Assembly (NCBI RefSeq): GCF_003073045.1
Contig: NC_037594.1
Span: 21,148,927-21,212,926, forward strand
From: Pomacea canaliculata
Lineage: Eukaryota; Mollusca; Gastropoda; Architaenioglossa; Ampullariidae
Length of the DNA stretch: 64,000 nucleotides
Reading direction: 5' to 3'
Shown one piece after another: positions 1-64,000 of this stretch. The notes under the pieces are model-generated. The model saw nothing but the letters and a program-made list of their open reading frames with translations. It did not search any database and had not been told where the DNA came from. A program made the position numbers and the translations under genes. Each line of letters starts with the position of its first letter. The first letter of the stretch is position 1.

Positions 1-950
1 GAGGCAAGAATGTGAACGTTGTTCACTGTCAGCATGGAGGTTGCTCTCTTCATTCCCAAAGCCGGCCATCCACCTATGCCACTGAGTGGGTGTGTTAGAG
101 AGATGGTCCACGCACTTGTATAAAGCGAGATAGTGACAGCAGTGCGAGAAAGAGCCAAGTGAGAGAGTATGAGGAGGAGGAGGAAGGACTGGGGATCTGG
201 CTTAGATGCTGCAGCTGGGTATACGGCTCTGTGGGTGCGAAGAATGGGCGAGTGAGTGTATCAGCTTAATGGAAAAAGACATTTTGGCAAAGTACGCCAG
301 TTCTTCATCTGCTTTTGCAATGCAAACGTTCATCGTTCAGAGTCAATAAGCCAAAAGCGTTTTAACACACAGAACCTGTCTGTCGTACGTTTGTCCAAGC
401 TTATCAGCCCTTCACTCTCGCTGCTAGAAGCTGTTGGTATCTGACCTAAAATTCTCATCATACTAGGTATGTAGATGCTTGCGGACGTGCATCTCCCTCT
501 GATGTTAGTTTTAGTAAATTACCTCAGAAAAGATGATTTCCTATTGGTACACACATAGCTGAATAAAAGTGTCTTGTTCTAATTTTATGCTTGCGGTGAG
601 CGTTAGCCGCTGTATCGTCAGCAGTGTAAAGCATTATAAGACGCTTGAAAATAAAATGTTACAGTGAACGGTTTTACTAGTAAAACAAATTGTAACTGTT
701 GTAATTCCATAAGTGTCCAAATCTTCTACACACCAAAGGAAGATGATGTTGGAGCTGATAAGTGAAAGTATTGCACGGATTGGTGTAATTTTTGTGAAAA
801 ACAATCTGCCATATCGTCACCTTGCTTCTCCTGATGTGATGACAAGAAAGAAACGAGACAGATGGAGATGTTGAAAGATTAACAAAAGCATTGCAGAGAG
901 ATTGTACTCCAAGTGCTTGATGAAGTATACAGTGAACACCAAATTCATCT
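1..950. other. Region without a recognised gene
   Basis: I see no exon I can assign here. The stretch holds a purine-rich run near 170-185 and a few short open frames. The best of these (about 743-868, plus strand) encodes some 41 residues that I do not recognise. It may be the end of a neighbouring gene outside the window or plain spacer. Confidence 0.4.
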
Positions 951-958
951 CTAAAACT

Positions 959-964
959 TTTATT
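959..964 (-). terminator. Candidate polyadenylation signal of LANCL copy A
   Basis: AATAAA read on the minus strand, about 340 bases after the stop codon at 1307. It is the first canonical signal I noticed downstream of the gene, so it is a fair but unproven 3' end. Confidence 0.45.
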
Positions 965-1306
965 TGTAATTCATGTTATAATTAAAAACATCGCGATGGC
1001 AAATGAATGCATCTAGGGATGTGCAAACATTAAGTGCAACCAAGTTATTCTGATGGCAATACTCATCCAGCATCTCCATGACCCATACACAAAATATGCT
1101 TATAATTCTTATATTGTTAGCTGTCTGTTTGTAGTCTTTTGTACTTTTATCCATATGGGATAATGCCCTTTACATATAAATTCAATTATTACTTACACAA
1201 AACAGAGAAACATTGACACGGACACATTACTCTCTCTCTCACAGTGTAAGAGTAACCGTAAATTTTACGAGACAGTCAAAATAAAACAAAAATTCAGCCC
1301 TTTGTT

Positions 1307-4300
1307 TCAGTACTCAAAACAAGGGAACCGGGCACTCATTGGGTCTAGCAGATCTACCAAGAAGTAAATTGTCCCAGCCATGCCTGTACAAAAAACAAAG
1401 TGAAATTTATTCATATTCCTTAAGACACTATTAGTAACTTAGCAGTACTCACTCTAATACCCACACTATCTCTTGCTCTTTGTGTCCTTCCCTTTCACAG
1501 TCACTACAGTGAAAGTAATTATAAGCTTGTTAGTTTTACTGTTAAATATCATTAACACAATGAACAATTAAATGCCAGTATTAATAGCTCTGGCTACTGG
1601 ATGTAGTGCTAACTATAATTTTTTCACACAGATTAATGCACTTTATATGTCGATATCACATTTAGGCAGCTCATTTTCGCTGGTTAAATCACATATTTTA
1701 TTAAAAAGAAATGAAAAAAATAAAAATGCTCCAACGTTTATAACCAGTTTGAATGTCAGAAATGTCAGAGCTTGGCATTTAACAACCAGAAAGGTTTGTG
1801 TTCTTCTGAGCTGGACAAATGTCTATTTAAGCAGGAGAAGCATAAGAAGTAATTTGCTTTTATATTTGGTCTTTTTGTCATTAAGAATAGTCCTTTCAAA
1901 ATGAAGATGAAATGCACAGCTACTTCCAAGAAGCTATCTTACCTTCAAACATTGAGAAGGGAGTATCTGGTATTCTACAGCCATGTTTTCCATAATCAAA
2001 ACACCACTCTGCAAACTACCAGCAGAATGTCAAAAGATACAGTCATGTTCCGTGCAATCAACGAATTCTAACAATAAACAGTACTATTCTTCAACTTCAA
2101 AAATAACAGTAAAGTATCATACAGAAGCCCTTGTTTGATGAAACTATAAAAAGTTATTTTAAATGCACACAAAGAAAATGTTTGAATCTCAGAAGGAAGT
2201 TATAAATGCTAACAGAACAAAGCAGTAAATGATAGTAAAGGCCCCTCAAGAGTGCCAAGTACTGATGATGAATACTCTCTCACTAACCAATGGTTGTGGA
2301 ATTATTTGAAAATTACTGACATCACACCCCCCAAAGAACCATACTTTACGTATTCTTACAGACCTTGCAGGCCCTATACAAGTATTTCTTGTCATGTGTG
2401 AGATGGAACAGTGTAAGGAAGGCATAGGCATTGCCTGCTGCTCCATGACAAAGGCCATAACCTTTCTTCAGCAAACCACGTTTCCATACTACATTACCAC
2501 ATTCCTCTGCTGCATCTAGGTACTCCTTTTTCTTGTAAGTCTGAAAACATATTTATGCCAATTTTTACAGCATGCAGTTTGCACTTATTAAAAAGAAAAC
2601 ATACACACACAACTTTCTGACACAGAATGACACTTATATTATTATTATTATTGCCCTTCGCACCTCCTGGTGCATAGGCCATCGACGCCAGTTTACTGTT
2701 GTCGATGTTTTAGTAGCAAGGATATGTTTTTACGGGGTGGGGGTGCTGGCCCCACGCCCAACCCTCCTACTTTTTCAGCCGGGCTTGGGACCGTCATTGG
2801 CGGAGAGCAGCCAGCCCTATAAACAGGTGCCACGTGCAGAGAAAGAACAGCATGCCCGAGACGAGAAATGAACTCAGGGCAGCCAACCTTCACTGTATTG
2901 GTGACAGGCGCTAACAGCGCTAACCGTTGCGCCACCGGGCCGCTTACAGAATGACACTGCCAGAAGTAAAATCAAATAAATGAAGACATAAAGCAATTAA
3001 GCCAAATATTTAATGAACAGCTAAAATCTATGTGACGATATAGTCAAATAATCCCTTTCCCATCATCAAAATGCCCACCACCACCACTATCAAATATTTC
3101 ACACCACCTCAAAAAACAGAAGCAAGGTGATTAAGAAAAATATGTAAATTTCATCCTCTCCATTCGGCCCATCTATTCATTATTTCTCCGGTAACAAAGT
3201 ATGTGATTAGCACCTGTGATCAATGAACGCCATGAACAGTGTGATACATCATGCTAGTACACCAATCACAACACTGCCAGCAATAAACACCAAACAGAGA
3301 ACAACATTTTGGATTATTCAGATACTGAAAGTCTGCATTTATCATGCTATAGTAGCAGTTTTTTAGAACCAGAGGAAGCTGTACAACCATTTATATAACC
3401 ATACAAGAAAGGGAGTTTCTATGTATCAGTTTAGATCTTCAGCAATTCTAAAATAAATATAAAATGAACATGCTAAGCGCAACTTAGCAAAATCATCCAA
3501 TAGAGTCTACAGCATGATAAGTATGAAAAAGCATACTCTGTACTAGCAAACTTTCTTCTTGAAAACCTTTATTTAAAATAATTAAATAAATATGTGACTT
3601 TGGCTTTGTAACAAATGAAAACATCCTTGCCTGGTAGGCTAGAGCAAACATGGCTACCCAGCCTGGCGCCCCATGGCACCAGTGCACCAGGCGATCATCG
3701 CTGTCACCTACAACAGCTGGATAGTTGCCTGACGGGAATCGAAGAGAAAGCATGAAGTCTATGCATGGCTGCACCAGTGATTCAATGTGCGGCCGAACTT
3801 CTGGTTCTTTAACCTTTTGAAATGAATCAGAAATGGTAAGACATCTCTGAATAAAATATGCTGTTTCTCTCAGTCCATCAGTTCATTCTATACTGAAAGT
3901 TCCATCCACAAGCCCATTGTTTCCTGATTCATCCATTGTCTCCCCCTTTATTTCTTGTAGATCATCTACATTTTTAAATCAAAACTTCCAAAACAATGTT
4001 TACACTTTCTTTGATGTAGTTCTAAAGTGAAATTTATTAACTATCTGCAAAGGCCATCTTTTGTGCAGTTCCAATTAATGTAAATGTTATTGCAATGCAA
4101 TTGTAAGCTTACCAAAAGCAGTGTGTAGAAAATGCCAGCCAAGCCATGTGCTGCTCCCAAATAGTACTGGTCATACCATGAGTACATCAGTGGATGCTGC
4201 CATTTCTCCTTTTGTGACAATGTCTTGCCAGAATAGAGTATTGCTTTCGTCACCTAAAAAAATTCAAATGGCCTCCTTCATGAATGCTTGGTCCGTAACT

Positions 4301-7300
4301 GTATTTTCTGATTACAAAGAAAAGTAAGTTAAAAATAAAAATAAACTAGCACAGTGATTGCAGCCATGCACTTCCATATTTCATATGCCTAAAAGCAAAA
4401 ACAAATACCATGAAACTCTTAGAGAAACAGACTAGACTTCAAACATCCACTTTTTCAAAAATGTAAATGATAGGATTAAGGGTAGCCAATACCTTTCTCT
4501 GCATATTCTTATCTCCTTACCCCACACTCCCTCCCCCAGCCCCCCTCCAAAAATACTAAATAACAACAGACAATGAAATCGTGAAATGGTGCCAGTTAAC
4601 ACTAATGATTATTCTCCAAAATCCTTAACAGAAATTCATATGAAAAGAAAACAAATGGCTAAAACATGAGGAACGTCTCTTTTAAGATCAGAGAGCTAAA
4701 TTATTTCATGAGAAAGTGTTAAGCAGTGGCGTACCAAGTAACTTATCCCCTCATGTTGCCCAGTCACCAATGTCAGTTAAAATATTTGCTTATGCTTACA
4801 GCAAATCAATTAACATGTTAAGAAAGAGCAAAGATTTGGGGCTTGTGAAAATAACACCGTTGACATATTTAACACTTACAAAACACAAATTTTAATAATA
4901 ATTTCTATAAATACAACACCTTCTCCTCAGCACCCAGTCATCCACATTCAATATCACAAACTAAACAAGTCATCAACAGCTCAACCCATCCACCAAAAAC
5001 AAACGCAAAACTGAAGAAGCCCAGAGCAAAAAAAAAAAAAAATGTGGCTATATTGCTATCACGATTTCTTTGCATGTTGACTAATAAGTTAAGTGTGCTA
5101 AATTTAATCTGAGCTTTTTCCTAAGCTCTTCCTCTAGACAAGAATGTTGCCCCCACATATGCCACTGTTGTGAAGAGAACCCCATCCCACAACCTACACT
5201 GACGATGACTTCTTTCTTGATACTGTCAGCACCAAGATGTTTCTGCACAAACATTACAGCTGCAAGGTAGCCAGCTCGCCCATACAAGTGTTCATTAGGC
5301 ATTTTTCGATCCTTGCAGACATGTTCCTGCAATGACTCCAGTCTGCAAATAAAATGAATGCCATTTTCAAATCTGCTCAAGATCAGAATGTTCTCGTAAA
5401 ATTGGATAGTGTAGATGAGAATATGTCCCTAAATAAGGCTTTTGTTTGTAAGCACTACTTTATCTTTGTCAGCATTTTTCAGCTCCTTTCCAGATACTTG
5501 CACAAGCGTTTCTGATGTATTGATGAACATATATTGCAAACGATTCCATTAGAAAAGAACAACAAATCTTTACACATGGACACATTAACAACCAAATTTC
5601 TTTACATCCTACCTCTCTACACATTCTTTGCTTGTTTTGGAATCACCAAGCTTTGCATGAACTACAGCTGCCACAGCCAGCACACCAGCATCTCCACACA
5701 AGAAGGAATGTACACCAGATTTCAAATGCTTCAAAGCTGGTTTCAAATATACAGCTGCTGTTTCAAGAAAGTGCTGACGTTCCTCTGCATGGCCAAACTT
5801 TTCATAAAGTTGTAGGAACAACAATGCAAACCCTGAAGAAGAATAAATATCACCAGTTTTGCAGCTTTTCACATAAGCCATTCTAAATATTTTTTTCAAT
5901 CTTGACTTTTTAAAATTATTCTTGGTTTGGAAGTGGATAACAACAACAGCTAAACCCAGATACACATAAAACAGCTCTTTCAAGACATGTGAAACACAGC
6001 TGTGGAATGGGTATATGACTCTGTGAAGGGTTAGGCAAGATAAGGCAGTGAGGAAAGAAAAAATAGAAGGACACCACCCTCACAAAAGAGTTGGCCCAAA
6101 AGTAATGTCTGTAACACCTCACAGCCAACAATAAAAAGGTTACAGGACTACTTCAGTACAGGAAATCCATAACTGGATTATAATAGACTTCTATGCAGTT
6201 TAGATGAGGCCATCACCTCATGCTTAGTGAATTAGTGTCTTTGCATGCACATCAGTTTTAATTCACATGCATTTTGCTTTTTTACAAATGGTAGATTACA
6301 AATATAACTAAATAAAAAAAATCGCTTTTATTAAAGATCAAGAATAACAGACTTTAAAAAATTACTTTTAGTGTTCTTTGATGCAAGGAAGAAAAATGCA
6401 GAAGGAATGTAAGAAGAATAAATTGAAAGGTAAACATTTTGGAAATAGAATATTTTTAACATTTGAGTGAAAACAACTGAGAAAAATAAGTCAATCAAAA
6501 TGCACTTTAAGTCAGCAAAACTAACTGTGTTATTTCTATTACTATTTCTAGGTGTATTATTTCAGACAAGATTTGTGCTTATCATTTTTATTAGGGCATA
6601 TGATGCTTGGCACGAGATCAATGCATATCAGCTATCCTAACAAGACTGAAGGCATGTACTCTTCCTGCAATTAAGTGGAAGTTGCTTAGGATCCGCAAGA
6701 ACAAATCTGAACACATTACACACTTTCTTAACTCATGCAAACAAGAAACTGCAAAACAAAAACTGCATTATGATGAAAATTTGGTAAACTTTTTATGACT
6801 TGGGTTTCAACTTAGATATGCTCCCAGAAAATTCTTTTAAATCTTCAACTCTTTAAAGTAAATGTGAAGTGTGCATACATAAATTATGTGCATTTAGGAA
6901 TTTTTCAATCTTAATTATAAGTTTCAGACGAACTTTCTGCAAAGCTTTGGATAAAGTTTAATTTACTAGAGGACTGGTGTTTGTATCATATATTCTGTGC
7001 TTAGTACTTATTGTAGTTGTATGCGCTTTGAATCTTTATAGAGATTTAGAGGGTTAAAAATATTACAACCATTACAATGTTTTCTCACCAGTCTGGCCAG
7101 TATATATTGAGTAATCATCTTTCTTAATTGTTTGCCGAATGCCCCCTTGTAGTCTAGTCATCAGATCCTGGATGCTACAACGCACTTTCTCCGCAAAGGC
7201 TTCATCCATCTGAAAGAAAATAGGACTAAACATGTCTTTACTCTGATCGAAGATATTAATATTTGTGCCTTTTGTAACTTCTGCAAATTTAAATTTTATT

Positions 7301-7508
7301 TTTGCAATTACACACCGATAAATACAAATGCGCAGGACTGTGCCAACTGCCGTATCTGCACAACGGATGGCGAAGCAAAATCGTGGTTAATGCTGAAAGA
7401 AAAAAAAATGCAAACTTCAACTCGGAAAGTTACCTTGCCAGCATCGTCCAGCAATTTTTCGCCATGATAATCTGGATATGGGTTAGAAAATTCGCGTCGG
7501 TTGCTCAT
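1307..7508 (-). CDS. LANCL1: LanC-like protein, tandem copy A (9 coding exons)
   Basis: Exons read 7508-7434, 7209-7089, 5832-5613, 5342-5198, 4253-4113, 3813-3631, 2540-2364, 2015-1943 and 1383-1307 (stop TGA). The phases join exactly to 403 residues, against 399 in human LANCL1. Recognisable blocks in order are NPYPDYHGEKLL at the start, FLCGDAG, LYGRAGYL, GAAHGLAG, WCHGAPGW, GYGLCHGAAGN and HGCRIPDTPFS. The zinc ligands of the family (Cys of WCHG; Cys and His of LCHG) are present, as are the Lys before GYGLC and the Arg of HGCR. LanC-like proteins are known cytosolic, glutathione-binding enzymes that add glutathione to dehydrated residues in damaged proteins. The start at 7508 follows homology; an in-frame ATG at 7703 would add 65 basic residues. 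The intron after exon 6 has a GC donor. The symbol is by family; which paralogue of LANCL1/2/3 it matches is not settled. Confidence 0.93.
2640..2942 (-). repeat. tRNA-derived SINE, longest copy
   Basis: Read on the minus strand, it begins with a tRNA-like head (GGTGGCGCAACGGTTAGCGC, then a box-B-like TGAGTTCATTTCTCG). It continues through a shared body and ends in CACCAGGAGGTGCGAAGGGC followed by an (AAT)n tail at 2640-2655. The head has a short internal repeat of the GCTAAC/AGCGC segment. It lies in the LANCL copy A intron between exons 6 and 7. The same family recurs at 7.8, 9.3, 14.7 and 20.9 kb. Confidence 0.85.
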
Positions 7509-7808
7509 CGTTTCACCAGCAAAACAACGACTTTCATGTTCTATGCCGATTGTTTCCCTTTCGACAAGTAGCTTCCCTTTAACTGTTGCACGGCGTCGTT
7601 CGGGAAATCGCCAGCAGTACGCGGTCACTCCGCGCGTTAGTCCGTTTATCCGTGACCAGGAGTGGATCCGACCACGTACAAGAATCAATTCAGCTATAGC
7701 CATGAGTCGACTTTAACACGATGACACAAGCTGCTTTTCAAATTTTGTTGGTAACTATTTGCAAACAAGACGAAAACACTATGACTATGGCGGACACATC
7801 TTCTCAGG

Positions 7809-7990
7809 GTACCCGGTGGCGCAAAGGTTAGCGCTTGTCACCAATACACCCATCTTGTATCATCCTGGGTTCAGCTCTCGTCTCGGGGACGCTGTTCTTT
7901 CTCCATGTGGCCTCAGTTTACACGGTTGGCTGCCATGCCATGATATATCCTACGTTGCTGGCTCGGCGTAAAACACCGATTCACCCCCTC
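7809..7990 (+). repeat. tRNA-derived SINE (same family), upstream of LANCL copy A
   Basis: Plus-strand copy starting at the head motif CCGGTGGCGCAAAGGTTAGC and running through GTTCAGCTCTCGTCTCGGGG to GCTGGCTCGGCGTAAAACACC. It sits 300 bases upstream of the LANCL copy A start codon, outside the gene. The (AAT)n tail seen in the 2.6 kb copy is absent, and a C-rich stretch follows instead. Confidence 0.8.
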
Positions 7991-9263
7991 CCTCCTTCTC
8001 AGGGTGCCCCACTTCCACCCTCTACCTTTAGTCATCGCTCTTCCATGCAGATTCTTACACCTGGAGGTCCTTTAGGAGTCAGGTTCATGCCTTTTGATTT
8101 TGGCGTCACTGCATCTCAGGCTACTTTGTGATCTAAGAAGAATACATTTTTTTTCTTTTTTTGGGGGTTGGGGTGGGGGGTATACGTTGCGCATTTTAAC
8201 AGCGAATGTTCTAAACCTATAATTTTTTTTTTTTTTTACTTTGGTCTTACACACGATCCTTTAGAATTTATGTTCACACCCATTGTGAGAGGGAACCACC
8301 GCGATATCAAAGTGGTCCTAAGGCTACATTTTCAAGTAGCATGCAAACCATTAAGAAAAACACACAAACATTACCCAATATTAAGATGTTTGTTGTACAT
8401 GCAATCATAATTTGAAAATCACACCTAAATCTTAAAACAGCAATGAACTCTGAAATATTTCACACATACTGACATTTATTTCATAAACACAATAAACAAT
8501 GCACCTAAAATGCATATATGTTCATGGTAAAAAATGTTAACAGAAGAGCTTTTGCAAAAGACAATTTGATTATTAGTCAAGATACTGAATCCAGTGAATG
8601 CTATGACAATAGAGATTTCTTTAAGCATCCTTTGTACAAATAAGGAAACTGAAAAATCAGATATAGCTACCTCTTCAGCACTATCTTGTATCACTAAACA
8701 CATTCTGGAACATATGGCTTATGAACATTTAGCTGCAAAAGAATGACTAGAGATTCTGAAATAAGCCGGAGAAGATATGTCGGTCACACTGTTTGCACTG
8801 ATCTCTTGACATATAGATGACGAAGCCAAAAGCAGAAATACATTTTTTATGAATAGCTGCGATCAGCAGTGGGACGGAGGAGGGTGCTCTACAGATCACA
8901 ATCTGTGCAGATCAAGAAAACATAGTAACACCTATCCATATTACAATTTTATTGACAAGGTGCAGTTTTTTATAAATACGAATTCCGTTTTGCTAAGTAG
9001 TTTCTTTGAAAACTGTTGATAAATTGTTAATATTAGTTTAAGAATAGTCAGGCCACAAAAACAAAAATGATCTATTCAGAATCTAGTGCATTATATGCAA
9101 ATTAAGCATGACACCACATAAATTGTGCACAACTACTATTAAATAAAAGCACAATGTGTGTTTGAAATACAAAGTCACAAATACTGTGCAAAGATTATCT
9201 TATGTATAACAAATATTTTTTTTTAAACTTGATCATCATATTAAGTACACTACAGCTGATGAG

Positions 9264-9454
9264 TTTGGGGTGGGGAGAGAATTGGTGTTTTACATGGAGC
9301 CAGCAACTTAGGCCATATCCAACCAAAGCAGCCATCCCTGTAAATAGGCACCACATGCAGAGAAAGAACAGTATGCCTGAGATGAGAGCTGAACCCATGA
9401 CAGCCAACCTTTATTGGTAAGAGGCACTAACCGTTGTACCACTGGACCATCCCC
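9264..9454 (-). repeat. tRNA-derived SINE with intact target duplication
   Basis: Minus-strand copy of the same SINE. The 12-base direct repeat ACAGCTGATGAG occurs on both sides (9252-9263 and 9455-9466), as expected for LINE-mediated insertion. The identical flanks suggest a rather recent insertion. It lies between the two LANCL genes, just past the 3' end of copy B. Confidence 0.85.
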
Positions 9455-9886
9455 ACAGCTGATGAGAACTTTCTACCTAACATATATACTGAATAATAAA
9501 GGCATACCATTTGCTTTCAAAATGTTTAGTTCACATGGTTCTTACCTGGTACTAAAATAACTTTATAACAATTTCACAAAAGCCTCAAAATACAATAACA
9601 GTTGAACTTCAGCAATAACCTCAAAAGGTGAAACTTAATGAGCAAGATTCATGCATGCACACATACATATGTGTACACAAAGCCATTTCCAATAGACTTA
9701 CAATCATTGCCTTTGTCTTGAATTACACAGACATTTTGCAGTAAAAGATGCTTTCAAAGATAATTGTCCTTAGATGGTACATAAACCTGGGCAGATGTAA
9801 ATTAAAAGTTGTAATGATAAAATATATTAAATGAACAATTTTGGAATATCTTGTTGCATATTTATGAAAAATATTTCTTCTGATAT

Positions 9887-12800
9887 TCAGTATTCATAAG
9901 CAGGAAATCTTGCATTTAGAGGATCCAGCATGTCCACAAGAAAGTAGATAGTCCCAGCAATCCCTAGTATGAGATCAGAAGAGATAGTTTGATTTGGCTG
10001 TATACTGGCATAAAATTTTGACATTCTCTTTCTCTTCCTTCCTTCCTCCCCTACCCCACAATAAACGTAAACAGTTTGTGCATAAAATGTTTTTAAAGCA
10101 ACTGATCTTAACTGATAAATTTAGTTTTACATTTTATTAAATTTATTACTTTATAATCCATTAAATACAAAAGTAACAAAACTGCAGAATATTCTCAGGG
10201 CCAGTTTTGTGTGAGGGTGGTGTACATCTCTCTCTCAGTGCCTTACCTTTACCAACCCTCTGTGGTGGAGTCACTCCCAACAGCTAGGATGATTGTGGTA
10301 AGTTTGCTGCGCTGCAAGGGTATTAAACAGGCACACCTCTGGGTTTGGATGCCAATGCTTTAACCATATGGCTATCTGTTTTCCCATTGAAGACTTGCTG
10401 TGAAATGCTCAGGTGTAAGCAGCTGACAATCATTACTTACAAACAGTAAAAATAATATAATTACCTTCAAACAATGAAAATGGATGGTCGGGTGTAAAGG
10501 ACTGATGCCTTCCATAATCACAACACCATTCTGCAAACTGAAATGAGAACACATATAACTATACAAATTAAATAGATATGAACCTCTAGGGGCTATTTTG
10601 GAAAACCATCTTGTTTCATAACTGGTCCAGGAAAATGTGTGTAAAATTATATCCTGACTTAGAGTCAGAGGCGCAAATCGGTTTGATTTTCTTAACTGTT
10701 TCATTTTTCACATCATTATTTCCCTTTTGATATCATATACCAGAAAATGCTCACCTTGCATGCCCGGTACAAGTGTTTCTGGTTCTGTGTGAGGCGGAAC
10801 AGTGCAAGAAAAGAATAGGCATTGCCTGCTGCCCCATGACAAAGACCTAAGCCCTTCTTCAGCAAACCACGTTGCCATACCACATCACAGCACTGCTCTG
10901 CTGCTTGGAGGTACTTCTTGTCATTATATGTCTACAGAATACACACACCAACACCAATATTTATAACAATAGAAATATACTTTTACCATTTTGGTTTTTG
11001 GTTTGTTTTTTTTGTTAAATGTGGATTACTGGTTTCAATGACTAAGAGCTTCACACTTTTCAATGCCTGCATTTAATTTAAGGAGCTAAGAAATTAAAAT
11101 AAGTCTTTTGTACCCACCAACATGACCCTTGTGATGCTTACCTTGTAAGCAGTAACAAACATGTAGACCCACCCTGGAGCACCATGGCACCACTGAACAA
11201 GTCGATCATGAACAATACTGCCAACTGAAGATGGAAAGTTTCCTGACGGATACTGAAGAGTCAGCATGTAGTCTACACAAGCCTTCACGGTATTCTCTAT
11301 CTGAGGCCGGACCTCTGGGTACTTTACCTGTTTTGTCAAATAAGACATCTCGACTGCCAATATCATTTCTCTCTCTCTGAAATTGTCACAATCTCTCAAC
11401 ATCAAGAAGCAGGAAAAAAAAATAAAACACCCAAGGCCAAGCCAATATAAATTTTTCTATATAAACTGCATCAATCAGCAACAGGATTGTACATCATAAC
11501 AATTTTTAATAAATTCTTTTCAGAAAATGTCTGAAGGGAAAACCATACATAAAATAAACATATTTAGAACTTAATGCATTCAACATAAATCTGGACGAAC
11601 ATATAGAGCCAAATGTGATGATCTGCCTTACTAGAAGAAGTGTATACAAGATGCCAGCAAGTCCATGTGCTGCACCAAGGTACTTTTTTTCATGCCATTC
11701 ATACATGAGTGGTGGACAGCCCCGCTGCTGTGCTGCCATAGACTGACCAGAATCGAGTAAAGCTTTTGTCACCTTCAACAAAAAATACAGTTTGAAAATT
11801 CTTTCATGCTGGTATTTTCATCAACAGTTAAGCAAACAATTCTTGAAAATGTTTAGACTTATCAGGATAAGGACAAATACCAGAATGCTTTCATATATCT
11901 ATTCATAGGAGTTAAATAATGAAGTATCATGTTGGAAAATTGGGTCCATTTACTTATTCAGCAGTTTTACAATAGTTTAAAGGGGAAGGGGCCTTTTTTT
12001 ATTTTTGCCATAAATAGCATCAGGAGAAAGAGTTGCAGAGCGGAGGGGTGAGTGAGAAAAAAGAGAAGCATTATTTTCAGAATGCGTAAGATTATAACAG
12101 GAAGCTTTACAGTGAATCCAAAAATTTGCTTATGATTCTAAACCATTTTGAAACAAAGCAAACCCTAGGAAGTATACTCTTAACATTGAGGTTTTTTAAA
12201 AACTAATATAACATATTGCTTATGATCAGTCTTGAAGCTGTCAAATATAATCATTTTTAACAAGCAACCAGTACCTTAATAATGACTTCCCTGTCTACTT
12301 TGTCCATACCAAGATGATGCTGAACAAAAAGTAAGGCTGACAGGTAACCTGCCCGTCCATACAGATGCTCATCTGGAAGAGTCTGATCTCGAATAACATT
12401 GATGTGCATTGACTCCAGTCTAAATTCAAAGTGAAGAAAAAGAAGAATGAGAAAATTCTTTAATAAAATTGGCAAGACTTACTGAGGAGTTTACAGGTAG
12501 TGAAAGCTACATTTCACATTCATCTGGGGTATGGAACAGAACCAGGTAGTTAATATTCCAGACTATTTTTCATTCTAGAATTGGTATTACAGTACATCTT
12601 TTTCTCTATTGGGAGCTCCAATAACTAATAAACTATAACAAAACTATTCACCCATAATTATCAGAGGCACACCATAATTAGTGTTTTGTGTTACAGATAA
12701 GAAAACTGAAGGTTTATTTGCCAGGTCTGTTCAAAAGTTCTATTGCACTTGATAAGAGGGACTTAATTAAAACACTTTTCTTGCTAATCTTCAGCTAGAG

Positions 12801-14128
12801 GCTAGCATTTAGAAATGGTGAGGTAGCAGGCAAGACAGATCTGTGATAATACTGACAGCTTTTAATCTCACAGCCTATGTTTGTGTATGTTTTCATGTGT
12901 ATGTGCCAGCATGTATGTGTATGTGCCAGCTTGTATAGTCCTGAAAGCTGCATCAAACTCCAGTGAATAATAATCATTGCAAGGATAAGTAGCAATGACT
13001 CCATTACTGTAGATAAAATTATAGCTGTTGATAAATACAACAAATGTAAAATAAGAATCGGTACATTGCATTTTACTATATTTCTTCTAAACCCATGGAA
13101 ACCAGGCAAACATACACACACATACCTTTTCTCTGCCTTAAGCTGCTCTTAAACATGGATTGCAATATCAGAAGGTTAATTACCTTGATATGCACTGTGC
13201 AGCACTTCGCTCATCACCAAGTTTGCTATAAACATAAGCCCCTAGTGCCAAAGGTCCAGCATCACCACAGAGAAATGTGTGCTTGCGACCCTGTGGGTGT
13301 GCAAGTGGTTCTCTGAGGTGTTCCAAGGCTTTCTGTAAGTATGTATCCTCTGTATCACTGCTGTCTCCCCATCTTTTGGAATTATGCAGGTGGACAAACA
13401 AAAATGCATAACCTAGAAAAAAAATGTTTTCTTCTATGTAAATGAAATTTAGACATTAATTTATAATAACACTAGAAGACAAAATCTAAATTCCTATTTG
13501 CACATAAGCCTACATCAATAACTTACATATACTTACCACTAGTTCCAGTATATACTGAAAAGTTTGGGCGACCTGAGGTATTCTCCTGGCACAACCCTAC
13601 TCCTTCAAAATGTAGTAATAGTCTCCCAATTGTTTCCTTTAATCGTTCTGCAACACTGCCTATAAGCTTGTAGAAAAGAAATGAAACACCTTAATGACAG
13701 GAATCATTTAAAGACACTAAAGTGTTCTTAACTAAAATGAAATAAAAATTTTATTTATAACCTTGCTGTGAAACTCAAAACATGGTTTCTGATAACACTA
13801 TTGATATCCGATTTTCACGACTATAGTGCTTTCATTTTAATTGCTGGGAGGGGGAGGACTATAACCCCTCTACACCTTCATTAATGATCAAAGGTCGATT
13901 TAAATGTTTTACGACAAAAATATAAGACTGGTGAATATTATACTGCTATGTTGATGCAATGATCATTTCACGGTTTCACTCGAACAAAGAGTAAAGACTG
14001 AGTCTGCATGCGATCAATATAGTACGAGATTAAAATACGATTAACACCTTTTTATCTTCTCCAAGGAGCTTTTCTCCGTTGTAATCTTTAAAGCTGTTCG
14101 TGTGATAACGGGATTCGTCTACAGCCAT
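9887..14128 (-). CDS. LANCL1: LanC-like protein, tandem copy B (9 coding exons)
   Basis: Exons read 14128-14048, 13666-13537, 13412-13184, 12419-12275, 11772-11632, 11327-11142, 10931-10755, 10537-10465 and 9963-9887 (stop TGA), joining to 412 residues. Intron positions and phases match copy A one for one; exons 4, 5, 7, 8 and 9 even have equal lengths, so the pair arose by tandem duplication. The motifs FLCGDAGPLALG, LYGRAGYL, GAAHGLAG, WCHGAPGW and GLCHGAAGN are kept, hence both parts of the zinc site. Exon 8 is odd: where copy A has HGCRIPD this copy reads HQSFTPD, so the Arg that aligns with human LANCL1 R364 is a Phe. Here the exon 6 donor is a normal GT. The start at 14128 (MAVDESRYHTNSF) is the only suitable ATG before the conserved FKDYNGEKLL. 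The protein is probably still folded and zinc-bound, with altered chemistry. Confidence 0.92.
10185..10380 (-). repeat. Second tRNA-like SINE type
   Basis: Read on the minus strand, 10380-10300 gives ATAGCCATATGGTTAAAGC (box-A-like) and then CATTGGCATCCAAACCC with AGAGGTG, the pattern of a tRNA-headed SINE. Its body differs from the main SINE family of the window. It lies in the last intron of LANCL copy B. The far end near 10185 is a guess. Confidence 0.5.
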
Positions 14129-14670
14129 TGCAATAAAACCTTCGTTACACAACCGTCTACAATCAGCTAACCGGCAATAGCAGACGAGAATCTCTGGAAA
14201 ACCGGAAGTACGTTAGATTTGCAGGATGTCTTTCCGGTGCAGCGGAGAATGTATTCTGTACAAAACATATACATGTATACTTCCCAAGGTATTATTTTTA
14301 AAAAAAAGACAAAACAAGCTACAACATTCTCTAAGTAACTTTACGCCTTGTCAGAGCACTTTCTTGTCTTAGTTCTAATTTCGTTCTCTGCTTACTTGTT
14401 CGCTTTGAGTGGTCAAAGGGGGTAGCATCGCTTATTTAAATGGCACACTGTTTAATACATTATAGAAGTGTGCATTTACAATACATTTAGTACAGCATAA
14501 AAGAATCCTTGGAGGCAGTTATAAGGTGGATGTATCTAGTGTCTTATGCCCAATTAGTGAGTAAAGCAAATTAGCCCGTTTTTAACTTGCACCACATGAT
14601 GAAAACGAATTGAGCGTCCAAAGTGATAGCCCACGATACCCGGTGCTCATTATCTTGCATTGGCTACCGA

Positions 14671-14868
14671 GGGTGGAGCCTGGGGGGAATGGCATTTTAT
14701 GCAGAGCCAGCAGCTAAGGCTATATCACAGCAAGGCAGTCAGTCCTGTAAACGGATACCACATGCAAAGAAAAAAGTAGTGTGCCCGAGACCCGAACTCA
14801 GGACAGCCAACTCTCACTGTATTGGTGACAGGCTCTAACGGTCTAACCGTTACGCCATCGGGCCGACA
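14671..14868 (-). repeat. tRNA-derived SINE with imperfect target duplication
   Basis: Minus-strand copy of the main SINE, head at about 14868 (GGCCCGATGGCGTAACGGTTAG). The flanks CATTGGCTACCGA (14658-14670) and CATTGGCTGCCGA (14869-14881) differ at one base. The duplication plus its mismatch suggests an older insertion than the 9.3 kb copy. Confidence 0.85.
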
Positions 14869-14881
14869 CATTGGCTGCCGA

Positions 14882-16800
14882 ACCACCTTACAGACTCGCG
14901 CATCCGTCTAACTCTAAACACATACGAATTTATTGCGTCACCTGAAAGTGGTGGGTGGGATGTGTTCGATGAGACTGCATACTCAGCAAAGCACATTATC
15001 AATAATCGAATACGGGATAGAAACCAAGCTAGAGCCCTTCCATCAGTAGCTGTTCTTCGATCCCTGTAATGTTCGCCATTGAAATCACGTAAGTGTATTC
15101 CGGTTATGTTTAATCTGAATCAAAATGTGTTCTTCGCTAAAAGTGGTCATGTATGCACCTCCTAAAAAATTTTCTCTTGAGGTCAGTCACTTGTTCGTTC
15201 TGATGATGTGCGAGAATTCCTTCAGAAGCTTATTTAAGATTGCAAAATCGTCTCCAGACTATCGATCATGTGTGCGTGCGTACAAGCTTACTTGGGCCAG
15301 AGATTTTTGATTGGGACGAACAGGAATCAATTTTTATTTTCTTGATAAAAGATGTGAGTTTCAAGAAAACGCAGACCTTTTGTTGTGTTTTTGATGGAAT
15401 CGCAATTTCCGAGAAATGCGCAGAGGAAAATGACTTCCATCTTCTCATCCCCGCCACCCAATTTTTTTTTTTTAACCTCGTTTTCTGCAAATTGTGTAGA
15501 GATGTAGAGTACATGTGGCTTGTAATATACGTCTCTCCTGTACCACTGTTTTGTACTTCGCGCTCACACTTCCTTCAGTCAACAGTTGGTCTGTCTGGTG
15601 CCACTGGCCTGCTAATTACAAGTCCTTTGATCTACACTAAAGTGTTCAGCGCATATCTCGTCATCCCCAGCACTTCACTTAGGAAGGTTGTAGACGGGCT
15701 CCATTCCAACTTCTAGTGAAGTGGAAAGTTGTTACGCATTTCACTCGCTCACTCTTTCTCTCATTCCCCGCACCTCTCTTTCTTACACACCACAACTGCT
15801 GTCGTCGGTTTAGTGATATTGACTTTTAGCTGCTCGATCGTCGTTGAATATCTCAAGGACTATGATCAGCACAATTTTTTTTTCTTTTATATGGAGCCAC
15901 AGACATCTTAGAACAATACTAACATCATTAGTAAAATATGCTCCGGAGCAAACGTAGCCTACGAATGAAAATAATATTTCTGCTAAATTCAATGCAGATT
16001 GGACAAGTAGTATAGGATTTGCTTGGGGTCCGACTCAGAACGACAAAAACAAAGCCAGCTTGCTCCATCACGCTCTGCATAGCTTATGATAGTATGCTAG
16101 TGCTGTAGAATGAATAAATAAGTCTTCGTTGTCGTTGACGTTGTCGTCATAATCATCATCGTCGTCGTCGGGAATTCTACATAAAATGTAGCAGGACGGC
16201 GCTGTTAGACCACGAACTATATAAGTCCATGGATAGACTCATACTGAAAGCCGTTAAACATAGTCCGAGTCTTAAAATCACGTCATCAGAATGTTAACAT
16301 TTACGTCATGCCACAGATTCTTCCCATTCAGTGATGTCAACATAAGCGTAAAAAGTGACAATGGTGACGATAATTATCTTCTTCAATAAAATAAACATTT
16401 ATACATATTTATATGTTTTCAGATCCCTACTGCCTCATCCACCTTAACCTACTACCTCCTTCCTCCCTCATATAATAATAGAAGTATATAAACTTAATAT
16501 AACTATAAACTTAGTTCTGTTCTCTCTCTTTCGATTGGTTCTACGCAGTCATCGAGAAACTATGGTTACTGTTGTTGTAGGGACAATTCGCAAAGAACTG
16601 TGGCATTGCTACATTAAAGCGAGTTTTAAATTGATATCTTCGAGGTCGGCCTGCTATTTTCAGTAGCTTCACGGGGCGCATTAAGGCTGAAATAATCGAA
16701 AAAAAAATTGTCGCTGATTTGAGCAGTCAAATACTTTTTTACTTTTTTACTTTTCTTACAAAAGGAAGTCGTGTGATGGTAACGTAAAGCCGTAGCAACG
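14882..16800. other. Spacer between LANCL copy B and the H1-like gene
   Basis: No exon could be supported. The longest open frame (15240-15716) has no recognisable motif and looks like chance. There is a GTC/GTT-rich stretch at about 16125-16170 and several TGACG or ACGTCA half-sites between 16270 and 16310. The right half belongs to the upstream region of the gene that starts near 16.88 kb. Confidence 0.4.
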
Positions 16801-16852
16801 AAGTCTGACGTTGCCTAGGGGATGGTTGCACGGTCGTCGGTTGTCTCCGCGT

Positions 16853-16859
16853 TATAAAA
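16853..16859 (+). promoter_or_regulatory. TATA box of the protamine-like gene
   Basis: TATAAAA lies 84 bases before the ATG at 16943, so transcription would start near 16883 with a leader of about 60 bases. A TGACG half-site (16805) lies 48 bases upstream. The box lies downstream of an earlier in-frame ATG (16811), which argues against that ATG being the real start. Confidence 0.7.
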
Positions 16860-16942
16860 ACGATGCACCAGCGCCGGTCGCAGCATATGCTTCTGGTACC
16901 TCGTCCGAGTGCAGCTGGTCGTTTCCAAAACCAAAAGCGGAG

Positions 16943-17452
16943 ATGCGGAGCGGCAAGGCAACTCGGACCAGCTGTGTTCGAAATCAGAAGTCCACGGCAG
17001 AGGAGTCCAACAAGTTGACAGTGAAGCAGGTCACTTCAGTCCTTACACGGCTGCGAGACCGCGGTGGATCCCGCTACACGGACATCAAGAATGCCATCTT
17101 TGAAGAGACAGGCGTGGAGCCCCGTCCCTTCGAGTTGAAGGCGCTCTTATTCCGAGGCATAAAGAAAGGAGTCATCAAAAGCAGAAATAGCGACGATTCG
17201 CTTTCTTCGGCGCTTTGCGTGCTGACCAAGAGATTAAAATCGCAACTCGCGGTCTTTGCGAAGCAGTTCGAGCGCACCGTAACTAAAAACGGCAGCCTTG
17301 ATCGGCGGCATCAACGGCGTTGCAGGAGACGGCGTCGGCGTAGTCGTAGTCGTCGTCGACGTCGTAGTCGTCGTCGTCGGCGACGACGAAGAAGAAGACG
17401 AGGACGACGCAGACGAAGACGCCGCCGGAGAAGGAGAAGGCGAAGGCGATAG
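16943..17452 (+). CDS. Histone H1-like / protamine-like sperm nuclear basic protein
   Basis: An intronless frame of 169 residues from MRSGKATRTS. Residues about 25-97 form an H1-type winged helix: LTVKQVTSVLTRLRDRGGSR, then YTDIKNAIFEETGVEPRPFE, then GIKKGVI before SALCVLTKRL; the conserved pattern is VL..L..RGGS...I..AI and LK..L..GIKKGVI. Residues 121-169 are a tail with 42 Arg among 49 residues, broken only by His, Gln, Cys, three Ser and one Gly. This is the build of molluscan protamine-like (PL) proteins, which descend from H1 and pack sperm DNA. The ATG at 16943 is chosen over 16811 because the TATA box lies between them. The mRNA ends at a histone stem-loop. The tail is coded mainly by CGN codons in its first half and by AGR mixed with CGN later, and looks grown by triplet slippage. 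Expression in the male germ line is inferred, not seen. Confidence 0.85.
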   Translation: MRSGKATRTSCVRNQKSTAEESNKLTVKQVTSVLTRLRDRGGSRYTDIKNAIFEETGVEPRPFELKALLFRGIKKGVIKSRNSDDSLSSALCVLTKRLKSQLAVFAKQFERTVTKNGSLDRRHQRRCRRRRRRSRSRRRRRSRRRRRRRRRRRGRRRRRRRRRRRRRRR

Positions 17453-17527
17453 GCGATTAGGTAAAAAAAAAAAAAATCTCGCTTCGTGAAAAAATTTTCT
17501 AAAATAGCCCCAAAAATATTTCTTCAA

Positions 17528-17543
17528 GGTCCTTTTCAGGACC
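17528..17543 (+). terminator. Histone mRNA 3' stem-loop
   Basis: GGTCCTTTTCAGGACC is a perfect 6-bp stem with loop TTTC, matching the metazoan replication-dependent histone consensus (GGYYYTTYTNARRRCC). It lies 75 bases after the stop codon, the usual spacing. A clean purine-rich U7 snRNA site is not obvious downstream (GCCGGAGA is the nearest candidate). ATTAAA variants near 17683 could give a back-up polyadenylated end. Confidence 0.85.
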
Positions 17544-17559
17544 AAAATTTTGCCGGAGA

Positions 17560-19739
17560 CTGGGTCAGAATGTTTAACGGTATTTAATGTTTTAAGTAGT
17601 TCGCACTGTAACTTGACGTTGAAATTCAGTTGGCGAAGGGTCAGACTTTCCTAGCCCCTTGTAAATATAATATGTAAATATTATTAAATATTAAATATGT
17701 AAATTATGTAAATCAGTAAAATATCATGTTAAATATAATTATTGTTTACAATTCAATTGTCATTCAATTCAGTAACGTAATACAAACATTAGGACAAGTG
17801 CACTAGGAAAAAGCCACGTTGAAAACCCGCAGAATATTGTGATGTAGATGTAATTTCAAAAGCTGATTCACAATTTCTTGATAAAGTAAATTCATTCGCT
17901 CTATTGCTATCCTTTCCTTATTTTTTTTTAATGACCAAACCAACCGGAAGGGAGTACAGCTTGTCAGTGAGGCACGTCCTGCGCAGTTTGCCCATTTTGG
18001 GTGTTCTGTGACATTCGCCAAGGGAGTGTGAATCGCTGCACTTTACACAGCATGCAGCCGACCTGTGTCTAAACTTTTGGCAATTGAACCAATGTAATGG
18101 TGACGGGATGAAAAAAGAGCCACTTTTATCCGAAGATATCCAATTTGGGGGGTTTGGAAGAGAGGTTAGAAAGTACGTATTTGTAGGAATGGTTTTTCCA
18201 TCTCTTTTTAAGAGATGGCAGTCTATCAGTCTCTATTAAAAAAAAAAAAGTTTATCGTATCAATACCTTGACTTTCCTATACCATGCCAAAACCGTATTT
18301 ATACAAAAATTTAATGCAGACCCCATATAAAAGTATTGGCTGGATTTGAGCATCACCAATGTACCAAAACAGTTTAAGAATACCTTTAACTCCCATCTTT
18401 GCATTTTTGGCTGTATGTTCCAATGCATCTTGTGGAGAAAACACAAATATTTCTATGCATTAAATTTTTAAAATAGAATTGGAAAAGAACCATTTTTTCC
18501 TACAAGATCTAAAACCACCATTTCGAAAAATCAAGACATTTGATTTATGAAGGCTGACAGCAAGACACAGCTGAAGTGGTTATTGTTCAGTAGGAACAGG
18601 GCATACAACTGAGGATTTCCTCTGGTCTTAACAGTGGCGTCCAACCTTTTCTTGCTCTGGACATGATATAAAAACTTGCGGGCCAGAATATGGTGGTTTT
18701 GCCTTGATGTTCAAAGCTAACAGTGTGTTACAAATAAAATAGTGCACTCCCTAGAACAATAAATGAACGTTACCTTCCCATCTCGCACCAACAATCTATA
18801 ACACTATAGTATTTTTCAAACATCATTTATTTGAAAAAAAAGTTCCGCATAAAAACTTTCTATAGGATACTGCCAATGGATAAGCACACAAGGCAAGGTT
18901 CTAATCCCTTGCCTTACACATTTCATGTCTAGCAGCACAGTCACTTTTTCATGATTACGTGAAATGAACATATGGTAATGTACTCCAAAACAAACTTGTA
19001 TACCTAATACTGGAATGTATGGAAACTCTGTACTAATGTTGAACTGGCCGCTCTATTCCAATTATCGAGCCTATCAATTATTAATCGCATTGTTGATTGA
19101 GTCATCTCTTATTCTAATACTATTTTATCCTTCCTTGTCACTTCCAACAATTTATCCTATTATTTGTATGTCTACACTCCTTCATGCGTATAATCCACAG
19201 TTACAACTCATGACGACCAACTACCACTTGGTGCATCCATCCGATCATAAATCTCTACATAAGGCCGGTCGCAACAGATAATACTTAAGATATATCCGGC
19301 TTAAACCCTGCATATAAGGAGTTTATGCGAACTATGTCTTACGCAGCACCCTTCTTACCTCGTGCTTTCAAACTATCGTTTAATGGAGACCCCACATGCG
19401 CTTCACCTACTACCTAATCTGATTCCTAAGCAAGTCACAGTTGCAAAGACACCAAGGAGAAGTGATTAACAAATCCAAATCCATCCAATATAAAAGACCA
19501 AACCACAGCTGCTGAGAGCTTGATTTGAAAATGTACAAGCTCAGTTCTGCTGCTGAAAGGGCTAAATCACAAAAAACTGGCAGTCAGCCATGTGAAAATA
19601 TAGATCTCACAGCCATCACATTTTGAGTCACAGGAGGCTTAATTTACAAAGTGATGCCAAATGTCCCTCTCGGTCTTTTCTTTAAGCAAGCTAAATAGTC
19701 TTTTGTTAACACACAATCAGGATGTATGATGAAAGCTGT
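17560..19739. other. Spacer and HSP60 3' untranslated region
   Basis: No coding exon found. 18198-18218 is a perfect 9-bp hairpin (CCATCTCTT, 3-base loop, AAGAGATGG). At about 18632 CAGTGGCGTCCAACCTTTTC resembles the terminal repeat of a hAT MITE, but I found no partner end. A minus-strand AATAAA at 18826-18831 could end the HSP60 transcript, which would give a 3' UTR of about 0.9 kb. Confidence 0.4.
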
Positions 19740-22700
19740 TTAGAAACCCATTCCACCCATACCGCCCATTCCACCCATGCCACCGCCCATTCCAGCCATG
19801 GCCCCTTCTTTTTCTTCTTTTGGCAGTTCTGTGACAACAGCTTCTGCAGTTGTTAGCAGAGATGCAACACCAGCTGCATCCACTAATGCTGTTCTAACAA
19901 CCTGTTCAAAATAAGGAAGAGAAAATCCATTAGACTTGCAAATCTTTAAAAAAAAAAGAAACTCAACGAAACAAAACTTCGACATTGTAAGAATATAAAT
20001 ATTCTAAGGCTTTTTTCTATACCTTTGTAGGATCAATGATGCCACGCTCAATGAGATTTTGGCATAGTCTACGTCCGTCTGAGTGAGGTAGTGCATCAGT
20101 AAACCCATCTTATTCATCGATTTCACGAAGCAGCTTTCTCCACAACAAATTTTGCCATCGGCACACCATGACACAACTTCTTGGCCCACAATATCAGTGC
20201 TGGCACACGAAGTGATTTTCTTACTATCTCCACTCCTGCAACAGAAGTTACATTTCTGAACACATTGGACACAGTCTAATAACACGATAAACAAGCAGAT
20301 GCTTGCATCACTTATGCACAAATTTGTCGGTCTGATTATTTGATTAAAAACAAGTATATTAAATATGCATTGCAGAAAAAAATAATTTAAAGCTCTAAGA
20401 GCAAAATCATGTGTCTATTTCTGTTATCTCCAAACCCAAAAAAAAAAAAAAAAAAAAAAAACCAAATCCCAAACAAAAACTTAGGATTTTACACTCACCT
20501 ATGGTTTGATCACTATTTTCCGTCTTAATGCTGTCCAACTTTGCAATACATCTTAACAATGCGGTGCCACCGCCAGCCACAATTCCTTCTTCAACTGCAG
20601 CACGTGTTGCATTTAATGCATCATTTATACGATCCTTTTTCTCATTGACTTCTACTTCACTTGTGCCACCAACCTGAAAAGTGGTAACAACAAATTTTGA
20701 AACTGCCAAAGGACAAATAAAAAAATGCTACATTAAAGATGGATCTTGACCCTAGATTATTCCCAAAAAAAAAACCAAAAAAAAAAAAAAAACAAACAAA
20801 AAACAACAACACATCTTTATATCATAGTCTAATAACTGTTTATGCATAAAAAAGTGAGGGGTGTGGGATTGGTGTTTTACGCCGTGCCAGCAACTGAGGC
20901 TATATGACGGCAAGGCAGCCAGCCCTGTAAACAGATGCCACGTGCAGAGAGAGAACAGCGTGCCCGATACGAGAAATGAACTCTGGGCAGCCAACCTTCA
21001 CTGTATTGGTGACAGGCGCTAACCGTTGCGCCACTGGGCCCCTCTGCATAAAAACTGATGACAGGAGAAACACACAAAGCTGAATTTAAAACAGCATCCA
21101 CAGAATGTCTTACCTTCAACACAGCAACTCCATTGGACAGCTTGGCAAGCCTTTCTCCCATCTTCTCTTTTTCATACTCCGAAGTACTTAAAGCGATCTC
21201 CTCCTTAATCTGATTTATACGCTTCTCAATTTGATTTTTATCCCCCTTACCCTGAAAAAAGAAAATTTCTGTTGACTCTGGACCAAAACATTTATGTGCC
21301 TGCATGATCCATAAATGTATTGAAAAATAGAATCTTTCATTAATGCAAAACTCTTTGCCAATTACTGTCAAAATTACTGATAAGGACTGTGTAGGCCACT
21401 TTTGCAGATGGTGACTGGACACTGTGTTACAGTTGTGAATTATTGCCCATTTGCCTAAGTACCAACATTGCACCCAACCCCAGATGTCAGCCACAAGGGT
21501 ATTAAACTGAAAATGTTGAATTTCATTCTTCCTGCTTATGAGTAAAGCAAGATAAAGAGAAAAAAAAAAAAAAAAAATAGAAGCAATCAAATCTAATTAG
21601 GATCCACTATTATAAAATAAGTGATGCAGCAGATCTTTATGACACTGTAGTTTTGTTTGTGAAAAAGCATTAATGAAATTTCAAAACTAAGAACTTACAC
21701 ACCCTCATAAGAAGACTGTCATCCTTTGTCACTGAAACCTCTCCAACCTGGCCAAAATCTTGCATTTGAATGTCTTCAAGCTTATACAAGTTACCCTCAT
21801 CACCAAAAACCTGTAGCATACAATGTGAAACAATCATAATTCATTACTGGTTAAAACATTAGATCAGGCTCTAAATCATTTCCAGGCACAAATAAAAATC
21901 CACAAAACTTTGTACCAGTTTTTATGCCAGGTGCATCACAGCAAAGATGACTTGGAAAGTGACACTGATATTTAATAAAGCACCAACTGACATCCACTGA
22001 CAAGATTGAAGGCCTGTTATGGAGGAGTAGGTGCTATACTAAAACTACAAAATATTTGCTTAAGCTTTCAAAACAGTTGATGCATTATGAAGTGTAATTT
22101 CTATTCTAAACACTTAGAAAGCTTGATCTGTGCTAAAGATCAGTATGGATGTGAATACATTTATTTAAAAAATGAAAACCCCACACTTTTAACTATAAAA
22201 AAGTTCCCATTCTTTTGTGATGCATTTCTGTGAACATGATCTTTTTTTTAAAAAGTGAATAAAAAACAAAGAAAATCCACAAGACACATGTAATCATACA
22301 TTCTATGCTGACATTAGCAATGATTTTGGTTAAATGAGAGTGGTAAAACTTTACAACTTGGAACCACCATGTAATATTAAATTCTTCTAAGAAGCAAACT
22401 TACAATATGTGTCAGTTGTTCAGCCAAAGATCTTGGATAAGACTCTCTGGAAAAGGTATCAACTGAATATCTATATTGCACCCCTGTTAATCCACAAGCA
22501 AGGAGAACCTTACTGTGGGGGAGTCAGTGCAAAGACTTTCAATTCACCTCTGTTCATTCACAACTTAAAAGACAAACAACATAAAAACACTTCACCTCAT
22601 TATTCTGTTTTTACATGTATGGAAGCAATGTTAACTTCTACCGCAAATACAAATGCAATATAGAATAAAATCTCACCACAGCTCCTGTTGCAACTGCCAT

Positions 22701-25700
22701 GTCCTGAAGTGTGTTTTTTCGATTGTCACCAAACCCTGGAGCCTTCACAGCGCATACTTGCAACCCAACTTTGATTCTGGAAAAAAATATTTAAATCCAT
22801 TTTTATGTGAAAGGAAGGTGGTAGTGAAAGATTCTCACTCAAAAGAATCTTAAATGTTTTTCATTTTAAGCACGTAAACCACTATGTTTCCTGAAAACAC
22901 AAGAACAAATATGGCTCTATTTGAGCCCAGTTCAAAGTCTATGACTGTGGACCCAGGTTAATAATGTTGCACCACTGACAACCTGCACTGTCACAGCAGA
23001 CTAGCAGAGGTTTCTGGTGCTTATGCCCCACATTGACAGTATTTAAATTCAACGGAATTCACAATTATACAGCTCATGTTGTTATAACCTGGGCAAGAAA
23101 CTATTTGCCTTATTTTTTGTTCTTTTACTACCACTGGATGGATGGAGAATGTAACATTCTGTATACTGTACCATTCAATTTTATGCAAAATGGCCAGAAA
23201 GTTGAAATGTTTAATTCATGTAGCACCTGTTTGCATACTCTGCCCTAAATAATATTGGACAGAGGGAAAAGCAGATGCACGACATATGCAATGTTATACC
23301 CTGTTTACCGGTTTTTGACTTGTTGTCCAAGCCTTTCCAGCTACCTTCATATTGTAGCCAACTATGCCTTGCTCTTGTTCAATGTTAGTGAAAACATAGG
23401 CAGATGCTATCAGATAAAAAAAAGTTTCTCTCACACTTGGCTACAGACAGCATAGTAATGGATGCTTGAGGATTGGATTGTTAAGGGTGTTGATTAAACA
23501 GTCAACCCAGATAAACCTGGCAAAAAGCAGGTATATTTGAGATTTCTTTTATCATTAACAGCAAATTTTAATGTTTATGACAAATTTTGTTTATCTTAAG
23601 ACTGCCTGGTTCTTGGAAAATCATAACTGAAAGTCCATGAATATTTTAAGTTTTTAAACAAATATCCACCCAATGTTAACATCCTGGTTAATGTACCATG
23701 TATGTCATGGTCCATGTAAAACAGAATGATAATTCATGTAGCACCTTTTTACATCCTCTGCTTCATGAAAAGACAAAGGGAAGAGCAGATGCATAAATAC
23801 TCATACACATCTAAAGGAAAAAATCTTAGAAAAAGAAAAAAAATCCTCTTTACAACTTTATAAGTAGGATCTTAAATTTTCTTAGCACATCACTTACTGT
23901 TAGTTCTCAATGTATCACCCTGTATACCAGGCCAGCTGAAAGCTGCTGGCCTAGGCTGGACAGAAAGAACTTACTTTTGCATTCTTCTACGTCCCATACA
24001 ACAATTGTCCTGCTGCATGGGGAAGACTGAATGCCTCTATCTGCTGACACGTATATATATATATGCTTAATAGTAAACATACTAAGAAAACAAGAGCAAC
24101 ATCAGTCTACATATCTGTAAGAATATTTTGCAAGAACTTTTGAGAAGTACTTTTTAAAACTGTGACACTTGGTCAACAGAGATAAGTTGCAGGCCATCAT
24201 CTGTCAAGTTTTTAAACTAGTTACAGCCTTATATCAAAAGAGTACATCTATTTAGTCAAGCAAAAGGAAGAAATGTCAAAGGCTTACAATTAAAAAATGA
24301 GCCCTATCTGACAACTAAGTCACACAAACTTTTGCCAGGCATTAATTTCCTCAATGCTTGCAAATACCCGAAAAAATGCCACTGTCTCCATCACCTTAGC
24401 TGTTAATTGCACAACTACATTTATTAAATTTATTGGCAAACTTATAAAAAGTGTAAAACGTTCTTCCTGTGAAAAAATCTCTCTGAAACTGACAGCAGAC
24501 ACATAATCCAAGCAACTAAAATGGTGACCTTTCTTCATGGGTGACAATGCAAAATGGAAGAGAATTTTATGTCACAAAGCATCTAAATAGCAAAAACTAA
24601 ACAGCCATCAATGTAAATAGCTGCTACAGATACAGAAAAGCACGCCTGAAACGTCTGAACCTCATGAGATTGAGGGAAGGATAGGAGGGGTAAAGTCCAT
24701 ATTAGAGTGCAACGACCAGCTAAAATGTCTCGCAAAAGAGTCGGCATTATCATGTACCATGCAAAACAGACCACCTTCATTGTATAACTGTTAAAAGATG
24801 GGGTCTCACAGCATGGACTGTTGCTCTAGCACCCCTTTCCACCCTAGCATGCACAGCAGAGCACTGCTTGGGAGAACATGGTGCCTTCTTCACTTCAACC
24901 ATGCACCATTCTTTGAGAAACTTATTTACTTTCCAGACGATCGTAGGTACTACTTACAAAAGAAGAGGTAGGTGGGAGTATGTTGTTCAACTTCTTCATG
25001 TTTTCAATTTCATATGCATGTATCATCTTAGCTGTTCAACAGTTAATCTCTGAAATATATTTTGCTTTCATACAGAAAGCAATAATCACAATATGAATGC
25101 GATCAACAATCACAATAAAGAAGCACAAGACAAAAAATATTACATATGGATATAAGCATACCTGTTGAGAACAAGCGTACTGAGTGCTTCACCGTCCACA
25201 TCTTCCGCAATTATCAGGAGAGGCCTTCGAGCAGTATTTGCAAGCTCAAGAGCAGGAATTATGCTCTGGACAGAGGAGATTTTCTTCTCCGACAACAGTA
25301 CTAAGGCATCTTGAAACTCACATTTGGCACCTGATCAAGACCATCAGAGAAAAAAAATAACTAAAAAAAAAACAAAACAAAAAACAATTAATCCTAATGT
25401 AAAAGAAACTTTGTTGAATAGTGTAGTTGTGCAACCATCATCCAATGTTTTAGAACCACAAACTAAAGCACTGTACTGGATGATGTGTTTATTTTTATGG
25501 CATTTGTCAGTATGACCCTGTTCGTCATAACAAACAACAGGAATCCGGTCAAATGCACATCTTAACGCTTACCATTATTATATTATAAAATCTAAACTAA
25601 GCTCATTACAGTTATTTTGACACAATTTTAGTCATGAAAAATTCATTTTTAATTCAGAAATAGCAAGAACAAAAAAATTGATCCCAAACGTTTTAAATTT

Positions 25701-28700
25701 GCATTGGTAACAAAGAAAACAGAAAAATATATTTAACACTATAGAACTATGCTGACAGGGTTCCCAGGGATCAGGGATGGTGCCAAAAAAGGACCTTAAA
25801 AGTACCTTTCATGCATTCGTAAGGACCTAAGTGACAGTCATCAATGCTTAAGTTTTTCTCTTGTGTGGTCGGAAAGATGTATTATTTATGAATCTGTGGT
25901 CTTCTCTATGTTCTCAAATACATGTATTTCTAGTAATAAATAATCAAAGAGTTAATTTTGATGCCTGTCTGCCATATTTAGATTAGATAACTTAAAAAGT
26001 GTCCTTAGCGTGCTGATAACACACCGTTAATGTTCCAAGTTTTCTAGAAATCTAAGTAATAATAATTGCAAAACATGAAAGCCATTCTTTGGTGTAATAC
26101 AAAAGTCAGTTCATGTCTCTCTCTCTCGCACACACACTCTAACGGGAAGAGAGAGAGAAATAGAGCTATGCACAGTAGTACTAGCTGATCAAAGTTCAAG
26201 AAAGAGTAAGTTTCTAAAGGCCTTTTGAAAAAAGAGTGTTTTTTGCGAATACGGAAGGGCAACTAGTGTTGTACAGATGTGTAGACCAAACATGCGGCGA
26301 AAAATCGTCGGTATTTTGCGCCAAAGTCGACTCCGGAAATAAATTTGTGGTAATATTTTATCGATAAAAGGACTTAAAAGGGTCACAGAGAAAATGTAAG
26401 GACCTGTGTGAGAATTTGAAAGGACCGCATGGCAAATAAAAGGACTTAAAAGGCCTTTCGGCGAAAATTCAATATAAAAGGACTTAAAAGGACCTTGCAA
26501 GGACCTGGGAACCCTGTATGCAGCACATGGGAATTTTCTTAATTAATATACAGCTTTAATATAATAAAAATGTGTGCAAACGCTTTTCTGGATCCTTACC
26601 AACCTTTTGCTGTGTTGATGAAGTATGGAGAGATGTATCCTCGGTCAAACTTCATTCCCTCAATCACTTCCAACTCATCTTTCAAAGTTTTTCCATCCTG
26701 AATCAAAAACATTCTCCGATTAATGATAAAAAACATTTATACCTATGATTGACCAAGACACTCATGCTAATTGTCTGGAAAAAAGGGTTTAATGTCAATC
26801 ATGTACCCGTGGTATTTCAGTATGAACAAAGTTTATGAAGACACCATTGACAAAACAAACTGGTCTTAAAAACTAAGTAAACACCCACACATGTTTGTTT
26901 TTTTTTTTTGGCAGAAGGCCTAGAATCTGCTTGATTCTACTAAAGTTTTATAAATTGATTTACAAAAAGCATGTGCAACTCTTTAATATTAAAAGCCAAA
27001 ACATAACATGTTGCACTGTCAACTTTCAGAATTGCAACTTTTGTACACTACAATCTGAAATGGAAACAGGCCTTCGTGTTGCACCTTAGAGATCTAGTAA
27101 GGACACAAGATGTCATTACCAGAGCAAATTAGGTGCTAATGCTAGCACTACAGCTATTTTTGAATGTTGGATCAAAATTAGGTCAATAACTATATAGCAG
27201 TTTAAAGAGAATTGGTAAATGTATAAATTGTATCCATCCTTTTGCCACAAAAATTACCAAGATTTATTACCTTAACAGTGATGACACCATCTCTTCCAAT
27301 TTTTTTCATGGCTCCAGATATTAAGTCTCCAACAGCTCGATCACCATTTGCTGATATGGTAGCCACCTAGAATAAAAAAAAATATTTCCATTACAATCAT
27401 TTATCTTATGCCATTCTCAAAATGATTTCCCAATGAAAAAAAAAAAATAAGATCCACCAGTTATGCTAAACACAAGAGAGGGTCAGAATAATCAAACAAT
27501 TCAAAGATAAGTCACTTTCAACAAAATTTTGATCAATTACCAAAAGAAAAAAATATTGATATTAAAAACATATCAAATAAAACCAAATCCGTGAACTGCA
27601 TACTTAAACCTGCTTAGGCATACCTGTGCTATCTCTTCTGGCGTGGTAACAGGTTTGGACATCTGCTTCAACTGTTCAACAACTGCATCAACAGCCATCA
27701 TAACACCTGAGAGAACAGAAAAATATCGATAACAAATTGATGCACTTCATAGCTGCATATGCTGTGCCAGATCTTCAAACAAGCTTATTTCTCTCAGCCC
27801 CATACAGTTACAATCTTTGATTTGAATTAACTACAAAACAAAAACTATATTCTTAAAATTCACGTCAGTGTATTTAAAAAAAGTGCTCTTTAAAACGCAG
27901 TATCACCGATAGTTCTTGTTAATGTATTTAATAGATAAATTTTTTTAAAATACTGGTCGAAATTTTCATTTGTTGCTTCTCCAGGTTTGACTAGTAACCA
28001 CGCGGGCTCGATGTTAGTGAAAGCATTAAAGCACATTACCTTAATAACACTATAGAAACTGATGCTAGTTCACAGTGCTATCTTTTTTTGTTATACTTGC
28101 CAAAACAAGATGGGAAAAATGTAAGCAAGTACTGCTCTAAGAGACAATTACCTTTCCGTATTTCAATGGGATTTGCCCCATCACTTATCCTGGCAAAGCC
28201 TTCTTTTGCAATAGCTCGGGCAAGCACTGTTGCTGTTGTTGTTCCATCTCCAGCTTCTTCATTTGTATTATTAGCAACATCTTGAACGAGTTTTGCACCA
28301 ATGTTCTGATACTTGTCCTTAAGTTCAATGCCTTTTGCAACTGTCACACCATCTTTTGTGATCTTCGGACTTCCCCAGCTTTGTTCCAAGATAACATTTC
28401 TTCCCTTTAAAAAAAAAAAAAAAATAAATAAATAAAAATAGGCTGCTTTTCAAGTTTATCCATATGCTGTTCCTTTTGGTTAAGTTGAAATTTCACTTTA
28501 GGATCAATGAACAAGTTAAATTAGCAAAAGAAGTTCTATCTCCCCGCCAAAGTTGGCCTAGTAGCTCCCTAGCCATTGCAGTAGTTATGGCATTCAAAAC
28601 AGAACCAGAACTTAAGCAAACTGTTTTGGCAGAATTAAAGCTTGCTTTTCATAACACATCATCCAATCAACTATCTTTCAAAATGACTACCAATGTAAAT

Positions 28701-28998
28701 TGCTATAAGAGTGCTTACACAATTACAATTCTCTAAACAAACTGGTCACACCAACCCGCTCAAAGGAATAAAAAGTGACTATCAAAGCACATCAGATTTC
28801 AATATCAAAATCAACAAATTTTTACGAAACCTTTGGTCCCATGGTAACAGCTACAGCATCTGCTAACAAATCAACCCCCTGAAGCATAAGAGCTCTAGCA
28901 TCTGCACCAAATTTAAGATCTTTGGCATAGCATCTAGCTAGTGATGGGGCAAACTTCCTGGCAACTGCCGATCGTAGGATGTTTGGAAGTCGGTACAT
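19740..28998 (-). CDS. HSPD1: HSP60 mitochondrial chaperonin (12 coding exons; exon 12 disrupted)
   Basis: Exons 28998-28831, 28404-28152, 27706-27624, 27366-27271, 26697-26604, 25330-25162, 22776-22677, 21810-21703, 21251-21114, 20673-20499, 20235-20023 and 19901-19740. The product opens with a basic presequence ([20 protein letters not shown]) and continues [11 protein letters not shown]. The ATP-site block [14 protein letters not shown], the apical segment [23 protein letters not shown] and a GGM-repeat C-terminus are all present. It folds imported proteins in the matrix with HSP10. A noncoding first exon is likely, since an acceptor (TTTTGTGCAG) lies just before the start codon. Numbering coding exons from the ATG, the 11th (20235-20023; called exon 12 here, counting the leader exon) enters as [12 protein letters not shown] and leaves as [12 protein letters not shown] in a different frame, so the joined reading is one base off (1759 bases). 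The other exons look normal, with two weak donors (GTTTCG, GTTGGT). Confidence 0.9.
20853..21044 (-). repeat. tRNA-derived SINE in an HSP60 intron
   Basis: Minus-strand copy of the main SINE, with the head at about 21040 (GGCGCAACGGTTAGCGCC). It is flanked by TGCATAAAAA on both sides (20843-20852 and 21045-21054), an intact 10-base target duplication. It lies between HSP60 coding exons at 21114 and 20673. Confidence 0.88.
23211..23794. repeat. Pair of direct repeats in a large HSP60 intron
   Basis: TTAATTCATGTAGCACC followed by TTTGCATACTCTGC and AGAGGGAAAAGCAGATGCA (about 23210-23281) recurs in diverged form at about 23729-23794 (AATTCATGTAGCACC, then CAAAGGGAAGAGCAGATGCA). The copies are some 520 bases apart, which suggests an old segmental duplication or two pieces of one element. 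I cannot name a family. Confidence 0.5.
25756..26516. mobile_element. 761-bp hAT-like element with terminal inverted repeats
   Basis: Ends are CAGGGTTCCCAGG (25756-25768) and its exact complement CCTGGGAACCCTG (26504-26516). The flanking 8-mers TATGCTGA and TATGCAGC agree at six of eight positions, as for an 8-base hAT target duplication that has drifted. Both subterminal zones carry AAAGGACTTAAAAGG-type repeats, possibly transposase binding sites. No transposase frame is visible, so it is nonautonomous. It lies in the HSP60 intron between the exons at 26604 and 25330. Confidence 0.75.
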
Positions 28999-30092
28999 GA
29001 TGAATTAGTTTCTGCACAAAATTAAATTAAAGAATTAGAATCACCAAGGTTGAGGTGCTGTGTACTATTAGTGTTTTCACAACTGACCGAGCCAAGGTGA
29101 TGACCCCATAATCAAATAGGACATTATAGAAAGGCCAGAACTGAGGTTCAAAAGACTAATCCAGCTATCAGATCGTTTAGCTATTGACACTTGTACATGA
29201 AAGTATTTAGCTGATTTTGTCACATTAAGGGCACTACCATGACACATAAAGTTACCAACTACATAATATGTCACAAAGATTTTTCAGTGAAACTACATGG
29301 TGACACCAGATATAATGCTTAAAACAAGTACACTAAATATTAATCATATTCTAAAAAGCCAACTCAAAAAGTAAAACCCTAATATGTGGAAAAGCTTTCA
29401 CTTTTTAACATGACCTTCCTTGACCTCCATGTCTTGAGAATAAAGGTATAAACCAGCTAATGAAAATCATCTCCCCATCCTTCTTCCAGAGGTCTGTCTA
29501 CATCTGTGTTAATGAGGAAATCGGGTTTTTCTAAAATACACTACTGCGGAAACATCAGTATTGAAGAGTACTCAGTTTTAGAGACTACCAAAGAACATGC
29601 CATCTTAAAGAGAGTCCATAAAACGTTTGGACAAAGTGCAGGTCACCTTATACAGTACCTATAAAAATCCCTTTTGATATTTTAAAAAAACTAACATAAC
29701 CGCGCAAGCATGTGAAAGCATACAACTCACATGATGCTGGCACCTTTAATAAAATCTTAGCGATATTTTCAATCTTTAGGTTAAGTGGTACTTTTTTTTA
29801 CACGCCTAGAGCGATTTTGCACTTGCATCAGCTCTAAGGTGTTGCACACTGTTTCTATGAAATGGTACACTCGAGATAGTGTCAAACACTTCACCTCCCT
29901 CCCATAGGTTTCTTGTCAGCTTGACAGTATATATTGTATGCATATGAAATTTGCCTTAATATTTCATCATACTTACAAATTAGACAAAAGTAGAAGATAT
30001 TAGATAAATGTTACTACACCTCTACCATTAATATTATTTATACACAGCAGTTGCTCGTGACGAATAACAATCTCATAAAGCATTAATTTTTC

Positions 30093-30138
30093 CACGTGGT
30101 TTCTCTCGGACTCGATGCCTTCCAGAAACTACCACGTG
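30093..30138. promoter_or_regulatory. Inverted pair of E-boxes enclosing a heat-shock element
   Basis: CACGTG at 30093-30098 and again at 30133-30138, with TTCCAGAA (TTCnnGAA, a two-unit heat-shock element) at 30120-30127. The outer arms are inverted: CCACGTGG next to TTTCT on the left and AGAAACTACCACGTGG on the right. Confidence 0.6.
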
Positions 30139-30607
30139 GGTAACATTTCAAACCTGGCTAAAAAGCTTGAGTAATTTGAATAATTGCTTTACAAAAACCT
30201 TTATAAAAATGTAATTCTGTTACATATGTTACTGATTCCTTAACATGCACAAAACAAATCAGCACATTAAGTGACAAAAAAGGTGGACTTTGACTACAAA
30301 TCTACTCCGTACCTCTCCTTCCTCGCCGTCTGAAACAACCTTTACCCAATCACCAACTGAGGGAGCAGTTATTTAGAAAAATCTGACGCTATTACCTAAC
30401 ACAAACGTTTTTAAATATTGACGATCTAAACAGTCAGACCTACTCATTTCTCAATTCTAAAACAATTATACAATAAAATTAGTGCAAAAAAATTATTTTT
30501 GAGTGCAATTAAAGCCCTTCTGTTGTATATGAAATGAAGGGCTGCGGCTCATTAGTTTGAAAATAATGCCTTCTCCCCTTGATCAAGGTCATCGGACAGG
30601 CGCATTA

Positions 30608-30628
30608 GAACCACGTGGTAGAAGATTC
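30608..30628. promoter_or_regulatory. E-box plus heat-shock element close to the HSP10 start
   Basis: GAA at 30608-30610, CACGTG at 30612-30617 and GAAGATTC (GAAnnTTC) at 30621-30628, 53 bases before the HSP10 start codon. Read in the same sense, CCACGTGGTAG next to an HSE recurs at the 30.13 kb site on the other strand. It would bind HSF and a bHLH factor such as USF or MYC by family knowledge. Confidence 0.65.
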
Positions 30629-30680
30629 TGGCTGTTTTGACTTGCAGATCCTGATCTTTTTTTCGACCAAGTCATTTAAC

Positions 30681-32112
30681 ATGGTAAGTAAATAAATATT
30701 GCCACCAGAGTGATTCACTGAAATCCTAACGTAATTTCAGATCAGTATATTAGTTATTTGTTATTTCCAATAATACTGAGAGTGCATCATGATTCCTGTT
30801 ACGAGATGTAGAAAGTGACCTTTCGAATTTCATCACATCGGCGAAGTGTTAGCTTTCAGTTCACATACAGCAGTAAATCCACTATACTATTTATCATCTG
30901 AATACTAGTTTTGGCCAGATATTACTGTCATAGTTTTTATATTCATGGACTCTTACATAATCTGACAAAACTTCTGAAATGCTATTCTTAGTGGGAAAGA
31001 TCCTGGCGCATAGTATGGTGCATCGACTTTCCCACTATTGTTTTTTTCAGCTTCTGAAGTGACCATTGCTATTATCCACGTTTCACTTAATGAAGAAGAT
31101 ATATGCATAGTCGCTAAACTGTTATGATTTCTGCCAGCATTTCTTTTTTTATAGGCATAAATAGCAATTTTATGTCTATTTTTTGTGTTCATTAAAGGCA
31201 CGAGCATTTAAAAGATTCCTCCCCCTGTTCGACCGCATCCTAGTGGAAAGAAATATGCCAGAAGTTCAAACAAAAGGCGGCATCATGATTCCTGAAAAGG
31301 CACAAGGGAAAGTACAGCAGGCTACTGTTGTTGCTATTGGGAAAGGAACAGTTACTGAGGTTCACCATGCTTTCGTCTCTTTAATTTTTAATGTCATTCA
31401 TAATGTGATGTGCTTGCAGGCACACCAAAGCATTTCATTTGAAGTATGTAAGTGAAGATCAAACATGCTGATTTTAGTAACCCAAACTAACAAGTTGATT
31501 GCCCACAATATTCTAAGGAAAAAACTGTAATTTTCAGAAGGGGGACACCATTCCAGTCAGTGTCCAAGTTGGTGATAAGGTATTGCTTCCAGAGTATGGT
31601 GGAACAAAGCTGGTCTTGGAGGAAAAGGTACATTATGCAATTAGCTTTGATTTTGGATGCTTTAAAAACATTTTGACACTGGTTTTCACCATTTTAATTT
31701 TTTTATGTCCTTACTCATAAAGGTCATCCTTAACATTTGAGTAGATGAACCTTGCTTGGGTGCACCCTTTGAGGAATCCCATGAGATATGCCACTCCAAA
31801 AAAATAATATTGTGATATGCTTTTGGTGTGTGCTGCAGAAATTATAATGCACTCACTCAGGCATAGCTGACTAATATTGTATATGCTCAGAGAATGAGCT
31901 AGAAAATTGCAACAGTTAAAAGTTAGTATTATTTTTTTCTTCCTTACTGACATTTGGACATGAAAAACAATTAATACATTTTTCACCCATTCATGTTTTT
32001 ACTTGATAACACCACTTTCTGTCTAAAAGTTGCAATCAAATCTATCCTTCTGTTGCAGGAATATTTTCTTTTCAGGGATGGTGATATTCTTGGAAAATTT
32101 GAATCACAATGA
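30681..32112 (+). CDS. HSPE1: HSP10 mitochondrial co-chaperonin (4 exons)
   Basis: Exons 30681-30683 (the ATG alone), 31198-31359, 31538-31627 and 32059-32112. They join in phase to 102 residues, the same length as human HSP10. It begins MARAFKRFLPLFDRILVERN and contains TKGGIMIPEKAQGKVQQATV (the GroES mobile-loop zone), VGDKVLLPEYGGTK and the C-terminal YFLFRDGDILGKFESQ. Seven copies form the lid on the HSP60 ring in the matrix. The first intron directly follows the start codon, so the first coding exon is three bases long. An earlier in-frame ATG just upstream (31183) is intronic and not used. It shares the upstream region with HSP60. Confidence 0.96.
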
Positions 32113-32257
32113 TTGTATGCCCAGTTTGTGTTTTTTCTTGGATGCCAGGAGTTGTGACAGAAACCATTGTGTAAAAAATATATAGCTATCAAAAATCATG
32201 AAACATAAATCTACTTGTGGATCATTGCCATTTTTGTGTGTGTACATTTATTAGTTT

Positions 32258-32263
32258 AATAAA
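32258..32263 (+). terminator. HSP10 polyadenylation signal
   Basis: AATAAA lies 146 bases after the HSP10 stop codon, a normal distance for this short mRNA. Confidence 0.65.
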
Positions 32264-32299
32264 CAGAGAAGTTAGTACCAACAGTTGTCAATATTCCTT

Positions 32300-34500
32300 G
32301 GGTACTTGCAATGGCAGTTGTGTGAACAGCAATTTAGAATGCAGTATTTTATTGCTTCATGAACCAAGTTTCAAAATTAAATACTTGACTCATTTTGTCT
32401 CTATATCGCCTAAACTTTGTGGCTGCATATTTGACACATAACATATGCATGCACAAGAGAAATATCTTAAATATGAACATTGAAAAAAAGTAGTAGCTGC
32501 TACACATCTACATTATACCAAAGAAGGAAATGATGTTTAGTATTAAATGCTAACGCTGATTTTTTTTTTATCACCAGGAGTAACATTCATGTATCTCTAA
32601 TTGATTTATGACTAAATAGCAGTAATAGACCTTCAGAGGGTGACATAGTCTGTGTGAAGAAGATGCTCAAAATCATATTTCATTTCTTCTGGTCTTACAG
32701 AAAATAAAGACTTCACTTTTATCATATTCCTGAAGTGAAATCTAAATAACAAGACAGTAAGTGCCTCGTTTAATTAACATATGTTGTTATTGAGGACAAA
32801 AAACTTGCCCTTTTAATGGTAGGCTATTTGCATGCAAAGGTTCCTGAAATGTGGCCACTGACGACTCAAAAAGCTGATCTTCATCATGCAGACTAAGGCA
32901 AAGTGATACACAGGCTTTTAGGTGATTAGGTTGCAGTCACCTCTCATCAAAGGATGAGATGGAAGACAATCAAGCCACCCCTACAAGTACAAGGATGGAG
33001 ACAGTACAGCTTGGTACCACCAGCATTTCATAGTTCTAATAGGGCATGTGTGTGTCCTTCAAGACCTGTTTAACTGAATGATCAGTGTAGAGGAGGTTTG
33101 AATTTTTGTTGTGGTTGTGGCCTTTTCCACCTGATAGCAATAATGGACATGTAGCTTGTTGAAATCCTAGACGCAGGTCTGGCTTTTTTAAAAATTCAAA
33201 AATGCACATAAGATACCGTAAAGGTCTTGTTTGTGGGCTGTCACGCAATGAATACTTTCTAATTGCATTCGCCCACACCTCCTTACAACACAATCACACT
33301 AGAAAGACCTCTATGAATTAAAAGAAAATAATAACAAAAGAGTACATATGTATATATAGGAATAGTTCATAAGTATGTCCAAATGTAATCTCAAAAACTT
33401 AGTTCTCTTGCTGTCTATCCTTGTTTATGTTCATACAGGTAGTAATTACACGTTCATGATGGTTATACAATAATCACAGTTCACCACTAACAATCCAGTG
33501 TTCACAAGTCACTTCACGTTTACCAATACTGCAAGAATCTAACTCGTGCTGATGCAGACTTCTAGTACACTATACATTCGCCATACATCGACTAAGTCCC
33601 GCGGACTTCCTACCTCTCTTCAAGACGGACCTCTGACAGCTAGTTTGCCACCCGCAAGAGTGAAATTTTCTCTTGCTGTACGAGACTGGATCGTCTTCCT
33701 GTGGGGCGTCTCTGGTCCCCCTTTGACTTCGGCCATGTAAACAGGGCCGAAGTTGGTAATATAGACCTTAGAGAGGGACGGTGGTCGCCTGGGGCGATAC
33801 CCGGCTTATAGCTGGACAAAACTGTTGACTTCCCTGGCAGTAAGTGAACCTGGGAATCGCGGCCGCCCACGTAAGGGTGGCGTGTTTTCGTTGCCACCGA
33901 CTGGGGTGCTGAATGAGGTAGGTAGACGGGTGTCGCAACAGTCGCAGCAGATGTGGTGCCCCGTTCACGGTTGATTGTCCCTAATCTAATTAACTCTAAT
34001 CAAAACATTGTTAAAAGTAGAAAATACGTTTTCTACAGATACAAGTGATACAAATTTGAGTGATCAATATTGTATTACCTAAGTTTCTCACTTTTCGTAA
34101 TTCTTTCACATAAAAATCTTAAACTGTTCTAATTTTGTTAAAATCTGCATTACATTTTTTTTTTCACGTGCAACGGTATAAACTACAGTTTTAGTGGGAT
34201 GTACAGATAAGATCGTGTGCCCCCGTTTTTCAGTACTCAACTATTTGCTGAACAAGACACTGATCCGAAGTGAAGCTTTTCTCCCACAAATCCTCTGATG
34301 TTCTAAAAACATGAAATTTGAAGTGGGGCTGTGTGTCGGGAGTATAGGCTCAATTAGGCAGATGCGCATGTAGAACCAATCACCAACAGTCAGCTGAGAC
34401 AATACTTCAGCGGTGCTTCGATCAAGAAAGAATCATAATTCTTCTAAGACTCTAAGTGAAACAGTGCGTTGGACGCGGACAATTTCGAGACAGGAAACTT
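32300..34500. other. Spacer between HSP10 and PYM1, with a GC-richer unclassified insertion
   Basis: 32300-33400 shows nothing I can assign. About 33420-34010 is clearly richer in G+C and CpG than its surroundings (it contains CCGCGG and GCGGCCGC) and ends before an AT-rich TAATTAACTCTAAT stretch. It may be a mobile element, but no terminal repeats or coding motifs were found. Both ends are approximate. Confidence 0.35.
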
Positions 34501-34559
34501 AACCAAAATGGATTTTTTGAATAGTAGCCTCCCTTCGGGTAGAAAAAAAAAGCAGCAGC

Positions 34560-37500
34560 ATGGCGTCACAAATTGAACGAGAGGGAGTTGTTCGCGACGA
34601 GAAAACCGGTAGAAATACTTAATCACTGTGGTTTGTTTTGTATTAGTTGGAATTAAACATACTAATGTTATTTTGTAAAATTAGATTATTCTGTCTCACG
34701 TAGACACTATTCCTTGGAAGAATATGGCATTTTTGCACCCTTTTAAGAAATCGCTTTTTGTCAGTGAAGTCTAAAGAAAGTTAAAAGTGGTCATTGATTG
34801 AATACATCTGTTATTAATAGTATATAGGAGGAAAATAATACAGTGAGAGAGGTAATGCGCGCTCTTAAGTAAATTTAATGGACTTAAAAACACTAAGAAG
34901 TACCACCACGGTTGTAACAATTTTGCATACAATGCTGCGGCACAATATTCTATCACGGTTTCTAGATTTTTTTTTGTTGGTGTTTAGATATTTGCATTTC
35001 ATATCATATCAGGCGAATTGATAATCCCAGCAAGCCAAAGACCAGATGGAACTTGGAGAAAAGCACGGCGTGTCAAAGATGGCTACATACCGCAAGAAGA
35101 AGTTCCAATGTAAGTTTTGCAGTTTTAATTCTAAAGTCGTCTAGGGATTTTCACTATCAGTTTTACCTTATTACAGTTGTAGACAACCATTTAAAAAGGT
35201 ATATTTATGGAATTCTTTTCAGTGACCCCTCAGAGGATGCAGTTATCTATAATATGTATTTTAAAACAGGCCTTATAATTTTCTGTCCAATCAGCATGTT
35301 TGTCTTGTTTTATTGTTGAAAACAGGTACTAGATATATGACTTCTTTTTGTAACTGATAGTCAAAAATAATGGTCTGAAGAAGAAATAATTTTTTCAGTG
35401 GATATCTTACCCAGTTTATGAGCACAATTATGGTTCGTATGCACAACGAGAATCAATTAAGTTGGTACCTCTATATGACTAGAAACAGTTCGCATAATGC
35501 TCTCAGGAAGTTTGAATGTCTTGCCAAGGGCCAAAGCTTTGTCTCTCCACACACGATAACAAGTAATCTCAAATCATTTGTGTATGACTATTCAAAATTT
35601 CAGTGCAGTTTGACTTTTTAAAATATCATAATGCATGTTGTAATAGCAATTAGCTTCATTTCTCTAAAATCCCAGATGAATTGTAAGAACATAAGTAGCA
35701 TAGACTTGAAATCTATAATATGACTTTCCAAAATTAGTATACTGAAAGGAGTTCTTCTTCTTGGTCCTATTCACCCCCAGTGGAGCATAGGGCTGCAATA
35801 CTGAAAGGAGTAATCTAGTCAAAATCTTCCTTTTGTGAATGGTGATGCCATTTTTGTTATGTATACTGTCCTAAACAATGGAAAGGCCACCTTCATATTT
35901 TCTAAATTTTTATAGATCATGATTGTACCAACAGTGAGCTATTCCTTCTAAATCATTTTTAGTGAACTTGTTTTGTGGAATGAAATCCAGTTTATTCTTG
36001 TGCGTGCTCAGTACAGCAGTCATGCAAATAAGGTCAAATGTGTGCAATTGCAACATATCCATATGACAAGGAAGACTTGAACTAGATTAAAACATGCAAT
36101 GCCCGTGCAAGCCCTGTCCATTGTCAGCACAACTCATTAATTTTAGAGCCCTGGGAGGGTTTATTTCCAGTTTCTATGCACCTTTTTATCATGCCTCAGA
36201 GATGTAAATCAGTACTGTCGACCATGGGAGGGTTATTACATGTTTGCAGGAGGGCATAGGTGTTCAAGAAATGGTCCTCTGATTGGGAGTTGATCGCTCT
36301 GTCATTCAAGCTGTACAAAACTGCAACAATGCAATGGGAAATGTTGCAGAGCGAAGACACCCATAGTCAACTATGGTCAACACCATACTACTATCTTGTA
36401 TTGGCACAGCACCATCTGGCATGAACTAGGCAGCAGTGGGTTGCAATTCTCTTCACTTATTAATCTTGGTTCGCCAGATCCTTGGTCTTTGCTTTTCCAC
36501 AGTGGCGGAATCCGTGTCTGGAGATGATAGGGAGAGAGTTACCACAATCTCACTATGGTGGATCATGATCGCTGTGGTGGTGGATCCCTTATGGTGTGGG
36601 GTAGCCTAAAAAAACTCACTACATGGTGCAAGGACATGTGGCAGGTGTGGCATGCAGAAATAGCATCATTTTTCAGCCTCTAGTACTGTCAATGCAGTAG
36701 GCTATTGATCTAGCCGCCATTTTTCAAGTCAACAATGCCAGACTGCATAGAGTAAGGGTTGTCCGCAACTTCTTGCAGCAGCTTAGAGCCAACCAGCTGG
36801 ACCAGTTTCTTCAGCAAGAGTAGTGGGCAATTATTCAAAGGACTCTGACAACATTGGCTCATTCCACAAGACTGAATACCTTGCCTTTATTGAGGCCAAT
36901 GGTGGACACACATATTTCTTGTTTTCTCTATCACTTTTCTGAATTTTGAAAACATGGGTTATGTCAAGCCAAGCTCAAATTCTTGTTAAATTATTTGTTT
37001 CACTGAAATTTTCTGATGTTTCGTTTAATAAATAAAGAAATGCTTTAATTCAATATTATTGCCTGTTTATTGGCACAAAACAGTGATTGGCTAAACAACT
37101 GGCCTTTCCATTTTTTGAAGCAGTTTAAGTTTTTTTTTGGCTTTATATTGAGTTAATTTAGTCTACTTGTGAAATCATTTTTGAAATTATTTTTGCTGTG
37201 ACCACATATTCCAAGAATCATCACTTGTTTTTCTTTCAATGTTAAATAATGTAGTGATTGCTATCTTTTCTTCTTTCAGCTTTGAAAGCAAAGGAACACA
37301 GTGGCTGAAGAGTCGCCCAACCCATCCCATAGGACTGAGTCCAGAGGATGTAGAGAAAATGGAGCAAACAAAGAAGATGCTAGCAGATCCAAAACCTGCC
37401 CAACCGATGCACACATCAAAAGCTGCAAAGAAAAATGCGAAGAGGAAAGAGAAAAAAAGACAAGACGCAAAATCTTCAGTCACAAAATGCATTGAGCAAG

Positions 37501-37739
37501 TGACGATAACTGCCAAATCTTGCTCATCCAACCCTGAATCAGAAGATTTAAAACCAGACTTAGCCAAAAAACTGAAAAATTTAAAAAAGAAGTTAAAACA
37601 GATAGAAGAACTAGAAAATAAGATAAAATCTGGGGAACTAAAAAATCCTGAGAAAGACCAATTAGAAAAAATCAGCAGAAAGAAAGCAATTTTGGAAGAA
37701 ATTGAGGATCTTGAATTAGAGCTGGAAGAATCATCATGA
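34560..37739 (+). CDS. PYM1: PYM homologue, partner of Y14-Mago (3 exons)
   Basis: Exons 34560-34608, 35013-35109 and 37280-37739 (stop TGA) join to 201 residues, against 204 in human PYM1. The N-terminal Mago-Y14 binding block is clear: [18 protein letters not shown] followed by IPQEEVP. The middle has [12 protein letters not shown] and a basic [16 protein letters not shown] stretch. The C-terminal third is a charged coiled coil ([20 protein letters not shown], then [20 protein letters not shown]). PYM removes exon junction complexes from spliced mRNA at the ribosome. The start codon sits in a GCAGCATGG context, and the first exon holds 16 codons. Intron 2 (2.2 kb) contains a dead Tc1/mariner copy. 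AATAAA at 38115-38120 is a candidate polyadenylation signal. Confidence 0.94.
35750..35797 (-). mobile_element. LINE 3'-terminal fragment
   Basis: Read on the minus strand, GCAGCCCTATGCTCCACTGG and its continuation to GACCAAGAAGAAG match the end of the LINE fragment at 51.6 kb (GCAGCCCTATACTCCACTGG). Only the last 45 or so bases are present, a typical strongly 5'-truncated insertion in PYM1 intron 2. Confidence 0.6.
36180..36910 (+). mobile_element. Decayed Tc1/mariner-family transposon
   Basis: Translation in pieces gives blocks typical of Tc1-like transposases: a DNA-binding start with [19 protein letters not shown], then [25 protein letters not shown] and a later region with [11 protein letters not shown]. 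The reading changes frame and has several stops, so no transposase is made. Terminal inverted repeats were not located; the ends given cover only the coding remnant. It lies in PYM1 intron 2 in the same orientation as the gene. Confidence 0.75.
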
Positions 37740-38453
37740 CAGTTTTAATGCACTAATAAGCTAATTTCATAACCATCCATGCTGTTATTCAAGGTCAAAT
37801 AAGCATGAACAGGGTGAATTATATCTCATAGCATTAACATTTCTGCTATGTCGGTGCATGTAGCTTTCATTGTGATAAAAAATGTTTCCATTATTGATGT
37901 TCCCCTGTGTCATACTATTAAATCAAAGTTTAATTGTTGATTTGTGAAGTCATTGATGTAATGGCATTTTAACCTTCATACCACAGGTGGAACAAAATAT
38001 CTATGTGTTTCCCAGAATCAGCAAATGTAAAGACAATGACATAAAGTCCTAGCATCTCATTTGCTGACATCAAGGGAAATAGCCAAAAGAGAGATGTTGA
38101 GGCATCATGACCAAAATAAAGATCTGATTTACAACTAAGATTTGTTTAGAGGAAACAAAATCCATGCACGAGTCATTGATGTGATCTTAATGCTACTACT
38201 AATGTTTACTTGGTGGTAAATTTGGTGACAGCAATGAACAAAAAAACTAATTGATACTTACGTGGCATGCCTTTTGATCTTCATGCTGTTCAGTGCCACG
38301 TTAACCTAATATCTGCAGTTAGAAGCTAGAAACAAGTATTTCTATTTATGCATATTTCTGTATGTGCCTGTGTGTGTGTGGGCGAGAGAGAGGGTTTGAA
38401 CTCAAGAGAGGTTGTGTTATCATACATCTTAAAATGTTTTGTTTTTGAAACAG

Positions 38454-38495
38454 AATGTGCCTCACTTTGACAAGGTGGTTATTAAGAATGAAAAG
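38454..38495 (+). other. Possible orphan micro-exon
   Basis: A 42-base open stretch is bounded by an acceptor-like TTTTTGAAACAG and a donor-like AAAAG/GTGAGA. It reads NVPHFDKVVIKNEK without a break. No neighbouring exons were found, and I do not recognise the peptide. It may be chance, or part of a gene whose other exons I missed. Confidence 0.2.
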
Positions 38496-39061
38496 GTGAG
38501 AGCATCATGTTTTAAAATAAAGGTATTACACATACTTCTTGCAGATTTTTAATAAGTATGCATGCTTTCCATTATTATGTGCAGTTATATAAAATAGATT
38601 TCAACAGATATTTTGTCCTCGTTGCACTGGAATTTTGTTGCGTCACCTTTCATGAAAGGAATGAAAAGGTACAGATGTCTTTTTGACGTGTGGTTGCATT
38701 CTTGCTTCCACACCCTACCCTGCATGTATATGATTTTTGTGCACAGTTTTGTAATCGGAGGAAGAGATAAAAAGAAGTATTCGGTGCACTCTTTTCAGGC
38801 ATTGTTCAAGGAAAGGTACTTTTTTCTGAAATCTGAACAAAACTTTTTCCTACAATTATTGTTAAGCACATTTTACCATTGGATGCAAGCTCAATACGCT
38901 GCACACTTTAATCAACCATACAAGTAGCGAGCATCAGCAAATGGATGACAACATGAACCAAGTGCATGGATGAAGATGACTGGAATCAGCAAGGCACAGT
39001 CACTGCCAACCCTACTTCACACCTGCCACAAGCGTTTTGTGATTATTTCGTTAGCAAGATA

Positions 39062-39235
39062 CAGTCGGACCTCAATAAGTTGACCTTCCCTTAGTCGAAA
39101 ACCTCCCTATATCGAATTAATTGTTAGTTCCCAGCCAAATACCTGCGCCTTTATGCCATTTTCCTTAACTCGAAAACTCTGTAAGTCGAATTTTTTTTCG
39201 GGTCCCTTTGAGTTTGACTTATCGAGGTCTGACTG
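39062..39235. mobile_element. 174-bp pogo/Tigger-like MITE
   Basis: Ends CAGTCGGACCTCAATAAGTT and, on the other strand, CAGTCAGACCTCGATAAGTC are inverted near-copies. The interior repeats TCGAA and AAGTCGAA, characteristic of pogo-type ends. The left flank is TA and the right flank CA, in keeping with a TA target that has mutated. It is nonautonomous, between PYM1 and BLOC1S1. Confidence 0.75.
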
Positions 39236-40452
39236 CATCAGACAATCATTCTTGCCTGCCTGACATCTCTCATGTTGTCCTGGGTTGCTCTCTGACCAAA
39301 TTTCGACCAATCTCAGAAGCTGATGTAAAGATGATTATTCTGAAAGCTGAGCCAACAACTTACTTGTTAGACCCAGTTTCCACAAAATTTCTTTTTGAGT
39401 ATTTAGAATTTTACTTCCTGCCATCACAAACACTGTAAATGTCAGCTTGTCATCAGGTGTTTTCCCCATCTATGTTTAAATGTTATTTTATTTTGTTCTG
39501 CAAAATCACTTAGGAAATAATTTACACAAAATTCTCAACACAAACTCTGTTAGCCCAAGCAGATGCAGCAACTAAAGTAATTTGACTGAAAATTCTCCAT
39601 CAAGTTGTGCCCTGCCTCCTTTAAACACTCTGGGCCTTGTTTGCAACTGTAATCATCAAGTAGCTTTTGGTCACTGCTCTTAATGCAAGAGCAGTCAGAA
39701 CTGTGCAACATGTCAATTGTCCTTATTGTCATAATACCATTTCATACATCGAACACCAAAATCCTTAAGATAACACACAAAACCCTTGGGTCTGGTTATT
39801 GCTCACCCACAAAAATTTTACTTTTAATATAATTCATGTGCTGCCAATAACATTCACACTTTTACAAATAAGATTATAAATTATATATAATTGGTAGGGT
39901 TTAATTCTTTTAAGTATGATCATGTCTGAACATACTTTGATTGGTACTTGGTATCACCATGTCTAAACATGTGGATTGGACTTAGTGCATATGGAAACTC
40001 AAGATGATGGCCACCTAATAATTCTCTTTTGTACACTTAAAAGTAGCCTACCTCTGTTGTTCTTACTCTCACAGTATTATAGGAGGCAGGCTACTTAAAC
40101 CTGTTACAATCAAGATCTGGTTTCAAACAAGTAAATAAATAAAAAGAGGTAAAATAAGAACATAATGGATTAGGGAGTACGTTAAAAGAGTTATCTGTAG
40201 GGTCAGCTTAAGATGGTTAAGAACACTTTATTATTCCCAGTCTGATGTTGATTTTGTTAAAGATCTTTATCAGGATTCATTTTATAAATTATAAATAATT
40301 ATATAAATTATAATATGCAAAATCATGTTTCATTTTATAAACTTTAATCACCATTTAGTAGATACAAAAAGTAGTCAAAGGGAGATGACCTATTGCACTT
40401 TCACAGCTCGAGTATGTTCTTTGTTAAAGATGCCTTATTCATTCCACTTGAA

Positions 40453-41965
40453 TCAGTCATCTGAAAAAAGTCAACACATACAAATATAAATTATAAAGAT
40501 GGAAAATATATGATGTATTTATAACCTGATCTGTGCAGAACTAATAATAGTATGTATTTGGGAAAAAAATTCAGAAATTGCTAAATCTGATGATAAAGTA
40601 AACAACAACAAAAAAAAAAACCCACACACTTTTCCTATAGGCATATTCCAGGGCTGACGAAATTGTCCTCATGTCGGTTTCAATACTCTTCGCCCAATTT
40701 TCTACATCTCCAATTTCCTGTTGCAAAAAGAAATAAAAATTAACAAAATGTAATGAGTATTTTTAAAACAGTAAATGCACATTTTAGTGTGCTATAATTT
40801 TTTTTAAATTTTAATGTTTGATTTCTTAACTGATATATTTATAAATAAGCCACAGTGTGGCAATGTGAGTGTATGTAAGAAAAAAGTGTGCACTTTTCAA
40901 TTTGTATGCCACTGCTAAATGCCTCTTGTATACCTACTGATATTATATAGTTGCTTTCAATTATGCTTGTAGGAAACTTCTTGATTTGGTAGTAAGCCAT
41001 GTAAGTAAATGTTTTAAGCAAAAGAAAAAGAAGTTATAATCAGCAAAGTGACTCCTTGTGAATAAGTTACAAGCATTTTTTTTTCATCAAATTAAGCTTG
41101 CAACAAGAAATGCTGCATAACAGCAAAGAATATCTTTATCTAACCTTAAGAGCAGTATTGAAGTCCTCCACCAACTTCAGCCACTGCATCGTCTGCTTGG
41201 AGAACTGTGCAGCATTGGCCTGAAGAATGCGTGTTTCAGTATCCAGCTTTTTTTGGTTTACATAGGCCTGAGCAACACTGTGAATGATTAAAATTGTAAT
41301 CAGATTAGGAAGTGAAAAAAAAAAAAATCTGTTTTCAGTTCTACTTTCTTGTTTTGTGTTTATATACATGTGTATGATAGGGACTCAGTAAAGACAATGA
41401 CAACAACAGCTTTCTAACCTGTAACTGGTGGGTGAAGCAAATATAATACTACTAATGATGATGACATAATTTAATCATTTTATATTTATCCATGCAGAGA
41501 CTTTGAATGTGCTTCACATATGACTTAGGAATTTGAAGATGATATGGTGTTGATTGCTCGGCTCAGGGACAAAGACTCCCTGATAAGCTATTTCCTTCAT
41601 GTTAAGAAACTACATTCATGGTCTGAAGAAAGCTTTCTGGTGCTCAATGTATCAATAACTATGGAATAAGCCCTTGATAGAAGGATGCATCAACCGGTCT
41701 AATCATCTTTGGTTATTGGCAGTGAGATGCTAGAGCAGGAGCAAAGTTTTAGTTACAGAAAACTGTTAGACAATAAACTATTCTTCCAGGAAAACACATC
41801 TTTTAATGCAAAAATAAATAAATGGCTGAACAAAAATATCTGGAAATGCATAAAAGCATGTGATATTTTGTTCTTAATAGATAAATACTTGCCCAGCATT
41901 AAGATGATCTACAAGAACATGAGAAAGTGCTGTTGCAGCCACAATGGCATCACGCTTCCGCTTTT
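40453..41965 (-). CDS. BLOC1S1: BLOC-1 subunit 1 (GCN5L1), 5' exon not found
   Basis: Exons 41965-41893 and 41277-41145 are certain, and the last starts at 40717. They encode [20 protein letters not shown] (then LNAG), [40 protein letters not shown], and [20 protein letters not shown] before SALEYAYRK. These align along the last 95 or so residues of human BLOC1S1 (125 aa). The product is a helical subunit of BLOC-1 and BORC, which move and position endosomes and lysosomes, and is also linked to mitochondrial acetylation. The 3' end is uncertain: either splicing at 40630 to a tiny exon at 40460-40453 (ending RKND) or a read-through tail. The exon encoding the first 30 or so residues (human MLSRLLKEHQ) was not located up to 45.4 kb. 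The intron after 41893 has a GC donor (GG/GCAAGT). AATAAA at 40227-40232 (minus) is a likely 3' end. Confidence 0.88.
41520..41870 (+). mobile_element. LINE reverse-transcriptase fragment
   Basis: The plus strand reads, with one break, [20 protein letters not shown], then ESFLVLNVS and [20 protein letters not shown]. These are the catalytic F/YADD region (here altered to FEDD) and downstream blocks of CR1/L2/Rex-type LINE reverse transcriptase. It is a short dead piece inside the first known BLOC1S1 intron, opposite to the gene. Confidence 0.7.
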
Positions 41966-42874
41966 CTAAAACAAACATAAAATATGCAATTGTTGTTCTC
42001 AATTAATCCACACATTAAAAGTTGTTTTTTGACACAACAAACTGAATTAACCATTCATAAGTTGTTAAATTGTTCATGTTTGCTCAATTATTCATTTTAT
42101 TGTCTTATTAGATGACCTCAGACATTTCTTTTAATTCTCAGTCCTCACTTTTTTTCATTTAATTCTTATATTCAGTGACAGCGTCAACTTAATCCAGATG
42201 TTCACCCTAGCCTTCAATTCTCTGAACCATCTTCTTAAATTTACCCACTACTAGTTATCTTTAGAAAACATTTCCTCATCTAGGTTTCTCCCTGAAGTAA
42301 AAATATTTGCCTACCAGTTGCAAATGGAAATTCTTATTGCAGATTAAACTTATCACAAGAAACCTCTACTATGCCAAAAACCGTTTTGGACACTATCACA
42401 AAGAATAAGTAATTTTTTATGACAAAAAAGCAATCAAATGTGCAGTAAAAGCTCTGGTCAAGTATGGCTAGAGACACATTGTAGTCTCCTTGTGTCATTC
42501 CTGACATTCCACCAGTATCCCTATCCTGCTGTGTCAAGAAACAAAGAGCCTTTTCTTTCAATTTTGACCCCCTTTATCAATTTCATATAGCCTCCTTCAT
42601 CCCTTACAAAACCTCTTCCTTCCTCATCTTAACAGAGCAGAATGAGCTTCCATTCAAATATTCAGGCTTTAACACTGAGCAAATTCTATGACAAGGAATT
42701 GCAAGAAATTAAAGCCTGTTGCAACAGGTTTATTAAATATGGGAAGAGCTTATTTAAATGGTATCACAATGATAATTTCCTTAAATGTTTATCAACTGCA
42801 CCAGATTTAAAATCTAATACTCTTAGTCTTATTCTACTATGGTCTCAATTTTCATTGTATTAAAACTACTTATA

Positions 42875-43370
42875 CAGGGCTTCTGCTAAGGCTAAATTCT
42901 TTGGGGTCCCAGGGACCCCTTCTTCAGATTTTTAAGGGGTCCCTGTTCTTCGCCCAAATTTGAAGGGGACCCCATTGACGAAAATTGAAGGGGTCCTCCG
43001 AACTTTTAATGCGTACTGTATGAAATTGTTTGCGTAAGCAGATGCCCTGCTTATAAATTTAAAATGTTTAACACAAACACTGGTATTAAAATAATAGGAT
43101 AGCAACACTCTTACTTTTCTGCCTTTTTGTTTGTTTTCTTGGGTTTTTGCTGGTATTTTGTTTTGATACTTTCTCATTACAAAAGCATTTCTTTGTCTTT
43201 CACCATCTGACATTAAAGCAGCACTCTGACATTTTGTGGTTAGTGAACTGACCACAAAGGCTAAATTCCTGAAGAAAGAAAAAACTACTGTAAGGTGAGG
43301 TAGGGAGCAGAAGTGCAATGCACTTGCCCTAACAACAAAGACATGGTGGAAATACAAAGTTTGCATTACT
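42875..43370. mobile_element. hAT-like end with GGGGTCC subterminal repeats
   Basis: It starts with CAGGGCTTCTGCTAAGGC, a hAT-type terminal repeat, followed by several AAGGGG(T/A)CC units in both orientations up to about 43000. No matching right end was found, so it is probably truncated and the right limit is a guess. The minus-strand open frame over 42932-43366 has no recognisable domain. Confidence 0.45.
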
Positions 43371-45521
43371 GGGAATGAACAAGTTTCATTTTTAAGATGA
43401 CATCTTCTAGTTTGCTTTTAAACTCTTAAATTTTTTAAGTTTTTTCTCAAAAATACGATGATATAGAGTGTTTTCTATACTTTATCTTTTTTTTATTTGT
43501 AGGCAAGAAGTGACTGATAAGTACTGTAAAAATATCTTCAAAAACCAATTAATCATCATTATCATCTATCACTAAAACAACATAACCTGAAGTCTGTCAA
43601 CTTATCATCATTTTTAACTAGCACAAAACAGAAATAAATAAGAAAAATCCAATGATTTCAAAACCATGGGCCAAACTTAGAAAAATATTTTTTCTATTTT
43701 AGCATGACAGCTTTCCTGAATATTGTTGTATATTTCCCTCTGTTAGCAGAAATCTGATTTTAAAAAAAAAAACTAGTTAGAATTGTTAAAAAAAGTTATA
43801 TAAATGTAAACTGGTACCAAATATTTCATGTAGTATGAGATTATATAACACTATTTAATCTAGCTAACACTAGCTAAAATCAGAAATAAAATGTACATAA
43901 TTTGTTATGTCTATCTTACAAAGGAAGGGAAAGAAAACCTTATACATAAATTTCTTACATGCACATCTGTGTGCATGCAAATGTTTATGATGAACAGCTT
44001 TTCATGAGCAGCAGATTTTGTTCATTTGAGCCAACAGCAACATCAGCTGTATGGTATATTTTTGCATAATTATTAATTGCCATCCCAAACACACAAACAT
44101 GGCCATTATCTGCTTTAGGGATGTCTTCTACTGCAACATATTTGTCTTGACTCAAAATTATATACATTAAATTAACAATAATCAAATATTTTTTGCATTT
44201 TTCTGATGCTGAAGACCTTGAACCTATTTGTTTGATATGCATATTTACTTTAAACAAAGTTAGTAATCTCTGTATTACACTGAGGAACTAAAGGTCAGAC
44301 ATCACATCATCAGACACTGTTATCTTCAAAAGTTCAAAAGTTTGTAAGTACAACTGAAGAAACATGGTTGTGCGAGGTTACAGATTTCATTACATATTTA
44401 CACAACAAACCCAGCAGAAGACAACATGCAAGAAAGCATAATTTTGTTGTTGCATTCTAATTATCATAAAGTTCAGACTAAAAGCCGACTTTTTTCCAAA
44501 GCTTGAAACCATGCAGCTTAAACAGCAAAGCAGTTTGTGGATTTCAATTAATTTTTCGATGAGCTCCATGTTAAAGTGTAAACTGTTATAATGTTATAAT
44601 TAACATGTTATAATGTTAACTGTTCACAATATTAAATCAAAGCCACATACAATTGAAGCATTCAGATCAGTTGCTGAAGCACACACCCCTATCATGCTGA
44701 AAACAAAACTAAATGATTACGATGCAACTTTCATGTTGTGCATAATTATTTGTGGCTTATAAACCAGTCCAGCTTATTTGTGAAAAAAAGATTTTAAAAA
44801 AATTTAGTGGATGTGGTTTATATACAGTAGTGCTCAATAAATCGAAATTCCCATGATTTTCTTTCTTTCCTGTTGTTAAAGGCTCTTTATCTGCATTGTT
44901 TGCACCATGACCATGTTAGTCTCACTCTACTTGCAATCTCTATACATATCTTCAACATTAATTTACTACAAATAAATGATTAACATATTTGTATAATATA
45001 GCTACTCGATATTTTAAAACATAATTCAAGGGGTTTCACTAACCTAGATAGAAGTTTCTGATCTCTAAAGTAAATGTGCTATTCACACTTTAATGTCACT
45101 GCATACCATCTGTGGGTGTGCGCGCGAGGTTTAGTTTTCTCCGGCAGGTTTGACACAAACATAACATATTGTTACTCACTGCCACAAAAGAAACTTTAAA
45201 CTTACACAATAGACGATAATAACAATGACAATACCAAAAAAATAAGGGAAAAACTAGGTTTACTTTTAATTATGCGTTATGCAATGCTTATAATGTCAGC
45301 TATATAAACTACTGATCATCGATTGACGAGCAGCCATCAACATTTATATGTGATGACGCCGCCATTTAGGGTTCGGAAAGAAGTGATAGTTATCAAGGAA
45401 CCCTTTACTAGAAAACACATACACACAGAGGCACAATGCGACGAATAATAAAATAATATATGCATATACATGCAACTTTTGTTTTTACCTGCTCAAATTA
45501 AACATATAGCGTTATGCAATG

Positions 45522-46106
45522 CCAGTGTAACGGGATGAAACAGCAGTACTAAACGTCTTGGTATAGTCTGCGCATATGTTACTGATAGTGAATGAAATTG
45601 TAAAACGCATATAATGCCTAATGATAACTCATGCTACATGCTAGAGCTGCTTGACAATGGGAAAGTAAACTAAGAATTTGGAATTCCATCTGAAATATGG
45701 CTTTATTGCTGAATCTGGGTAAATAAGGGCACCACATCAAATACTTTCCACTTGGCTCTTGCTAGAAATAAAATAACATTGTAAAAGCAAAATTATACAA
45801 GCATATTTTGAAAATAGCGTACTATTCGAAGGCGCACAGCAGTGAAACCAAACGTCTCGTCATGAAGCGAAGAAAAATAAAGCTTATCGGTCACGTGAAT
45901 CTTTGATTGGCAGTTTACTTGAAATAAAAGTAAAGGACGAAACATTACAGGACATACGAAATAAAATAACATTGCAAAAGCAAAATTATGCACAATATGC
46001 TTTGAGCTGGTTTTGATAAATAAACCCAAGAAAATGTTTACTAATCCATCGGAAGTTTGAACCGAGACGTTTAGTACTGCTAGGAAGTTTCATCCTGTTA
46101 CACCAG
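45522..46106. mobile_element. 585-bp element with long inverted ends upstream of the integrin gene
   Basis: The left end CCAGTGTAACGGGATGAAAC plus AGCAGTACTAAACGTCTTGG is the inverse of the right end (on the other strand CTGGTGTAACAGGATGAAAC, then AGCAGTACTAAACGTCTCGG). The arms are some 40 bases. Inside, GAAATAAAATAACATTG and about 30 following bases occur twice (45765-45812 and 45958-46006). No coding potential. It is a MITE-like DNA element whose right end is 310 bases from the integrin start codon. Confidence 0.75.
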
Positions 46107-46415
46107 AACTAGTTAATCCCTTCGATAATCGGCTCACCCTGCAATTCTTTGCGTGCTTGCTGACGGGTCTGGTGCTGCTTTACGAGACTAGACAGCATCG
46201 TGCTGAAGTTTCTAGACTAAACGTAAAATTGAAAATCTCCACGTTCCAGATGCTGTCTTTTAACTAAACACTAAATATCTCACGTCGATGTTTCTGTGTT
46301 TACGTTGGACCACTAGCCATGTTTTCCGGAAGTTACCTCACGTTAATCCCACGCGCATCTTCGAGACTTGCGCTCAACGTCTATTATCAGCGTCAGGGTA
46401 CCGACCCGCAAGAGA

Positions 46416-49400
46416 ATGGCGGACAAGCGAGTGTGCAGCTGGGGTGTCTTGTCTTTTACCGTCTCTTTTCTTGTTGCTGTCAGCAAAGGATTTAATTTGG
46501 ATCCCAGATTTTCTGTTATAAAGAATGGACCCGAAAACAGCTACTTTGGATATTCTGTAACTGAGCACCAAATTGTCAATGAGGGCAAGATAATCGAGAA
46601 CTTGTGAGTAAACATGCCGCACCTGTATCTGTGTTTTTGACATGTGTTTTTGCTTTATTGGTTTTATCAAAAGCATTGTACATAAAAGTAAAAAGCAGAT
46701 CATGAAAGAAAATTTTAATTTTTGATCTTTTATTATTATTATCGTGTACATTTTTCACTGCGTGCACTGAAGCGTTTAGTATAGATGAATCATGGTTTTC
46801 TTTTATCACTTGAATATCACATAAGTTCACCGATGAAGAGAACTAATGTGCTAATCCATGTTTCTGTATGGCCTCTACTAAGTGCAGTCACATATCGGTC
46901 ATTAGGCAGTCAACCATGTCTTCGCCCTTTCAGCTGTGAGTGGGAGGGTTGGCTTGTCATGTTTGCGCACTGTCCTGCTCATAGATAAGGCCACATTCAC
47001 CGAAAAATAATTTGTAAAAAAATCGCTATCTTGTCTACACCCTCCTCCTTCTTTCCCCTTAATTCCCACATCCCACAGATATGTTTGCATTATAATTCTG
47101 TCAGGGCCGGTCTTTTGTGTACTTTCCGATGTACAGTGCATAGTCCCTATAGGCTCCACAGCATTCAGCGTCCACTAATGCCAAAATGGGATTGTTCCAC
47201 ATTCAAACAACCAGGCATAAATAAGCGAAAGAGGTGCGGTTATAATTGTTAGTGTATACATGTATTAGGAGTATTGGTGAGATTCAGTTACACTAAATTC
47301 AAACATTTTGAAGGGTATGAGGGTTCATTTGGTTACAAATTCTTAGCTGTTGTTGACCTGCTAACCTGAAAGATTACAAGTTTATTAATCCACAAGGGCA
47401 GTTCCAGATAGTGCTCATATGGTAACAATATGCAGATAAGTACATACATATACATGTTGAAATAATTCGCTCTCACAAGCATGATATGAATGTAGCAACA
47501 GTAAGATACAGTTAGTGACCTTAAGTAACCTCAGGCTAATACAAAATCATGGCCAGTAAAATTGATTTAAAAAATGGCATATGGAAGAATGATTAGCACC
47601 GATACTTTTTTGTGATTTTTCATGGTAAATGGGTAGACCCCATTCATACCTCACTAACAAAATCTTTATTTGAGAAAAATATAATTTAACATTACTCCAA
47701 TATAAATGATACAAAATAATATCATAGCATTTTAAAATGCTAAAATAATATTCTGAATTCAGCCTTTTGCCAGTTGAGTAAATAAGTTCATTATCATGTA
47801 TTTGTAATTATGACATTGTTGATAGAATACTAGTTAAATAGGTCCTTTCATTAGTATCTTGTTGATGCTTGTGAAAAATGTCAGTTGTAAAATTCTGAGT
47901 GGCTCAAGACAGAGAAAATGTTTAATGTTGAAGTGGGGTAATTAATAAAATATTAATTTATTTTGATGATATTTGTAAGTGTTATTTCCATTATTCCATG
48001 GGATAATAAATTATCAGTTTATGATTTATGGAATTAAAGCAAATAATGCATGCTGTCAAATAACAAAATAATTTATCAAAGTATACATTTAGCAGTGCCT
48101 CATGAATCTTTGTGTATTTTTCTCTCATTGGAAGTTTATTTACCTTGGGTTAGAATGAAACTTAAAAAACCCATGGCACAGTGCTTACTCATCTGGAGGG
48201 TGTGTGTACTTACCTTTGCCAAAACAATGTGTTCTCATCTCTTTGACTCATTGCACTCAAAAAGGGAGAATAATACAACTGCGCTTAGCGGCACTTAACT
48301 GTGGAGATGTGGCGTAGTATCAAACTCTGGGATATGTTTATTGGTGCTTTAGGTGATATTGCTGAGCTTATTGTGAAAGTCGAGTTCAATCGTTAAAAAA
48401 AAGGTGTCCGCCCCGCGCAGCCTGTCTGGCGCATCCTAATGCCATTGTCTGCAGAATACTCTCTTTGTGGCCAGAGAAAAACTTTCACTCAATACGGGTG
48501 TGTCAACGCACTTGAGTTATAGCTATGAAGACATTTGCATTCGCCGGTGCCAACTGTAGGGGAGGAGTTCATACGCTCCCTGAGGGTGGGTGGGGAATGA
48601 ATTAGGTACGTGGGTGGCTGGGAATGTGTCATCCTTTCTTCTTTTCGACAGCGCTTGAACTTTCCATTGTTCTTATCCAGAAAACTGCTTCTTTCGTATT
48701 CCTAGTTTTCCTGTCCAGTGGAGATTTCTCTGCCATGGCTTTTAAGCGTTCTTTCATGGTTCTTAATCGTTCTACGACTAGAGTCGGTTTGTGGGCAGAA
48801 CATAGAAGTTTTGATGGGAATAAGGCAGTATTTACTGACAGTGACAAAAGACTAAATGTTGAGGAGGGGGTAATTCAAGCCAAATCGGCGTAAACGCAGT
48901 ATTCGCCATTGGAAAGAGCCGTTCATCCATCATCAAATGAAAGAGTTCCGCAATAAATTACTTTCTGTCGCTCATAAAAGGATTTTGTTTCGGATAGAAA
49001 TCGTCATAGGGAGGACGGAAATTAGCAGGGAAGCGCGTTGGTGATGCTCAAGACAGTGTTGCGATGGGCGTGTAGTGACGGGAAACTTCAAGTTCAACTT
49101 ATTAGGGTAGCTGTGGCTGCTTCTAAAGATAGCATTCAGACGCCAAGTTCGCATGTGTCATTTAATTTCTTGATCCGCTCGGAATGTGTAGAATGTGTCA
49201 TCCTTTTGCTGACCCTTGTTTCTTTATGCATGGTTAACTGCTGGTCTGTCGTGCACGGCGCATTGTGCTTACTGCCACACGCGGAAATTCAGTTTTACAC
49301 ATTCTGTTATGATTAATCGCCTACTATTTCAGTGCACACACACACACAAAATAAGTCGCTTGGAATGGAGAATGCTCGGAACATCACAGTTCTTCTGAAT

Positions 49401-52400
49401 TTTGTTGAATTCATTTGCGTCAGTAAATGTGATGTAATCGGCTTATCGGCATAAACATTAAACGTTATAGTGCATTAAGCCTGAACTGTGCGCCGCTAAA
49501 CTCCCCCTACTACCCCCCAAAGTTCTCGACTGTATCCTGCTCGATCTGTGCTTCCACCCCATCCTCTCTATGTTATTGTTCAGCTGACCTTTGTCCTGAA
49601 GTGCCACCCTGTCTACTAGCTCTGTCAGTGTCATGCTTGACCTACTATACCCTAAACCCGTATATATTTCCCACTTCACGCGCAGCTTAGAAGACTACTT
49701 GCCGTGATATAGCCTGGCTCGGCGTAAAACACCATCCCCTCCAGCCTAGAAGATACATGCCGGCTGAGATGGGCAGGTGAAAGGATGAGAGATCGGTAGT
49801 AGTCACAATGACCTGAACCGAAAATACGATCCTCGACAGGAAGCAAGCCAAGGACCAGACGACAGATAAACCTGGTGTACCATCTGGACATGACCACATG
49901 TTATAGGCGTTAAGTTGTATCCTGTAGTAAAACTTGATCAGTTCACCTTTATATAAACAAAATTCTGATATCTGCAGCAACGGCCAGCAAATTACTCGTT
50001 GATAGTCCCTGGGTCATAAAGAGAAGGCATAATTTTCATACCCTAAAACAAACACATGGGCTAAGATATTGCTCCCATGTGAAATTATCCATCATTGAAA
50101 ATTTTTCTTAAGATGTTTTCTTGTGCCATCTCCCTAGTCCCCCTTGCACTCGAACTCCCTAGGAAATGCCATCTGATGACAAGCATATGATTAACATCTG
50201 TGATGTATTTTTTTCAGTTTCTTGTGGTGCAGTCCCCACTCTCTCTTCCCTTTTACAGTCTTTTGTTCTTGCTTACATAAAACATAATATGTAGAACTAT
50301 AAGAAATGCACTTATAAAATGAATGCTCTTTGTGGAAAAGAAAAAGCAGAAATGCGCTTTTACCCCAAATATTCTGATTTACGAGAAGAATACATTCGCA
50401 AGAAATATTGCAGGTGTAATTTCAGGACTTACATTCACTCTTTCAATGTCAGACAGCCATACCCAGATAACCCCCTGCCTAGTGACGTATATCTATAGAA
50501 CATTAGATTTTAGAGAAAAAAAATTTGTTTAAAAGAAACTTCAGAATACTTAACTTCTTAAGTGCATGCACAAGATACTTCACACTGCCTAAGTGAATGT
50601 TCATGTATGAACAAATGTATACAAGGAGTATGAAAATGTGATATTCGGGTTACATGGTTTTCAGTGCATTTGTGCAAATGAGTCAGCGCAGGCAGTGACT
50701 CCGCCTTTGTTTGAGATATTGCACTTTATAAATTCCCACTTATTGTTCTTATTTTTAAGTGGAAGCTGATTTTATAACCATCCTAGTTTCTGTATGTGAA
50801 TGAATAGATATTACTATGTACACTCTTTGGTTATTTTTGTTAGCCTGGCTGTGCAACATATGACTGTTTGCATGTATCTTGCATGTCCTGTCATATAAGA
50901 GCAAGCCCATTGCTAGGCATATCTTTGTGCTGTTTCCATTGTTTGCATTCCTTCAGTCATGGATGCAAGCCTATGCTAAAAAGTTGAAGCTGAAGTCTAT
51001 CTTCTCTTGTCTCATTGTCTCCGTAAAGCACAAGGATAAATGAAAAATAAACTTTGAACAGAATGCATTTAGTTGCATGAATTCTATCCCTGGTACTAGA
51101 TTTTTTTGTTGGCATCAGATGCATTATCTGATTTGTCAATCCTTTTTAATAAAAGTGCCTTTTATTTTGTAGGCATTAACCCAAATCTAATTTTATTTGT
51201 GTGTATGCATGTGTGTGTATGCAAACGTTAAGTCAGTCCTATGTGAATCTGAAACATGGCGTGCAACAAACACCATCACCAACAAGATTTAGGCATTCGT
51301 CAACAGATGTTTGCACCACATCCTCAACATCAGAGGCCCGAGAAGATCTCCCATACAGACCTGTGGGAGAGAACCAACCAATATTCTGCCAGCTAAGATA
51401 TCAAGAAGTGGAAGTGGGGCTGGATCGGTCACACCATGCAAAAGCTGGCTGACAATTTAACAGACAAGCTGTGGGCTGGAACCTACAGGGGCATCGCAGG
51501 GTTGGGAGACCCAGACAGACATGGAGGAGATCAGTTTAAAGCCAGTCGGAGGCAGCTGGCATGACATGGTTCCATAACCAAATCCGATGGTGTGGTGTAG
51601 TTGCAGCCCTATACTCCACTGGGGATGCAAAGGAATAAGGAGAAGATATGTGTGTGTTTTCTGGATATCAATTCATCTGTTATGTACACTTTTGCTTACT
51701 ATTTGTGTGCAGAATTTTGGTAGGAGCTCCAAAACAGCAGATACGAATAGGATCTACTTTGTCAGGTGGTGCTATCTTCAAATGTAATGCAGTATCCACA
51801 AATGAGAGTGACTGTCATCAGTTGAACACTGAGCCATTTAGTAAGTTCATTGGTTGATGCTGGAAATGTAGCAGTATATAGTGGTAAAAGGATAACGGAT
51901 TAAGTCAGTGGTTCTCAAAGTGTGGTCCACGGGCATAAGTCAGGTGGTCCGCGGCTGACAGTCGTCATATGTTAGCAAAGTGATGTTTAAAGTGATGCAT
52001 TCCTCGCATTAACATTTTAATTACAAAGAACGAGGTATGCATAGTTTTATGTCAACTTATTACTATACTACTGTCACAGAAGTACATTTAGTTTTGAATT
52101 GTAATGAAACAAATGCGGCAATTTAAATTTGAAATTCATAGTACAGTACATAGTGATTTTTAGGCCTTGGTGGTCCGCCACTTACTTAAGTAAAATGGAC
52201 CGCGGTCCGAAATACTTTGAGAACCACTGGATTAAGTTAATTAGAACATGAATAATTCCTTAAATCACAAGAAAGAAGCCTTAAAAATCATCATTCTTGA
52301 AAGTTAAGTCGTTATCTAGATAGTTGAAATGTGTATATAGCTATTTAATATATTTTCTATAAATGTATTTATGTTGTAAGATGGGGTCATGGAGTTGACT

Positions 52401-55400
52401 GTTTTCTGTGCATGTCACTTTTGAAGAGTTGCATCTGGATGAAAAGAAGGGGGTTCTTTTCACATCTGGCAAACTAGCAGGGTTTCCTATCCATAAAATA
52501 AAAAATAAAATAAAATCCTATCCATAAAATAAAGGGAGTTTTTAGACCATCAGTTATGAGTTATAGTTGTTGGGGTTTTAGCCCCATCTCCACCTTTGCC
52601 TTGATAAAAATATTGTAGGTATTATCGATTAGTAGTAGAAAAAATACTCCACAATGTATGTTTGTTGATATGATCATAACCTTTATTCCTGGTAATATTT
52701 GTATGCATATAAAAGTATGTCATAGATGATTGATAGCATGTAATGGTGAAACATCACATCTCTTCTTGGTTATCATAAAATGTCCTAAAATTTTGAACAG
52801 TGAAACCTCTAACCAAAACATTTGTGTTTTTAGATCCTGGTGCCATATTTTCTTTGTGTGATTAGTAGTTTTGTCATGTGATTCATTCATGTTTATATGT
52901 GATAGAAACTCTCAATTAGTATTTTATTGAATTAAATGAATTGAATGCAGTCATAATTTCATGTCATTAGCATAGTTTTCATAAATAAGTGAAACATAAT
53001 GCCATGTTATAAATTTTACATTTGCATTTGACTTAAGCTGTGCAATGCTTAAAGATAATTTTACTATTAAATGTTTTGTGGGAACCATTTTTTTTTTCTC
53101 TTGGCTAGTTATTATTTCCCTAAATCTGTGCTCTTTATCTCTATTATTGTTTCTGGGAATCTTTGAAGATGTATACCTACAAACATCAGGGCATTGGGAG
53201 AGCTGTAGCTATTAATCAATGTTATCTTTTGACAAATGTGATGTCACAGTTTGGCCTCTTTCTGTGCATGGGGATTTCTGTAGGCAAGTGGTTCAAGAAT
53301 AGATGGATGGTATTGACCCAGCATTTGAAATAAAGATTGTTGGATTGTTCTTTATCCAATCACTATGATTACAGATCTCCCTGTTGCGTCATCAGATGAC
53401 GTTACAGATCGGTGGCTTGGTGTAGTCTTGCATAGCTTTGGCAAAGGAGAAAAAATTGTGGTAAGTAAAAGGTCCTTCAAAACAAGTATATGAATGAAAC
53501 TGTAAAAATCAATTAATTTGGTGAAAGTATTTGATTTACAAGTAAGATCATGTATTTTTGTATGATGTGAAAGTTCATGAATTTGCTTGGAATAAATGCA
53601 TAGTACAGTTTTGAAGCATAGTTTTACAAATTTTATGCTGGGAAATGAAACTTTTTAGGAGTCATTCTGTGACTTAATTAACCAAAGATCGGTTTTTACC
53701 CAGACATGTGCCCATCGCCATATCAAAGAAAATGCAGCTCTGGGTTTGTGTTACACACTGGAGCAGACATTGGATTATCACACAGTATGGATTCCATGCC
53801 TGGGCAAGTCTCATGTCAATTTTCTGGAAGATTTTGGCCTTTGCCAAGCTGGTATAAGTGCAGCCTTTGGACAGGTATGAATGTTCCATAGAAATCTATT
53901 TAATGTTTTAAGTTTTATTTTTACACTGGTAATTGTGCAATAAATACACACTGTGTACAACAGAAAGGTAATTTTATCTTCAAAATGTTTGGAGACTGGT
54001 ATGAAAAATTGAGCAAATAAATGTGAAAACAAGAAAAGACAATTGTAGAATGAAGCAAATAATACAAACTGTATGAAAACACACACACATGCACATTTAT
54101 GCACAGTAAGAAGAACTTACAAACTACAATAGTAGGTCAGTGCCTATAAAATTAAAGGTGCTTTCTTAGAAAATATTTGCAATTCAGCTAATGCACACTG
54201 ATGCCAGCCGATGTTTATTTATTTCTAGAGTTGTTAGATTTATCAGCACACTAAGCAAATCATTGGAAAAGCGCTATATAAATCATTATTATTATTATTA
54301 TATTTGAAAAAATATCATGTATTTATTATTAAGAAAATTATAAAACTCTCATTGAAAGTTATGCTGCCCGTCATAGTGATCGATGATTATGTGAGGAATG
54401 TTTTGTGTTATTTTGACTGTTGTAAAGAAGTGGGATATTTATTTACACAACATTGGCCTTCGCTTTGCAGGAGGATAGCTTGGTCATTGGTGCTCCAGGA
54501 TCAAACATCTGGCGAGGTAGGTTCTGTCAGGAAAGAATATTGTATTTTTAGCTTTTGTTATCTTTACAGGATGGTTTCTTATATGCTTAGTAACTGAAAT
54601 GCTTGAAGATGATAGATATAGATTTCACTCACTAAGATGAATTTTCTGTTGAAAAACAAGACTTCATAAATTATTAATCATTCAAAAGAGTTGTTTTATG
54701 CATTAAAAGGTTGTATGCTACAGTTTGTTACTGTTGTAATACTAGGACTGTAATCTGTTTTGCTGATTTTCAGGTGTGATGTTTATGGTAAACACAAGCG
54801 ATTCCATGGACAGAATTTTAACGACTTTTAATACACCTGTTCCTGTCAGTCAAAATGAGGTAGGAGCTTCTAAGGCACTGCCTCCTCCAACTGACAAGTA
54901 TTCTTACCTTGGTGAGTAAATGTTACGAAGGCACTACCTCCCCCAACTGACAAGTATTGATGAGTAAATACATTGCTGAGACACAACTTCCTACAACTGA
55001 ATTTTTTTTTGCGAGTAAATGTGTTACAATGGTCTTTAATGTGTATGCACATGTGTGCATACATATCATGTGAAACTTATCAGAAGTCTGTTTATTCATT
55101 GCTTATCATATATGGTATGCCACCATTGATGTGCATATGCAAACATGTAATTAATTTTTTTGCCTTCATATTTGGTCACCTACCCATCCACATGCTCATT
55201 TCTTTTGTTGGCCCACCTGCTCAGTCGTGCTTTTTATTTTCAGGATATTCAGCCGCAATTGGGAAGTTTGATGCAACACGTCAGCTCTATTATGTGTCTG
55301 GTGCTCCACGCTCTAATGAAAGAGGGGAGGTGATATTTTTTCGAAGGATTGATCACCAAGAAGTTCTGCATTATACAACAGAGCAGAAGCTGGAAGGTGA

Positions 55401-58400
55401 ACGAGACTTTGCAGGATTTGGATCAAGTCTGCTTGCTTTGGATCTTAATAATGATGGGTAGGTCTGTGCAAATATTCCATGACTATGATTTCAAGAATGA
55501 ATGATATTTTTGCTATATCAGGTCAGATGCAGAAATGATGAAAAGTTTGGTTAGTTTTGTGTAATGTCTGTATGTCTGTCTGGATGATCTGCACCTTAAA
55601 TGCAAACTATATGCTTGTTGCCGAATTTTGGTCCACATAATGCTATCATAAATTCAAACTGCCAAAGTAATCAAACCTGTGTGCTCATAAATAAAACTTT
55701 CACCTTGCATGGGCTGTCATGATGACTTCTCCTAATTGTTTTGTTTCTTAATTCAATGCAGGTATGATGACTTGATTGTTGGGGCTCCATATTACTACGA
55801 GAATGGCTATGGTGGTGCAGTCTATGTTTACCTTGGTGGTAAAACAATGGTAAGATAATATTCTTGGGTTATTCCCCCCCCCCTTTTTTTTTTTTATAGT
55901 TTGGTGTTTATGATCTGTATCGCATAATGCAGTCGGGTGTCACAGGACTTGCTCTCTTGCAGGCACACTCGCAATCACACAGACAGACTCCCACGTGCCC
56001 GCCGCGAGCAACAAAGCCAATGACTCCTTAGTGGACACAAAACACGCACACGAAGGGACAATAGTGTAGGGACAAGTTTATTGGTGGTCCCAAAGTATGA
56101 CTCGCCAACTGAAAAGAAAAAGGAAAAGAAAACAATCATTACATCAAAACACAAAGTAAACAGAGGAGAGCTCCTCCACCGATGAGAAAGCATTTACATT
56201 ACATACACAAACATTTAGATCGGCCCCCCCCCCCCCCCCCCAGACAAACTAATAGGGTCCGCGTTGTCCGGCGTCACACTGAGTGTTCACTACAACAACA
56301 AAGCTTATCCGCCTCCCAGGCCACCGCCTGAAGCAATGCAATGCTGACGTCACCAGGTCCAGTGACTGCGTTATGCTCTTCCTTTTTGCCCTGTGGCCTG
56401 GCGATCACACAGTCCGTCCTCTCGACGACTTGAATTTCGGCGACTGGTCGGTAGTCCACCGACTATTCCTCACAGGTTTGGCCACCCTCTGGTGGTCAAC
56501 AGCACTCAGCACATAATAAACTCATATAAACTCAGCACATAAGTCTTCCCCTGCCCCACTTACACCAATACAGAGATCTCGCAACCACAGTTGCTTACGC
56601 ACCCTGCATATCTGCGCACAGGTCAGCTATTTATTGGCCCGCAAAAAGGCGACAGGAAAAGTTCTAAGTACTCACCCAATTCGGCTCATCATGCGTTGAT
56701 TCTGCCCCATTCAGAAAAAGCTGGAGAAATGTGACTGTTTGCTAGAACCAGTCCCACGCACTAAATCAGGGAATGCACCACAGCCAGTCCCAAACACAAG
56801 TGTCTCCCTGTATCAAAGCTCTTCTGTCTCTCTCAATCCGACCCCGGCCTTCAATATATAGGATTAGGATGCAGGCCACACCAACCTCCTGGGCACCCTC
56901 TCATGACCCCCGACACCTTGACCACCCAAGGAGCAAGCGACACTCGACAATCTGAGGTCTAGCTAAAATCTAATTAAAAAGAAAGCATATGATCAGTCTT
57001 GAAACCTTTTGGCAGTTACACTTCGCAGTCTTCCCTGGATGGTACTCTTCACTGTTTTGATGAAATGAAATGAAGGTTGCAGCACAACAGATTTCAAAAT
57101 GACTTTCATATTTTTGCTTTGTTTATTCACAGATAAGCAAATCAACAATACCTACAGTCATTTTGAGCAGAAAGATGAGTGATGCTGAATGCATCAAACT
57201 TGGCTGTGAGCATGCTCGCTTTGGGATAAGTTTGGCCAAGCTGGGAGATGTAAATCATGATGGATATCAAGGTCTGAAAACATTTCTGCGCCTATAAATG
57301 ATATATAAAACATACTTAGCTTTTGGAGATTTTCCCTAAACATAGATCATATGACAAATAGTGTAATAGATGCTGGTAGATCAATTTTCACAAAGAAAAA
57401 ATACAGTGTGCCTCATATGAACTTTGTGTAATGAAGTGTTGTAAAGTATTATAACCTCAGATTTATATTGCAGTTTTTTTTTTAGTTTAAAATAAGTAAT
57501 GCTTTTTCAGCAACTCAGAAGCAATGCTGATAAAATGAAGGTGTAATAATTTGTGTATGCATGGATACTGTACAGTGGCATATAGGGAATAAAAAAGCAG
57601 ATGTAGATCTCATGTATGTATGAAGAATCTTAAATGCACTTTTGGAATGCAGAATAGTTAATTAAGACATATCTCAGTTAGTATTCTATTTACTATTCAG
57701 GGCATCTTTTTTCAAATGTTAGGAAATTTTCATAAATTTGAAATTGATAATTGTAAAGGTCCCATAACCTAGCCTGGTTTTTAAGACTGTCAGATGCCAG
57801 CACTCTCTCTCTATGTTATTTGTTCCCTTCCTAAGAAGTTATGTAGCTACTAGTTGGGCATGAGATCAGTCACACAATCCTCATTGAACTACAGAATGTG
57901 GGCCTAACTTAGAATCCAGGCTTTGGTACCTACCTCCTGAATTCAGAATGAAATCTCAAAGTGTAAAGGCAAATTTTTTAAAACACCCAATATTTTTGGC
58001 ATTTTAAAGAGGAATTGTATTACATATCTGTGTTTTCTGTATTCTTTAGATTTTGCTGTGGGTGCACCATATGAAGGCAATGGAACAGTTTATATCTATC
58101 ATGGGTCTAAGTCTGGTGTGGTGAAAAGTTATGCACAAGTATGTTGTTTCATGTTCTTTCTATTTTCTTGAGAACAACTTTCTCTTTTAACATTACTTTT
58201 ACATCAGAATAAATAAACCGTGAGTGCATTTTCATTTTTCATTCATAGATTATTTTGAAATATGTTATTCTTAATGCATGTTCCTATGGTTTGTTTTTGT
58301 ATCAACAGCGGATTGCTGCTAGTGATATGCCTGGCAGTAATCAGTTTCAGTCATTTGGCAGCTCCTTGTCTGGGGGTTTAGATCTGGACTCCAATGGCTA

Positions 58401-61400
58401 TCCAGATCTTTTAGTGGGATCATATGAGAGTTCCCGCGTGGTACTTCTCCGTGCCAGAGCTATCATCCACTTGCTGCCGGAAATTACGGTATCCCCAAAG
58501 ATGGTGAATCTGAGTGCAGTAGCACATTGTAGCTTTGATTCAACTGCAAGGCATTGTGTGCAACTGAGGATATGCTTAAAATTTAAAGCAGAACCTTCTG
58601 AAAGGTGAGTCTCTGGATAATGCAGTAAAAGACCTCACTTTGACAATCAAATATTTGGTAGTTTAAAGGGCACTGAATAGATTAGGTAAAGGAGACTAGA
58701 TATAGCATGTTGCATTTTAAGTTGTGAAAAATTCAACTTTTAGCACTGGATAAAGAGTGCATAAGTGTTTATCTCATTTTCAAAAATAACTTTGTCCTTT
58801 TGGATGCAGAACACAAAATGATTCTTAATGGAGGTGAAAAAAACCTTTGTTGAATTTGTTGAATTTTTCTTTTATTAGCTTTACAACAGGACCAGAGATA
58901 AAGTACAGAGTGGAAGCAGAGAGAAGCCGAAGTATTTCTCGCCTAGAATTTAAACAGTCAGCTGATGCCAGCAAAAAGTTTGTTGAAGATGTTGTGCAGC
59001 TACGTCCTCAGGCACTAGACCAAGTGGCTTGTGTTGTACAACTGGCTTATCTAAAGGTACTGCAGTAAGATTTGTTGAATGAACTGTTGATGCATGATAC
59101 TGAATTATTTTTAAAGTACTGCTATCTTTCTGAAAACGTTTAAATCAACTTTCTTAAATGTCCAGAAAATAGTACCATCATACTTGGTAGTTGTCACCTG
59201 TATTCACCATGAAAGTGCATAATTAGCAAGCTTTTTTTGTAATCCTTCACTGCACTTAAAAGAAAATTTTCATAAATGGTCTTTGAAAGGCTTTCTTATT
59301 GTCTTGTTTTGCAGGATGTGTTAACAGACAAACTCAATCCTATGGAACTTGCAGTAACCTTCTCTCAAAGTGAGCCACCATATGCACGCCCTCGCTCTGG
59401 AGACCCTCTTCCAAATATAAATACCTACCCTGTTTTGTCAACAACAGGTGCTATGGAAGCTGAGCCAAACACTGTTTCAACACTGGTATATACTTTTTCA
59501 TTTTTGTCAACATCCATTTTTTTATACTGTGAACAGCACCTACACATAAATATTGCAGAAAAAGTGGACATGTATATTTCTCTTTTTTATTTCATTGAAA
59601 ATAAATATTCATGACAAGATTTCTTCATGCCTAAATAATTACCTCCTTATCTGTCATTCCGTTAAGCTCTATAATAAAAATTGTTTTACATTTGTTGTCA
59701 GTTTTATGTTTGCTTCACATTGCATTTTTCAACATCTTATTAGGTTTTCCCCTCTCATTTGCAGGTGTGATTTTTCATTTATGTGTGCTATTGATATGGC
59801 TTTGTTGTCTGTTGCTATGTTTTATGAAGAGCACAGTGACACTTAAGTAATAAGGCCTAATTTAGGTTTTTAATCTACTGCTGTATGACTTTTTTCTCCA
59901 TGCTGTTACACTACCATTTTCAGTTAAGTAATCTCTGGCATATACAAAAATTCAGCTATGGACTTGAACTTTTCATCACATCACAGATATTGCTTGTTAA
60001 TGACAAATAAATACTTCTCTAAATAAGACTGATTATGTCACCCCCTTCTTAGCTTACTTCAATGGCTTTGTATTACCGACTATATCACACATTGGACTGG
60101 ATGTCTTTGTGATAAATGTCTCCAATTTGTGCTCCTGATTACCTTTCTTCTTGCCTCATCCTCTGGACTCCATTCCTTCCACGTCTTTCATACACTCCCT
60201 TAACTGTACTTTGCTGGCCAGCAAGTCTTTGCATACACTGGTCTGTCTGCTTGAAATTTTGTTCTACCAGGCTGCTTCTTTCAGTAGTTTCACGAAGCTA
60301 CTTAAAATTCATTTTGAACTGGTTTCATGGGATCAGTTCTTGGGTCTCTTAACTTGTGTTGGCTTTTGTGGTGTTCCAAATGGATTTCTGCACATAGGTG
60401 ACAAACAGATCATGCTACACAGTTTTGCAATAAACTCTACTGGCTACCACTTTGAGCTTGCACTGATTACAAGATTGCCACACTGTGCTACCGTCGTCTT
60501 TGTGACCTTGTGTTGCCCTCCTTTCTGTGTCCTGCTTCAACCCATATAAATTCTGCAGATCCTCCATCTTCTTTTCTGGACTCACCATTTGGAATTCTCT
60601 GCCCATTTCTCTTTCAGGCTGTATTTACGTTCAAGTCTGGCCTCAAAACCAGCTTTTTATAAAATATCTTTCATCATCAAGCAGACTCTTCTACTCACTC
60701 TTTGGTTCTTCATCAGTATCCATCTTTGTTCATGTTTTGATGGCATCTTCCATTTACTGAAGCTTGTGATTGTTTGCTGTGGTTGATTGGCAGTATATTC
60801 ATTGTCCTCTGTGCACAGCACATTGAGCTTGCATCCATACAGAAAAATGTCCTCAACAGGTTCATTTATTATAAAATGTTGCATATAGAAAGGTGTTTGA
60901 TTCTACTTGTAGACTACTTTAGCACCATTTTATCTTTTGTTCAGGTGGACTTTGTGAAAGAATGTGGAGATGACAACCTCTGTAAAAGCAACCTTCAGTT
61001 TGATGTCAAACTGGCGCAGCCTAAGGAAGGAGAAAAATACCTTATTCAGGTTGGGGACAGAGTCAGCACTTCACTAAACATCAGTATAACCAACCTTGGG
61101 GAAGCAGCATATTTGACACGTGTTTTCATCCAGAAACCTCCTCTTATGGATTACCAGGGTGTGGGGGGTGATGGACAGGTAAGCAGTTGAAGGGAAAATG
61201 GATGTGGAAAGTATGTCAAACCTGTTAGTGGTGGTGGTGCAACAGTAGTGAAGCAGGTTTCCCAAATGTAGTAATTATCTGACCAGTTACTGGTCAAATG
61301 CCATGGATCTCAGTGTAAAAAGCAGTTTACTGGTTGATGTATGTGTATAGTCTATACTTGTATCTTAAATGTCCTCAGAAAACTTTGAGAAATATTGACA

Positions 61401-63861
61401 AGTCCTTTAGTCACTATATTCTTCGTACCTGACACCACTGTAGATGAGGATGCTGGTATAATAACATCAGACGTGCACACATCACCTATACCTTAGACAT
61501 TTCTTTCACATACCTGAGTGGCCCTTTCAAAGAAATAACTTCTTCATATAATGAAAAAACTCCAAAAAGCAGCAAGTAGTACTTCAATAAATACCAGCCC
61601 ACTAGGAAATGCCAGTAGGCAGTGGGTACTAATCCTGTGAATAATTAGGTTCCACTGACAGAATTCACACGATTAAAAAAAAAAAATAAAGCTGGCACCC
61701 ACACCAACTAGTGTCTGCAGCCAAGAAGACTAAATGCTTGAGAACATCCTCCAGGAATGCCCCTTACTGAAGGCAGAGACACAAACATGACCAGTGAACA
61801 TCCCACTCTAAAGTCAGCAGCAGGGACTTGAAGGTCATTTATCTTGAAAGCTGATCTGAAAGTATAGCTAACTATAGTAAAAAGAAGAAGACAAGATTCT
61901 TTTCTTTGAAATGGTTTGTTAGTATGAAATTTGTACAAAGTGCTTGCAGATGGTGTTTAACACCAAGTAAGTTTTACTGTTTGCAGCTGCATAAAAAAAT
62001 TTTTTCAATTCTGTGATATTCACATTCTTTTGATTATTAAAAAAAATAATAAGTGCAAAATGTGTTTTCAGGACTCAGTTGTCAAGTGCAACCCAAACCC
62101 AGGTGGAGTGGATGATGATACACTCATTATCTGTGATGATATTGGAAACCCACTGAAACAGCAATCCTCTGTGATGTTTTCAGTAAGACTCAGCACTCAT
62201 CGTTTGCAGGCCACAGATAAAATTCTCAACATTACAGTTTGGGTGAATACGTAAGCATACAGACTTCTGCTATAATTTGATATCTTGATTATATGTTTGC
62301 TTTTATGGTGGTTCCTTCTGTGTTAAAATTTCCTGTTGAAACTTTTAAGTACACGAGACCATAGCTAATGTTTGGGATTGCTGAAATTTACAATTTTTGT
62401 TTTCATCTTTTTTACTTTTTAAGCATCTCTCACACAGTTTTGTATCTTAACCTTTTGTAGATTCTTGCATAAAATACTTTGTTCTCAAAGTAAAGTGTAC
62501 CAAAATATTTACATCCAACGTAGGGTGTTTGATTAGATATAAGCTCACCCAGGTCTTATGGTGAATATAAAGTCAGAATGACTACAAACATCGATAACTG
62601 CATCTTGCTTTATCAGCATCTCACTTTATTTGCAGATCAAGATCAGAACACCATAACACAGTTTAAAGTAAACTCTCCTACATTAAAAGACTGCTGATTG
62701 TTTCAAAAAGTCTTTAAAACAAAATTTTTCATTTGTATACCGCTCAGTTCTAACAGTGACACACTTTTATATTTTGTGCTTTTATACATTTGACAGCATG
62801 AGATTATTTGGTTGATCGTCTTCACAGAAGTTATAGTGTTTGGATGTAATGAGTTTGTGTGTGTAAAGACTTAGAGGTGTTTTTTTTTAACGATTGCCAT
62901 GAGCTCCATTGGTGGAGAAAATATGTGTGTCATGAATATTCATCATCATATTATTAAAAGCGAATAGAAATATTTGATAGAAGTGGTAATTTATTAAAAC
63001 TATCAATGTGGCTTGTTTGACTTAATTTTATGTTATGTGAAAATATGAAAATTTGTATGCAAACATTTCATAATTCATACTCATTAAAAAAAAATCTGCA
63101 TAATTTGTTTTTCCACATAATTTTAATCTTTAGATCTTTTTTGGAGAAATTTATATTCCTTAGAATTCAGTCGCTGGATTTTCATGATTGCTTCCTCATG
63201 GTATTTTGTATTTTTAATGATTCTTCACATCCAGGTCAAGCACAGAACAGACGCCAGAGAATGACCAAAAAGTTTTTATGTTCAATGTCATTTTGGAAGC
63301 GAAGCTTGTTCTCAGCTCGTAAGTTTATGTGTAATTTTCTTCAGTGATGTCAGTGTCAAAATCCATTCTTTTGTTCATTCATTTGTTTGTTCCTTTGTTT
63401 GTTCATTTATTTTAACACAAAAAAAGTTCTGTATGAAAAGATGTTCAACACTTAGCCAACACAAAAAAGCCTAACCATGTCAATAGGAAGTATTTCTCTT
63501 ATACTTATGTATAGCATATTTTCAAGCTTGTCAAAGAAACAGAAATAATTTATTATAGTTCATGTGAGAACTAGGTTTGATGGAGTATGACATGAAAATA
63601 GTGGGTTTTCCCTTCTTTATGGATCTAGAATCTTATATTTAATGACTGTAATGAGATAAACCCCCGTTTTATAGGGGTTGGGATAAATATAAAAGTTAAA
63701 GATGCTGAATTTATTGTTTGATAAAATAACCCCCATTATCCACCTCCACTCCCAGAAATGTTCGTCCTGATGACCAGATCCTGTGTGCTGGAGAGCCACG
63801 AGGAGCAAGTGCCATGAAGTCTGAGAAGGATATTGGTGCAGCTGTCAACCACACCTACATT
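46416..63861 (+). CDS. Integrin alpha, laminin-binding (PS1, alpha6/7-like) type; 3' end beyond the window
   Basis: Seventeen exons join in phase to 845 residues: 46416-46603, 51713-51840, 53375-53460, 53704-53874, 54471-54516, 54774-54911, 55244-55457, 55762-55849, 57133-57271, 58050-58138, 58309-58604, 58879-59056, 59315-59485, 60945-61178, 62072-62250, 63235-63318, 63756-63861. A signal peptide (MADKRVCSWGVLSFTVSFLV) is followed by a seven-bladed FG-GAP propeller: LILVGAP, VIGAPGSNIW, VSGAPRS, DLIVGAP, FAVGAP and DLLVGSY blades. Three Ca-binding loops are seen (DLNNDGYDD, DVNHDGYQD, DLDSNGYPD). There is no inserted I domain. Thigh and calf domains follow (KECGDDNLCKSNLQF). GNGTVYIYHGSKSGVV and GGAVYVYL match alpha6/alpha7 best. 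The protein would pair with a beta chain and bind laminin at the cell surface. The missing part holds calf-2, the membrane helix and the GFFKR tail. Intron 1 is 5.1 kb. Confidence 0.95.
49695..49738 (+). repeat. SINE 3' fragment in integrin intron 1
   Basis: GTGATATAGCCTGGCTCGGC followed by GTAAAACACCATCCCC matches the body end of the main SINE family in plus orientation. The tRNA head is absent. Confidence 0.6.
51225..51645 (+). mobile_element. LINE 3' fragment (RTE/L2-like C-terminus)
   Basis: Read in pieces, it gives ESETWRATNTITNKIQAFVN, then a CLHHIL block and, at the end, VAALYSTGDAKE-stop. This is the C-terminal zone seen after the reverse transcriptase in many non-LTR elements (the ETW.....K.QAF..RCLR.IL pattern). 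The frame is interrupted. The terminal 45 bases also occur at 35.75 kb. It sits just before integrin exon 2. Confidence 0.75.
51906..52229. mobile_element. 324-bp hAT MITE with perfect 8-bp target duplication
   Basis: The terminal repeats CAGTGGTTCTCAAAGTGTGG and (other strand) CAGTGGTTCTCAAAGTATTT are inverted, and GATTAAGT flanks both sides (51898-51905 and 52230-52237). It has no transposase. It lies in integrin intron 2. Confidence 0.92.
54872..55023 (+). repeat. Threefold tandem repeat of an exon end and its splice donor
   Basis: Unit 1 (54872-54927) is the end of integrin exon 6 (AAGGCACTGCCTCCTCCAAC to CTTG) plus the donor GTGAGTAAATG. Unit 2 (54928-54978) and unit 3 (54979-55023) repeat it with growing divergence. 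The donor is changed to GATGAGTAAAT in unit 2 and GCGAGTAAATG in unit 3, so only unit 1 keeps GT. Confidence 0.75.
55870..56960. repeat. GC-richer unclassified insertion with poly-C run in integrin intron 8
   Basis: This stretch is much richer in G+C and CpG than the surrounding intron and has a run of 18 C at 56224-56241. A TTTATTGGTGG near 56079 could be a minus-strand AATAAA. I found neither clear terminal repeats nor a coding motif. It may be a noncoding part of a mobile element. Both ends are approximate. Confidence 0.4.
60030..60665 (+). mobile_element. CR1-like LINE 3' fragments in integrin intron 13
   Basis: The stretch reads YKIATLCYRRLCDLVLPSFL near 60460-60530 and FSGLTIWNSLPISLSGCIYV near 60570-60630, ending FKSGLKTSFL. 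These are the well-known last blocks of CR1/L2-type ORF2 proteins (LCY..L....P..L, LWNSLP, FK..LKT.LF). A similar start block (VTPLLAYFNGF) at 60035 suggests two overlapping or nested fragments. No intact frame. Confidence 0.75.
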
Positions 63862-64000
63862 GTGAGCATGCAACATTTGACATCATTTTTTAATGTATCT
63901 TGTAAACCTGTTAGCTTGCCTGGGTTGATTTCTGCTACTAAGTCTACCAGGAGTGATTTATTATTGTTGTTTAAACATTTTGATCTGTCTTTTCATTTAA

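Follow-up and report, generated by a model that had tools for sequence, protein, structure and literature searches.

A candidate protamine-like gene with an arginine-rich tail and a histone-type 3' stem-loop in Pomacea canaliculata

H1-related sperm proteins and the locus

It has long been proposed that protamines arose from histone H1. As a class, the protamine-like (PL) proteins of bivalves and tunicates are rich in both Lys and Arg. Bivalve PL-I and PL-II and tunicate PL are H1-derived sperm proteins, some of which are cleaved to free the basic part (PMC5550673, PMC13148410). PL precursors have been defined with a highly basic, Arg/Lys C-terminal stretch of roughly 30-50 residues (PMC13148410). 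Hymenopteran PL/H1 variants, such as Nv-PL1 and PpH1V1, carry a winged-helix-like region near the N-terminus; their C-terminal half is disordered and includes a basic stretch, and the Nv-PL genes of Nasonia are expressed in testis (PMC13148410). Many protamines are thought to derive from a replication-independent H1/H5 precursor, and H5-like protamine precursors have been described in spiders, i.e., Araneus ventricosus AVEN_19411.1 / GBL99906 and Steatoda nobilis P1 and P2 (PMC11607694).

Here, we analyzed a stretch of 64,000 nucleotides from the gastropod Pomacea canaliculata (hereafter, the window), which contains an uninterrupted open reading frame (ORF) of 169 amino acids on the forward strand (16943..17452; ATG at 16943, TAG at 17450-17452). 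The predicted protein has a computed pI of ~12. Its C-terminus is nearly pure Arg, its N-terminal part carries a putative winged helix, and a histone-type hairpin follows the stop codon. In our assessment, the gene probably encodes a PL sperm nuclear basic protein precursor that combines an H1/H5 winged helix with an Arg-rich C-terminus. An earlier proposal that it is an H1-derived step toward a protamine agrees in part with this reading; the H1 origin is supported by targeted profile tests only, several pairwise comparisons with H1 sequences not being significant (see below).

Among the published architectures compared, the spider precursors appear to be the closest. They and the window gene would share an H1/H5-type winged helix that lacks a C-terminal hairpin and precedes a C-terminal protamine, and a pI of ~12 characterizes the spider precursors and the window protein alike; the protamine is ~6.2 kDa in Araneus and 6.4-6.5 kDa in Steatoda versus 7.26 kDa here (PMC11607694). 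This likeness is drawn from the published description and not from an alignment, and the term stem-loop is absent from that work (PMC11607694). The tail of the window gene lacks Lys, unlike the bivalve and tunicate class. The Pteromalus genes PpH1V1 and PpH1V2 have introns and poly(A) tails, the latter found by RACE (PMC10264595), whereas the window gene has an intronless coding region and a stem-loop. The PL-type architecture is already known in other animals, and the stem-loop is the interesting part of this locus. A literature search that covered few subscription journals found no report of a histone stem-loop on a PL or protamine gene.

Open reading frame, 5' side and arginine tail

The initial annotation described a short intronless gene. 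This holds for the coding region, which is uninterrupted over all 169 codons; the untranslated regions may contain introns. Among the 2,884 ATG starts in the 64-kb window, this is the only one that opens at least 169 codons, which argues against a rival view that there is no functional gene here but either a GTC/CGT trinucleotide repeat within an ORF that arose by chance or an H1-type pseudogene in decay. We consider this view very improbable. It draws some strength from the fact that 11 of these starts (the main ORF among them, nested starts counted apart) open at least 120 codons, and from codon usage, which gives the 16943-17452 frame no support. The score of residues 1-120, 0.015 bits per codon, is ordinary: 13% of random windows do as well, and the stretch has two other frames that outscore the coding frame (0.138 and 0.187), all measured with a small training set of 455 codons from which the gene differs in having third positions far richer in GC (0.65 vs 0.385).

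A TATA-box-like sequence, TATAAAAA, is present, as annotated, at 16853..16860 on the forward strand, 90 nt upstream of the main ATG. Since TATAAA is common in the AT-rich window (62 occurrences on the forward and 48 on the reverse strand), it is informative by position only. Between it and the main start, at 16887, lies an ATG in another frame that the initial annotation does not list; the 43 codons that it opens (16887..17018, forward strand) run past the main start and may reduce or regulate translation of the main ORF.

The window as a whole is depleted of CpG (500-nt median o/e 0.31; TpG+CpA o/e 1.3) and has few CpG-rich peaks, at 7.25, 13.75-17.75 and 45.75 kb, a pattern that suggests a methylated animal genome. 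No gene is assigned to the peak at 45.75 kb. The two highest 500-nt values, 2.0 and 1.66, are on the gene. The region immediately upstream (16601..16850, forward strand) has an o/e of 1.46 against the window median of 0.31, and this signal is independent of the Arg codons because the region is free of them. A CpG-rich promoter within a CpG-depleted genome suggests that the promoter would be unmethylated in the germ line. Together with a TATA box at a suitable distance, the promoter-like CpG peak also speaks against the absence of a functional gene.

The tail comprises residues 121-169 (17303..17449, forward strand), of which 42 of 49 are Arg, exactly as first described; it falls within the published definition of the basic C-terminal stretch of PL precursors and would have a mass of 7.26 kDa if released. 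The remaining residues are three Ser and one each of His, Gln, Cys and Gly, with no Lys. All six Arg codons occur (CGT 11, CGA 9, AGA 8, CGG 7, AGG 4, CGC 3); CGN codons make up 30 and AGR codons 12 of the 49, and no codon is repeated more than three times in a row. The second codon position is G in 47 of the 49 codons and the third is diverse. In addition, AGR accounts for 12 of the 15 AGN codons, as against 16 CGR among the 30 CGN codons (P 0.03). This asymmetry counts against a mere repeat in a chance ORF, and the codon pattern fits selection for Arg better than it fits a newly formed repeat. Across all six frames of the window, stop-free stretches of 49 residues with at least 20 Arg, or at least 26 Arg plus Lys, include one other case; it has 28 Arg and is the complementary strand of the tail DNA itself.

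A GTC-type trinucleotide repeat is found at 16122-16170, 0.8 kb upstream of the gene, and is 61-71% similar to the tail DNA. Repeats of this type may have been the raw material of the Arg tail; the same resemblance speaks for the view of a repeat in a chance ORF.

The tail was also said to have gone from Lys to Arg. It is rich in Arg and devoid of Lys. A frameshift from a Lys tail is said to have been put forward by Lewis in 2004 as a route to an Arg tail; here, the 30 CGN and 12 AGR codons are not what simply shifting the frame of Lys codons would give, and we therefore rejected this route. Several Rfam families (MIR4374, mir-598, veev_FSE and others) matched the tail far below their cut-offs, and these matches were discarded because they are produced by the CGT/CGA repeat.

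An H1-like domain followed by a basic tail would suit any linker-histone variant, and the protein could in principle be a linker-histone-like or other basic nuclear protein whose function is unrelated to sperm, such as a somatic or embryonic H1 variant or an SR-like RNA-binding protein. In the oyster at the gastrula stage, the primordial germ cell cluster expresses a protamine-like histone variant more highly than any other gene, and PL-like genes can therefore act outside sperm (PMC12551290). However, the tail is 86% Arg and free of Lys, which sets it apart from the Lys/Ala/Pro tail found on the H1 encoded in one of our control histone loci (L001, described below), and with only three Ser it is not an RS domain. 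We judge a role of this kind to be quite improbable.

If the gene is a PL precursor, as we prefer, a divergent H1/H5-type winged helix (residues ~22-86) would direct the protein to spermatid chromatin, and the nearly pure Arg C-terminus (42/49) would neutralize DNA phosphate and condense sperm DNA, probably once it has been severed from the rest of the protein around residue 120. Phosphorylation of the three Ser residues of the tail may postpone tight binding, and its single Cys could form a disulphide.

The N-terminal domain

The protein was initially annotated as having an H1-type globular domain. We modeled a putative H1/H5-like winged-helix domain at residues 22-86 (17006..17200, forward strand), and the evidence for it comes from sequence profiles and an AlphaFold2 model. 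Linker_histone (PF00538) scored 13.7 bits with the whole protein, 14.7 bits with residues 1-120 and 16.4 bits (E 0.01) with residues 24-86; none of these three Pfam runs reached the cut-off of 22.4 bits. The H1 of L001, used as a control, scored 95.1 and 98.8 bits. Linker_histone was the best Pfam match for residues 24-86. With residues 1-120 it was outranked by DNA_ligase_A_N, and with the whole protein by DNA_ligase_A_N and Eapp_C, all of these matches being below the Pfam cut-off. A phmmer search against PDB sequences gave two matches at chance level and no histone, and hhalign with a four-row H1 alignment gave a probability of 4.1%.

Profiles built from H1 domains were compared with shuffled sequences. 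The score of the gene with a four-row profile was reached by 11 of 20,000 shuffles, and the gene ranked second of the 688 ORFs in the window (E 0.24). With a five-row profile, 6 of 20,000 shuffles reached its score and it ranked first of the 688 (E 0.098). With a six-domain profile, which includes two sequences entered by hand (the five-row profile includes none), a single shuffle of 20,000 did so and the gene again ranked first of the 688 (E 0.01). The other ORF involved in these rankings, the apparently non-coding 28699-28863, came first with the four-row profile and second with the five- and six-row profiles; we took it as a chance match because it has no Pfam match and is absent among the tblastn matches listed for the gene.

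Pairwise alignments were uneven. The score with the GI domain of Hho1 was reached by 4 of 3,000 shuffles and that with Drosophila H1 by 12 of 3,000, whereas the scores with Arabidopsis H1 (110 of 3,000) and H5 (222 of 3,000) were weak, and those with Hho1 GII (990 of 3,000) and H1.4 (1497 of 3,000) were no better than shuffles. In the alignment with H5, RGGS and GV-K are in common.

Single-sequence AlphaFold2 prediction of residues 22-86 gave a pLDDT of 82 and a pTM of 0.67, with helices at residues 27-40, 45-56 and 62-74 and without a strand or wing hairpin; the model of residues 1-123 was poor (pLDDT 58). Overall, residues ~22-86 are predicted to form a three-helix domain, probably of the winged-helix type. 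None of the Foldseek matches had E <=0.001, and histone H1 was missing from the best 50 of 164 as well as from the best 50 of 170; these two sets held assorted winged-helix and helix-turn-helix proteins, and other folds too. A viral structure library likewise gave no match at E <=0.001, and a search of viral contigs for relatives of residues 17-120 gave 15 pattern matches, none of which was confirmed.

These results bear on a second account of a protamine-type sperm protein, in which the N-terminal part would be a generic domain, three-helix or winged-helix, without H1 ancestry, the 3' hairpin would be due to chance and the mRNA would be polyadenylated. The assorted proteins without H1 among the best 50 Foldseek matches of the longer list, and the sub-threshold Linker_histone scores, are compatible with such an origin. 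On the other hand, Linker_histone is the best Pfam match for residues 24-86, and the profile scores are rarely reached by shuffles. On balance, we regard this account as unlikely and an H1/H5 ancestry of the N-terminal domain as likely. The annotated H1-type domain is plausible though weak: the profile comparisons (1-11 of 20,000 shuffles) and the three-helix model favor it, and the Pfam scores remain below the cut-off.

The 3' hairpin and its surroundings

As in the initial annotation, a histone-type stem-loop, GGTCCTTTTCAGGACC, lies 75 bases downstream of the stop codon, at 17528..17543 on the forward strand. It has the core of the RF00032 family, i.e., a 6-bp stem, a 4-nt loop and the consensus sequence, and shares these, its sense orientation and the intronless coding region with replication-dependent histone genes. 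Nothing else on either strand of the 64 kb matches GGYYCTNHTHARRRCC, which we take to be the histone stem-loop consensus, without a mismatch. Only the perfect match counts, because matches with up to two mismatches (9 in the window) are not above the expected 11.7. A perfect consensus hairpin occurred in 1 of 60,000 simulated 200-nt 3' regions, and any perfect 6-bp/4-nt hairpin in 596 of 5,000 simulations. Folding of the 36 nt around the hairpin gave -9.3 kcal/mol (z -3.2).

Control histone ends were obtained from a histone H4 scan of genome contigs, in which 2 of 145 pattern matches were confirmed; in viral contigs, none of 46 matches was. The first locus, L001 (JAOZOU010000036.1, 1-5437), holds an animal-type quintet of H1, H3, H4, H2A and H2B together with 5S rRNA, U1 and (cut off) U2 genes, and its presence in a contig labelled as a bacterial MAG is apparent contamination. 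The second, L002 (JAAXJP010000450.1, 1-3080), carries histone stem-loops on genes for H2A, H2B, H3 and a partial H4; its contig bears the label of a Rubrivirga MAG, and this too is apparent contamination.

The window hairpin scored 18 bits with Rfam Histone3 (RF00032; E 0.011 in 166 nt), versus 26.9-37.5 bits for the five L001 hairpins and 29.8-34.2 bits for the four of L002. It is below the gathering cut-off of 34 bits because its flanks do not look histone-like; 2 of 5 hairpins in L001 and 3 of 4 in L002 are also below this cut-off. None of the five L001 hairpins matches the strict stem-loop consensus, which is therefore not universal. In L001, the hairpins lie 25-31 nt downstream of the stop, as opposed to 75 nt in the window gene, and precede an A-rich stretch similar to AAAATAAACGA. 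No such stretch follows the window hairpin and AAGAAA is absent from the 748 nt downstream of the stop, both being yardsticks that may differ from the downstream element of the species itself. Two ATTAAA hexamers (17683..17695, forward strand; at 17683 and 17690), ~140 nt downstream of the stem-loop, are possible poly(A) signals, although weak candidates in AT-rich sequence. The window hairpin has a good core in a poor context.

Histone-type RNA processing was initially thought to be retained. The hairpin core agrees with this; the lack of a recognizable downstream element, the wider spacing and the ATTAAA hexamers do not. The missing element and the hexamers, along with flanks unlike the five L001 ends, also speak for a hairpin that arose by chance. 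Against chance stand the rarity of a perfect core in a short 3' region and the improbability that two independent histone hints would meet in one short gene.

Mussel H1 genes reportedly have both a stem-loop and poly(A) signals. A stem-loop in a sperm gene had been called striking for non-dividing cells, but there are precedents: mammalian testis-specific H2A and H2B genes have the stem-loop (PMC5223428), and the clustered histone genes of Oikopleura combine a stem-loop with a poly(A) signal and lack the downstream element (PMC3156773).

For the PL precursor that we favor, the intronless coding region, the position of the TATA box and the 3' stem-loop would be most simply viewed as what is left of the intronless histone H1 gene from which it descends. 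Formation of its 3' end may take place at the stem-loop, before or during meiosis, or through polyadenylation at a more distal site. A bolder version, which we put forward only tentatively and hold to be rather doubtful, is that the gene is a living intermediate: an almost pure poly-arginine protamine with a worn H1 domain, a single exon and a working replication-dependent stem-loop, in which the stem-loop and the downstream poly(A) signal are used in turn before and after meiosis. If so, protamines can arise directly from a replication-type H1 gene. A PL gene that retains a histone stem-loop would indicate a replication-dependent H1 source, instead of or in addition to the replication-independent one, and would allow one to ask how a sperm-packing gene escapes S-phase control. 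With an unused stem-loop, the gene would simply join the known PL precursors.

Elsewhere in the window, two LANC_like (lanthionine synthetase C-like) genes seem to lie in tandem at 3493-14212 on the reverse strand. Both have first-exon-like frames (7308-7712 and 14030-14212) with a D-Y-x-G-E-K-L-L motif, and other CpG peaks of the window lie near these apparent first exons. The frame 37185-37739 (forward strand) had no significant Pfam match and presumably resembles the exon-junction partner PYM/WIBG. Farther along the window are exons of Cpn60 and integrin alpha.
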